A stretch of 64,000 bases of DNA from Melampsora larici-populina 98AG31 (lineage: Eukaryota > Basidiomycota > Pucciniomycetes > Pucciniales > Melampsoraceae), in the NCBI RefSeq assembly GCF_000204055.1, contig NW_006768783.1, forward strand, positions 372,001 to 436,000. The letters are read 5' to 3'. The number at the start of each line of letters is the position of its first letter. The stretch's first letter is position 1. The notes under the pieces are model-generated. The model ran no database searches. It was not told the DNA's origin and saw only the letters and a program-made list of their open reading frames with translations. Positions 1-64,000 of this stretch are shown piece after piece. The position numbers and the translations under genes are program-made.

Positions 1-767
1 CTGATGATTGTGTTCCTACTCCTTCTTCTTCCGGCGATAAGGGCAAAAAACATGCCTTTGATCAAGATTGAAAAGATTGTTATTTGTTGTTGTTTCTTCT
101 TCAATTTTTCGTTACTGTCTTTTCCGCTGCTTGTCTTTTAAAACTTGTTGGTTATCCATCTCGCGTAAAATCACTAAACTCAAAAAAATCTTATGAATAA
201 CGGTTGTAGTAGGAAAATTATTTAGAAAAAATCGTGCATAATAAAAAAGAACCAAATTTAATTGGATTGATCTGAGTGTTGCCTTCCAGCTTTTCTTCTT
301 AAATTCGTGACCCAGCTCCCCCAACTTAAATAAAAAAACCACCACTTTAACTTCTACTTTTTACTCATCTCGTACTAAGATATAACATTTTCCCCTTCGC
401 ACTTTTCCGTAAAACTTCGCCAACTTCCTCGTAAAATCATAACCGTAACTTTTGAGATATTTTGATAATATTTTTCTTATTCCCGTAATTCAAACAATAA
501 TCTAAAGAAACTCCAAGTAACCTCTATTCTAGGCCTTGACAATAAATTCGCGCGCACCGGGTTCCGTCCCGTATCTAACTTCTACCAATTCACAAGGAAT
601 ATATGTATCTATGTATCATTAAAATCTAATGTTATAATTGTAACTCGTAAGTTGTGTCGTTTCGCCAGATCCGCACTTTGTGTAAATGAAATATAAAAGT
701 CTTTAACTCGTAAAACGCGAAATTTTCCGTAATAGTAATCATAAATGTTGTTGTAATACTATCCGTT
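1..767. other. AT-rich noncoding sequence at the left edge
   Basis: This stretch lies beyond the integrase end and the repeat field of element 1. It is AT-rich with short runs of thymine or adenine and has no open frame of credible coding character; the 77-aa minus frame at 112-345 is hydrophobic and matches nothing I recognise. It is most simply the distal internal noncoding part of element 1, before its missing LTR. Confidence 0.5.
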
Positions 768-2100
768 CTGCAGCCAATCCAACACCCTTGACACCCCAAT
801 TCACGTCCCCGTAATAAAGAAAAGAAAGAAAAGAAAGAAAAGATTTGCTGTAGTAGTAACCATTTTATATGTAATTTTATTGTAATTTTATTGCCGCTTT
901 GATTGTTTTGTTGATAATGCGCAGCCTCTCCCCAAACCCCCTACTACAGACTTAATTTGTTGCAACTTAATTTGATTTGTGTTGTTAATTTGTTTTGATG
1001 CAATTTACGCTAATATTCTAATACCGGCCAACTATCCACCATCCTCAACTACCCAATCCCGTCCCCGTAATAAGAAAAAGATAAAAGAGAAACATATCCG
1101 TAACTTTGCAAAATTGACTTTGATGATAATATGATTTATTTTACTTGAGTGTAACTTGCAAAAAAAAATGTGTAATTTTATATGTAGTAGTAATCCGTTT
1201 GTTGTTTTAATTGTTTAGTGTTAATGATTGTCCCGCCGCAGTCCCCCTACTACAATTGTTGTAATAATTTTGCTATCCGTACCAGCCAACTAATCCTCCA
1301 TCCTCAACAATCCTGACCCGCCCCCATATAAAAAAAAGAAGAAAAGAAAAAAGAGAAACATAACCCGCACTCCGCTAAAACATTTTAATAGTAAGAGTAT
1401 TGTTATTTTTAATGTTCTACGCGAAATTTATTTTGATATAACATTGAATGTAACTTATTTTAATAATTGATTCATTGATTGACTTTGATTTATTTGTTGT
1501 AATTTGATTTGATTGTATGTAATTTAATTTGAATTGTTTTAACTATCCGTACCCGCCGTCTATCCTCCATCCTCATCAACCTATACCAAACACCACCAAA
1601 AAATAAAGAAACTGATAAAGAGAAACTTGACTTTGAAATAACCATAACTAAAAAAAAGAGAAAAAATGCGAAAAATTGTTTATAGCAGTAATCCATTTGT
1701 TGATTGTAATTTTGATTTGAATAATTGTTGTTTTATTGTAACTATTACCCTTCCCGTGCCCCCTGCTATTCATGTAATGATATGACAAAGAAAATAAGAA
1801 AAGAAAATGAGAAAAAAAAGAAACATAACAAGCCCCTTGAACGGGGTAATTTTGATTTTAAGTAGTACTCCGAATTCGTCTTTGATTGATTTGAATGTCG
1901 AATTTCTGATTTATTAATTTTTGTGCCCGCCCCTACCCTACTACTTATGTTGTTTGATTGATTTTAATAACTATCCATTCCTGCCAACTTCCACCATCCT
2001 CGTCGTCCTAACCGTACACCGCCAAAGATAAAGAGAAAATGATAACTAAAGAAATCCGCCCTGATATTTTAACCCGCAAAACACTAAGTCCACCAAACCA
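768..2100. repeat. Diverged long tandem repeats downstream of element 1 pol
   Basis: A module recurs at about 768, 1018, 1273, 1543 and 1968. Each begins with a C-rich phrase resembling ccgccaactatccaccatcc and is followed by an A/G-rich stretch (aagataaaagagaaac type). Most modules also carry a thymine-rich stretch with tgtaatttt and a phrase like cccctactaca. Spacing is about 250-430 bp and copies differ by many substitutions and indels. On the minus strand the array follows the integrase stop, the usual place of a 3' untranslated internal region in Ty3 elements. No coding capacity is visible. Confidence 0.6.
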
Positions 2101-2212
2101 TTATAATGTACCATCCACCGCCAAAAAAAGAAAAAAGAAAAAGAAGAACAAAACAACAAAACCACACACACAAAAAGAAAAAGAAACTTGATGAATTTGA
2201 GAAATATATTTT

Positions 2213-5200
2213 TTATTTTAAATTTGATATTTTATTTCGACTACCCGCACTACCCGACTCCTCCTCTTGAAAATCTTCTTGCCTTGAAATCGCCGAAACA
2301 CCCCTTGGAAAGAACCTTTTAATGTGTTCCGCCGCAAATCGTCTACTCAATACCGTCCCGTCTAACTCTTCTAAAATGTATGAACCTCCCGGATACTGTT
2401 CCCTAACTCTATAAGGTCCGTTCCACCTATCCTTAAACAATTTTCCCCATTGTGTCTCTAAACTTTTATTATAAACCAATACCAAATCTCCTGCCTCTAA
2501 TGATCCTCTCAACCTATGCGCATTCTTCTCATCCCAATATATAACCCCGTCTGTCCTTGCCCTCATCATCCGCTCAAAAGCTTTGTCTAACATCTCCTCT
2601 CTCTGCTCTAATTGCTCCACTCGCGCCATTAATAATTCCTCCCTAGTAGTAACCTTGTCCCAATCCACTCCGAGAAAAGTTCCTGCTTCTACGTCTACTG
2701 GTAAGATTGCCTTTTGACTGAATAACACTTCATACGGTGTGGTGATCAATTTATGGGATCAATTAAAAAATTCACAATTACCAGTTTACCAGTTTATTAG
2801 CAGGATTCAGCAGGAAAGAAAATTCGAAATGGAGGTTTTTGATCAATTGAAGCTCTTGTAGGCTTATGTATTGGTCATTAGGTCAACATTACATCATTTT
2901 ATTTCACATTATATATTAAGATCATTATAGTTTACTTACAAATTTATTACAAAAAGAAAGAAAGAAAAACATAAGAAAAATTCGAAATTATAGGTATAAA
3001 GGTTGGAAAATGGTTTTTAGGTTAGTAAAAATAAAGTTATGGGTATTATGAGGTTAGAATATGAAAGAACAACATTATATGATACTATGACAATTTTAAT
3101 CTTCAAGGTTGATAAGTAGAAACAGAAGTTATTAGGAAAAAAGCACTTTTTCGAAGTTGGTAAACAAGAGGTACACGTGTAGTTTGGTTGTGTAATAGTG
3201 GTAGTGATGGAATTTAAGGTTGCCAAGAGGATTTTCCGGGATTTTTAAGGCTATAGATGATGATGTCATATTACATGAGCAAGAAAAAGATAGTAGTAGC
3301 TGTGAAAAGTGAAGAAAATGGGTGAAATTCGTGGAAAATGGAGGTTTTCAGCTAATTACATATGTCAAATGACGTCAGAATAGGTTGGTAGATGGCTCAT
3401 TCAACGCAGAAGAGTGGATTACATAATGTACAAACTTTAAATCATTAGTAACGGAGGTGTGTGTAAAAAGTTATAAGGCAAATAAAGAATTGGTGTGAAT
3501 CTCGAATTTACAGTCACAAGTCATATGTAACACTAAAAACCTTAACTTCACAACTCAATATCTTACTCATCACTCATCAGAAGTAGGTCATGTAGGTGTC
3601 AGAAATGATCAGGAACACGTGGGCTACAAGATGCACTTTAGTAATCAAAAATTGGAGCACATCTGAAAAAATTCGTCATCTCAAAAATTGGTTTTCAGCT
3701 AGTTTACAAGGAAAAAATCACCTGTATTCATCATAAGAAGTGCTGTACATCATATTACTGCATCATTGATCACTTTTAGCTGTGAAAATTACATCATTTA
3801 TTAGTAACAAAACCATTACATTGCGTCATCATAGGGTTTTTAGGGAATTTTGGGCGGATTTGATTGGTTTTGAGGCTGTTGACCATTGTAAAAGTTCTAG
3901 TACATTGTTATATATACTTTGAGAGGGTTTTGGGACTGTTGTTCCCCTTTTTTTCTTTATCATATACGCCATTATTATTTTGTTTATCATCATAAACTTA
4001 TTTTAATAGTACCTGTTCACTTAAATACGCCCTTTATTACAGCTATAAAGAGAAATTTACTTTAGTTTTATAGTCATAAAGACTTATTGGGAATAATATC
4101 AATCAGATATTGCTTATTTCTTTAGTTATCAATTGGGAATAACACTATAGCAGTGTTGATAGTAATACAAAGTGTGCTTTTGAAGTTAAATTACGTGTGA
4201 AGTTATATTTCTCTGGTGCCTTATCAGTACTCAATACAACAGAGCTCTTTCTGATTGTGTTGTTTTAGAAGAGCAGTCCTTAGACAACTTCTACTAGTCA
4301 TTTTATTAGTAGATTATCCTCTTCCAGCTCTGTATAACCCTTGTTGGGTTATAAGTTCTACAACAGAGAAAAACCAGTTGTCCTCTTTGTCGAAATTCTA
4401 TCCGCAAACAACACTAAAGGTAACTTCTCCGCCCACTTCCTGCCGTTTTCACCGCACATCTTTACTAAAGCATCCTTCAACGGTTGATGTCCCCGTTCTA
4501 CCATTCCTTCACCTTGAGGCCAATAAGGTGTTGCCTCCCCCAACTTTGATCCTGACATCCGCACTGCTTCCCGTAATTCCCCTTTGAACTCTGGTCCGCC
4601 GTCTACTGTAAAACATTTCACCGCCCCGTATCGCCATATCCACTCTTTCAAGATAAAGTCCGCCACTGCTTTCGCCGTTAGGTTCTGTAAAGCTTTGGCT
4701 TCTACCCATCCGGAAAGATCATCTCGTGCTACAATTAAATATTTATATCTACTCGTCTTGATATGAACTGCGTCTAGACTAACTCTTCCAAATACCGTAG
4801 ATTCTCCCGTAGCATGTCCCTTTTCCTTCTGAGTTTGTGGACTTCGCCGTTGGCAAGCTTCACAAGACATAACCCATTTCTGTACATCTTCCTTCATCTC
4901 CGGCCACCAAAACCGCATTAAGCATCTTCTATACGTCTCTTCTACTCCTCTATGACCCATTTCCTCGTGTAATCTCTGCAACACAATCTCTTGACCGTCC
5001 TTCCTCGAAACCACTAATCTTCCACAAGGTACACCTCTTCTTTTCAATCTTCCCCGCTCCACAAAGAAAGTCTTTGCCCTATTCTGAACCCATTGATAAT
5101 CTTCATCCGTACAATTTGCTGGTCTCTTAAAGGTCTTTAAGTATTCCTCGAGTACTATCCATAATCCGTCCTGCGTCCACGGTAGAAGTTCCTCTGCCTC

Positions 5201-7571
5201 GTTGTTGATTGTAGAAACCGGAAAACCTTTGTGAGGTGAAATATCTTTCTGTTCCTTGTCAAAGTCTTCTCCTTCAGATGTTGAATCTTCCCCGACTGGT
5301 CGCCGTGAGAGTCCGTCCGGCATTCCAAAACTTTTCCCGGACTTGTGAACAATGTCGTAAGAGAACAGTTGTATAAATGCCACCCATCTAGTCATAGGCG
5401 CATTAGGTAATGTTGGCCTATTGATCATTTCTATCAAAGATTTGGCGTCCACCTGAAGTTCGAAATGTTGCCCCCAGAGCTTGCTTTGAAACTTCTTTAG
5501 TATCCGAGCAACTCCGCAAAGCTCCAACTTTGGCTGTGAATATCTTGATTCCACCGGCGAAAATACCAAGGACTTGTAGAACACCGGCCTTGCTTTTCCA
5601 TGCTTATCCTCCTGCATTAAAACTCCTCCCGCTGCAATCTGACTCGAATCTACCGCTAATATAATCTTCCCCGCTCCTTCTCCGTATTCCAAACCCTTTA
5701 ACATTATGTCTTCACCAATAATCTTCTTTAATGTATCCAACGCCTCCTGACATTCCTCCGTCCAATTCCATTCCACATCTTTTCGCGTAAGCCTCCTCAT
5801 AGGCGCTGCAATCTTTGAAAAATCCTTAATGAACATCCTAACATATATACACATTCCCAAGAAGCCTAAAACCTCCGTTGTATTTGTCGGAACCGGCCAG
5901 TTTTGAATCTTATTCTTTTTCTTCTTAGAAATTGTCCTCCCGTCCTTACATACTACATGTCCTACAATCTCTAGCGCTGGTACACAAACCGCGAACTTCT
6001 TCCCTGATACTGTAAGACCAGCCTCCTCAATTCGAAATAACACTCTTTCTAATGTAACCGCATATTCCCAAATGAAACGCCTAATTCCCGGATTTTTGTC
6101 CAGAACCGCATCGCCGTAAGTAGAATCAGGACCTTTGATTCCGCCGTCATCAATGAAGATACCTACGTTCTGTGGAATTTTGTCTTGAAGAATCCACATC
6201 ATTTGAGCTTGATAAACCGCTACTGAATTAGTAGCACCTTGAGGCAATCGAGTAAGTTGAAAGCGCCCCAAAGGTGTTTCGAAAGTTGTTAAAGGTCTTG
6301 AAAAATCCGCTAATTCTCTCTCATCATATCCGCCCATAATATCACCCAATCCGTAACATGCTCTTCCCGCAAATGATTCTACAAATTCCCTCTGGCGCCG
6401 GAGGCATTCCCGCGTCCTTGATAGTAACTTTGTTTAATGCTTGTAGATCATGTACTACTTGCAACTTGCCATCTTGTTTCTTGACACAAAATACCGGACT
6501 TGAATAACTTGAAGTAGATTGTTCGTATAAACCCGTCCGTAGACGCTGTCGTATTAATTCAATGTACTCTGGTTTAATGGCCGCCGGAATAGGAATAGGT
6601 TTCTTCTGCCAAGGTTCGTGATCTACTACCGGAATTGCGTACGGAAATCCGTAAGAATGCTTCAACACTCCCCTCTCTTATTCACAATAAGCAATAGCCC
6701 CCTCCCGCAACACTACTACATGTAATAACAATTTCCATTCCTCGTCACTCAACCAATCCTCCGGTCCGAAATTACACATCTTCAACCGTTCCAAAGTAGT
6801 TTTCTTTGTCTCCACAAAGTCCGGAGGATTCATTGATAAAGGTGTTTTGTACGGATCTCGAGACATTGGTGGTCTTTGCAACGGCGGATTCAAATGTTGT
6901 GGCATCGCCGCATTGACTGGCCGAATTTTCTTTGCTACTGGCTTGTATTTTGCCGCAAAACATAATATACCTCCCCGCTTCCATTCCTCGCATACTTGTG
7001 CTTGCTGCCTAATGTCGAACCCCTGATTTAACGCCGTTACCGTCTCCCATTCTTCTTCCTCTAATAAACCGCCTCTAATTCCGCTTTCTAACTCTTGCAT
7101 GCTTCCGCCGTAATCTTCTAATTGTACACCACTACTTAAGAAATGAGACTGAGATAGAGAAGATTCAATAAAACTAAAATAAGAACCACATTCAAAATCA
7201 GGTAAGCTAATATCCTCCATTATCTTCCCCTCTTGCGCGTCCTCCCTTGATACCAAAGATGAAAAATAAGAAACTTGAGACAAAGACTGAGACTGAATAA
7301 AAGAGTTGAAATTATTTGTTGTACACGACCAAGTCCCTGTTTGCGCACTAGTTGGTGATAGACATCCAAGGTTACTTGGATTTGCTATATACTGAATGCC
7401 TAATGATTCACCAACATCCTCTACAAAAAAGACTTCTCCTTGCCGAAAAGTTCCTCTACGTAATCCGGAGCTTCGCCGCTGTCTTCTTCCTGAACCTCCC
7501 GCTGTAGTTGAGCCAAATGCGCCTGTACCACCGTCGTCCTCTTCTCTCCTAAGTCCAGCTCTCTTTCCCAA
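2213..7571 (-). pseudogene. Element 1 pol: RT, RNase H and integrase, interrupted
   Basis: The frame from 7571 carries a long Ser/Glu-rich protease-RT linker, stops with TAA at 6678, then continues in the same frame with the RT start (SSYSSPVFCVKKQDGK, VHDLQALNKVTI). A one-base change in the C-run at 6388-6390 shifts the frame. The 6349-4358 frame then carries RT (GRFQLTRLPQGATN, catalytic FIDD), an RNase H-type region (ILAVDSSQIAAGG) and the integrase. The integrase has a zinc-binding HHCC region (CEACQRR) and core motifs SLDAVHIK and FTVDGGPEF. Integrase is cut at 4362 by a solo LTR and resumes at 2733 with PYEVLFSQ, ending at 2213 after a basic C-terminal domain. Product: replication enzyme of a retrotransposon, not functional as written. 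Confidence 0.85.
2738..4362 (+). mobile_element. Solo LTR (1625 bp) inserted in element 1 integrase
   Basis: The insertion starts TGTGGTGATCAA and ends AAGTTCTACA, so it has the TG...CA ends of an LTR. It splits the integrase between the codons for TGFS and PYEVLF. The flanks are ACGG (2734-2737) and ACAG (4363-4366), a 4-bp target duplication with one CG-to-CA change; removing the insert and one flank copy rejoins the integrase in frame. A TATA-like stretch (ttatatatac, about 3909) lies about 450 bp before the end, as expected for an LTR promoter. No coding frame of note is inside. Its end resembles the inner LTR end of element 1 (TGTAGAACT on the opposite strand), so it may belong to a related family. 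Confidence 0.65.
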
Positions 7572-8269
7572 TCTCCTTCATCCGGCTGACAAATAGTAAA
7601 TCTAGTCCATATACCCCGCTCGTCTTTCAAAGTTAGCCTTTCGCCCACCGCCTTGCCAAACTCCATTCCCGCTCTAAAGTCCATAAGGAAAGGTCTTCCT
7701 AATAAAATTGGGCATTTACTATCTTTAGCTATCCAGAAATGCGCCACTACTTGAACTCTAGTCCCAACCACAACCTCTATAGCTTCTCCAATACCAATTA
7801 ATTCAGTCCGTTGACCGCCAATACCTNNNNNNNNNNNNNNNNNNNNNNNNNNNNNNNNNNNNNNNNNNNNNNNNNNNNNNNNNNNNNNNNNNNNNNNNNN
7901 NNNNNNNNNNNNNNNNNNNNNNNNNNNNNNNNNNNNNNNNNNNNNNNNNNNNNNNNNNNNNNNNNNNNNNNNNNNNNNNNNNNNNNNNNNNNNNNNNNNN
8001 NNNNNNNNNNNNNNNNNNNNNNNNNNNNNNNNNNNNNNNNNNNNNNNNNNNNNNNNNNNNNNNNNNNNNNNNNNNNNNNNNNNNNNNNNNNNNNNNNNNN
8101 NNNNNNNNNNNNNNNNNNNNNNNNNNNNNNNNNNCGAGATTGCACATAACTCTCCAACCTCTGCGTCAATATGAGTCTTCATAATCTTTTCCACCACTTT
8201 ATCCATTACACCTTCATAGCTCCGTTCCACCGGTCTTTCAAATCGTCCTTTAATAATATCCTTCTTCAC
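7421..8269 (-). pseudogene. Element 1 aspartic protease region, with assembly gap
   Basis: The minus frame overlaps the end of the gag frame by about 20 bases in a different phase, so a ribosomal frameshift or a mutation must join them. After the gap it reads CPILLGRPFLMDF, the ILG-type flap and C-terminal signature of retropepsin-like proteases. The catalytic D[ST]G would be expected inside the run of N and cannot be seen. A charged tail follows and overlaps the pol frame (7571) by 151 bases. Confidence 0.6.
7827..8134. other. Assembly gap of unknown bases
   Basis: 308 consecutive N characters interrupt the protease region of element 1. The flanking reading frame is the same on both sides only if the gap length is taken literally, so nothing should be inferred from translations through it. 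Confidence 0.99.
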
Positions 8270-10634
8270 CGCTCGTGGTGCTACAACCGTTGCCTTCTTT
8301 CTTTCTTTCTTTCAATTTCGCCAAAGGTACCTCTTCACTACTACCATCATCCTCATCCAATTCCATAACCTCTTCCTCCGCATCTTCATTTTCCTTCTCC
8401 ATCGAAATCTTCTTTTTCTTTGGAGCCTCCGCCGGTTCTGCTCTTCCTCTTCCTCGTTTAACTTCCACGTCGTACACCTTGGTACCTGCTCCCGCCATAG
8501 CCACCTTGAATCCTCTACTTGTAATTCCGGGAACCTTCCAATCTTCCAAGATTCCACAATTAGCCCGTAGTTCTTGAACTTGAGGGTCGCCGTTCTCCGT
8601 CTTTGTCAGGATGCCCGTAACTACTGTCTTCTCGGGTACCACTGGAGCTGGGACGCCAGGAACTTGAGCTGATGTTTCTCCTTTTGTTGCTGCAATCTTT
8701 GCCTGCGCCACTTGTAAAGAATAATCTGCAACTACAGTCCGGATTGGTCTACTACTGTCCCATCTAATTACCGCTCCATTCGACAAGATATAAGTATTGT
8801 TGTGTTCCGTAACAAATCCATCATTGACATCTCTTTGCTTATCCGGACACCTGTTATGACCGTGACCTTCTTTGCCGCAGTAATAGCACATCAACGGTCC
8901 ATCTCGAAAGGCCCGTTCTTGAAACTCTCCTCGTGGAGGTCCGTTGTTTGGTGGTGGTGGTCCATAAGGTCCGTTTGATGGTTGTTGATTACCATTGTTT
9001 TGCTGGAACTGTCCAGACGAATTATTCCATTGAGAGTTGGAATTATAGCCCCCTCGTCCTCCTTGAAATCCGCTGTATCCTCCACGATTTCCACCATAGC
9101 CTCCTCTTCCTCGAGTCATTCCAAAATTCGAGTATTGCCCACCATTTTGATTATTGGGACCAGAACCATTGTTGTTGATGTTCTTTCCGCCTTGTTGTCC
9201 TCCTCTGAAGTAAGTTGAAGAGTTAAACTGAGGTGCGGGTCCTCTGTTCTGCGCTGGTGGCCCGTAGTTGTTTTGTTGACCAGCGTACGAGTTGTTTTGA
9301 AAACCCTTATGAACTTGGCCATTTGAATTCACCGCCAATGGTCTACTCATTCCTTGTCCGCTCCACGCAGCAAACTGCCGTACCAATTCACTAATAGTTG
9401 CTTCATCCGCAGACTTTCCGCCAATCTTCTTATTCAATCCTTCCATTTTCAATCCCCGTCTCTCCTTTTCCTTTTGTACAACTTTCTCTTTAAGTTCCTC
9501 ATCCTTCTTCGTCTCCACTTCTTTCTTTCCTCATAACTCTTCAAATACCAACTCTACTTCCTCCTGTACCACCGTGTAAACCGTCTTCTTCAATATCTTC
9601 CATCCGGGCAACCGGTGCCTTCCGTCCTTAGTCTTCCGTAAATCTCCGTCATCTTGCAACTTTTCTTTAATTTTCCTCTGCATGCTATCCGAAAATGCTC
9701 TATAGTAAAGATTACATATTTCGTCCTCCGAGTCAATGTAATCGTACTTCTTGAGGTAGACAAGTATACTATCAAACTTGTGACGAAAGCCTTCAAATTC
9801 CAACTTTGAATCAATGCCGCCGTTTCCTTCGTACTCCAACGCTAATTCTTTCAAATCTTCCACCGTATATTTAGGCGCCTCCCGTATTGACGCATACCGG
9901 TCCTTCATTTCCGTCTTTAACAGTTTCCAATCCCATTCTCCTTCTCCCCAACCTTTAAGTTCTTTAATTTCCTCCTTTAAGTCCTTCCCGTTCACAAAAG
10001 CGCAAACTTGTTTTGCCATGTCTACACCGCTAGCTCCGTCCACGTCCGCTGCAACCTCGAAATCTTGTAGAAATTTTTGAACGTCATCACCTAGTCCAAA
10101 CCGTAAGTCCGGGTCTTGCGGTTCAATTTTCACAACCCTCTTCTTTCCTTTCTTGTTCTTCTTCCTCTTCTTAATTTCTCCGTCACTATCATCCTCCGAA
10201 CTCGAGCTATCTTCACTACTACTATCCGAACTATAATACTTCTTCTTTCCTTTCCCCGTACTTTTCTTGCTTATTTTCTCCCGTCTCTCTTCCTTTAATT
10301 TCGCGTCCTTCAACATTTTTACTACCCTTTCCATATTCTGTGCTTCAATTCAAGCTTCCTTTAAATAATCCTCCGCTTCTTGAATCGTAAGTTCCCCCTC
10401 TTTAAGCATTCCTTCTACTTCTGCTATTGACACTTTCTCTTCTTCAATTATTGTTTTGCCCTTTGTCGTAATTCCACCATCTGACTCGTCGCCACTTTCT
10501 TCTTTCTCCCTATACAAATTCCGTCCCTCTTTACCACTAACACTTCCTGCTTTACTACCCGCCACGGACAAAGACTTTGCCGCCACACTTTGTTTCGGAT
10601 CCGATGATGATCCAATATTGATCTGAGATGACAT
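8250..10634 (-). pseudogene. Element 1 gag with CCHC zinc knuckle, two in-frame stops
   Basis: One reading frame runs from the ATG at 10634 to 8250 but is split by TGA at 10350-10352 and TGA at 9531-9533. The N-terminal part is acidic and Ser-rich with a Lys-rich patch. The middle is a capsid-like helical region (KFLQDFEVAADVDG through CNLYYRAFSDSM). The C-terminal part is Gly/Asn/Gln-rich followed by a canonical knuckle CYYCGKEGHGHNRC near 8880 and an acidic tail. Gag packages the RNA intermediate into cytoplasmic particles. Both stops are TGA and could have arisen from CGA by one C-to-T change; the first would have been in a TCG context. Confidence 0.8.
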
Positions 10635-10775
10635 GTTGAGAATTGAGAATTTTTACTGAGTTCGAAAATGTGATGTTGAGATATGATTGATTTTTGATAG
10701 TACAATAATTTGTTGATTTTCGAAACTACAATGCGGAAAGAGCACCCGCGGAGACGCAGAAGTTGTTTCGAATTG

Positions 10776-10793
10776 CCCCAGTGGAGTCACCAG
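10776..10793 (-). other. Candidate primer binding site of element 1
   Basis: Two bases inside the LTR edge at 10795, the minus strand reads TGGTGACTCCACTGGGGC. It begins with TGG, the complement of a tRNA 3' CCA end, at the usual distance from an LTR. I could not assign the primer tRNA. Confidence 0.6.
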
Positions 10794-10794
10794 A

Positions 10795-12340
10795 TGTAGA
10801 ACTCCTACGCAGTGTAGCGTAGGCTGAGCCGGAGAAGGTAAGAATCACCACTCGTAAGAGCGGATGAAACTACGGTGCTTTTACGCTGCCTTCAACCTTA
10901 ATTTTGTTGCAGTTCGAAAAGAACTAGAACAACTCTTAACAATTTTCTATCCCCACGAATTCCTCCCGTAACACAAATTTAAGATTTTCAAAGGATCCGC
11001 AAAGCTTGGCGGACTCCGATGATACCACACTCGACTCTACACGACGTTGTGATGCGAAGTTATGTGAATTCCGAATCTTAGAGATTTTATGGCGAAGTGT
11101 AATAAATTACACACAGGTCCGGTCTATGTAGCCCGGAACCCGTTCGACCCGGCCTCGACTTGGATCAAGAGGCGGGTTTGTCGCTGAATTCCGGTTTCAA
11201 CGCCCTCACGACTGAATTTCGACACAGCTCAGCAGCTAATAAAACAACCGAAAAAAAAAGAAACCACACTACAAGACTTCGCTTTTAAAGGCTAACACAC
11301 ACAACAATCAATTAACTCGGTACGTTCTCTTCCTTCTCCAATTCTTTCTTCTTAAGCGATTAAACTAACTAAACCAACTCTTTCTTTTGATTTCTAACTT
11401 CAAAATAGACTCTTGCACAAAAAAGACTTATTCGATCTCAAGCCACACAATAATACTTTTAAGATACTCGATCACACTTTTAGATGCACACAATAACACT
11501 CAGACACGAACACTACACAAACACGAAACTCTCGATTCCATCCACATACGATTCCTCTCCTTCATTCCACTCGAAACTAGATCCCTTATAAACCTTTCAG
11601 CCCTCCAAAACTCCGACCGACCCTCTTATTTCGCTCCGAGCTCATCCGACCGATTCGCTTGGCTCTTCCCACACTAACTCGCAACTCGACTCGATCCTTT
11701 CCCCTTTCTTTTTCTCAAGGTAGGTTTCTTTCCTTTCTATCTTTTCTTATTCTTTTCTTTTCTTTATTATTGTTCGCTAACTAACTTCTATTCTCCTTTC
11801 TTTTCTTTCATCCTTCTCTAGCTTCATCTCGATTTCAATCGATTATTTTGATTCCTTTCATTCGATTCTCTTTCTTCTCAGGTACGTCTTATTTCTTTCT
11901 ACTTCCTTTTCTCCTCTCTATTCTTTTCTTCTCATTTCGATTTTAGTCTATTTCCTTCTTCTCACACTACTTGTTCCTGGACTAAAAAGGTGTGTTCTTT
12001 ACTCTTTCTTTTTCCCTTCTCATACTAACTAATTTATTTGTCTATGTTTCTTTTTTCTTCTAGTCCTTGTTCGATCTTGGTAGCTCAATCTCTATTTCAT
12101 TTAATGTTTGCTCCGACCGATTTAAGTCTGATAGCGTGAGTCTTTTCTTTTAAGTTATCTCCTGTCTTCTCTTTTACCCAATACTGACTAATCTTCTCCT
12201 TTCATTTTTCGATTTTCTTCTTTTTTGACTTGTTTTCATCTTGTCCTTTTCTTGTGTCATATACTTTATTTATTTCATCCTCTTGGCCTTGTATTTATTT
12301 AGTGTTTTATAGTTGTTTTGCAATAATAAAAAAAGTTATC
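10795..12340 (-). repeat. 5' LTR of element 1 (inner edge clear, outer edge approximate)
   Basis: The inner edge is marked by TGTAGAACTCC (plus strand) next to the primer site. The plus strand is strongly pyrimidine-rich from about 11690 to 12290, with several short CTTTCTTTTC-like phrases. A TATA-like motif in minus orientation (TTTATAAGG, about 11588) could serve transcription of element 1. No gene is seen; the 96-aa plus frame at 11387-11677 is low-complexity. The outer edge is not fixed because the partner LTR is outside the window. Confidence 0.55.
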
Positions 12341-12433
12341 TTAAATTGAACTGAATTGAAAAGATCTTGATATGAGATGATTGTGAGCAGACCAAACACG
12401 AGCCCCAAAAAATGAGCTGGTGAGGATAATAAT

Positions 12434-12442
12434 GTGTATAAA
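12434..12442 (+). promoter_or_regulatory. TATA-box candidate upstream of element 2 ORF1
   Basis: gtataaaag lies 40-48 bases before the ATG at 12482, followed by a purine-rich stretch and then a C-rich stretch. The position fits a core promoter or an LTR-derived promoter. No other element was identified. Confidence 0.35.
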
Positions 12443-12481
12443 AGGGAAGAGTGAGGAGGCTATTCTGCCTTCCACACCGGC

Positions 12482-12946
12482 ATGAGCAACAACACCATGG
12501 CACCACCTCCTCCACCACCACAATCGTACCAAGAGACCCGCGCAACCGAGGAAGCCCGGTTACGACAAGCTATCCTCGACCACAAACGCAACCTAGACGA
12601 AGCGCGAGTAGCGAACAACTCGACCAACTTTCGCCAGATCTTAGGAGTAGCGAAAGAAGCCCACAAGGAACTAGAAGAGTTCCTTGGGGGACGTCGTCAC
12701 CGGTCAACCGTGGAGAAGGTAGCGGGGTACAATCCGTATCTGATCAACCCGAGTACGATGGAACCCTTCGAGCATCCTCGACCGGGACCTTCCAACCAAC
12801 GTCGCAAGAGAGCTCACGACGAAGACTTAGAGGAGATGGCGGAGAACGCTTCGAACCTTCTGGACATGTTCTTGGTGGTGAAGAAAATGAAGAGAGACGA
12901 GAAGGATCCAGAATCAAAAGGGAAAGGGAAGGAGAGAGAACAGTAA
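12482..12946 (+). CDS. Element 2 ORF1, N-terminal gag-like protein (154 aa)
   Basis: The ATG at 12482 opens a 154-aa frame with a proline run, a predicted helical region rich in Glu/Arg (residues ~20-70), and a Lys/Glu-rich basic tail. I do not recognise a named domain. It is GC-richer than the A-rich gag that follows. The next gag frame is open across this region in the -1 phase and has no nearby in-frame ATG, so ORF1 probably supplies the start and gag follows by a -1 frameshift. A GTAAGT donor-like site occurs at the stop codon, but I found no acceptor nearby that keeps the frame. It could also be a separate small protein. Confidence 0.5.
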   Translation: MSNNTMAPPPPPPQSYQETRATEEARLRQAILDHKRNLDEARVANNSTNFRQILGVAKEAHKELEEFLGGRRHRSTVEKVAGYNPYLINPSTMEPFEHPRPGPSNQRRKRAHDEDLEEMAENASNLLDMFLVVKKMKRDEKDPESKGKGKEREQ

Positions 12947-14113
12947 GTATTCTCCCCCCTCCAACTTCATCTTTTCATCATCATCCATCAATCTTGTATA
13001 CTGAGACACCTTTCACTGGACCCCCTATAGATGAAAAATCTTCAATTCCTAATTCACCCTCTCTCAACTCACTTAAGTTAGAAGAAAATGAATTAGAAGA
13101 GGTAAAACATCAAAGACTGTTCAACCAGTCAGATTTAGTTTCCTACAATGCTTCCTCTGTATCTGTTTCACATTCATATTTAGATTTAGAAGATCTTGTC
13201 AGACGAAAAACTTACGCTATTTATGAGAAAGTTGAGCAATTGAATCCAAATTTGAATTTACTAAAAAACCAATGTGAGAAAAGTGAGAAAGAGAGAATTA
13301 AAGAATTTCATTTAAGTTGCCAGCTTCATAAGACATCTTATGATGATATCATGATTAAGTTTTTAGAGTTGAAAGAACAAATAAGTGAAGTTAAGAAACT
13401 TGGTCAAGAAATTGATAAAGAAGATAATAATCCATCATACAAAGATATTGTAAGTAAGTTGCAAGAATTAAAAGAGCAAATTATTGAAGTCAAAGAACAG
13501 AAAAGAGAATTTCAACAAGAAATCACATCTAAAGATAAAGGTAAACAAAAAGAAGTAATTACCTCTGAAGGTAAAAGAATAAGTGAATCAACTTCAAATA
13601 CTAGTGAGAATGTCAACCAAGGAGAAACTGAGATTCAAAACTCAGAAATAACTCCAATGTACAGTCTGAATAAAACACAAGCCTTAGTGCTACAGATTCG
13701 AGAAACATTAAACAAGAGGTTTGAAGACCCAATATTAAAACCTTCGGAACAAAATGTAGTGAAACGAATAACTCATTTAGCTAATCAGATTGCTTCACAA
13801 ATTTCTGAAACTGAGAAAAGAATAACATCAAAACTTAACAGTATTGACAAAAACTTCCACAAGACAATAAGTAAAATGTCTCAAGAAAGAAATCAAGATA
13901 AACAACATATCAGAGAGACGAGTGATGTCATAGTAAGTGATCTAGAGGAGATCAAAAATGTAATCAAACAACTAGATATGAAAGTAGACAAACAACTGAA
14001 ACTACCAATCAAAGATCCGTATAACAAAATTGAGGAGCTGCTCAATAAATTTGGGAAACATGAAAGCCATGTCAGCTCTACAATCCATGAGATAAAAGAA
14101 GATAAAAATATAA

Positions 14114-14121
14114 TAAAAATT
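14114..14121 (+). repeat. MULE target-site duplication, left copy
   Basis: TAAAAATT lies directly before the terminal inverted repeat and recurs identically at 17149-17156. Eight bp is within the usual range for Mutator-like elements. Confidence 0.9.
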
Positions 14122-17100
14122 GGATCCCAGTATCCCCACCACCCCCCCTAGTAGCCCCACCACCCCCCTCCCCTTCACAGCTGGTGAAACGCTTGGTTGC
14201 TGCTGACACATGTCGTGACAGTGCCAGCCTGAACCACGCTCCCACCTTCATAATTTTTGAAGTTCATTCTCAGCTCCATATCATCCAACTCCATAGCTCA
14301 CAACTCAAAAAATCTTGTCACTGTCTAACAACACACCACACCTTGAAAATGGATTTTGGCAAAGTTATATACCCATCCTTACAAGAAGCTGAAGATGCAC
14401 TGCGGAACTATGCCAAAGGATCAGGCTACTGGTTGAAAATCACCCGCACCTGTTCTGATAAACATAAGAGACCAAAGAAACGAGTCTTTGCCTGTTCTCA
14501 TGGCGGAACACCTCAGCAAGTCATCAGTGCAGTTCGATCCACCTCAACTCAGCTTCTGGGATGCAAATGGTCTGCTAGAATTCGACGCGTGGAAATCACT
14601 CATCAGTGGAAGATTGAATTCAAAAATGATCAGCACAACAATCACGAACCTTCTACAAACCTTGCTGAGATACCAGCTGCACGTAAACTTACACCAGAAC
14701 AGCACAACTTGGTTATTAACCTTGCAAATGCAGGTGTTCCTCCACGACTCATTCTACGCACCTTGAAGGCTTCCGATCCCACTAGCTTGTCAACCAGCCA
14801 GGACATCTACAACATGATCAAGAAACAAAAACTTTTGGACCTCAATGGACGCACTCCACTTGAAGCTTTGATAGACAACCTCAAGGCAAATGATGTGTTC
14901 CATACCTTTGAACTGGATTCTAATCACCGACTCCTGCGTCTGTTTGTTGCTCCCAAAGCTAGTGTGAAGTCGGCTTCGGACTTCTGGACATCTGATGTGC
15001 TACTGATGGATTCAACTTACAAAACCAATCGGTGAGATGCTTTCACAGTAATCAAGTTTAATCAGAGTTGAGACTGACTGATTTTTGTGGTTTGGTTGTC
15101 TTAGGTTTCAAATGCCACTCCTCCACGTGATGGGAGTTTCACCAACACATCAGTCTATCTCTCTATGCTTTGGTCTAATGCAACAAGAAACTGAAGCCGA
15201 CTATCGATGGGTTTTGGAGCAGATGAAGCTGTGCTTTGGGTCCAAGCTTTCAAATCTGCAGGCTGTTGTGACTGATAGAGAACTCGCCTTGATGAATGCC
15301 CTGAAGGAAACTCTACCACACACCGAGAATCTACTCTGCAAATGGCATATCGAGAAAAATATTCAAGCTAACATCAAGATGAAATTAACAGACAAGCAAT
15401 GGAAAGTGTTTCAAAGCAGCTGGCAGGAAATTTGCAACTCAATTTCTCCCGAAGACTTTGAAGCACGATTTGAGGCTCTTCGAACTGATATTGGCAAGAC
15501 TTCTTTCAATTACATCAAGAGTACGTGGGTGATCCACAAGGAAAAGTTTGTAACTGCTTGGACAAAGGATATCAAACATTTTGGTCACACCGTCACCTCT
15601 CGGATTGAAGGTGGTCATGCTGGTATCAAAGGCTGGGTCTGGACATCAACTGGTGATCTTGCAACTGTATACACCAAGCTGGAATTTGTTTGTCAACAGC
15701 AAAGAGATAGAATAGAACACCGTATATCCTTTGATCGGACTCATACTTTATCTCGACTTTGTCCTCAAATCTGGACTGATGTCAACAGAAAAATCTCGCA
15801 CTACGCACTACTAGAGGTAAGTTTTTGTCTAGTTACCTCCCAACATTTCCTCGCCTGATTCATCATGAAACATTCTCAACACAAATCACAAATAGACCTA
15901 CAAGCAGTATCAAAAAGCCCTTTCTTTAGATGACACCAACAACTGCACCTACGTACTTTCTGGATCACAGGGATTACCCTGTGCCCACTTCCTGAAGCAT
16001 CTCATGTTATCTTCGAGGAAATTGGCTGTGAACCACTTCGACCCTCATTGGCATCTAGATCGGACTTCAGTTGACCCAGTTCTACACAACCAACCACCTG
16101 ACTTTGACACGCTTCTCAACCTCGTACGAGCACAACATAACACTCTCCCCGCCCATCAACAAAGCGTGTTGTGGAGTCAGTTAAGTCGGATTCTTGTGAG
16201 TCCGACTCTCACCATTGGTGATCCAGCTCCGATTCGATCTCGTGGTCGGCCTACAGGGTCTTCAAACAAGACCAAGCGCGATCTTTGTCGTCACGAACAT
16301 CAGGAAGCTGAACAGAACGGTCCTCGATGTAGCCAATGCCACACGACAGGTCACAACAGGAGGACTTGTCCTATCCCAGTAGAATCAGCAAACCCGGCCA
16401 CAGTCGAGCATGGAGTGGTCTAGTCACCTCTATATGCTCTATATGTACAAAGCTCGACACATCCTAGCACAAACACTATAAGATCCACCAAACACATACA
16501 TAGATCCGAATTGTCCTTCTCTCCCTCTTTGTCTGTCTCCGTAGCTTACAAGACCTTGTTGGCTCTCATCATTCATTTTGACACTACACTCCTTTGTCTT
16601 TGGGAATGACTCTTGTGTAATTGAGTCATCAAAGATACTAAACCTTGTCCAGCTACACAATAAGCTACAGAATTTACCTGAGCAATCGGAGCGATCACAC
16701 TTGCTCAAAAAGGTTGAGAACAATGTGATCAATCCGATCGGTTTCCCTGACATCATGTGTTTTTTTCTCTGGTCTTTCAAGTGCTCAATCCCACTAACCC
16801 CAAAAAAGGGAAACACAACTCAACACAATCAATTCAATCGGTCTGAATGATTGTTTTTCAGAATTGTTTTCCAATCGCTCTGATCGATTCAAATTCAATC
16901 AGTTGGAGCGATCTTGATTCATCTCGTTTGTTTGTTCATTGTGCAAAACTGCAGGATCCTTCAATTATCGTACCAATAGGATGTTTTGTTAGAGAAACAA
17001 TAAAAGAAAATTCTCAGTGAGTGCTGAGAGCGTGGTTCAGGCTGGCACTGTCATGACATGTGTCAGCAGCAACCAAGCGTTTCACAAGCTGTGAACGGGA

Positions 17101-17148
17101 GGGGGGTGGTGGGGTTACTAGGGGGGGGTGGTGAGGATACCGGGATCC
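14122..17148 (+). mobile_element. Complete Mutator-like (MULE) DNA transposon, 3027 bp
   Basis: The ends are inverted repeats of about 119 bp, beginning GGATCCC and containing a C-rich tract (CCACCACCCCCC) and the phrase GAAACGCTTGGTTGCTGC. The right end is the reverse complement with only a handful of differences. An exact 8-bp duplication TAAAAATT flanks it. Inside is one spliced transposase gene. The region 16424-17028 after the gene holds no further recognisable gene. The insertion sits in gag of element 2 and preserves the host frame when removed. Confidence 0.93.
14349..16423 (+). CDS. MULE transposase, three exons (640 aa)
   Basis: Exons 14349-15031, 15105-15816 and 15896-16423 join in frame with GT-AG introns of 73 and 79 bp. 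Residues ~20-115 resemble the FAR1/WRKY-GCM1-type zinc-binding domain (Cys at VFACSHGG and LGCKW, then HNNH). The transposase core shows the MULE acidic triad: D221 in LLMDSTYKTNR, D285 in VVTDRELAL and E396 in SRIEGGHAGIKG. A SWIM-type zinc finger follows (C482, PCAHFLKH), then a C-terminal knuckle RCSQCHTTGHNRRTC. It would bind the terminal repeats and cut and join DNA in the nucleus. The start was chosen as the first ATG outside the terminal repeat; an in-frame start at 14184 lies in it. All exons are open, so the gene may be functional. Confidence 0.88.
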
Positions 17149-17156
17149 TAAAAATT
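17149..17156 (+). repeat. MULE target-site duplication, right copy
   Basis: TAAAAATT, identical to 14114-14121, immediately after the right terminal inverted repeat. Confidence 0.9.
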
Positions 17157-18099
17157 CGTGAAAATATGAATGAACAACAACAGCAATTTGAATGTAGTAT
17201 GATGAAGAATTATCATTCACTACAAGAGAACATCAGAGAACAACATGAACAATTGCAGAGACAATTATCAATACAACAAGAAGTGCAATTCAAAAATTTC
17301 ACGGAACAATTATTCAAGAACCAAGAATTTTTAAATAACAAAGTATTAGAAAAGAATGTTGAAATACAACATAGATTAAATCAAATGGAGGACAGGGCCA
17401 ACACAGCAAGGAGGACGTTGATCCAAGAACTTAGACCTGAGAGAGCAAGTTATAACAACATCACACCGAGAGTAACAGATCATATAACTCATCCGGTAAC
17501 TCAGCAAAATTTAGATTCAATCTCAGAAGATAATCCAAGAGTTGATCCATCACTTCGGGGAGAAGCCAGATTCAGACAACATACAGCTGAACTAAGAGAA
17601 AGAACAGTGAATTATGTCGAGCCCCCACCAATTCAAACAGGAAGTCAGAGCCCACGAGCACGAGAAGAAACAATTTTCAGAGAAAGAACATTACCACCTC
17701 TAGCAAGTACAAATAGATTATTTGCCAGAGAAACTACTGCTCAGACAGCTATTTCAGAGTCTAATAGAGAAGACAAATTAAGTAAAGCATTGACTAAACT
17801 ATGGCCAACAGGCAGAGACTGGAAAAAGTTCAGTGGAGACGGCGAGTATAATCATAATGACTACATTGACTGGTGTGATGGTTTGATCACGGATTTAAAA
17901 ATGGACCCACTAGTTGTTGTTAGTCATCTAAGCACAGCTTTCACTGGCACAGCAGGACAGTGGTACATTGACAAGCGTAAAAGTAAAGGCTCCATGACAT
18001 GGGACCAATGGAAAGAAGAAATTCATAAAAGGTTTGGAAATAGTGTTTGGAGAAATAACATGGAAGAATTGTTCATGAAAGACAAGTTTGACGCAAATA

Positions 18100-19166
18100 T
18101 AGTGGGTAGTGTCTAAAAGCGTGAAATCGGGTATTTGGAGCAAAAAGTTTATCAGTGCCACAAATTTGATCCAAATTGGAATCCGAGCACAGATTTGGAG
18201 TCCTTGCATCGGCCGCTATCAGAAATTGTTATCTCTGAGTTGTTTCAAGGGCTTTAAATTTTTCATCTTTTTTACAACAAAGTAGATTTTCATCATAGAA
18301 TGTAATTTGCAATACAGAAAATTAAACAATACAATTCCTAGTGCTTTGCGACCTTCTCCATCAGTGAGGACATGAATTACAGCAAGAAGTCAATATTTGA
18401 AAAAGTTATAAGGAAAAACAAACAAAATGTCATCGATTGAAGTCAGCATTGGTCACAGAGCCATGAGCAGCGGTTCGGAAAGAGTCGTATGGGTGCATTG
18501 TGACCTGGTGTATCAGTGAGAGCAGAAATCAATAAGACAAAACAATCTTCGATGAAAATGTGAGAAAAAAGGGCGAAAACATACATCGAGGCCAGCATCA
18601 GTTGCATAGTTGCCAGAAATGGTTTGATGAGATGTATATGTCTTAGTGACAGCATTAGAACCACATTTGACTTTCATGGCCTGCCTACAAGCTATCAAAT
18701 GCATCAAACAATTGATAAATCAAGAAAAATTCATGAATGAGATCAAGCAAAAGGTCGACTTACAAGAGATTGAACATTATCTTGTTGGTCTTGGGATGAA
18801 GATGAAACTCTCGGATGGTTACGAGAGGACCGGTTTGCCTATTTGTTTCAACCAAATCCTTCTCTTCCTGGAGATTGGAACGCTCGTACGGTGTTCGAGA
18901 TAGCCTAAAACAAAATTGTTGTATGTATTGATCCTGTCAGTATTGGATATATAAGACAACAAAGCGATCAAGATAAATAACTTACATGTGACACCAAAGA
19001 AAGTCAATTGGAACCAATTGGCTCGAGTTCGCAATAGGATTTGAAGGTCGGAAAGGAACTGATCCACTTGAAGGATGTGATCTCAATCCTACATGTACGG
19101 GGAAATTTGAACATATGTAATTTTTTCCCCGGTCCGACATTTCACGCTTTTAGACACTACCCACTA
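18100..19166. mobile_element. 1067-bp inverted-repeat element flanked by TA
   Basis: The left end TAGTGGGTAGTGTCTAAAAG is mirrored at the right end for about 28 bp (through GCGTGAAAT). Flanking TA dinucleotides (18098-18099 and 19167-19168) act as the target duplication, and their collapse restores the gag frame exactly. TA targets point to the Tc1/mariner superfamily, but no transposase is visible. Open frames inside (for example 18646-18903, plus) are short and unrecognised, so it is best seen as non-autonomous. Confidence 0.75.
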
Positions 19167-22100
19167 TATACATTTTGATCCAACAGCATGGTCTTTGAAA
19201 CAAAAGAAAAGAATTGCTGCATTTGACCCAGATTCATCTGAAGACAGAATTGTCAATAAAATTCTGAACAAGGTAGACGGGGACGCTAGAAACACAATCA
19301 AAAGCCAACTAATTGCTCCCTATGAATGGGACATATTCTTGATGGTATTCAAAGATATTTTTGAAAACACAACCATTATTTCCAAGAAAAAATACTTGAA
19401 CAGACCTCGAAAACCTTTTATCAAAAACAAGTTCATCATCATAGATGATAAGTTACAAGGATTAAGTACAAAAGCTCAACCAAGTACATCTGAGAGAAAA
19501 CCACTTAGAGCATGCCCAAACTGTGGAAGTAAAGATCCAAAACATCAATGGAGAGTATGTAAAGAAAAAAGAATAAATATGATTGAGGAAGATCTATCAG
19601 AAAGTGATCATATGAATGACGAATATGATTTTCAAGGAGGACAACTTTCTGATGAATCAAAATCAGAAAGTGAGGACGAGAGAAACCAACAAGATGTCTC
19701 CGTAATTGATACTTATAATAGTAATGAGAAATATATCAACATATTACAAGCTGAAGCAGAGGTACCTCACTCCTGGCAAGATGACATGCAAATGGGTAAT
19801 ATAACTGATGCTAGATTATTGAAATCTAAACCAGCAGAAGGGATGGCACACACACTAGGCCATCATTCAATGGCTCGAGCAATAATTAATAATTGCAAAG
19901 TTCCAATACTACTTGATAGTGGAGCTTCATGCTCAATTGTAGGCAAACATTTCTTATCAGAGATTATACCAGACTGGCAAGAAAAGCTCCTACCCAGTAG
20001 TCACGTGAAATTCTCAGGAGTTGGTAGTAAACTTCACGCACTGGGCGTAATCAGCTTACAGGTAATATTCCCACATGTTAAGCAATCAATGAGACTGAAT
20101 GCTGAATTCGTAGTAATGGAAAATGCTAACAACAAATACTTCATATTGGGTGCAGAGAACTTGAATCAATATGGATTTGATATATTCCATAGTAAAGAAA
20201 GATATTTTACTATTGGTAATAATAACAAAAGTATCAAATTTGCTTTAATGCAACATAAAGAGATTTTGTCCATTAAACCGGACATTACAATAGAAAGCCC
20301 AACAAACGAAGACACCAAAGAACTTCGAGATAAAATATTGGAAGCTCAGTTTGGACCCAACCTCACCCACACTCAAAAAGAGGATATAATCAAGATGGTG
20401 ATTAAATACAAAGATCAATTTGGGTTAGGAGAGCAACCTTTAGGCATGATAAAGGATCATCCGGTAACAATAGAACTTACAATAGATAAACCTTACCCTC
20501 CAATATTACGGAAAGGTGCATATCCAGCTAGCCCAAGAAGTAGAAAAGAAATAGAGAAACACATCGAAGAACTACTTAGTATGGGTGTAATACGAAAAGT
20601 AGGCAGTGACGAAGAAGTAGATGTGACTTCACCTGTTTTAATAGCATGGCACAATGATAAGTCTAGACTTTGTGGAGACTTTAGAGCCCTCAATCAATAT
20701 ACAAAGCCTGATAGATACCCACTACCTAGGATAGATCAATCTTTGACAAATCTCTTCAGAGCGAGAATTATTACTCTAATGGATATAATGAAAGGATTTC
20801 ATCAAAATATAGTGGAAATCAATAGCAGAAAGTTCCTTAGAATTATATGTCATCTAGGGATATTTGAATATATTAGAATGCCTTTTGGAATCAAAAATGC
20901 CCCAGCTTTCTTTCAAAGAATGATGGATACAGAGTTTTCAAAAGAACTACGGGAAGGATGGCTTAAAGTTTATATTGATGACCTTATCCTTTTTCACACA
21001 ACTTGGAAAGAACATCTTGTAGCAATGGAGATGATATTGATAAGAGCTAAAGCAATGGGAATGACAATATCTCTAAAAAAGTGCCACTTCGGTTTTGAAG
21101 AATGCAAAGCCCTAGGTCATCGTGTATCAGGACTATGGGTAGCAGTAGATCAAAACTCAGTAGCTGCAGTACTACAAAAACCCTGCCCAAAAGATAAACA
21201 ATAATTGAGTTCATTTTTAGGATTTACAAGCTACTACAGAGCTCACATTCCAAACTTCGGAATGATTACTCGTAGCCTCTACAAACTTTATGCTAAAGGA
21301 GTAGTCTTTGAGATGACAAAAGAAAGAATTGATGCAGTAAATAAAATCAAACAGATACTTACAACCGCACCAATCCTGTTTCACCCTGACTTTGAGAAAC
21401 CTTTTAAACTTTACGTTGATGCATCAATTGAAGGTTTAGGAGCAGCACTCCATCAAACACAAATCATTGAGGGAAAACCAAAAGAAGGACCGATTGTTTT
21501 TATATCTAGAAACCTGACAGACACTGAAAGCAGATATTCTTCGCCGCAACTAGAAGCTTTAGCACTAGTGTGGGCATTAGAAAAATTACACTACTACTTG
21601 GATGGTAGTTACTTTGAAGTAATAACAGACTGTACCGGAGTAAGATCACTAACAAATCTCAAATCTCCAAGCAGACACATGTTAAGGTGGATGATGGCAA
21701 TACAAGAGTATAAACCATTTATGACAATTACTCATAGACCAGGAAAATTCCACAACAATGCTGATGGACTTAGTAGAATGGCATTACCAAATGATTCCAG
21801 TAATCCAGCGTGGGAACCAGAAGAAATGGAAAGAGACATTCCGGTGATGGGAATCAGTTTATGTGAATTGTCTGAAGAATTTTTTGATGAAGTAAAAGCT
21901 AGTTATGAAAAAAATAGTAACACAGCTAAACTTACCAGAATATTATCTGCACAGAATACTAATCTGAGCCTATCAAGTACACTTGAGCAACCTTGGAAAG
22001 ATGGACTAACTCAAGGAAAAATTTCACTCGAATCTGACCTACTATATTTTAGAGAAAAGCATACTGCGGTGTTGGTAATAATGACTACCGAACATATTCA

Positions 22101-23445
22101 ACAAACATTACATGTATGCCATGATGAATTTATGTCAGGACATCTGTCGGAAGACCGGACAGTAGATAGGATCAAAAGCACAGCCTGGTGGCCAAATTGG
22201 AGACAAGATGTTGAAGAATATGTAAAAACTTGTGAAAGATGTCAAAAAGCAAATAAAGCCACAGGAAAAAGATTTGGTTTACTTCAAAGAATAGAAGAAC
22301 CAACGTATGCTTGGGAAGTCATTAACATGGATTTTGTTACAGGTCTTCCACCATCATTAAATAACAATTACAACTGTGTACTGGTCATTGTAGACAGATT
22401 TTCAAAAAGGACAAGGTTCTTACCATGCTACAAAGAAGCAACAGCAATGGATATTGTGTTATTATTCTGGGAAAGAATAATAAGTGACGTAGGATTACCA
22501 CGAATAATCATCAGTGACAGAGATCCAAAGTTTACTTCTGAATTTTGGAAAAGTCTACATACACTTATTGGAACAACATTAGCTCTTTCCACTGCTTATC
22601 ATCCACAGACTGATGGTCTCAGTGAAAGAAACATTAGTACCTTAACTGAAATAATCAGAAGGTATTGCACTGAAGGACTTTGTTACACAGATAAAGATGG
22701 ACATACACATGATTGGCATACATTACTACCAGCCTTAGAATTAGCATATAATAGCAGCATACATAGCACAACGGGAAAGAAACCTTTTGAAGTAGAAAGA
22801 AGCTATTGTCCTAGATTACCAAAAGACCAGATAAAAAATAAAAATGTCGAATTTCATCTGACTTCCTTAAGTTTCTTTGATATGCTTGGTAAAGCAAGAG
22901 CTCGAGCAGCTCAATGTATTGAAGATTCTGTGACATATAATCAAGAAAGATGGAATAAGACTCATAAAGAACCTAAGTTTGTAATCGGTGAACAAGTACT
23001 ACTATCCACTACAAACTTTAACAACCTTCAAGGACCTAAGAAACTTCAAGACCAATTTGTTGGACCATTTGTAATACTAAAATTCCATGGGAGCAATGCA
23101 GTAGAAGTAGCATTGACAGAGTTTGGGAGAAAACATCCAGTATTTCCAATCTCATTAATAAAGAAGTTCCACGCTTCTGACAAGAGCAAATTTCCTGACA
23201 GAGAAATACCTAAGAAAACCCCTATCAGGTTTGAAACTGATGGAGAAAAGATTTTCTCACACATAATAAAACAAAGAGACACACAAGTTAACGGTAAATC
23301 TACTACACTTTATCTTGTAAGATACAAGAATAGGAGTGCAGATGAAGATGAATGGCTACCAGCAGATAAAGTGCCAAATAACAAAACAACCTTGCGAGAA
23401 TTCAGAGCCCAAAGAAGAGCTCATAAACCTTCTGAAAAGAAGTAA
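19167..23445 (+). pseudogene. Element 2 gag C-end and pol (protease, RT, RNase H, integrase, chromo-like domain)
   Basis: The gag end resumes after the TA element. A knuckle CPNCGSKDPKHQWRVC lies at 19513-19560, the protease DSGAS at 19914 and RT with SRLCGDFRALNQYT and catalytic YIDD at 20971. A TAA stop at 21202-21204 interrupts the frame just before SSFLGFTSYYRAH, the RT-RNase H connection. RNase H has YVDAS (about 21413). Integrase shows the HHCC region (22120-22240) and the triad D22330, D22516, E22624 (nucleotide positions), with 35 residues between the last two. The C-terminus (about 23230-23400) with LYLVRYKNRSADEDEWLP is chromodomain-like, which in chromoviruses directs integration to heterochromatin. 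Apart from the stop the frame is intact. Confidence 0.88.
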
Positions 23446-23449
23446 TGAC

Positions 23450-23468
23450 CTCCTTTGAGGGTGGGGAA
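23450..23468 (+). other. Polypurine tract of element 2
   Basis: The G-rich stretch ending gagggtggggaa directly precedes the LTR start TGTCAGCC at 23469, the usual position for plus-strand priming. Confidence 0.65.
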
Positions 23469-24550
23469 TGTCAGCCCTGGGTACATATGTATGTACCCAA
23501 AGACTAACTTGTAATATATATAACCACCTTCAGACAACTAATTACATGTACATAAAGCTTACAAAACATATGTAACTTGTAATAAATCATATATACATCT
23601 TGATTACATATAACTATACATTTGAAATGATATGTAATATGTAAGCAAATATCAATTACACCTCATAACTCAGTGTCAAGAGTTAAAAAAAGCTTATATT
23701 ACATATTACACATAACATGTATATGTAATTAAGTATTATTAGTAATAATCCCAAATAATAATAATAATCAAACCCTAAACCAAAGTAGGGAGGTAAACAA
23801 ATCTCACTACGGTTAGGTTTGGAGAGGAGAGTATATAAACCCCTCCTCTCTCAGCCTTGAGAGATTTCCCCCAAGCTTTATTACACACTACTTTTAAGAA
23901 CACTTAAAGTTCTACTGAAGTAACATCAAGAGTCTTATAAATATAAGACTAGTGATATCTTCATTACTTTAATCAGTTCCCTGATTAAAAGTAAGTAATA
24001 CTCTTCACTCTTCCCTGGATCCTCTACTATCCCCCAGTAGAACTCTAATAGGTTGGTGACCATATAACAACCCAAGGTTGGTGACCATAGAACAACCCAG
24101 GTTGGTGACCATAGAATAACCTCAGGTTGGTGACCATAAGAACAACCCAGGGTTAGTGACCATAGAACAACTAGTCTAGTGAACTTCAACCCACTCTTTA
24201 ATCTATCACTTGAAGATTAAAGGAAGGGCTAGGATCCACCCTTCACCCTTTATACCATTCCAGTATCTTTCATCTCTCATCCCTTTCCTTGTTTATAATT
24301 CTTTGTAACTACATTTATATTTGAAATATAATTATAATTACCTGAATTATAAGCCCACCTTGCCCAATTAGTGAGCCTTGAGTACTCAAAAGAGTAACCA
24401 ACCCTCACAACAACAGTCTGATCAATATGTCGATGTTATAACCATCATAGTTAAACGACATCAACTTCAATATACTAATCAAAAGCACACCGGGCTATGG
24501 AGATTTCGAGAACAAAAGGTTCTGAGCTTTTGAAGAGAAATATTCCAACA
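23469..24550 (+). repeat. 3' LTR of element 2 (1082 bp)
   Basis: It starts TGTCAGCCCTGGG after the purine tract and ends ATTCCAACA, giving TG...CA ends. Just inside the start is an inverted repeat GGGTACATATGTATGTACCC. A TATA-like gtatataaac at about 23830 is followed by CT-rich sequence, as in an LTR promoter. A block of five 25-bp tandem repeats lies at 24051-24172. No second copy is in the window, so the exact ends rest on motifs alone. Confidence 0.7.
24051..24172 (+). repeat. Five ~25-bp tandem repeats inside the LTR
   Basis: Units start at 24051, 24076, 24100, 24125 and 24151 and share the core GGTTGGTGACCATAGAACAA with small differences (GGTTAGTG in the last). They lie about 220 bp downstream of the TATA-like motif, so they would be in the transcribed R/U5 part. 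Confidence 0.85.
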
Positions 24551-27198
24551 AATTGTCCCCTATCCAATTGCTAGCACCCGTTCACATTTCAGGATTGTGT
24601 GTGTTGTAGATTCATTCAATTTAGTAGTACCCATGCCTGACCAGCAACAATCCAACGTTTTTGATTCTAACGTTGTTCAGTTAATTTACGCCCACTACCA
24701 CTCCATTTTGGCCTGTCTTTCAGAACAAAACATTACTCACACTTACAACATTGAATTCCACCGAAATCGCTTACCTCACATCGAAATAACGATCAATGCC
24801 AACAATCGTATGATCATCTTACCAACATTACGTCGACCACGTCACGAAACACCTACGATTGATAGTTTTTCACACCGAAATGTACAATCTGTAAATGGCA
24901 ATCTCATAGTGTGAGTTATGAACCACCTCTCGAATAAACATCATGAAGTTAACTAAATCTTTATGTGCTCTCCCTTTCTCCAAGATTTGCTCACAGAGTA
25001 GACTACGCTCATGTACCGATTATCTCACACGGTGGCCTGATTCGAGGTAAAGTAGATTTACTTTCAAAACACATGTGGTAGAATCTCCCCTGCCGGGCGA
25101 TACTATCACCCCCTTTAACAAACCAGCTAATAGGCATTTTTTTTTGAATTGGGTCTAAAGCAACTTCCGGACTTCGCGATTGCCATTCAAGCCACAAACC
25201 TGGATCCACATTGCCTGATTTATCAAAAATTGTTACATCGCAAAAGAGCTGTTTGCAAAAGGAACAGCCAATAAACCAGTTTGATTTTATTGGGGTCTGG
25301 ATTTGTACTGAGAACCAACGCCGTGGACCACCACATACGCACTTCGTATTTTTCATGTATTGCCTGTAGAAGCAAGCAGTCTGACACCACAGTTGTGTTT
25401 TAACAGGTTTTAATGAGCGCACTCAACTTATTCATTATGTTGGCCTTTGATCCCTTGAAAACAATCAGATCAACAGAAAATTTGCCTTAAATAAGCAGGC
25501 ACGCCAGTATGGCCTGCTCAGTTTCTTTGTCTTGCATATAAATGCAACCAACAAGTCTCCCAATGACAGGTTTAGAGTATGATTTTGCCAACACTAACTA
25601 CAAAATGAAATGCTATCCTGCCAGACGGTGCTTTGCTATTGACTACACTTGGTACGTACCAAAGTAAAGGGGCGAGGCCAATTTTAAGTTCACATGATGC
25701 GGGTACTCAGTCCGCGAGTCCAAAAGTACAAAAGACAAGCGCCCGTTGTATCTTCAACAGGGTATTTGTAAGTTAGCTCGAAATGCCCCAAAGCCGCCTT
25801 AAACCGACGTTATTGTCTGATTCATCATTGTTGGGTTTTTGTCTCCGCATCCAGAACTGAAACCCAGTCTGGGACGAAGTCTTACACCTTTCCTCGGTAC
25901 GTTGCATCCAGTGGGCGCCAAATTCCTTACTCTTGCCCAAGAAAGTTTTGCATTATCAAGCCGTTGACACAACAATCTGGAACATCAACCAAGACCCCGC
26001 CGTGTTATCATGTCGAAACAACATAGAATTCGACGCTGGCCTTGTAAGGACGGAAGTAACACTACCCTAACCCGCACTTTAATCGTATCAACATAGCTGC
26101 TACTTTACCGCCAGTAAGTTTTTGAAATTGTATCCCCAATCTATAATTGGTAGCACCATCGCTGGACGATAAAATCTCACCTGATCAATGCACACAAGTC
26201 AAATGATTATGAGTATACTCACAGTTGAAACACTGATTTCGCGAGAATAACCTTCATCTACCTGTTGCAGGAATCCAGCCCGATGCACAACTCAACGCTA
26301 TCTTGAAAGGTGACAGTACTTGGAGCTAATCTTTTGATCTGCAAAACAGTTCCCCCGTCTCAAACTCACAAATAGCTGACTGGAACTACGTGTTGCTTTC
26401 ATAGCGAAGTCTCCGCTAAACTTTCAAAAATGATCAATTCGACGATCAGACCAACAGAAGATGAAGATATTCCAATACTGCAAACATAGATGTTAATAAA
26501 TGAGAATCCAAATTATAAATCTCCCTCGGTGCTATTGTTCTCAAAATGAAGCATCGACCCGCGAAGAACGATTGACAAACCAAGCAATTTGTATAAGGCC
26601 TCATCTGCGGCCATTAGGGAATAGAACAAGCGATCTCTGTATTAGAGGCTAGAAGGAAAATCATGGTCCCCATTCTTGCATAACACCTCACGAATACATC
26701 ACCAACGTTAACAACTTCCTAAGGGCTCATCTCGGTAAAATATTCAGAGTGATTCTACCGACCAACGTGTTTGATAGCTTGAAGCATCTTGGGGATTATG
26801 GCAAATCGTAATACAACAATTAGAGTAGCTCGGGAATCAATTGCGACATTGTTATCGTGAGATTGCGAACTAGCTGCATTTTGGCAAGGCGGCCAGCAGG
26901 TGTTGACGATATCTGTCTTCTCAATTTCCGGACTATAAATAGGTAACCAAACTACCACAAATTGACCCATGGAACTTTAACTCCTCTTTTGAGCCAGTTG
27001 AATACAATCTCTGAAAACTTTGTGACTCCACTTCTGCATCTTGTATTTCAGTCAATTATTAACACTTCAAGACTGGAGTCCGGCCCGGATTTCACAGTGA
27101 CAACAGCTAATGTATGTACTTCCAATTCTGCGGTCAAGCTAAAAGTATTGCCCTAGCTTACACTTCTTCACTATTTACTATCAGCTTTAATCATCAGA
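24551..27198. other. Upstream part of Helitron copy A, mostly decayed
   Basis: A plus-strand exon-like frame (24633-24912) ends at a GTGAGT donor and may continue with a short open stretch from about 24986, but I do not recognise the product. A minus frame at 25009-25422 contains CVCGGPRRWF and CSFCKQLFC, a possible zinc ribbon, again unrecognised. Around 27015-27047 a plus frame reads NFVTPLLHLV. It resembles NFYTPLLRIA at 53068-53097 upstream of Helitron copy B, suggesting a shared upstream gene. The remainder (25430-26950) shows no convincing gene. Confidence 0.35.
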
Positions 27199-28473
27199 AT
27201 GGCGGACCCAAGTGAATCAACACCTCATGGCTTATATCTGACAGGCAACTTCGAAATTGAGAAGAAGGTATGTTGATATTATGAGTAATACCTGAATTGC
27301 ATTTGTAGCTAATAGTTTCTCAAATTCGAAATGCAGACCTCACCTGAGAATGGTTGGAGATCAGAGTATCAAACTTATGCGACCTACATTGGGGCTGGCG
27401 GTGCACATCGAAAAAGAACCATGAGTTACAAAATCCAAATCAAAGGTTATAGCCCAGCTCAATTCAGATTGGATGACGGGAATATTTATTTTTTAAGAGG
27501 CTCCTTCTTCCCATCCAATACTGACGAAACCAAGAACGACATCCTGTTTTTTGAGGGGTCTGAACGTATCTTAATTGGCCCTGCGGACACCATTGTAGGT
27601 GACTTGGTGAATTCTATCGCAGTCACTGGAGTTGGGATTGTGACAGCTAAAGAAACAATCCCCAAGCCTAACGTCACCAGCACATTGCCAAACCCTGCCG
27701 ACGGGGAGAAGTTGGTTACAATTGTAACCGTTCTTCATTCAGACTATCACCTGACTGTGAGTACCATTCGAGTGTCTCAGAGACTATTACTGGTCAAAAA
27801 TTTCCTCAGTTGAAGAAAGCAAGACAGTTCAAAGTCCAGTACCGTATCCCTCCGACCCCCAACTTAGCTGGCATTCAAAAGATACTCCAAGAGGGGCGTG
27901 AATACGTATTTCATGGTTTCCTCAAAGATTTTGATGAAGAAAAGTGTCTTTACATAATAATGGTGAGCTAATCTGCTCTTCCCGTCTTGAGCATTGCAAC
28001 TTACCTTTTTCACCAAATTGCAGGCAAACAAAATTTCGCCAACTACTGGAAGCAAAGAATATAATGTCGGTGTCCAATCTACAGATGCCACACAAGATAA
28101 TATGAATTCAAGATTGTCAAGCAAGAAACCTACAAAGTAAGCTTATTGTAATAGTGCTCAATAAGAACCTTACTTATGCCTTGAAAATGCGAAATCTAGG
28201 TTTGTACCGAGGGCCCTGACTAGCCAATTCATGTCACCCGTTATCTCGACGGACTCTGAATCTAGCTTGAACTTACAATTCCCGCCATCTGACTTCGGGC
28301 CTTCTTCCTTCTCCTCCGCGATGTCAAGCACAACACCTGGAACCTCTAATGGCTCCTCTGACAATGCGCTGTCTAATGAGAACCCAAACCCGCCCAGCAA
28401 AAAGAAAGGTCGAGCTCAGCCAAAGCGTGTTACAAAGAAGAGTAAAACAATGGACTTTACTATCGAGGAGTAA
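27199..28473 (+). CDS. Helitron-associated accessory protein, copy A, five exons (342 aa)
   Basis: Exons 27199-27267, 27337-27756, 27810-27962, 28024-28136 and 28200-28473 join in one frame through GT-AG introns of 53-69 bp and end at TAA. Residues ~1-215 look beta-rich, with GDLVNSIAVTGVGIVTAK and YRIPPTPNLAG. The C-terminal ~90 residues are Ser/Pro-rich and end in a basic patch (KKKGRAQPKRVTKKSK) that could be a nuclear signal. The gene at 53155-54457 upstream of Helitron copy B is clearly related: GFGIVGAKAEIP and YRMRPTPNLKK occupy the same places and the tail is also basic. I do not recognise the family. A single-strand DNA-binding role is only a guess from its place beside Rep/helicase. 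Confidence 0.65.
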
Positions 28474-29845
28474 AAGCAAGGACAAAGAGGCAAGACATGA
28501 TGCAAATGTAAAACTCAATACGGGAATTCAGGCATCTTCATGTTATACTACGTTATTATTTTGGTACTACTTTTGTCTGATTGTCAACACGTTTAACTTC
28601 TTGCTACTTAATCTTTGACTGCCCTGCTGAAAAAAATTCTATCTTTTGTATTCTCGATTAAAATATTACAATTTGAAGACAAAATATCTATTGTATTGAA
28701 ACCAGCACGGTGACTGTTCAATTTGAAAAATTTACAAAGTGTCGTGTTCTTGAATTACTTGGCAGTTTGTGTTTTTACCTACTTTCTTGATTCAAAGCAA
28801 GATGGTGATTCATTACAGATGATAATATGTAACGTCCATGTTTTTATTATCTCCAAGTGTCTAAAACTGGTGCGACCTGCTGAGACAGACCATTGCTTGA
28901 TCATCTAACAGTTAGGGATCTGTACAAGTAACTGTTAGATTTGTGAAGGTTGTGAGAATGGCGATTGTTATACCTAAATGAGAATAGAACAAAAGTTTAA
29001 GTACGGACGACAAATGGTTCGAAACCTATCCAGCTAGGGTTCAGCTCAATGTATTGGGGAATGATATATTTCCCACCGAAGCGGCCATCTCCTCATCACC
29101 TTAAGAGGGACCTTCGCCAATGGGAATTCCTGCGTCCGTCCATCAACTGTCAAAGTCGGGGGAAATTAATAGATATAAGCGAGTACTAGAGGAAGATGAT
29201 GTAGGAAAATTGCTAACTGGAGGGACTGGGTGACGAATAAGAAACGCTCAGAACCTCGATAACCTCAGTTGATTTAATTGAAAAGGAGGATTTTACTACC
29301 CTCAACCTCACAATGGCTTTTTCAAACCGGAGAGAAGTCTAAGGAATTCATTAAGTCAAACGGCAAGCGGCTAACACTAAAGTAAATGACTCAAACATCC
29401 TTGGTGGAAGGGCACACCTGGAAGATGCTAGGGATGGCTTAGATCACGAGCACTGGTCTATGAGATGGATATGCATGACATCATGGTCGATGACTGAAAT
29501 CAATTTAACGATGAAACTTCAAAAACTTGCAGCTCCATATCTTGGAACTTTGCATCAGTCAAAGGGCTTAGTGAGCAAAAATTGTTTTCAAAAAGTACGC
29601 CTTTGGCAGTAACAAAATTCGTATTCCTAATTATACTAACTTTTTGTTTGTCTTCTGACGTGTAGGTGAGCCAGGTGCTCAATCCTCAAAACTGCAAGAA
29701 TCTTTCGGTGGTACAGAAGCAACTTGGAAGTAGGTCTTTTGTTAAAACCCTGTCGCATTATCCTTGAAATAATCTTCTAGATCCAGGGTTAATTTGATGT
29801 AGACAACATTTTTTAATTTAATTGTTTGATCCCACACAGATAATG
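28474..29845. other. Spacer between Helitron A accessory gene and Rep/helicase
   Basis: About 1.4 kb with no frame I can support as a gene. Small frames at 28723-28908 and 29500-29682 lack recognisable features. It may include the promoter and 5' leader of the Rep gene, but no motif stands out. Confidence 0.4.
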
Positions 29846-29849
29846 TGAA

Positions 29850-32800
29850 GGTATCGCGCGCGAAAAGGTCGAGCGATCCGATCAGAAGCTCCAGGTGCGG
29901 AAGTCAACCTATTAACACGTTTTGCGAACGAAATCCCACACGACATTGGTGAGCAAGCGGACAAATGCTTGGGATGTGGAGCATTAAGGTGGAGAATTGA
30001 GAGACGAATCAGGGATCTAAATTTGGAAAGCTCAACGTACGGGAATTGCTGCCAACATGGAGCAGTCGAACTTCCACTGCGATATTTTGTTCAAGATGTA
30101 GGCCAGGACATTCCACCATTTTACCTAGCTTTGTTGACAGAACAAAATGAAGGTAAGCTGTGGCACAAATCACATTTAATCGTATTTTCTACTAATGTTC
30201 TTTGCAGTCTCGAAACAATTTTGTTTACAGATCCAAAAATATAACAACGCTATGTCATTCACTTCCTTGGGAGCCACAATTGATACCTCGGTTATGGGGC
30301 AACGCGGAGTCTACATATTTAGAATTTCCGGACAACTGTCTCATAATATCGGGTCCCTCATGCCTATGCCTGGAGATCACCCCGGATTTGCACAGATTTT
30401 CGTGTATGGAGGTGGCGGTCCAGAGGAAGCACACGCAAGGAATGCCTACTTTAATAACGAGCTGAATCCACTGATCTTCCACATCTTTCAGGAATTCATG
30501 GACTTACACAATCTGTATGTTGAGGTGTTTCGAAACGCAAGGGCTATTTGCAACGAGGGCAATACACGGTCTTTGAGGATCAACACGATAACGGCACCTG
30601 GCACGGATCATAGACGATATAACCGTCCAACAGCGAATGAAGTGGCGGGGATAATTGAGGGGAATGGACAGGTTGGGGCTCGAGAAAGAGATATAGTACT
30701 AGAAAGACAAACGGGTGCTCGTCAACGAATATCAGAACTGCACACTGCCTATTTTGCATTGAGATATCCTTTGTTGTTTCCCTATGGCTCCCAAACCCGG
30801 CATGAAAATTTTTCAAATCCGACGGAAGAGAGTGCGTAATGTTTAATAATTATATATGACTCTAATATCAAATTGAGGAAGTGATACTATTGATTATTCT
30901 ACAGGACCAGGTGGTGAAGTAACAAGCCTGGAGTGGTTTGCTTATTTGCTTTTTCAACGCCCCGCTTTTTCTATTATACTCGCCGCAGGTCGCCTGTTTC
31001 AAGAATTTGCAGTCGACATGTACGTCTGTGTCGAGCACTGTCGACTGCAATACCTGAGATTCCACCAAAGAGAACTACGGGCCGAATTATACAGCGGAAT
31101 TGTTGAGGCTTTGGACAATGAAATGGAAGATGAGGTGGTGGGCCGACGAGTTGTGTTACCTTCAAGCTTCATTGGGAGTCCTAGGCATATGCAACAACTC
31201 TATCAAGATGCGATGAGTTTGGTTGCCGAATTCGGACATCCTAGCCTATTCCTAACAATGACGGCCAACCCTCAATGGCCTGAGATCACCAACGCACTTC
31301 AACATGGTCAGTCAGCGGAAGACCGCCCAGACTTAGTGGCTCGAGTTTTTCATGCGAAATTCCACTGTTTACTCAAAGACGTTACCAAACAAGAACGCTT
31401 AGGGAAATGCTCAGCTTACGTTTACAGCGTGGAATTTCATCGTCCCAATTTGGTCACTGCACTCGAAAGCTCAAGAAAGTATCAATCGATGCTCAAAGCA
31501 ATGACGAATGAACAGCTGGCAGTTATTGCACCGATTCGCGAGGCTTTAACGGAGAATAGGCCTTATTTAGCTTTTTTGGACGGTCCCGGAGGAACCGGAA
31601 AAACTTTTGTATTAAATTGCATATTACACTACTGCAATTCATATAATTTCTCTTTCGAAGCCGTCTCAGCCGCTGGCATAGCATCTCTCTTACTCTTACA
31701 TGGGCGGACAGCGCACAGTGCGTTTAAAATACCGATCCCGGTGCACGACGACTCAATTTGTTCTATGGGTTTTTGCGATGGAGATCAAATTACTTCAGTG
31801 CGATTCATCGTTTGGGATGAAGTAGCGATGCAACACAAACATGCGATTGAATGTGTTGATCGAACGATCCGCGAGCTGACGGGAGTTGACCTGCCTTTTG
31901 GAGGAAAGGTAATTCTGTTTGCAGGTGATTTCAGGCAGACCTTGCCAATTGTGAGGCGCTCAAATTTAATGCAACAAGCACAAGCGTCGTTGAAATCATC
32001 TTATCTGTGGAGCTCAGTACATCGGTTCTCTTTGACTATCAACATTCGGCTAGGAGGACTATCACCCAATCCTAACAGGGATAATCTGGATTTCGCCAAA
32101 TGGTTATTAGATTTAGGCTCTGGAAGACTTCAACAGGAGCACGCGGCCATATTCCCTTTGAGTTACTGCAATGTCACGGTGGTACAACCACCGAATTTTT
32201 GTGATTGACAACTTTTGGAGACAGAATATGGTGGGGTTCAAGGATTGATTCTAAGAGAGAAATGGGGTGATCTTACGGACTTCTACTCAAGCCGTTGTAT
32301 GATCACTCCTCTCAATGCAACTTTGAATTTGATGAACCGTGATATAATGGAATCATTGCCAGGTCAAGTCTTCATGTCGAACTCTATTGATCTCATGGAC
32401 GAACAATTCATGGATCCGGTAACGGCCGATGTCCTGAACACATTTGACTTTCCCGGATTCCCAGCTCATAAGATGAAATTGAAAGTCGGGGCGTCGATCA
32501 TGGTATTGAGAAATTTGAACTTGGCAAATGGGCTTTGTAACGGGACACGACTCTTAATCACAGATTATCGCCCGAATGCCTTACAGTGCCGAATTTTAAC
32601 TGGAGACTTGAAAGGAAAGAGAATAAATTTACCTAAAATCAATTTGCATCACGAAGGTAATGAGGACCGCCCAATTCCATTCTGGCGCTACCAATTCCCA
32701 GTTATGCCAGTGTTTTGCATTACAATCAACAAAAGTCAGGGCCAAAGCCTAGACCAAGTAACTGTACTACTCCCAAAGCCGGTTTTTTCTCACAGGCAAC

Positions 32801-32916
32801 TTTATGTAGCTTTATCACGATGCACTAATGCATCCAATGTCAATGTTTGTATAACATCGCTCTGTGACAAAATATCTACAACTAATATAGTATATCATCC
32901 GATTTTGAATATCTAA
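29850..32916 (+). pseudogene. Helitron copy A Rep/helicase, nuclease core deleted
   Basis: Exons about 29850-30152, 30208-30831 and 30905-32916 join by GT-AG introns. The first exon carries a zinc-binding start (CLGCGALRW ... NCCQHG). Exon 2 and early exon 3 match the Helitron N-terminal domain (YNNAMSFTSLGA, FRISGQLSH, HPSLFLTMTANPQWP). At about 31440 the sequence jumps from YSVEFHRPN to the helicase linker. The HUH motif, the catalytic tyrosines and roughly 1.4 kb present in copy B are missing. The Pif1-like helicase follows: Walker A GPGGTGKTF, VWDEVAMQ, GDFRQTLP, INKSQGQSL and YVALSRCT. A TGA at 32206-32208 interrupts it in frame. It cannot act as a rolling-circle initiator. Confidence 0.88.
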
Positions 32917-34092
32917 ATTACAAATCAAATTGGCGCGATGGTGGATTCATATGTAAGCCAAATAAATGTTATTTACCTATCTCGCCACGACTCTCAAACT
33001 GACACATGTTATTTCTATTGTAAGGTGTTAAACTGTTTTATACAACCATCAAGTTGGCTCAAAATTGGCAACTAAACATTTGTAATTGTTTAGTAGGCAT
33101 ACGTTACTAATAGATTCAACTTGGAATATATGATCGGATATTGCTATTGTCGATTTGGTATTCAGGATGCAGATAAACGATTGTACAATTAAATTTGACA
33201 TTTAGCCTTTACGCAAAAAAAATAGAAAACCGATTTAAATGCGACCCAAGTTAATTCAAGTAAATGTTCAGGGTAAATAATCTACTCAGTGTCTATATTT
33301 CTCCTTGAATTGGAGATCCAATGAGGAAGTCGACCAGGATTTGTGATACTGAGTAATTTAATGTTATACTTTATTCACCTGCATTTTGGCTGTGGGTTGA
33401 ATGAAGCGTAACTCAATATCATTATCGGCTCGAAGCTGAAAGTAGTATATTCCAATTGGATACTTCAAAAAAATGAGGTGTTTGGAATACCACGTGGCAC
33501 GTAAAAACTATTGGGAATTTGATTGATCATGTATACAATGTAATTGAAAATCTAGATTTGTGTTTGAATAACTAAAGTTGACAAGGAGGCCTTTTGTGAG
33601 GTTTTGAGATTGAAGATCTTTGTAATCATCATCCGATCGGCTTGACTTTGCCATTGAACATCATGAATTCAAATTCATTTTCATTGTAGATCACTACTTA
33701 CACTGTTGTCTCAAAATTTGATAGCCAGAGACAATAATTCATTGTTGAAAATGAGACAATTCTACTTCCAAATTCTTGGAAATCTCAAATGTTATCGGTA
33801 TATTGATGTTTGCGAGTTGTGCTAACCGATATACAGGGAAGTAATTGATAGGTACGTTCAAATCCATTTATGCTGTGAATACAATATATTAAAAAATCAA
33901 ATTACGCGTAATTATTTACCAAATTGGTAACCTCATCTCAAGGCTGTGTGAGCTGCAAAATACCGAAAATAGATTTAAACATAACACAACCTTATCAAGA
34001 TTAATATGTGATAAATGATTGTGTCAATTTACGGGTGGACATCACACTGCTTTTGGTTGGTGGGTTACTACTATGCACTGCCAGCATAGATG
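32917..34092. other. AT-rich spacer after Helitron copy A
   Basis: No gene-like frame. The Helitron 3' end (hairpin followed by CTRR) should fall here, but I could not point to one with confidence. Confidence 0.4.
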
Positions 34093-34266
34093 CCTCGGGT
34101 TGAGAAATCCAAGGCATCATCGGAGGCAAATCCTCGGACAAACCTTGTCTGAGGTTTTTGCCCAAGGTATTTTTTTGCCCTGAGAATTACCTCGGATCAA
34201 AACCTCGGGAAGCTTCTGTCCGAGGTTTTGCATCCGAGGATACCTCGGATTTTGTAATCCGAGGTA
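34093..34266. repeat. Cluster of CCTCGG/CCGAGG inverted motifs
   Basis: CCTCGG occurs at 34093, 34132, 34190, 34203 and 34243, and CCGAGG at 34220, 34234 and 34259. The last pair forms a near-perfect hairpin, TACCTCGGATT with AATCCGAGGTA across a 4-base loop (34241-34266). The cluster ends about 60 bp before the small gene at 34330. Confidence 0.7.
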
Positions 34267-34329
34267 AATATGTTGGTGGTGATGGAATCGCTGGGAACGC
34301 GTATATATCATTCAAGTTAAAGGCGAACG

Positions 34330-34844
34330 ATGAAATTGAACAAAATCAACAAATTGTCCAAAACCTCCACTGTTCCCGCTGAACAAATTTATGTTTCAAC
34401 CAACCGAAGTTACGATCAAGCGAGGCTCGCTTTGATCTACCTGAAACACTTTGTAAGCCCTTCGGTAACTGAAGTAGATCCATGTCTTAATCAGGCAAAG
34501 GTACGGTGTTCAAACATTTGCTTTTGTTTTTCCTCATACACCCAGCTAATAGATTGGCACCTAATATCATAGGGCATCACATTTGTGCTTCCAATTAGCG
34601 GGTTATCTATTCTCAGCTACAAATTTTTCCTTATGATACGTTCCGCTAACGAACTGGTGGGCAGTAAGTATATCTCACTTTGTTCCCTTCAAATAGTGTG
34701 CAATGTATCCCCCACTACCGAGATTAAAGCCCATTCTACGTACTACTGACTCTCTCTGTAAGCCTGCAAATCATTCAAGTTACAGGGGAATCTGTAAAAA
34801 ATCCACAAATCGACCACTTGCTAGCTGAAGAAATGAGGTTTTGA
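34330..34844 (+). CDS. Small three-exon candidate gene (106 aa), unknown
   Basis: Exons 34330-34500, 34573-34663 and 34786-34844 join in frame with GT-AG introns of 72 and 122 bp and end in TGA. Exon 1 encodes a Lys/Asn start and YVSTNRSYDQARLALIYLKH. Exon 2 has a hydrophobic stretch (FVLPISGLSILSYKFFLM) that could be a membrane segment or a core helix. The C-terminus is acidic. I recognise no family. It could instead be the remains of a larger gene, since the Copia LTR starts 130 bp downstream. Confidence 0.4.
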
Positions 34845-34975
34845 ACAGCCAAAGTTGTGGCCTGGCGGTAATTGCATCCGATTTGCTTATGGCTTTCCAC
34901 AATTTCTTATTAGATGGTCAAATCCCTCCAACTTTACTCACTCCAAAACGATCAGAATCACAAATAAGTCAAATT

Positions 34976-35364
34976 TGTTGATACAACACTTGTATCTCAG
35001 ATCGTACTCGACACTTAGTGACCATAAGCATTCAGACATCCATGCTGAGCTTCACTCTGAAGACTCTGAGCGTGTTCCTCATTTCCTTTCTACGAACACT
35101 ACTTGTTCCTCTCACTCATCTAATGTTCAGTCTGATCCATTTGTATATATTCCAAATGTCTGTTGTTGTTGTTTCTGTTTTTCGTGTGCTTTTTCGTCTT
35201 GTCATAAATATAGAAATATTTCTTTGCATTCATTCTCTGCTTGCACGAGAAGCGCTGTCGACAGCTCTCTCTTGAATCTCTTCGTTTGTCACGCAACGCA
35301 TCCTTTGCTTTTCGTGCCGAAACTTCTGAAGATTTCACAAGCTACTCCATAGCCTGTATCGTTA
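34976..35364 (+). repeat. Copia 5' LTR
   Basis: It begins TGTTGATACAACACTTGTAT and ends TGTATCGTTA. The end lacks the usual CA, but both LTR ends and both flanks agree on this boundary. No clear TATA box is visible; tatatattcc at about 35145 is the nearest candidate. Confidence 0.95.
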
Positions 35365-35382
35365 GGTTATGAGCCCAGCGCT
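35365..35382 (+). other. Copia primer binding site for a half initiator tRNA-Met
   Basis: GGTTATGAGCCCAGCGCT directly follows the LTR. It is complementary to the anticodon stem and loop of initiator tRNA-Met (conserved GGGCTCATAACC), not to a tRNA 3' end. Drosophila copia is known to use a 5' half of this tRNA as primer; the same mechanism is inferred here. Confidence 0.75.
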
Positions 35383-35478
35383 CCAAGACGCGCACTAAAT
35401 ACATACCATAAACCCTTTGTCCATCAAAGGCACTGCTAATCACTATCGACTACAATCACCAACTAAAAATCCACCCTG

Positions 35479-38400
35479 ATGTCCAAAGGAAGCGACTCAA
35501 AAGAATCTCTCCAACAATCGATCAGCATCATGTCCGACTTGAACTCCAAATCCGTATCATTTGGTACTTCAGCTCTCACCACCATTCCCAAACTCGAGAT
35601 GGGAAACATATACGCTTGGAAGACTGAATTAAAAATTTACCTAAAAATGAATGGCCTATATGAATTCATCGAGCAAAACCTTGAACGTCCAAAGGACCCT
35701 TCCGAACGCGCTCGTTTCGACATGAAACAAGCAGCAACTCTGCATGCTATACGCAACACAGTCGATTCCTCGAATCGCTCTTCGATTGAATCCATCGAAG
35801 ACCCCAAGACGGCTTTTGAAACTCTAGTTTCTCAACACGGTTCGGACAATGGGATTGTGACCGCGAATACCCTTACAGAACTCTTCAGTTTAAAATATGA
35901 CACATCTATTGGAATTACCAATTACCTCGCTCAAGTTCAAGACCTCCACAGCAAAATCCGTGATTTGACTGCTGGGGATCAAGATCTTCAACTATCTGAT
36001 CGATTATTTGCTATCCTACTGGTTAACAGCCTCCCTCGTAGTGATTTTGGTCTCATTATCCAACATTTCCTATCTAATATCAAAACTATCTCCACCAGCG
36101 AAGTATGTGCTCGACTCCGTTTAGAAGCTAGCTCCAACAATGGGAACGAAGGAAAATTTAAAGAAGCATACTCTGCTAGAACAAAAAGAACCCCCAGAGT
36201 TGATAATAGAAAAGTAGGAAAGTCACCAAAAGACCTATGTCATGTTCACCCGAACTCGAAACACACCAACGACCAATGCTACACTCAAAAGAAGAGTGAA
36301 AACAAAGACTCCAACTCACTGTCCGTCGAAGAGATGGCAAAACGTTACAAAGCTATGATGGCGAATACAAACGACACCGTCTCTGCATCTGCACATCTAG
36401 CAGTTGAGAACAATTCAAGTAATGATTTCATCACGTACTCTGCCTTCAATGCAACAACTCAAATCACCAGAAACGACCAATTCCTCATTGACAGCGGTGC
36501 AAACACTCATATAGCTAGCAATGCAAACCTCTTGTCTAACATACACACCATACAACCCGTCAATGTCTCAGGAATCGGAGGACACAATGGACGAATCAAT
36601 GCGAAACTCTCCGGAACTGCCTATATCATTGGAAAAACTCGATCTGGAGAAAATAGACTTGTTGCTATTGAGGATGTACTTTTGATCCCTGAAGCCGGAG
36701 TAAACATAATATCTGTATCAACAATGCTTCGTGAAGGTGCTACTCTTACTAGCAACCAAACCAACATCATGTTAAAGAATGAAATCCAAGACTACGTCAT
36801 CACTGGAAAAGGATCCGATGGTCTGTTTTTCGCACAGGCACGTCCATCATCCAATCTATTTGCTGCTCCTGCTTCTGTCCCTGCTGACATCTGGCATCGA
36901 CGATTCAGTCACCTAAATTACAGATCCCTTTCTAAGGTATCACCAGCTTCCTCAAACAATTTAAACTGTGAATCATGCACACTATCAAAAGCCCATCGAT
37001 TGCCCTTTTCTTCTCATTTCCCCAAATCTGATGTTCCTCTATTCCGTATACATAGCGATGTTCTAGGGCCAATGCCCACTGCGTCCATAGGTGGAGGAAA
37101 ATATGTTGTATCTTTTATTGATGACGCTACAAGATATAATTGTATCAGGATCATGCGAACAAAATCTCAAGTATTCTCTCTATTTGTGCAATTTATTACC
37201 GAAGTTGAACGTTACCAAAACAAAAGAATAGCCATACTTAAGTCAGACCGAGGTGGTGAATACACCTCTAACCAATTCACAGAATTTCTGTCACAAAAAG
37301 GTATAACTTTCGAGCGTGCCCCAGCGGAAACTCCCGAACAAAACTCAGTATCTGAACGATTCAACCGATCTATTCTTGAACGAACACGCTCCACAATGAT
37401 TGAAGGTAATATCCCGAAATTCCTGTGGGGAGAAATCATGATGGCAACATCGTATCTTCTTAACGTATCCCCTAACGCTTCAATCGACATGGAAACACCA
37501 CTTGACTTATGGAATGCTGACATCACAGGAACTCATAAACCAAATACAAAATTCCTCCGAGTTCTAGGATGTGCTGCATATCCACTACTAAAATCAACTG
37601 AACTGAACAAACTCTCGGCAAAATCACGCCTATGCGTTCATGTGGGATATGAACAAGGTGCAAGGGCGTATCGACTATGGGACCTAACAACCAAAAAGAT
37701 CATCATTTCTCGTAACGTATTCTTCAATGAAAGATTATTTCCTTTTAAAAACAAAAATGAAGACAAACAACCTTTTACTACTAATGATGAACTCTTCCCT
37801 TTCCAAGAAGCTATGTTTGAAGAAGACGGCACCGCTCATGTAACAGATCCGATGTCAACTGACACCATCAGAAACAATTCGACAAATCAAGACAACACCA
37901 CAAAATCAACAATCTCTGACCCTCAAACAGCTGAAAGACCCTTCTCTCATTTCCCAACACAACCACGTCATATCGAACAAGAACTTTCATCCCAGATATC
38001 ATCGCCTTTCCTGACCCCTCAACAACTATCACCAATATCCCCCAACTTCTCCGAATTTTCAATATCCAACAAAGTATTGGATTCAGATTCTCACAACACA
38101 TCCCCAATTGAATTCACACCTAAAGAAATCATACCACTACATCACTCAATACATGCGCCACACAATATCAACAAAAAGAAAGAAAAAGAATTTCAAGAAT
38201 CAAAAACATTACATGAAAAAGAATTAAAAGAAAAAGAATTAAAAGAAAAAGAATTGAAGGAAAAAGAACTAAAAGAATTAAAAGAAAAAGAATTAAAAGA
38301 ATTAAAAGACAAAGAACTAAAAGAATTAAAAGAGAAAGAACTAAAAGAATTAAAAGAACAAGAATTAAAAGACTTAAAAGAACTAAAAGAAAAAGAATTG

Positions 38401-40488
38401 AAGGAAAAAGAACTAAAAGAATTAAAAGAAAAAGAATTACAAAACTTAAAAGAAAAAGAATTAAAAGAATTAAAAGAAAAAGAATTAAAAGAACAAGAAC
38501 TAAAAATGAATCGAGCAAAAGAAAATCAAAATAATAACACAAAAGAAAAAGAAAACAATCTCAAAATCAAAATCAAACTTACCAAACAAATGAAATCCGA
38601 TCTAGAAAGTCTCAAAATAACAGAAAAATCAATAGAAGAAGAAAAATATCAAAAGAACAAGTCCGAATCAGAAATCAAAGAAAACAACAACAAACCTTCA
38701 CCCCCACCCAAATCTCCGATTCCAAAACCTCAACCAATTCCAATAAACAACTCGACCACCTCATCTCAAAGACCACTACGAGACCGTAAACCACCTGTAA
38801 GATACGGCAACCTTACATTATACGCCGCCAAGAAAAGCGATGACTGCCCCACCTACACTGAAGCTATGCGAGGAAAGGAGCGACACAACTGGCTCCAAGC
38901 CATGGAAAAAGAATTCAACTCCCTGACTTCACATAATGTAGGAGAACTAGTCGACGCACCACCAGAAGCTAATATCATTGGTGGTATGTGGCGTTTCAAA
39001 AGAAAACGAGATGAACATGGTAACATCATAAAGTACAAAGCTAGGTGGGTTGCTCTAGGAAACCACCAGATTTGGGGTGTAGATTTTGACAAAACTTATG
39101 CCTCAGTTGTGCAATCCGACACTATGAACATGCTTTTCTCTTTATGTGCTTCTGAAGACTGGGAAATGGAACAATTCGACATCGCTACTGCTTTCCTAAA
39201 AGGAAAGATGCACATGCCAGTATACACACGACAAGTTCAAGGCTTCTACAACCCCAAGGATCCTAAGAAAGTATGGCTACTCCGTCAATCAATATATGGA
39301 ACTCGTCAAGCTCACAGGGAATTCAACACAGATCTCGAATCAAAACTACGTAGCATCGGCTTCATACCATCAAAAGATGACAACTCCCTATTCACCCTTC
39401 GACGAGAAAAGGAACTTGTTCACATTCCGATGCACGTAGATGATGGACTCACTTTCTCAAATTCTAAACCTCTACTGAAAGAGGTAAAAGAAAAATTGCA
39501 TCAATTATACGACCTTGTATGGACAAATGAACCCACCCTACACTTGGGAATCAAAATCACTCGAGACCGCAAAAACAGAACAATTCACTTATCTCAAGAA
39601 CACTACTTAAAGAATGTCCTCGACCGTTTTGACATGACTCACTGCAATACTGCACCTACTCCTCTCCCTACCTCTGTCGAACTAACCCCGGGAACCGATG
39701 AAGAAATCACCGACGCTGCCCACCTACCATACCAACAAGCTATTGGATGCCTGAACTGGGCAGCTGTGCACACTCGACCCGACATTCAATATGCAGTATC
39801 AACTCTTGCAAGATACTCATCTAAATACACTATCCGCCATTGGAAAGCTCTCAAACACCTCCTACGATATGTACAAGGAACCATCGACAGAGGGATACTT
39901 TTCAAAAACCATGAAGTCCCCTCCACCGAATTGCGTGCATATGCTGATGCAGACTATGCTGCATGCACAGACACTCGAAGATCCACAACCGGCTACGTGT
40001 TCACCCTAGGAGGTTCCCTTGTATCATGGAAAAGTCGGCGACAACCAACAGTAGCTTTATCCACCACCGAAGCCGAATATATGGCCCTCGGCGATTGCGC
40101 AAAACACTGCCTATGGTTCCGACGAATGATTTCTCATCTCACTCAGACACCCATACCAACATCTCCCATATCTCTACCTCCTCTCAGCATTTTCAACGAC
40201 AACAATGGTGCTGTTTTCCTCTCACAAGAGTCTGCAACTAACTCACGGTCAAAACACATCGACATAAGGCATCATTTTATCCGAGATCTCATAAACTCAC
40301 ATCAAATCTCCACTCACATGATCGACACCAAAACAATGCCTGCCGATTATCTCACAAAGAACGCTCCAAAGGAGATGTTGAACAGGTGCCGCCTCTTAAT
40401 TGGAAACGTAAGTTCCAACGAAACTCACGAAATCACCACACATTTACTTCCAAAACCCACGAAAGTATCGAGCAAGGGGGGATGTTGA
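35479..40488 (+). CDS. Copia gag-pol polyprotein (1669 aa)
   Basis: A single ORF starts at ATG 35479, 115 bp after the LTR, and runs 6 bp into the 3' LTR. Gag spans residues ~30-230, followed by a Cys/His stretch CHVHPNSKHTNDQC in place of a classical knuckle. Protease has D338 in IDSGANTH. A GAG-pre-integrase domain (WHRRFSHLNY, ~472) is followed by integrase with D527, D590 and E626 (35 residues between the last two). RT runs from about residue 1130 to 1340, with IATAFLKG and catalytic HVDD (1321-1322) where most relatives have YVDD. RNase H ends the protein (STTEAEYMALGDC, SRSKHIDIRHHF). A Lys/Glu/Leu repeat (residues ~908-1011) separates integrase from RT. All catalytic residues are present. 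Confidence 0.96.
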   Translation: MSKGSDSKESLQQSISIMSDLNSKSVSFGTSALTTIPKLEMGNIYAWKTELKIYLKMNGLYEFIEQNLERPKDPSERARFDMKQAATLHAIRNTVDSSNRSSIESIEDPKTAFETLVSQHGSDNGIVTANTLTELFSLKYDTSIGITNYLAQVQDLHSKIRDLTAGDQDLQLSDRLFAILLVNSLPRSDFGLIIQHFLSNIKTISTSEVCARLRLEASSNNGNEGKFKEAYSARTKRTPRVDNRKVGKSPKDLCHVHPNSKHTNDQCYTQKKSENKDSNSLSVEEMAKRYKAMMANTNDTVSASAHLAVENNSSNDFITYSAFNATTQITRNDQFLIDSGANTHIASNANLLSNIHTIQPVNVSGIGGHNGRINAKLSGTAYIIGKTRSGENRLVAIEDVLLIPEAGVNIISVSTMLREGATLTSNQTNIMLKNEIQDYVITGKGSDGLFFAQARPSSNLFAAPASVPADIWHRRFSHLNYRSLSKVSPASSNNLNCESCTLSKAHRLPFSSHFPKSDVPLFRIHSDVLGPMPTASIGGGKYVVSFIDDATRYNCIRIMRTKSQVFSLFVQFITEVERYQNKRIAILKSDRGGEYTSNQFTEFLSQKGITFERAPAETPEQNSVSERFNRSILERTRSTMIEGNIPKFLWGEIMMATSYLLNVSPNASIDMETPLDLWNADITGTHKPNTKFLRVLGCAAYPLLKSTELNKLSAKSRLCVHVGYEQGARAYRLWDLTTKKIIISRNVFFNERLFPFKNKNEDKQPFTTNDELFPFQEAMFEEDGTAHVTDPMSTDTIRNNSTNQDNTTKSTISDPQTAERPFSHFPTQPRHIEQELSSQISSPFLTPQQLSPISPNFSEFSISNKVLDSDSHNTSPIEFTPKEIIPLHHSIHAPHNINKKKEKEFQESKTLHEKELKEKELKEKELKEKELKELKEKELKELKDKELKELKEKELKELKEQELKDLKELKEKELKEKELKELKEKELQNLKEKELKELKEKELKEQELKMNRAKENQNNNTKEKENNLKIKIKLTKQMKSDLESLKITEKSIEEEKYQKNKSESEIKENNNKPSPPPKSPIPKPQPIPINNSTTSSQRPLRDRKPPVRYGNLTLYAAKKSDDCPTYTEAMRGKERHNWLQAMEKEFNSLTSHNVGELVDAPPEANIIGGMWRFKRKRDEHGNIIKYKARWVALGNHQIWGVDFDKTYASVVQSDTMNMLFSLCASEDWEMEQFDIATAFLKGKMHMPVYTRQVQGFYNPKDPKKVWLLRQSIYGTRQAHREFNTDLESKLRSIGFIPSKDDNSLFTLRREKELVHIPMHVDDGLTFSNSKPLLKEVKEKLHQLYDLVWTNEPTLHLGIKITRDRKNRTIHLSQEHYLKNVLDRFDMTHCNTAPTPLPTSVELTPGTDEEITDAAHLPYQQAIGCLNWAAVHTRPDIQYAVSTLARYSSKYTIRHWKALKHLLRYVQGTIDRGILFKNHEVPSTELRAYADADYAACTDTRRSTTGYVFTLGGSLVSWKSRRQPTVALSTTEAEYMALGDCAKHCLWFRRMISHLTQTPIPTSPISLPPLSIFNDNNGAVFLSQESATNSRSKHIDIRHHFIRDLINSHQISTHMIDTKTMPADYLTKNAPKEMLNRCRLLIGNVSSNETHEITTHLLPKPTKVSSKGGC
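38203..38511 (+). repeat. Low-complexity KELKEKEL-coding repeat in Copia pol
   Basis: Imperfect repeats of the units GAAAAAGAATTAAAA and GAATTAAAAGAA encode about 100 residues of KELKEKELKELKEKEL. The alternating charges suggest a long single alpha helix between integrase and RT. Confidence 0.9.
40470..40482 (+). other. Copia polypurine tract
   Basis: gagcaagggggga directly precedes the 3' LTR. The end of the ORF overlaps this tract and enters the LTR. Confidence 0.75.
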
Positions 40489-40871
40489 TACAACACTTGT
40501 ATCTCAGATCGTACTCGACACTTAGTGACCATAAGCATTCAGACATCCATGCTGAGCTTCACTCTGAAGACTCTGAGCGTGTTCCTCATTTCCTTTCTAC
40601 GAACACTACTTGTTCCTCTCACTCATCTAATGTTCAGTCTGATCCATTTGTATATATTCCAAATGTCTGTTGTTGTTGTTTCTGTTTTTCGTGTGCTTTT
40701 TCGTCTTGTCATAAATATAGAAATATTTCTTTGCATTCATTCTCTGCTTGCACGAGAAGCGCTGTCGACAGCTCTCTCTTGAATCTCTTCGTTTGTCACG
40801 CAACGCATCCTTTGCTTTTCGTGCCGAAACTTCTGAAGATTTCACAAGCTACTCCATAGCCTGTATCGTTA
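40483..40871 (+). repeat. Copia 3' LTR
   Basis: Same length (389 bp) and, as far as read, the same sequence as the 5' LTR; bordered by the purine tract and by AAATT. Confidence 0.95.
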
Positions 40872-40889
40872 AAATTGATCTTCCAACTT

Positions 40890-43800
40890 TCACAACATGA
40901 CCAACAACGGCTCTTCTTTCGATCCCGCTCCTTATCTCGAATCATTTACAAGTCATTTACAAGTTAAAGGACAACTATGAATTAGTTTATCCAAGCGATC
41001 AACTGATTTAAACTATATGCAACTCCATATCATCATCATCATCATCAACCCAAATCAAATCCCCCATCAGTACAATTTTTGAGCTTTGTACTTTGGTGGA
41101 AATAATTTTGATATTCATCTGTGGTTCCGTCATTTACATTCAATCAATGTTCCGAATTGCTGCTTTCAATATATTTACTCCTTTCAGATTGTCTTCCACA
41201 AACTCAAGGATGATGTAGCTTCTAGGTTTACATTGTTTCATCACTTAATAAGTGTTGCTTTGGCTCTTGGTCCTCAAAAACACACAAAGAATCTTTTCCT
41301 TGCACTCATGAAGGTCTAAAGGATGAAAAGTTGAGTATGATCGTTTTCTTATCTTCAACACCCACTATGACTGATCTAGATTTATTTCCATCACTTTGTC
41401 AATCCTTAGTGACGCTTACTGTTTATGAAGATTTTACAGCTTTTGTGAAGTCCCTCAATCGAGAGCAGTAGAATTAAAACACTTACGAGATTATATAGTC
41501 ACAACATTAGATCAGCATATAGAAAAACCTACTTGAAGTGCTATCGGGTAATCGTTCAAACTTCAAACAAACATGACTAATGATTCCAGATTCACACTTC
41601 AACACCAAGCTCAACCTACATCCAATTGTTGTAAATTAAATGGACCAGAGTGATCGACTTCAATTCATTTACCTCAACAGAACCTCATTCAGCAAATCTA
41701 GAACACGAATAAGAAAACCTTAGAACAATGGTAGAACAAATCAACAGTTTTGACCTATTCGTTAGTCTTGAATTAACCATCTTAACTTTGATAGCATTAA
41801 CGTTCAAATCTTATTCAAACCTCTTTCTCTAGATGTCACGACAAAAGTTAATGGTTCAGCTAATGGGAGTCAGTATTCAGAAACAACTGATTGTGTAATA
41901 ATTTGCACAGTGTAAGTCTTTTCTAATTCATCAATCAACTAATATTTGACTAATCTTGATTGGTATATGATTTTGATTATGCTCCTAAACCTCGATCGAC
42001 TGCAAATTCATCATCATCAAACCTTGACATTCCTTTCAAGATCATTCCATTCTCAATCTCAATGAATCGATCACTAAAACACATGTTTGATCGATTTCAA
42101 TGTCCTTGGCCGTATCTGTTACCAACCTACTATGAAGCTGATCACGAATTCGTGGAGTCACTTGTGTTTTTCACTAGGCTAGCTCTTAAAGCTGAGCTTG
42201 TGTCTTCTGTGATTGAGAACATGAACAACATCAGCAAAGGTTTGACCACTTCTGTGACCAAAATTGTGCTGATTGCATGCGAAGTAGGCAACAAATTAAA
42301 GCACTAATCTGTGGTTGATTTAGATCACTTATTTCATTTTTGTTCCCATACAGACCCGCTCCAATCTTATGCGGCTCTCAGCCCTTGCAAGTAGATTTGC
42401 CGCCTTCATTTACTAATGCTTGCAGGAAAAGGAACTCAAGGAGGCTGAAAGGTAGGTCTCCATCGCGCCTATGTTGTTGATCAACTTCGTGTTGTTAATC
42501 TGATCTTCTCTTCTCCAGGTTCATACCACAGATGAGACATCTCGCAGTGTTGTAAGGTATTGTATCTGTATGACTGCTGTCTGATACAGCATATGATGTC
42601 TCCAAAGTTGAACTGCAGTGCGGTGGTATTCAAACAATCGATGTGGATCTTGATTGTGTTTTAACTTTCATTGGCTTCACTTAGCACTGGACCAATGATC
42701 ACAACCATTGAAAAGGATGGCCATATGTACTACTCGGTCTCTTTGGTCACTGTGTTGTATATTCTCCTCTCTGACAATGTTTTACACTACACCCTCATTC
42801 CAGAGACCGACGTTGATGACTACCTATCAGACATTCCTTTTCATCACCTGCAAAAGCTCGTTCATCAAGGAATTGTACTGTGAAGGTCATCTCAAACAAG
42901 CTACTGCGGGGTTGGCAAGAGCCAATGTTGGTATTGAAAGACAACATGTATGACCTTGCAAATATGTCTTCTTGGGTGAGCTGAGGCCCTTGCTGGCTAT
43001 TCATTGGCATGTGGCATTGTAATCAAAATCTGACAAATAGTTTGCATATGGTCAGCTTGCAAAACTTGTTGGGTGCTATTGCTCAGGTCTTAGGTCTGCA
43101 AAAGAGACTTTCTCATTGGAGACATATGACAACATCATTCAACAAGCTACAAGTGACGTTGTCAAACATACCAGTGGACCTCTGGAAGAATTTTTAAGCT
43201 ATTAAGTCAACTTTTACACAATTTCAAGAGACAATGATTCAAAAGGAGAAAAAAAGTTTATTAGTCTTCACTTTTGAAAGATGATGATAACTGGAATTGA
43301 TCATTAAATCTCAAAACCTAAGAGATGATTTTATCATTGTATTAGTTCAGTTTTGAATACAACTTTGGTGACTTTCTCTGACAAAACCCCAATTATCAAA
43401 TACCACTCACTTCATTCATCAACACCAACATCAATAGTTCACTCAACTTCATTTTCATAACAAGAATATGAAATATGGTAGACATGGATAAAACCACGCC
43501 AGGAACTAATGTGAGTGTTGTCTTTCAAATCTCATTGATCCATCTCCAAGCTTTTCTTCACCTCTTGATTTTCCAAATCTTCTGACCCCAACGGTTTTGG
43601 AATCATTCATACCCAACATACAAACTCTCTTCCCTCTACAAAAGATTGATCTTTTTCACGTCCTTTGATCACAAACTGATTGTTTTGATGATTGTTCTTT
43701 GGATTAAGAAGGTAACTGAGAACCTGACTTACACTTTGAAACCTTGGTTGAACTTGAGGCATTGAGCTCTTATCTCTCATTTCAATTTGAAAATTGCTTC

Positions 43801-44480
43801 TTATCCTCAAACATTCACAGTTAACTAACCCTATCCAACCCTATTCATACTAAAACATACATTATTTTCAATTCCAGAATCCCAAGAGCATTTCTCTTGG
43901 TAACAATCATTGAATCATTTATAAATATCACATCAGAATTGATCATCATTGGAAGAGCAGATTTAAAATTATTGAAATTATTATTAGGTGCACAAGCTAG
44001 AACATCTTTGGCAGTTTACCTTTCAATTTTCATTTTAGCAAATCAATTTCAATTTTTATTAGCACATGATTCTGTTTGAAAAAAACAACACATAAACTTA
44101 TTGTTTTTCATTGGTTTGTTTTGGGCTTTTTGTTTTATGCTGTTGTTCAGGTTAGAGACCTTTTTGATTATCATTCCTTTTTTTATCACATTGAAAAGAA
44201 TGAGGGTATCACACCAAAGGTTGAATTTATTTACCTACTTGATGAATTGGTTGTTATATTGATCAAAATATCAAGAAAAATTTATTTGACAAAGACAAAG
44301 CAAGTGATACCAGAAGACCGGCTCAGCATTTGAAATCCAAAATCTCATACCATCTTGAAATTATACAACCAATTGATACTTTATAGCAAGTAATTTCCAA
44401 GAAGACAAAGTCAACTATTGAATCAGAATTCCAAGAAAGATTGAAAGATACAAAATCTACCCGGGCTTGATTGCTGAGTT
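40890..44480 (+). pseudogene. Decayed, unassigned exon-like fragments
   Basis: Several plus-strand segments look like exons of broken genes. 41187-41319 reads KLKDDVASRF and ISVALALGPQKHTKN, which faintly recalls the HEAT repeats of the PP2A scaffold subunit (weak). 41960-42304 has a 115-aa frame. 42425-42557 has KELKEAER, a GT-AG intron and FIPQMRHL. 42671-42883 reads STGPMITTIEKDGHMYY. 43897-44332 gives two hydrophobic frames (LSIFILANQFQFLLAH, HWFVLGFLFYAVV) like a broken membrane protein. None joins into a full gene and no product can be named. The segment also includes the flank that received the Copia element. Confidence 0.3.
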
Positions 44481-46565
44481 TGTTTTTGCATTGTCTTTTT
44501 AGATCACATGTTTGCCAATTGGTAATTTGAAGCCCTCAAGTGTGAAATCCAACAACCTGCAATGTTGAATTGTGTTTGGTATTTGACATTGTACCACAGC
44601 AATATTCCTGTATTGAGCCACTTTGTGAAGGATCCCACTATTTAGCGCCCTTGGAGCAGTATCTGGCGCCCCAACTCGGACCGGACACCGGGCGATGGCA
44701 AATTTACAGCCTCCTTTTTCAAAAACCGGGCGGCTTTAGGGGGCTTCCAAAACCAAAACATTCAAATTAATCGTTTTGATCACCTCCCTGATGTATAAAG
44801 TCTTTTAGTCTCAAATCGCCAATGGCACACTGATTGACAACAAGTGTTGATGGCATAAACAGGCATAAACATAAGTTATAGCATAGATTGAATGAATGAA
44901 ACAAGGGTCCATAGGTAGGTGACATAAGAAGATAAGAAAACCGACATACATGTGGTAAGCATAGAAATACAAGCATTGTTATTTTACAACCAATAACACA
45001 GCCAGCCATAGAACAAAAAAGTACTACAAACAGTTACAAAAGACAAGACAAAAAGATTTTATTGGGATCTGCATGAGTGGACGGCTGTGAACTGTTCTCC
45101 GACATGGGAAGAGGGGGTGGTGTGTTTTTGTTTGTTCAATTCAAATACACGTGAATATGTACGCTTGAGTTCTTGCAAATGTGATGGTGAATTGGGTGTG
45201 ATTAGTGAGTGGAACAATAGAACGATGTAAGGAAGTAAGTAAAGGGGAAGGAAGACCAAAATCGGACAAGGCAAAGAGGAAACTTCACCAACCAAAGTGT
45301 CTGTATGTATAGGCTCATTCTTGGCTCCTATCTGTCTCTTCCATTCCCAAAGTCCAAGTGTTTGAGGGCCGGTCCAGGCGTGAAACTTCCAGCAGCCCCT
45401 TTTGTCAAGTTTCATGAAGTTTTTGGGAGTTTATAGCACGTTTATAGCCCTGTTGAGGGAGAATGGGGATTGAAAGAACAATCAATGGCTTGTGTTGTGG
45501 GAAAGCGCCTCCTCAAGCAGCCCAGAGAGTCCGGCTCTGCTGATATTTTGCAGAGAGCAGTTGAGTTGTGGCGGGTTTTCGAGTATTACCCAAAAATTAG
45601 GGGGGCACTAAATAGTGGGATCCTTTGTGAATTGGCAGACATCACACATTTTGTACACATCTTTCTATCATGGTCTACCAAAACAAATTTAGAGGAGACA
45701 TCTATCTTTAATTCCATGTCATCTTCTTATCCACTTTGCCCTGAGTAATGAGGTTAAGGTATGACTCTTTCACCATGTAAATATCCTTGTAGCATGTTGA
45801 TGTGTGCACACAAAAGACTTTCCTTAGACGCTCTAACAACCCATCAAAGAGGTGCCACAACAAGCACATCTTCCCCTTATCACCTGGGAGGTTGAAAGTA
45901 AGTTGAGACCTGCTGAGAACAAAGGATTCTGCAAATCCTTTAAACAAATCAAAAAGCATGAAGCGTGCTCAACAACAATCTCAGTCTACATCCGACCAAA
46001 AGACTTTGAGGTTTGTTTCAAAACTCTCTGTGTGTGCACATCAATGTGCTACATGGATATTTACAAGGTGTTTGCAATGACTTTATATTCAGGAGTACAT
46101 CAACTTCCACTTTGAATGTGGGTGTGGCTATATGTTTCTGTTTGCAAGTAATTATATAGCTGTACCAACCCGACAGGAAAAAATGTAAATGCAAATGCCA
46201 TGGTATACAATGTGGTGAATCCAAAACAGAATCATGATTGTTGTGCCAGTTTCTCAATTGTAATGATGATGACAAAGATATGAGCCTTTTCAAAACTTGG
46301 ACAAATGGAGCAACCAGATTACATAATTCAATTGAGCATATTCTCAATTCAGATCAAGAAAGATTAACAGAGCAACATAAAACAATGTGGACAAAAACTG
46401 GCTCTATAGAGTAACACAACTGGTAGTGGACCATACAGCTGTGTTGTTGCCCAACAGCAACATGTTGCACACTTTTTGAAACACATTGACACATTGTTGA
46501 CTTAGGCTGGCTCTGTGTCACTTGTAAATAGAAAGCAATCCACATCAAATTCTGAAATATATTAT
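44481..46565. other. Noncoding stretch, no supported gene
   Basis: Open frames at 45059-45415 (minus) and 45470-45748 (plus) are not recognisable and have no splice context I trust. A GC-richer patch at 44640-44760 stands out from the AT-rich surroundings but is unexplained. Confidence 0.4.
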
Positions 46566-46711
46566 GCTGCATTGACATGCAACCAATTTTCCCTCAAGAA
46601 CTTTTCCTCCTGGAGTAATATTTAAGCCAGAATATCCTCCAGCTTTGTTTGGAAATTATTCCCAGATGGGCCCTTTATATGAAAGCGGTGCCTGCCGCCA
46701 AACTTGGCTAG
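46566..46711 (+). repeat. 146-bp dispersed repeat, copy 1
   Basis: It starts GCTGCATTGACATGCAACCA and ends CCGCCAAACTTGGCTAG. It aligns along its whole length with 47367-47512 at clearly diverged identity. Confidence 0.65.
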
Positions 46712-46712
46712 C

Positions 46713-47366
46713 TGTTGTTATCAGATAAAATAGCATACATATGGCAATCAGGGAATACAATGAGCACCTGAGGCAGGTAAGACAGATACATATTGATTTG
46801 ACAAGTTTATCACAAAGGCTTGGTGCATCATCAGTGAGGGCTTTGCTTTATTGATTAGAAAATTTTAAGCAACCACACCTATATTTTATTTATAAGTCTT
46901 GCTGTTTGTGTGTTGTCATAGACAACTATGTTTGTATATGTATTGCTTCTGGACTACTCCTATAATAATAAACAAAATACAGTATGTAATATACTGTGAC
47001 AAAACAATACTTGAGTTACTCTGATATTGAAACCATTAGGTGGTTAGCGGTTAGGGATTAGGCTTAGAGGGTTAGGCTTAGGATGAGGATATAATTTCCC
47101 TGTCCCTAGGGTATTCAAAATTCACTTTCTTCACAATGACCATCATTCCTCCCAAAATTTGATCCCACCACATTGAGAACTCCCAAGCAGCATGCCCTCC
47201 ATACCCCCGCCTCATCCCTATCCTGTGTCTTGCTGCCAGTAGTAAATATCTCTCTCAGATTGTTTTGATTTGAGCTTAGTTGCCTCGACTGTGTAATATA
47301 CTTGGTCCAGCGCTGAGTTGATCATACTCTATTCAGTGATCAACATGAGGTTATGATTTAGATTTT
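46713..47366. other. Spacer between the 146-bp repeats
   Basis: No gene seen. It contains the telomere-like stretch 47041-47092. Confidence 0.4.
47041..47092 (+). repeat. Degenerate telomere-like (TTAGGG-type) stretch
   Basis: The sequence reads as variants of the fungal telomere unit: GGTTAGCGGTTAGGGATTAGG, then CTTAGAGGGTTAGGCTTAGG. Only one exact TTAGGG is present, the others being one or two bases off. Confidence 0.45.
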
Positions 47367-47512
47367 GCTGGATTGACATTCAAACAATTGGCCTGAACAT
47401 TGAAGCTTGCCTCCTTGGGTAATGTTTGAGCCCGCATAGCCTCCAGCATGCTTTGCAAATCAATCTAAGATGAGCCCTAACAAGTGCGGCGCCCGCCGCT
47501 CAATTTGGCTAG
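47367..47512 (+). repeat. 146-bp dispersed repeat, copy 2
   Basis: It starts GCTGGATTGACATTCAAACA and ends CCGCTCAATTTGGCTAG, in the same orientation and of the same length as 46566-46711. Confidence 0.65.
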
Positions 47513-47672
47513 TCATTTTATAAAATTTGCTTTGATGTTGAAGGACAGTACCCGAAAATATTGTCAACTATGCAGTTCACATGATAAGATAACACCAATG
47601 AAGTGGGAATAAATTGAATTCTCCATCGATATATAATTAGGCCGTTGCTATTTGCCGCCCACATGAAATCCA

Positions 47673-48126
47673 TGTAGGCGCTGTCCAAAATACGCCTACA
47701 TGGATGTTTTCCGCCAAAAAGCGCAGGCGCTTTTTTCTTTTTTAAATGACGCCTACAGGCTGAAAAACCAATGTAGGCGTCATTTGTGTACGCCTACATT
47801 CTATTTTTAGAATGTAGGCGCTCGAAAAAAGCGCCTACATTTAATTTGGGCTATGTAGGCGCTTTTTTTAAGCACCTACATGGAAAAAACAATGTAGGCG
47901 CTTTCAAAAAGCGCCTACATTCCCCCAAAAAAAGATGTAGGCGCTTTTTTTGAGCGCCTACATTCCCTCCTCTGTAAGTAGGCGGTGGCAAATGAGCACC
48001 TGCTATGTAGGCGCTTTGAAATTACGCCTACATGGTTCCTGGGGCATATAGGAGTAATTTCAAAGCGCCTACATAGTTTTTTTAGCCCAAATCAGCGCCT
48101 ACATCCAGTTGTGCAAATGTAGGCGC
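47673..48126. repeat. Hairpin array of TGTAGGCG/CGCCTACA motifs, ~41-bp period
   Basis: TGTAGGCG occurs exactly at 47673, 47772, 47813, 47854, 47893, 47936, 48006 and 48119. Its reverse complement CGCCTACA occurs at 47693, 47750, 47791, 47832, 47912, 47955, 48025, 48066 and 48097. In the core (47750-47962) each strand motif repeats every 39-43 bp and alternates with the other. Neighbouring motifs can pair as hairpins with loops rich in T or A (for example GTAGGCGCTTTCAAAAAGCG). There is no coding content. Confidence 0.9.
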
Positions 48127-48185
48127 TACAAATCCAGCTTCATAACCCCTCAGCAGGGTAATGAAGCCCCATTTTGATGTCCAAA

Positions 48186-48510
48186 ACGCAGTTTGGCCTT
48201 GAAATGAGTGCACCGGAGGACGGAAAACGCATTTCGGACTCGAAATGAGAGAACTGGAGGACGGAAAAGACCAAAAACGCAGTTTGGCCTTGAAATGAGT
48301 GCACTGGAGGACGGAAAACGCATTTTGGACTCGAAATGAGAGAACTGGAGGACGGAAAAGACCAAAAACGCAGTTTGGCCTCGAAATGAGTGCACCGGAG
48401 GACGGAAAAAACGCAGTTTGGCCTCGAAATGAGTGCACCGGAGGACGGAAAACACATTTTGGACTCGAAATGAGAGAACCGGAGGACAGAAAAGACCAAA
48501 AACGCAGTTG
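48186..48510. repeat. Tandem minisatellite of alternating 41- and 49-bp units
   Basis: Units begin with ACGCAGTTTGGCC or ACGCATTTTGGAC at 48186, 48227, 48276, 48317, 48367, 48411, 48452 and 48501. Each contains GAAATGAG(T/A)G and GGAGGACGGAAA. Open minus-strand frames in all three phases across it are by-products of the repeat, not genes. Confidence 0.9.
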
Positions 48511-48678
48511 TGTTATTGTATTTGAAGTTTAATACAATCTTTCATCTCAACATGAAGGGGATCAGATTATCATAATTCAGAAATAGAAGGTTTGTAAATA
48601 ACTTCCTCAAATATATCAATCAAATTTTAACAAAAAAACCCCATTCTGAAATTATTACACAAAAAAAAGAAATACAAA

Positions 48679-49656
48679 TTAATCAATAACAACAACTTTT
48701 CGTCTTTTTGAACTTCTGGTGGTAACTCCTTCCTTTAATTCCTTCAATTTCTCTATTTCCTCCATCTTTCTTTCCCATAAAGCAAAACATTGTTTGAGGA
48801 AACCGTCATTTGTCCACCCAGCAGCATTTCTTCCAGCCATTGAAAGCCAAATTTTATGCTGATCTTTCCATAGAGAAGGGTTTGGAAAAGGTGAAGGAGA
48901 ATCAGAAGAAAAAGAAATAGAAACCCAATGACCATTTGCGACAAAACCAAGAGCTATAGGCTTATTAGTGGAATTCTTTTTGGAAGAAAATGGGAAAGTC
49001 ATACAGTGATGATGAGTGGTACTCATGATCACAACAGGCCTTGAACAAGCATTTGCTGCAATTGGACCCATAGTGGTTGATTCAAACCAGTTATATTTGC
49101 TGACAGGTTCATCTGTATAAGTTTCAATTTTTTCTGATATGTCTTGAATGTATCTTTCAGTTGCCAGTTCTTGTTTTTCTTGAATTTGAGCCTTGGTGAG
49201 TGACTTTTTAGCTTTCGTAGAACCACTCTTCTGCCAATAAAACTTAAGATATTCTTTATGGTGTATGTCTAGATCTTCAACCATCTTTTGTCTAATAGAT
49301 TTCTGAGCACCTTTTTCGTGTTGACCAAGAGCATGAGCTATAGCGTGAAATCCACAATGTCCATCCCCAGGAGGATCATAAATAGAAGTAACATAAGGTC
49401 TAACAAGTTCTAATAATTGATTGTGATACTCTTCAATCTTGTGAGGATCTTGATAATGATTTAAATGATAAAACTCTTGATCATTATCATAATCAGCTTT
49501 AATAATTTCTTCATTATAAGTTAAAGCTTTCATCATTTCTGCTTCTTCTTGTTCTGATTTTAAATCATCAATAATATAAAGGCACGAGGCCTCACAACCA
49601 AGCTTCGTTACATGTGCCATGCCAGACAGACCCTCAGTGCTAGGCCTCACAACCAA
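48679..49656 (-). CDS. OTU-family cysteine protease-like protein (up to 325 aa)
   Basis: The protein has an OTU-type active site: PPGDGHCGFHAIAHALG with D98, C101 as the nucleophile, and NGHWVSI with H243 as the likely catalytic histidine. OTU proteases remove ubiquitin-like modifiers, and OTU domains are also often carried by fungal and plant DNA transposons. The C-terminus is basic (RSSKRRKVVVID), like a nuclear signal. The first ~24 residues are encoded in a 55-bp direct duplication, so the true start is uncertain; it may lie at a later Met or in a lost exon. Just downstream (left) lie the tandem array and hairpin array, and upstream (right) is Helitron copy B, so it is probably transposon cargo rather than a host gene. 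Confidence 0.75.
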   Translation of the reverse strand: MVVRPSTEGLSGMAHVTKLGCEASCLYIIDDLKSEQEEAEMMKALTYNEEIIKADYDNDQEFYHLNHYQDPHKIEEYHNQLLELVRPYVTSIYDPPGDGHCGFHAIAHALGQHEKGAQKSIRQKMVEDLDIHHKEYLKFYWQKSGSTKAKKSLTKAQIQEKQELATERYIQDISEKIETYTDEPVSKYNWFESTTMGPIAANACSRPVVIMSTTHHHCMTFPFSSKKNSTNKPIALGFVANGHWVSISFSSDSPSPFPNPSLWKDQHKIWLSMAGRNAAGWTNDGFLKQCFALWERKMEEIEKLKELKEGVTTRSSKRRKVVVID

Positions 49657-49696
49657 GCTTTGTTACATGTGCCATGCCAGACAGAACCTCAGTGCT
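49587..49696. repeat. 55-bp direct tandem duplication
   Basis: 49587-49641 and 49642-49696 differ at two positions. Each starts AGGCCTCACAACCAAGCTT and ends CCTCAGTGCT. It overlaps the N-terminal coding part of the OTU gene. Confidence 0.95.
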
Positions 49697-51925
49697 ACAC
49701 CCCTCGATATTACTTATACAGCGGCAGTATCAAATCCATATGCTCCAACTGAGTCCATCAACAATACCCATTCTGTACCACCCTGATCCATACAACGAAG
49801 TGATAGACCTCCATGTCGCTCCACGCGGCACTTTCATTCATTCACATCCCCTGTAAACACCACAACAGTTGTCATCCTCAACCTCGGATTCCGTACCACC
49901 CCATTAACCAAACGCAATCACAACTACACCAACCGAATACTCATAATCGTCTCTCCCGCCATGCCATCAACACCCAGGAATCCTCATTCAATTCGATTTT
50001 CACCCCACCTTGGAACCAACACCGCGCTCGCCCGTTAACATCACCGGACTGGACGATCTACCTATGATACCTTTCGTCATTCTATTTCGCCGCGTCCAGC
50101 CGCGAGGTGAGGCTTCTCCGTCAGTGTCAAACCCAACCAAGCACCCTGCGTGTTTTTACAATGCTCAGCCTATGAAACTGATCCTATTCGCAAACCACCA
50201 TCCTGTGATCCTTTTATACGACAGGACAAATTTCCAAGCGGACTGATCCTATAGCAACTCTCGACATCGCAGCAACTGGCTTCAGGCAAGACTCATATCC
50301 ATCTCAATTTCCATCCCAAATTCAAATTGAATACTGTCATCGTGATCCTTTTTCAAATGGAACTACACTCCCATACTCGCTTCCCATTACGTTTCAGCAG
50401 CGTTTTTTGGACTAGGTCGGAGGTATGCAACCTCAAAACTCAATACATACCCTTCATGATCTGACCAATGTCTTCAGTTCAATATCCTACATTTCCCGAA
50501 GAAAAGCGAGCTGAGCCACTTCAAAAGTGATGTTCTTACCCAAACCGATACTCTCTCAGCAGTAGAAATTCTTATAGCCACTCAGACCCTCAATTCTGAA
50601 ATTAAACCAAATCAAGCCTATAAAATAGAAGGACCCATCGGCGCCTCATACCGTAATATACCTGTCTTGACCGAAGAACCCGCCTTTACTATTGGTTTGG
50701 ATCACGCGGAAGTGCGCCTCAACTGTATGGCGAACAAAGTCTTGGTACAAGGTGTAGGGTTAATTCAGGAGTGGTTCATCCAACACACATCCAACCCTAC
50801 TTCCTCAACTGAAGTCATCAGAGTTCTGCATCGGGGCCGAGATAACGTTGTGAGTTACTCTTTACTCCTGACTAGAAATAATGCTAACCATTTTTGGTCA
50901 GACAAAAAAAAATGTAGATCTTCAAGCTTGCTACAGCATCGATCCATACATTTCGACACAGCTGAGCATCAACTCGCTCTCCGTCGGTAATCTAATCAGC
51001 TTGCGAGGAAATGTTGTTGGGTACCAATCTGAAAACAACGTATGGGAGATCAATGTGAGCAACAAGGCCAGTCCACCAGTAAAACCCGGTCTGACCAATT
51101 GATTCTTAGACTTCTGAAATCCAGCTTATAAGTTCCAAAATTCAACAGAGGCGCAGTCAACGCCAACGTGGTCTCGCCCCCCTTTAACGTGAGCATAGAT
51201 CGATCCCAGGCGGCTTTGATACACGTTCGTCGGCACACTCCAATTCAAAAGGACACACTTTGGGTGAAGGCTTTTGTAATTGGACCATGTTGGTTTCATG
51301 CATAAGCTGGATGCCTAGGATGAAGGTGTATTTGTTCTATCATCCCAGGAAGAGAGATCATTTGTAGTCACATGTTTCATACGCTCAGATAATCTAGATT
51401 GAAACTAACCTCACAATGGGAATGTCGTACAAGTGCGTCAATTGTCATAGTCCGTGAAAGTGTATAATGCTGAGTGTTAAATGTACTGTCATTGATGCGC
51501 TCAGGCTACCAGTCCCATACCATCTGTCTTTGTCTTGCAGCGTCATAATGTAGGCAGCGAGCTTTGTTGCACAAAGACTTCAGCCCATAACGTTCCGAAA
51601 CCCGATGCCTGTCCAATACATTCTTGAACATTTCCCACGTCGAGAAAAAACTAAGCATATGCTGTTTATACTACCGGCGCAGACCCGAGATGATACTCAA
51701 TGGGCCTCGGATCCCCGGGGCACACGGAGGTCTTTCGTAGCTCTGATATTATCCAACCCACGCTCTGGAAAGCTGTGCTACGGCCTTCTCCACGTTCCAA
51801 GTCGATTCTAGACTCGATCACCATTGTGGACCAGATCCAGGTCATTATCGAGGCGTTTCCAATGCTTCGGACCACCTGGGCGACTTCGGCCCATAGATCT
51901 CGGGCCCTGGACCAGCCAGACGTAA
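49697..51925 (+). pseudogene. Upstream gene region of Helitron copy B, possibly an OB-fold protein
   Basis: Exon-like frames are scattered here. The clearest are 50667-50849 (PAFTIGLDHAEVRLNCMANK ... EVIRVLHRGRDN) and 50881-51101 (YSIDPYISTQLSINSL, VGNLISLRGNVVGYQSE). The second looks like an OB-fold strand pattern seen in RPA-like single-strand DNA-binding proteins, which some Helitrons carry; this is a pattern impression only. I could not join the exons into one frame. From 51110 to 51925 only short, unrecognised frames occur. Confidence 0.35.
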
Positions 51926-52799
51926 TCACAGGGGGAAAAATAAAAGCTCACATAGATGTGAGCAGAGGGTACCTTCCTGATAACTCCAAAAATGTTTCAA
52001 TTTCCTTCAGATTCTTTCAATTCACCATTTTGGTGGTGCCAAAGTGCTCAGCCTGTAATACTTAGGTATTGCTTGAGTTTGCTAAAGCATGCTCATCTTC
52101 ATCTTGGATGAGCCTCTCTTGAGCATGGATCATCCATTGGATGAGTGCTCAGGACCCAGCTGACACATCACTGTATACTCAGAATCACCTTCAGAAGGAT
52201 CCAAAGGATGTCACTGAGTATTAGCTGAGGGGCTGCTCAGCTCAGCGCAGCTGCTCAGCTAGTCCTCAGTGGTATTCCTGGGATCAGGAGGATCCAAATG
52301 ATGTCACTGAGTATTGGCTGAGGGGCTGCTCAGCTATTCCTCAGTGGCATTCCTGGGATCAGAAGTATCCAAAGGATGTCACTGAGTATTGGCTGAGGGG
52401 CTGCACAGTTCAACTCAGCTGCTCACCTAGTCCTCAGTGCCATTCCTGGGATCAGAATTATACAAAGGGATGGTTCCCTTTGTGTTTTTCACATTTGATT
52501 GGGTCTCTCACCGCTCAATCACATTTGGTCACTTGACTGTGCAGGCTGAGCATTGGAGGGCCCAAGATGACCTGAGAAGATGATCTAGCCCTCCCTCAGG
52601 CTTCTTGGTTGAGGGATAAAGCCTGAGGAATGCCTAACTCATCGGCTCAGGACATGCTGACTATTTGATCAGATGATGAGCTGAAAGAAAACTGGAGGAA
52701 AATCGTAAGAAATTTGGAAACAAGCTGGAAACAATCTTGGAGAAACCTCCAAACTTTCTCTGCTCACATCTATGTGAGCTTCTGTTTTTCCCCCTGTGA
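51926..52799. mobile_element. MITE-like element with inverted ends (874 bp)
   Basis: The left end TCACAGGGGGAAAAA is mirrored by TTTTTCCCCCTGTGA at the right end. Just inside, both ends carry the near-palindrome GCTCACATAGATGTGAGC or its complement, followed by AGAG. The inside holds three 75-93-bp tandem units and no coding frame. CAGGG...CCCTG ends are seen in hAT elements, but I cannot find a convincing 8-bp target duplication, so the superfamily is open. Confidence 0.75.
52201..52461. repeat. Three tandem units (93, 75, 93 bp) inside the MITE
   Basis: Units start with (A/C)CAAA(G/T)GATGTCACTGAG at 52201, 52294 and 52369. Each contains GGCTGAGGGGCTGC and CTCAGTG.CATTCCTGGGATC. They are rich in short self-complementary GCTCAGC motifs. 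The middle unit lacks about 18 bp. Confidence 0.9.
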
Positions 52800-53154
52800 A
52801 TGATCACTTCTACGACTACGCCATACAATGCACTTGATGCCAGCCACGTTGCCTCGATATTGAGACGGGATAGCGGTATGCCGGTCGAACTTTGTCACAA
52901 GCGACGACCAACGCTTGCCACGCTTGGCCAAGCAGCAACAGCACAGGTCTATGGAATTCACGCTCAAACACTATATAACCACGTACGTAGCTTCGACATG
53001 ACAAGTCTCCATCACATCTTTCCAATCTCTATACTCACCACAAACTGTAGTTTTTTAGCGGACGGATTCAAAAACTTCTACACTCCTCTTCTTCGTATTG
53101 CCCATTTGTCACACAATAGCATAAAAATTGAACCTCAAGAGGCACTGCAGGACG
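52800..53154 (+). pseudogene. Partial exons before the Helitron B accessory gene
   Basis: A plus frame (52800-52980) ends at a GTACGT donor, with a possible acceptor at about 53047-53051 followed by FADGFKNFYTPLLRIAHL. The second part matches NFVTPLLHLV at the same place in copy A. The product is unknown and the 5' part is cut by the MITE. Confidence 0.35.
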
Positions 53155-54457
53155 ATGTCAACCGGTTCTAACGCTCCTGTGAAAAAGTCACATCCTTTCA
53201 ATATTTCGGGCGTGGTCGAAGTATCAGAGATAGTGAGTCTGTTGCCTGTCGGAGGGCTTCCACGGGCTAACCATTGTCTCCAGCTCGCTCCATTAAACGG
53301 TCAGAAATTTACGTACCGGAACGCCACGGTCTCAATAACTTGCAACGGGCTCAACAACGACAATGAGCGAGAATATGACGGTATCCTCACCGGCTACTCG
53401 ACCGCCGAGCACGAGGTTTTAGATGAACACTGCTATTCGATCAAGGGTAGGATGCTGCCATCGTCTGAGACCGCCGACTTCCAAATCTATTTCGACCCAG
53501 TGCACAAGATTGACGTCGGGGACAGCAATACCTTTGCTGGGACACTGCACGACAATACCGCAGCGAGCGGCTTCGGTATCGTTGGTGCTAAGGCTGAGAT
53601 ACCAGATGTGGAGTCGGACTCTGTGGTGTTGGTGTTCGTCATGAAGCACACCGATTATCTCCCTGAAGTACGTAGATTGTAATCATCCTCCTTTCTGAGG
53701 GGTACCCGACTGACATCAAAACAGAACAAATCCACAGTCGAATTTGAGGTCGAATACCGGATGAGACCGACCCCGAACTTAAAAAAAACCCAGGGTTTGG
53801 TTCAAGAGGGTAAAGAGACTTTGGTCCACGGGTACATTGTGGATTGGAGCGAAGAGCATCATCGTTGGATTGTTGACGTCAGGTTGTCTTTCTAATTCTC
53901 CGCATCAAGTCCGTTCTGATACCGTCACTTTCTCTGGATTGAGTGAGCAGGTTACTGGCCTTAATGTTGGGAGCGGCCATCAAGTTGTGTCGAAAAAGAA
54001 AGTCGGCACCGGCAGCCAAGTCACGGCGACGGGACGTGTTAAGCCAGCCAAGTAAGTTCCCGTTAATCAACTTTACTTCATCTGCTAACATGGACCGCCT
54101 AGACATAATTCCAGTCCGATAAAGCTAGTTCCAGCAACCCCTAAGAAACGGGCTGCTCCCGCCACCAAAGCCAAAGCTCGGGCGGCCAACCAAGCAAAGG
54201 CGAAGCCGGATATTGATCAAGGCGAGGAAGCTGAACTCGAGCAGGAAGAGCTCCCTTTGCCACAGCCGAAGAAACGTGCTGCAGCCGTCAATAAGGGTAA
54301 GGCACGCGCTGCACCGCAGGTTGAGCTGGACGACGAGGTCGGCGAGGATTTTTTTGATGACGATCTCGGCGACGACATCAAACCTCCGCAACAGGGTTCG
54401 AGTACTGGACTGGGTATCAAGGCTGGGAGGCAACCGAAGCGGGCACGGGCCTCTTGA
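53155..54457 (+). pseudogene. Helitron-associated accessory protein, copy B, with one frame break
   Basis: Exon 53155-53667 encodes 171 residues and ends at a GTACGT donor. Exon 2 starts at 53725 (STVEFEVEYRMRPTPNL). Near 53884 the frame must shift by one base (mutation or unrecognised short intron) to continue to the donor at 54052. The last exon 54103-54457 encodes an Ala/Lys-rich tail with PKKRAAPATKAKAR and an acidic patch. The order, the exon-2 motif and the phase-2 last intron match the copy A gene (27199-28473), which has one more N-terminal intron. Function unknown; the basic tail suggests nuclear or nucleic-acid binding. Confidence 0.65.
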
Positions 54458-54930
54458 TTCCTGATCATTGATACGTCATGTTGTGTCTTCTGCAATGCCC
54501 GGTGCTGTCCTTTGATGAGGGCGGTTACATTTATGTATATAGTTGTATCTTTTGAACCGCAATGAAACGGGCCCGAATATTGACTTGCTTTCTGATCAAG
54601 ACGGTTGAATCGGCAACGCCATGAGCCCGGGCTGGCCCTTTGCACTGCTTTGTTCATCTCATGTCTCTCGCCCAGATCACTCATCGCAACCGCCGAGCCA
54701 ATCAAAATCGATGAACCCGGCCTAAAAAAAACCAGCCTGGGTCAAGGAGATGCAAGAGAATGATTAAAAGTCGTTTGAAGTATAAGAATGAGTATATGGT
54801 GTCTCATAACTGTAGGAAGGACCGCAACTAATCATTGCTTTTTGACAAAACGATTTATCGAAACCCATCCAAGACTCAGCCGAAACCGCTAGCCGAACTT
54901 CAGCTCACTCTAACATCATCCGACTCTGTA
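54458..54930. other. Spacer before Helitron B Rep/helicase
   Basis: About 470 bp without a supported gene. It should contain the 3' end of the accessory gene and the promoter of the Rep gene. No clear motif was identified. Confidence 0.4.
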
Positions 54931-57900
54931 ATGGCCTCGATATATCCCACAGCCCCAAACGGTCCGGCAGTCAGCAATACGGCCCAATTGTCAGAGCAGA
55001 GTCTAATCAAACGGTTTCCTGGTGAAATGCCGTTGCATTTGGGACCGTGTAATGATGCTTGCATGGACTGTGGCGCCTTACACTGGAAGAGCGAAAGGAC
55101 CCAGGATGACTGGAAGTCAGACCGGGCGACGTTCTCAGCCTGCTGCCAAAAATGGGCGGTGGCGTTGCCAAGCGATGGTTTGGAAAACACATTGACCCCA
55201 GCTTTTGTTCAAGCACTCTTTACTGGTGATGACCCAGGTGAGCATCTTGGTTAATGGACGAGGTCTCACACTGATCCCTTGGTTCTCATAAAGATGCGAA
55301 ACACTTCCGGAAACACATCAGAGCGTACAATAACTCTCTCTCTTTCACTTCGAACGGGGTCGACACGGACAAGTCCGTCATGGGGAATGGTGGGGCATGG
55401 ACTTACCGCATTTTCGGACAATTGAGCCATTGCATTGGTGCGCTGCTTCCTCCGGATGGGCAGCCCAAGAAATTTGCACAGATATTTATGAATGGTGATC
55501 AAGCAGATTGCGAAGCCGCTGATCGATCACGAGCAGCGGGGGGTGGTCTTCGCCCTCAAATATTAAAGCAGTTCCAAAGATTCCTGTACTCGACTAACCC
55601 TTTCGCCAAGATGTATAAATCGGCTGAACAGATCATGAATGGTGTTGAAGTCAAGACGATAAAAATCAAGTCGTTGGCAATCAGCGGACGAGACAAAAAT
55701 CGTTACAACTATCCGACGTGCAATCAGGTTGCAGCTGTAGTCCAAGGGGATGGGAATGTTGGGGATAAGGACCGTGATGTCATCTTGCATAGGAAGAGTG
55801 GCCTCCTTAAACGGATCTCCGAATTGAACACTACGTACTTTGCACTACGTTATCCAATCTTCTTCATGCATGGTTCCCATGGATGGGATGAGCACTTTCG
55901 AAACCCGGCATCACGTCGTAAGTGCTGCGTTTCACTGCCGGACGCTGCTTCCGTAGGTTGACATCCTTTTTGGTCAGGTCCGAACGGCAAAGTGAGCAGG
56001 TCTGAACATTGCGCGTACCAACTGTTCAACCGCCTTAACAGGTTTTCAGCTGTTCTGCGTGGGGGCCGCCTGCTGCAGGAATATGCAGTGGACATGTATA
56101 TATGTGTCGAAAACGCAAGACTCAAATATTTTCGCCTGAATCAACCAAGACTCCGGGCTGAGATTTACAACGGTGCAGCCGAGGCACTCCACAACGATGA
56201 CTTTTCAATCGGTCGAAGCGTTATCCTGCCGTCTTCCTTTGTAGGGGGCCCGAGGGCGATGCATGAGCTATATCATGATGCTATGGCTCTGGTGAAAAGA
56301 TTTGGCCATCCAAGTCTGTTCATCACGATGACGGCTAACCCAAAATGGCCCGAGATGACGGAAGCCTTACTACCTGGCCAATTACCGGAAGATCGGCCAG
56401 ACCTGTTGTCGCGTATTTTCTATTTGAAGTTGCAAGAAATGCATAAGGACGTTCGAAAACGAGGAAGGCTTGGGAACTGTCTATCCGACGTCCATACCGT
56501 GGAGTTTCAAAAACGAGGAGCCCCTCACGCACACACAATCTTGATCAACGACCCAATTACAACTCCAAGGACGCCGGAGGAGGTCGATCTGATCGTCTCG
56601 GCAGTAATACCAGACCCTGACCAAGATCCGATTCTTTACGATCTGGTAGTTCAATCGATGGTACATGGACCATGCGATAGCACGAACGCATGTTGGAACG
56701 GTAGCAAGTGCAAGTATGGTTATCCGCAGCCGTTCAGTCCCGTCACGGCCATGACAGAATGATCGTATCCACAGTATAAACGCCCGGACGACGGTCGTTC
56801 ATTCGTCAAAAATGGTCACACTTATACTAACCGGGACATAGTGCCGTATAACCGATTTCTGTTGCTTAAATACAGATGCCATATTAATGTTGAGATCGCG
56901 ACAAGTATGAAGTCAGTGAAGTACCTTTATAAGTACATTGCAAAGGGACACGATAGGCAGGCTCTAGCCTTGGAGAGAGAGGACGAACCAACAGAATACG
57001 TCGACGGCCGTTACTTAGCAGCTCCAGAAGGTATGTTGGTTTTGTCGAGACATATTGCAATCGATGCTGATATCGCTTTGTAGCCGTCTTTCGTCTTTTG
57101 CAGATGTCTATGTCTGGCAATCATCCCGCGGTTAATCGATTATCCTTGCATGATGAATACACCAACATGGTTTACTTCCGGAGCACGGCAGCTCTTCAAT
57201 CCGCTATGAACTCAGGCAGTGCAGAAAGGACCACGCTGACCAAATACTTTTGGATGTGTAGCCGGAATCAATTGGTCACCGGAACCGATTTCACTGTCCG
57301 AAGTCTGCTCTACACCGAAATGACTGATTTCTTTTGGTGGGACAAATCCGTAAAAGAATGGGCACGGCGCCAAAGAGACATTCAGTCTATAAGCGGACTC
57401 TATTTCGCCAAGCCAGGTCATGGTGATCGATATTTTCTACGACTGTTGCTCACATCAGTGCGAGGACCAACTTCGTTTCAGAACCTGAGGACTGTCGATG
57501 GCGTCATCCACTCGAATTACAGGCAGGCGGCAGACGCTAGAGGGCTTCTAATGTCCGACGCTCACTACGATGCCTGCCTTACGGAGGCGGCAGTTTGGCA
57601 ATCTGGCCACCAATTGAGGGAGATGTTCGCATTGATTCTTGCGCACAGTCCGCCATCTAATCCACAACTTTTGTGGGACGATCACGCGGATGACCTTATG
57701 GACGACTGTCATTACAAGCTGGCTCTGCGCGCTCCGCTCTTAGAGCCATCCGAAGCTCAGGTAGAGAACTATGCCCTATATCTTTTGGCGCAGTCCTTGG
57801 AATACATGGGCAAGAGTCTGGACGATGTGGGCTTGAACCCCGTAGATGAAGCTTTATTATTGGAGGTCCTGGGCGATTGCGGAGGCACCGATGATGGTGA

Positions 57901-59366
57901 AGTCAGCGCTGAAGCTAGCAACGAGTACGTCATCAGTGCAGGCGTGACAATGACGGATGAACAAGGATTGGTGTTCGATGCGGTAGTAGAAAGCCTAGAA
58001 TCCGACCAAGGCAAATTGATGTTTGTGGAAGGCCCAGGAGGATGCGGCAAGACTTACTTATTAAACGCATGTTTGCACTACGCGAACTCGAGGTCAATGC
58101 CATTCTTAGCAGTGGCCTCCTCGGGTGTGGCAGCGTTGTTGCTGCTGAAAGGTTTGACTGCTCACTCAGCAATGGGGATACCTCTGGATATTGGCCCGGA
58201 TTCTACGTACCTGTACATTCAGTCGCAATGATGCGATCGGGAAAGCTTTACTCGGGGCACGGTTCATGGTCTGGGACGAAATTGCAATGCAACACCGGCA
58301 TGCGATCGAATGCGTTGACAGAAGCCTGCGCGATCTCAGGCAATCGGACGAGGCATTCGGTGGGATGGTGGTATTGTTTTCAGGCGATTTCAGGCAGACG
58401 TTGCCTGTGGTCGTGCATGGAGGTCTTATGGATACTGTCAGGGCGTGTTTCAAGCACTCCCCGTTGTGGGACGAGGTAGAAGAGTTTGAGCTTACGAAAA
58501 ACATACGGTTAGGCGATGATCCAGACAACTTGGCCTATGGGCGATGGTTGTTAGCTCTGGGGTCCGGCAAACTGCAGACTTCCGACGTCGAGAAGGTCAA
58601 GCTAGAACATGTCAGAGTGATCAGCATAAAGCCAGGTCAGCCATTGAGCCGGAAATGGATTACTCCATTCTTTGACAGTGTGCCATCATTGGTCAGGCGC
58701 CGTGCGTGGCCTCAACTGGCTCAATATTATTATTGCCGAGCAGTAATCACTACACTGAATGTCACGGTCGCCGAACTGAATGGAATGGTATTGCGAAGTC
58801 TGCCAACCGAACAGCAAGACTATTCGTCAATCAACTCTCTAGATGAGGAATATGCCTCACACGTCAGTACAGAGGTGTTAAACGGTTTCAATCCTCCAGG
58901 ATTCCCCAGCCATGACCTCAGCCTCAAGGTAGGGGCGGTCTTAATTCTCCTTCGTAATCTAAATTTACATTCCGGACTCTGCAACGGTACGAGGTTATTA
59001 GTGACGGAGGCTTCGGACAATGCACTCCAATGTTTGATTGTTTCTGGACCGAAACGAGGCGATTGTGTTTGTCTGCCGAGGATGAAGATGCACCACGGTG
59101 GGAACACGTCGATCCCCATATTGTTCTTTCGTTTTCAATTTCCGGTGGCTTTGGCGTTTGCTATGACAATAAACAAATCGCAAGGCCAAACGTTGAGCCA
59201 GGTTTGTGTGGTGCTGCCCACTCCGGTTTTTGCACATGGCCAACTATATGTAGCCATGTCCCGGTGCACCTCACGGAAGGCGACGACCGTCATTCTGACA
59301 GAAGTGTTGCCAGAAAATTCAACGACGAATGTGGTATGTTGTGAATTGGTGAGGAGTGGCGGCTGA
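54931..59366 (+). pseudogene. Helitron copy B Rep/helicase with HUH and Pif1-like domains, broken
   Basis: Exons 54931-55237, 55294-55917 and 55978-57030 join with GT-AG introns at the same two places and phases as copy A. The zinc start is ACMDCGALHW ... ACCQKW. The Helitron N domain includes HPSLFITMTANPKWPEM. The HUH motif is GAPHAHTILI and the tyrosine motif YLYKYIAKGHDR. A TGA at 56760-56762 lies between them, and the join near 57030-57104 is not in frame. The helicase has Walker A GPGGCGKTY, then a shift near 58205 moves to the second frame with VWDEIAMQ, GDFRQTLP, INKSQGQTL and YVAMSRCTS. Intact relatives nick and unwind DNA for rolling-circle transposition; this copy cannot make a full protein. 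Confidence 0.9.
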
Positions 59367-59810
59367 GGCCATGAGCACGCACCGGTTAGCAGATGGATTG
59401 GATGGTAATCTTTTTCGCAAATTGAGCTCTATGTAAATAATGTAATATAGTGTTATGTAGTCAGAGATGGCTCGGAAGATTGATACCCTACACTTCCTAC
59501 TGCAATGGTATGGTATTGCAGATTGAATAGTGCAGTGAAGGTTCTTTGCAATGGTATGAACTATATGTGCGTGCGTTGTGTTACAGGTTTAATGCAGGAT
59601 GTCGGGAGATCCTATTCAACAAGAGCTAAGAGGTGATGTAGTACAACGTGAGAGCAGTAGTTGGGCGGCGTGAGGTCAGAACAGGGTCACAGTCAAAACC
59701 CACTCTTTGTATCATAAGAGGGAGCGGGTTTGGGTGAGGAAGTAACGGGGCAGAATGATACTTGATCACTGTGCGATGCGCATCAATGTCAGTTTCGAGT
59801 GGCTTTGAGG
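59367..59810. other. Spacer after Helitron copy B
   Basis: No gene recognised. The Helitron B 3' terminus should lie here, but I see no clear hairpin followed by CTRR. Confidence 0.4.
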
Positions 59811-60074
59811 CTAGGTAGTGTCACTGACGGATGCGTGGATGTTGGAACAGAAGGAACCAGGGTGGTCCTCATCGAGTAGAACTATGTGAAGGTGGGGAGG
59901 ACCTCGCCTCTGGAATTCTATGACGGTGTAGAATTTCTCCGGGTGGTATTGAAGCGCGCTTAAAATTGTCATATTGACAATGCGGTGGAAGTGGTGATAT
60001 TGTGAGCGTGCGACCTGTTCGAAATGCGAGGCGTTGTAGGTCACAGATGGACAAACGGCGTGTTTGATGACCAC
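59811..60074 (-). pseudogene. Fragment of a third Helitron Rep gene, inverted
   Basis: The minus frame contains ALQYHPEKFYTVIEFQRRG followed by PPHLHIVLLDED, the HUH nuclease motif region (His-hydrophobic-His), as in copy B EFQKRGAPHAH. The flanking domains are missing. Its opposite orientation shows that it is not part of copy B. Confidence 0.65.
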
Positions 60075-60369
60075 CTGGGAAACAAAAAAAACCAGCTCAG
60101 GATCGTAAGTCCTATAATTACATTGGAGGAAGGACTGACCGGCCGCGGTTCGTGAACTGTGATGGAGGTATTGGCTTCCGGAAGTTGGGGGGTGTTGTGT
60201 GAGGAGGACATTGTATGTTGCAAGGGAACAGCTGAAAGGTGTGTGCTCCGGGTTTTATAATGTCTTGAGAGATGGCTGACTACGGGGATGGTGCAGCTTG
60301 CGGGGGGCGCCACTGCGAGGCACAGGGTAGGCTGGGCAATAGCTGTGTTGGATGCCGGTGGCGGGCAGG
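60075..60369. other. Short spacer before the right-hand LTR
   Basis: A Pro/Ser-rich minus frame continues upstream of the Helitron fragment (60313-60041), perhaps its decayed flank. Nothing else is recognised. Confidence 0.35.
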
Positions 60370-60700
60370 TGTAATGATACGCGCATCATTACAAACATAT
60401 TACACTTACTATAAACATATACATAACTTAGGTACTTAATCTGTAGACTTAACATTATCCTTTTCCTTCACTCGACGCTCCACGTTGTACTGACTCCTTA
60501 GGGAACTAGAACTGATTTCTACTTCTATACCTTTGGAGTCAGGTGAGCTATCATTATATTTCTTTACCTTCTATTACTTCATTTCATTACTCCTTTGTAC
60601 ATTCCTTGAGGGAACTAGAACTGATTTCTACTTCTATACCTTTGGAGTCAGGTTGAATAATAATCAGATACTTGGGTTCTAGAAGCTTCAAGTCCACTCA
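60370..60700 (+). repeat. 5' LTR of element 3 (331 bp)
   Basis: It starts TGTAATGATACGCGCATCATTACA (GTAATGAT and ATCATTAC form an inverted repeat) and ends AAGTCCACTCA, one base before the primer site. A 43-bp block beginning GGGAACTAGAACTGATTTC is present twice, at 60501-60543 and 60610-60652. The end positions rely on TG...CA and the primer site, as no second LTR is in view. Confidence 0.75.
60501..60652 (+). repeat. Duplicated 43-bp block within the element 3 LTR
   Basis: 60501-60543 and 60610-60652 read the same from GGGAACTAG to GGAGTCAGG, offset by 109 bp. A duplicated promoter or end-processing signal is possible. Confidence 0.9.
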
Positions 60701-60701
60701 G

Positions 60702-60719
60702 TGGCAAATTGACCCGTTC
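60702..60719 (+). other. Primer binding site of element 3
   Basis: TGGCAAATTGACCCGTTC begins one base after the LTR and opens with TGG, complementary to a tRNA CCA end. The tRNA was not identified. Confidence 0.65.
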
Positions 60720-60937
60720 CCTCCGAGAGAAACTTATCTTCAAGTGAGGACAACATCAGTCCTTTACACTTTTTTTTTCTCGACCCTACACCTTACCGAA
60801 CTACTTCGATTACTTCAGAAGAACATCGTTCTTAAATTAAACTAAAAGACCCCGGATTTTCTTACTTCAGACTTTGATCAAAACTTTATCTATACAGCCC
60901 TGCATAGAATTCTTCTTACTACGTCACCTTACCGTTT

Positions 60938-63900
60938 ATGAACCCCACACGATCGACTCGCAGCGTGCCTATAGATATCGTATCTCGAATTGATAACCCC
61001 GAAGGCATATTGCGCCGATCGTCGACACCGTCCCCTCAATTTCACCAACGGTCCATCGAAGAAGAGGGGAGGTATACCTCGGATAAAGTTATCTTTGCAA
61101 ACTTTCCACCGGCAGTACGACCGGCTACCGACAAACCTTATCGACCACCTATACCATCTAACTCGCCACAGAGTACTTCCTCCTTACCGGGTACTTTCCC
61201 ATCTTCACCCGTTTCTTCTCGTTCACCTTTAAAACGCGTGCAATACGAAGACAAACGGCTTGAACAAGATCTCATCGACAGATCATCCAAACCAGCTCAC
61301 CCATCTCCTCTTCAGACTACCATTAAGATGATAGGAGGTAGTGATGGGTCATTGACTCCGGTTCCCCCATCGACGGACGAGTTACTCCGTGCTATACTTG
61401 CGACTCAGAACGCTGGCTTACAAGCAGCGAACGAATCTGCCCAACGGATCGCACGATTGGAAGAAGACCGCATCAAAGCGGCGCAAGAGTCGGCGGAACG
61501 GGTAGCTGAACTAGAAGAGCGTCTCTTGACACTTCAACTGAACGCGCCAACTCAGCAAACGTCTTCGCCACCTGTGGAGACGGAGAACCGTGGTCTAGAC
61601 CTTTCCCGATTTAAATCATCGGATGGACCCCAATTCAAAGGACCCTACCGCGACACGGAGGCCTTTTTGAAGTGGTTTACTTCATTAAAAATTTTCTTCT
61701 TAGTCAAGAAGATCGAGAAGGACTCAGATCGAATCATCTTGACCGGGTCTTACCTACTTGAGACCAATTTACAAGCTTTTTGGGCTCACAACATTGATAA
61801 CTTCAAAACAATGTCCTGGTCTGATTTTAAAGAAAAGCTCTTCCGTACTGCTCTACCGTCTGACTGGAACGATAAGCTCAGGGAGAAGATTCTTACACTC
61901 AAAATGTCGGTGAATGAAGAATTCAAATTTTTTAGCACTCGGGCAAGATCTATTCAGTCCCTCATGAACCATGATCGAGTAGAAATCGACGACTTCACCT
62001 TGGCCTCACACATGGTCTTGGGTCTTCTTCCAGAACTGAAGTCCACGCGTCGCTTAGATGGTCCATTGAAGCGAGAGGGATTTGATTTCATTCAATTCGA
62101 AGAGAGGTGTGATGTATTGTATGACGACTTGGTTGTAAAGAAAATCATCACTAGACGGACTGCACCGTTTTCATCAATCCGACCACACCAGAACTCTCAT
62201 ACAAACGATCGCACCGCCCAAGCCCTCTTGCCGTCAGAATCATTTGACGAACGGAAACGACGCTTCCTCTGGAAACTTAACTCGTACCTTGATTCCATGG
62301 GATTGTGTCATTACTGTAAAAAGCAATGTGGCAGTGAATACCGTCAATGCTCAGGTACCTTCTCGAAAGAGAAGATTGTGTTCTCACCTGGGTTTCAACC
62401 TCCCCCTATACCTGCAAACTACCCTTCAGGCTATACTCCGCCCCGCGCTCGATTAGCGAACACGGCTGGTAGACCTACACAACCTCCTGCTGGCAGAGCA
62501 CCTCGAACCACTGTCGCTGCGGTGACGTCACCTGAATATGATTCAACTACCATCGCGGCATATGAGGAAATTGATCAAGAGTTGCGAGAGATTGCGGAGA
62601 GCGGAGTCGAGACGATTGGACCTAATGAAGACGGGTACGTGGATCAGCCTGAATCAAAGCCTGCGGTGATCCTGGAGCTGACTTATCTTGGAAAACCGGT
62701 TCGGGCTCTGGCGGATGCAGGTTCTGAAACTAATTTGATTTCAGAGGGCTTGGTGGATCAACTTCAATTACGTCGCCGACAATTAGTGAAACCTACAATT
62801 GTGGGATTAGCTATTGATTCAGGAAGTGAGGCTCCCATGCTCACTCAATTTACAACTGCGTCACTTCACCACACTCCTACTGGTTCAGAATTTGAAAGGG
62901 TTTATATGAAGATTGGAAAATTGGGTACCTCATATGACATTATCCTGGGTGCTCCTTTTCTCGCACGTCATCAACTTTCCGTTTCCTGTGCTAAACAAGC
63001 TGTAATTAGTGAAACATCGGGCGCTATTATTCGAGATTATCGTTGTGAATTGAAATTGAAGAAAGAGTTTGAAGAGCGTTGCAAAGCAGACTTAGCGTCA
63101 CTGGTTGAGAAGAGAGAAACTGAACAATGGAGAGACTGGGAGAAATCACTCAAATCAAAGAATGAACCATTTCGGAGACCGACTGATACTTCATGGGAGG
63201 AGGTTGAGATTGCCATCTTACGTGAATACCAAGATGTCTTTCCAGCAGATATCCCTGCTATTTCAGAGGAGGCTGAGTGTAACGGTGACTTTGTTGATGG
63301 CACCTTCCCGGAGCGAATGCAAGATCCATCATCGACCATTCGACATAAGATTATTTTGACGGATCCCAAAGCGGTCATTAATGAACGTCAGTATCCTTAC
63401 CCGGCCAAATATATGGCAGCTTGGCGTAAATTACTGGACCAACATGTGGAAGCAGGACGTCTCCGTAAATCGACCAGCCAATACGCGTCTCCAAGCCTTA
63501 TTATTCCCAAGAAGGACCCTTCCGAACTTCCAAGGTGGGTATGTGACTACCGCACCTTGAATAGTGTGACCGTTAGGGACCGTTCACCCCTTCCAAAGGT
63601 GGACGAGTTGGTCAGGCTAGTGGCAACAGGAAAGGTTTTTTCTATATTAGATCAAACTAACGCATTTTTCCAAACACGGATGAGAGAAGCGGATATACCT
63701 CTGACGGCGGTGAAGACACCTTGGGGTCTTTATGAATGGTGTGTCATGCCAATGGGACTGACAAACGCACCAGCTACACCCCAGAGCCGGCTAGAAGAAG
63801 CCTTAGGAGATCTTGTCAATACGGTGTGTGTGGTATATCTGGACGACATTGTAGTCTTTTCATCATCTTTTGAGGAACACGAACTTCACGTCAAACTTGT

Positions 63901-64000
63901 ACTAGACCGTCTTCGAGCAGCCAATCTTTACTGCAGCAGCAAGAAGACAAAACTTTTTCGACGAGAGGTGAAATTTGTTGGGCATGTGATTTCCGCGGAT
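60938..64000 (+). CDS. Element 3 gag-pol polyprotein, 5' part (at least 1021 aa, open at the edge)
   Basis: One frame starts at ATG 60938 and stays open to the window end. Residues ~1-130 are Ser/Pro-rich and likely disordered, then comes a Glu/Gln-rich coiled coil (~155-215). Capsid-like gag follows (FKGPYRDTEAFLKWFTSL, about 61630). At 62309 there is CHYCKKQCGSEYRQC in place of a CCHC knuckle. The protease shows LADAGSETNLIS (62708), where DAG replaces the usual DSG/DTG, and IILGAPFLARH. RT has WVCDYRTLNSVTVRDRSPLP, ILDQTNAFFQTRM and catalytic YLDD at 63836-63847. Gag and pol share one frame, so no frameshift is needed here. Confidence 0.88.
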   Translation, partial: MNPTRSTRSVPIDIVSRIDNPEGILRRSSTPSPQFHQRSIEEEGRYTSDKVIFANFPPAVRPATDKPYRPPIPSNSPQSTSSLPGTFPSSPVSSRSPLKRVQYEDKRLEQDLIDRSSKPAHPSPLQTTIKMIGGSDGSLTPVPPSTDELLRAILATQNAGLQAANESAQRIARLEEDRIKAAQESAERVAELEERLLTLQLNAPTQQTSSPPVETENRGLDLSRFKSSDGPQFKGPYRDTEAFLKWFTSLKIFFLVKKIEKDSDRIILTGSYLLETNLQAFWAHNIDNFKTMSWSDFKEKLFRTALPSDWNDKLREKILTLKMSVNEEFKFFSTRARSIQSLMNHDRVEIDDFTLASHMVLGLLPELKSTRRLDGPLKREGFDFIQFEERCDVLYDDLVVKKIITRRTAPFSSIRPHQNSHTNDRTAQALLPSESFDERKRRFLWKLNSYLDSMGLCHYCKKQCGSEYRQCSGTFSKEKIVFSPGFQPPPIPANYPSGYTPPRARLANTAGRPTQPPAGRAPRTTVAAVTSPEYDSTTIAAYEEIDQELREIAESGVETIGPNEDGYVDQPESKPAVILELTYLGKPVRALADAGSETNLISEGLVDQLQLRRRQLVKPTIVGLAIDSGSEAPMLTQFTTASLHHTPTGSEFERVYMKIGKLGTSYDIILGAPFLARHQLSVSCAKQAVISETSGAIIRDYRCELKLKKEFEERCKADLASLVEKRETEQWRDWEKSLKSKNEPFRRPTDTSWEEVEIAILREYQDVFPADIPAISEEAECNGDFVDGTFPERMQDPSSTIRHKIILTDPKAVINERQYPYPAKYMAAWRKLLDQHVEAGRLRKSTSQYASPSLIIPKKDPSELPRWVCDYRTLNSVTVRDRSPLPKVDELVRLVATGKVFSILDQTNAFFQTRMREADIPLTAVKTPWGLYEWCVMPMGLTNAPATPQSRLEEALGDLVNTVCVVYLDDIVVFSSSFEEHELHVKLVLDRLRAANLYCSSKKTKLFRREVKFVGHVISAD

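What the first reader, a model, noticed from the sequence alone, without database searches (positions are those of the whole stretch)
27199..28473. Uncharacterised Helitron-linked accessory gene, intact in copy A although its Rep/helicase is dead
Two diverged Helitrons in this window both carry, 0.5-1.4 kb upstream of Rep/helicase, a related spliced gene. It has a beta-rich N-terminal part (GxGIV.AK..IP, Y[RM].{2}PTPNL) and a basic, disordered tail. In copy A the five exons join to 342 codons without a break, while the replication gene has lost its nuclease core. Survival of the accessory frame could mean recent decay, mobilisation in trans, or selection on the accessory protein itself. I recognise no described family.
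Basis: partly seen in the sequence, partly recalled or inferred. Interest (0 to 1): 0.75.

Follow-up and report, generated by a model that had tools for sequence, protein, structure and literature searches.

The report
Helitron-encoded single-stranded-DNA-binding-like protein
A gene carried by rolling-circle jumping genes (Helitrons) of a poplar rust fungus is predicted to have the fold of a bacterial-style single-stranded-DNA-binding protein, which suggests that these jumping genes bring their own coating protein for the DNA strand they move.

Summary
In detail: five exons at 27199-28473 join to 342 codons. The genome is Melampsora larici-populina by protein match. No Pfam family matches. Of 121 related loci, 87 lie on the same strand upstream of a Rep/helicase within 10 kb; about 1 is expected by chance. 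Copy B and a 97.5-97.8% identical copy stop matching at 49566 and 60369, with two accessory genes and Rep/helicase inside. Accessory and Rep divergence correlate across 42 elements (rho 0.78); replacement changes are suppressed.

Best reading: a Helitron-encoded SSB-like protein that coats transposition ssDNA, comparable in role to RPA of plant Helitrons but not matching RPA by sequence. ssDNA binding is inferred, not shown.

Copy A's intact frame needs no special cause: its Rep/helicase shows one 1.4-kb deletion and one stop in the stretches compared.

The parts
27199..28473 (+). copy A accessory gene, five exons, 342 aa (A-type)
   Evidence: MELLADRAFT_86565
27810..27962 (+). 153-nt exon between two phase-0 introns, same length in copy B (53725-53877) and in the C-type gene (50902-51054)
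30210..32913 (+). copy A Rep/helicase remains: deletion joint at 31444-31452, in-frame TGA at 32206-32208 (start of the gene, before 30210, not compared)
49566..60369 (+). copy B mobile unit as delimited against the C34 copy
50357..51187 (+). copy B second accessory gene (C-type), four exons in my model, 222 aa
   Evidence: genome-wide family; profile match to the A/B family
53155..54456 (+). copy B accessory gene (B-type), four exons, 373 aa
   Evidence: MELLADRAFT_86567
55275..59366 (+). copy B Rep/helicase: Helitron_like_N and PIF1 domains; TGA at 56760-56762, frame change near 58206-58210 (first exon upstream of 55275 not searched)
51927..52798 (.). insert with inverted ends in the window copy of Helitron B, absent from the C34 copy

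Best explanation
The gene is a standing component of a Melampsora Helitron lineage and encodes a single-stranded-DNA-binding-like protein: two tandem OB folds of the bacterial/organellar SSB type plus a disordered tail. In rolling-circle transposition Rep nicks the donor strand and the Pif1-type helicase peels it off; the accessory protein would coat the displaced strand or ssDNA circle, protect it and help the helicase or the hand-over to the target. Shown: gene structure, linkage, co-inheritance, purifying selection, position inside the mobile unit of copy B, a second related family. Predicted: the fold. Inferred: ssDNA binding, the step in transposition, and that two paralogues of one element might work together.
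Against: No sequence match to SSB or RPA families. Fold matches have 9-14% identity and rmsd 4.6-5.1 (VIA) or 6.7-7.2 (Foldseek, TM by target 0.49-0.58), so the two OBs may be packed differently. One of the seven best folds is an RNA-editing protein. 28 of 121 A/B-type and 24 of 45 C-type loci have no Rep/helicase found within 10 kb. 62 of 153 Rep/helicase clusters have no accessory gene found within 10 kb, so the gene may not be needed by every element. No binding data.
Confidence: 0.75

Rival explanations
1. A Helitron-encoded OB-fold protein that does another job: it binds Helitron RNA, recruits Rep to the element ends, or interferes with host silencing.
For: OB folds serve many ligands. 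A trypanosome RNA-editing protein (4dni) is among the seven best fold matches. The tail varies and the core changes faster than Rep (median pN/pS 0.44 and 0.37 against 0.19 and 0.26).
Against: Six of the seven best matches and most of the rest of the list are SSBs or PriB, and a role at ssDNA fits a rolling-circle element with precedent in RPA-carrying Helitrons (PMC4683698, PMC4067079).
Confidence: 0.17
2. A host gene family with its own function, captured or merely hitch-hiking in Helitrons; copy A survives because the host keeps it.
For: 28 of 121 A/B-type loci and 24 of 45 C-type loci have no Rep/helicase found within 10 kb. Copy A and copy B are intact although their Rep/helicases are broken.
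Against: Order, strand and spacing are kept in 87 of 121 loci, divergence follows Rep, and copies number over a hundred. Searches are capped and the contigs end, so unlinked counts are upper bounds.
Confidence: 0.05
3. A neutral passenger: a captured gene fragment that decays like the rest of the element.
For: Two young pairs show dN/dS 0.77 and 0.68 (L013/L015, L021/L026).
Against: Pairs of 70-87% protein identity show 0.06-0.16 at dS about 1-1.5; the central intron is kept in copies whose cores are 41-79% identical to copy A or B. Four listed cross-type pairs at 22-33% identity give 0.51-0.71, but they are near saturation and unreliably aligned.
Confidence: 0.03

Closest known systems
RPA-like proteins of plant Helitrons (PHRPA) and of animal Helitrons/Helentrons (PMC4683698: abstract and section 13 read; PMC4067079 and PMC6431247: passages)
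   Same: Extra gene beside Rep/helicase for an ssDNA-binding protein with tandem OB folds; proposed to bind the ssDNA of transposition.
   Different: No RPA family matches here by sequence; the A-type fold matches bacterial SSB best. Two related families occur, at times in one element. Fungal host.
Deinococcus/Thermus SSB (1se8, 3udg, 2cwa, 2fxq, 2ihf)
   Same: Two OB folds in one chain; best structural match over 182-190 residues.
   Different: 9-13% identity, no SSB family match by sequence, disordered tail of another make-up, eukaryotic spliced gene in a transposon.
Extra ORF of FoHeli3 in Fusarium oxysporum (PMC5148889, passages)
   Same: Extra ORF upstream of the transposase gene, no known domain, only in Helitrons.
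   Different: Opposite orientation there, same strand here. The sequences were not compared.

Membership tests
SSB (bacterial/mitochondrial single-stranded-DNA-binding proteins) | OB-fold core | tested here: met
   By prediction only: (A-type); weaker model (C-type).
SSB (bacterial/mitochondrial single-stranded-DNA-binding proteins) | Sequence match to an SSB family model | tested here: not met
   No SSB model in Pfam hits at E up to 1 for A/B-type or 0.1 for C-type, nor in PHROGs at E up to 1. It is therefore not filed as a member.
SSB (bacterial/mitochondrial single-stranded-DNA-binding proteins) | Binds ssDNA; oligomer that brings several OB folds together | not testable with these tools
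   Needs purified protein.
SSB (bacterial/mitochondrial single-stranded-DNA-binding proteins) | Disordered tail with acidic tip (recalled, for bacterial SSB) | tested here: inconclusive
   Tail disordered in the model. By eye copy A ends MDFTIEE, copy B ends basic.
Helitron RPA (PHRPA kind) | Sequence match to RPA OB families | tested here: not met
   No RPA model among Pfam hits.
Helitron RPA (PHRPA kind) | Encoded inside a Helitron beside Rep/helicase | tested here: met
Helitron element component | Neighbour carries Helitron_like_N and PIF1 domains | tested here: met
   copy A 1.6e-53 and 3.6e-53; copy B 4e-52, 2.4e-23 and 3.4e-29.
Helitron element component | Co-inherited with Rep | tested here: met
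   Spearman 0.78 in 42 elements; 0.72 in 19 A-type, 0.53 in 23 B-type.
Helitron element component | Canonical ends (5' TC, 3' CTRR with hairpin, A/T target; recalled) | tested here: inconclusive
   The 5' limit reads CA|TCAATAAT in both copies; no CTRR seen by eye at the 3' limit; only two copies compared.

The most novel reading that the evidence does not exclude
An additional, independent acquisition of an ssDNA-binding protein by Helitrons, this time of the SSB kind rather than RPA, in rust fungi, expanded into two related families (A/B-type and C-type) that coexist in single elements and might act as a pair, so that these elements do not rely on host RPA for their ssDNA intermediate.
Probability: 0.45. 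Interest if true: 0.72.

Novelty: new variant of a known kind. Interest (0 to 1): 0.6.

Why it matters
Helitrons are thought to move through an ssDNA intermediate, but what protects it is not settled. Roffler et al. [quoted passage not shown] A conserved SSB-like gene in a fungal lineage, at times with a second paralogue, would be a further convergence on the same need from a different protein type. It also gives a testable function to dozens of uncharacterised rust gene models.

Tried and rejected
Rejected: chance ORF (central intron in register in 32 of 32 entries under the B query and 26 of 30 under the A query; pN<pS in 424 of 424 element pairs). Rejected: RPA or another named family by sequence (Pfam; PHROGs; PDB sequences, best E 1.1, 0.29 and 0.062, none an SSB). 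Single weak hits such as Ustilago_mating at 3.2e-4 for 1 of 23 members were not followed. Rejected as needless: selection or trans-mobilisation to explain the intact frame of copy A.

Led nowhere: a dN/dS for copy A alone (pS at least 0.72 in the 12 rows shown); element limits for copy A, since no close copy was found; relatives outside Melampsora (14, 12 and 10 proteins: 32 from M. larici-populina, 2 from M. americana, 2 from short unnamed contigs with source tag lgn; the search needs shared 5-residue words, so this is no proof of absence); a second accessory gene near copy A (none listed). Fold matches not listed by VIA-align are not excluded.

Rows dropped and limits: counts come from tblastn pieces and Nei-Gojobori counts, which favour alignable codons; loci with up to 100 mapped codons were left out. 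In one search pN<pS in 1155 of 1157 pairs (A query) and 1374 of 1376 (B query), the exceptions being two loci entered twice (L032/L035, L036/L059), which show no difference. For one search I listed 41 linked loci by hand and fetched 40 (L058 not); two further linked loci, L032 (the C34 copy) and L036, were not put on the list; copies A and B were added. Of 18 C-type loci fetched, 13 entered alignment A4 (L071, L073, L074, L076, L079 left out). P0034, P0035 and P0036 were left out of the C-type fold; P0013, P0016 and P0018 out of A3. The A-type fold was run on P0001, the 349-aa database model, not on the 342-aa join. Of the 14 entries for the next intron under the A query, three of the four misses are copy A itself, put out of register by the extrapolation; one search shows its GT-AG. 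(one locus) was not used further.

Full report
What is there. The protein is 98% identical to MELLADRAFT_86565 of Melampsora larici-populina, so the window comes from the poplar leaf rust; it lies at G000:C19:372001-436000 of a 98.3-Mb assembly. The depositors' model (349 aa) has 7 more residues at the start of exon 2 and also keeps the frame; none of the 12 other database proteins that cover this place has them. Copy B holds a B-type gene at 53155-54456 (373 aa, MELLADRAFT_86567).

A third related gene. Its core matches the A/B-type family by profile comparison (probability 95, E 3.9e-8). In all three genes an exon of exactly 153 nt lies between two phase-0 introns at the corresponding place. 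The central intron is in register in 32 of 32 testable entries under the B query (29 distinct loci) and in 26 of 30 under the A query; the four A misses are copy B and its C34 copy, each entered twice, which are exact under the B query. The next intron is exact in 10 of 14 and 16 of 23 entries. Splicing itself has not been seen in RNA.

Linkage to Helitrons. Searches with the A-type and B-type proteins (149 and 134 matches) cluster to 121 loci; Rep and helicase searches gave 145 and 106 matches, merged to 153 clusters. Of the 121 loci, 87 have Rep/helicase downstream on the same strand within 10 kb, 5 have it upstream on the same strand, 1 has it on the opposite strand, 20 have it farther away and 8 lie on contigs without one. 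Random placement would give at most about 1 of 121. From the other side, 84 of 153 clusters have an A/B-type gene within 10 kb upstream, 91 have a gene of either family on either side, and 23 have two or more; 62 have none found. Eleven tandem pairs of A/B-type genes lie within 7 kb of each other. C-type genes form 45 loci; 20 of them have same-strand Rep/helicase within 10 kb (11 lie downstream of it, 9 upstream), 1 has it on the opposite strand and 24 have none. Counts of matches are lower bounds, since the searches score only the best candidates.

It moves with the element. Copy B and a copy on contig C34 are 97.5-97.8% identical over their long pieces; similarity starts at 49566 and stops at 60369, and the outer flanks are unrelated. 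Inside lie the C-type gene, the B-type gene and Rep/helicase. The window copy holds an 872-bp insert with inverted ends (51927-52798) that the C34 copy lacks; the C34 copy has about 0.39 kb more near 58017. Canonical 3' Helitron ends were not recognised, and two copies cannot exclude truncation.

Co-inheritance and selection. In 42 elements the distances between accessory cores follow the distances between Rep segments: Spearman 0.78 overall, 0.72 within 19 A-type and 0.53 within 23 B-type elements, none of 1000 permutations reaching the observed value in each case. Changes are mostly silent: pN<pS in 171 of 171 A-type and 253 of 253 B-type element pairs; median pN/pS is 0.44 and 0.37, against 0.19 and 0.26 for Rep. 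Silent sites are saturated, so these ratios are too high, and the accessory protein is less constrained than Rep. Pairs of 70-87% protein identity and dS about 1-1.5 show dN/dS 0.06-0.16. Younger pairs range from 0.24 (copy B and its C34 copy: 8 silent, 7 replacement changes) through 0.29-0.38 to 0.68-0.77. Four listed cross-type pairs at 22-33% identity give 0.51-0.71 but are near saturation and poorly aligned. On the whole this is the usual picture of a transposon gene: kept while elements move, relaxed after insertion.

How it most likely works. Rolling-circle transposition is proposed to run through an ssDNA intermediate (PMC4067079, passages). An SSB-like protein made by the element would coat this strand, so that the element would not depend on host RPA at that step. 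The faster change of the accessory protein and its variable tail would suit contacts with element-specific or host partners. These steps are inference; no binding was measured. Two families in one element could form a mixed complex or act at different steps; nothing here separates these.

Copy A. Its Rep/helicase has lost about 1.4 kb (copy B interval 56514-57901, reduced to 9 nt at 31444-31452), beginning just before the HUH histidines, and has an in-frame TGA at 32206-32208; its Helitron_like_N match ends at profile position 180 of 191. The start of the gene was not compared. With two lesions in some 4.4 kb, an untouched 1.03-kb neighbour is expected about 6 times in 10 (my arithmetic, even spread assumed). 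Copy B is alike: TGA at 56760-56762 and a frame change near 58206-58210 in Rep/helicase, accessory frames open. So the intact accessory frame is no sign of special selection in this copy. Many other Rep matches have no stop over the searched segment, so mobilisation in trans is possible but not shown.

What is known. Plant Helitrons carry RPA-like proteins; Roffler et al. argue for at least three independent acquisitions of ssDNA-binding proteins (PMC4683698, abstract and section 13 read). Mite Helitron-like elements encode an RPA70-like protein (PMC4067079, passages). [quoted passage not shown] Surveys of Fusarium and Pleurotus Helitrons report no RPA (PMC5148889 and PMC4289320, passages). 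A rust transposon survey mentions Helitrons at two places in its main text and no RPA there (PMC12210899, passages). Searches of the held library for Helitron with OB-fold, SSB, RPA, Melampsora and Puccinia listed no title or abstract that describes an SSB-like gene in a fungal Helitron; Repbase and most subscription papers are not held. Hence: a new variant of a known kind, new as far as these searches reach.

Noticed in passing
window 48682-49662 (-): OTU-like cysteine protease ORF (Pfam OTU, E 3.2e-5) whose first ~30 codons lie in the 5' end of Helitron copy B (limit 49566); the Helitron seems to sit in or against this gene.
   Followed up: partly
window 51927-52798: 872-bp insert with inverted ends (CACAGGGGGAAAAA...) inside Helitron copy B, absent from the C34 copy: a young DNA-transposon or MITE-like insertion.
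   Followed up: partly
G000 contigs C5, C7, C12, C16, C28, C32, C54, C133, C141 (coordinates): Eleven tandem pairs of A/B-type genes 2.7-5.1 kb apart; in many pairs one gene is a diverged A-like form (about 32-39% identity to copy A), possibly a further subtype.
   Followed up: no
window 34837-40859 (+): Copia-like element with one open 1673-aa frame and, by eye, the same long reading-frame stretch in both flanking repeats: looks like a very young insertion. The frame contains a long run of KEL-type repeats.
   Followed up: no
window 14106-16423 (+): Transposase-like frames that look MULE-like with a CCHC-type end (by eye, recalled; no family search run).
   Followed up: no
window 2213-10349 (-) and 19111-23445 (+): Two retroelements with gag/pol-like frames (by eye, no family search run); the second lies about 3.7 kb upstream of copy A's accessory gene, where some related elements carry a second accessory gene.
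   Followed up: no
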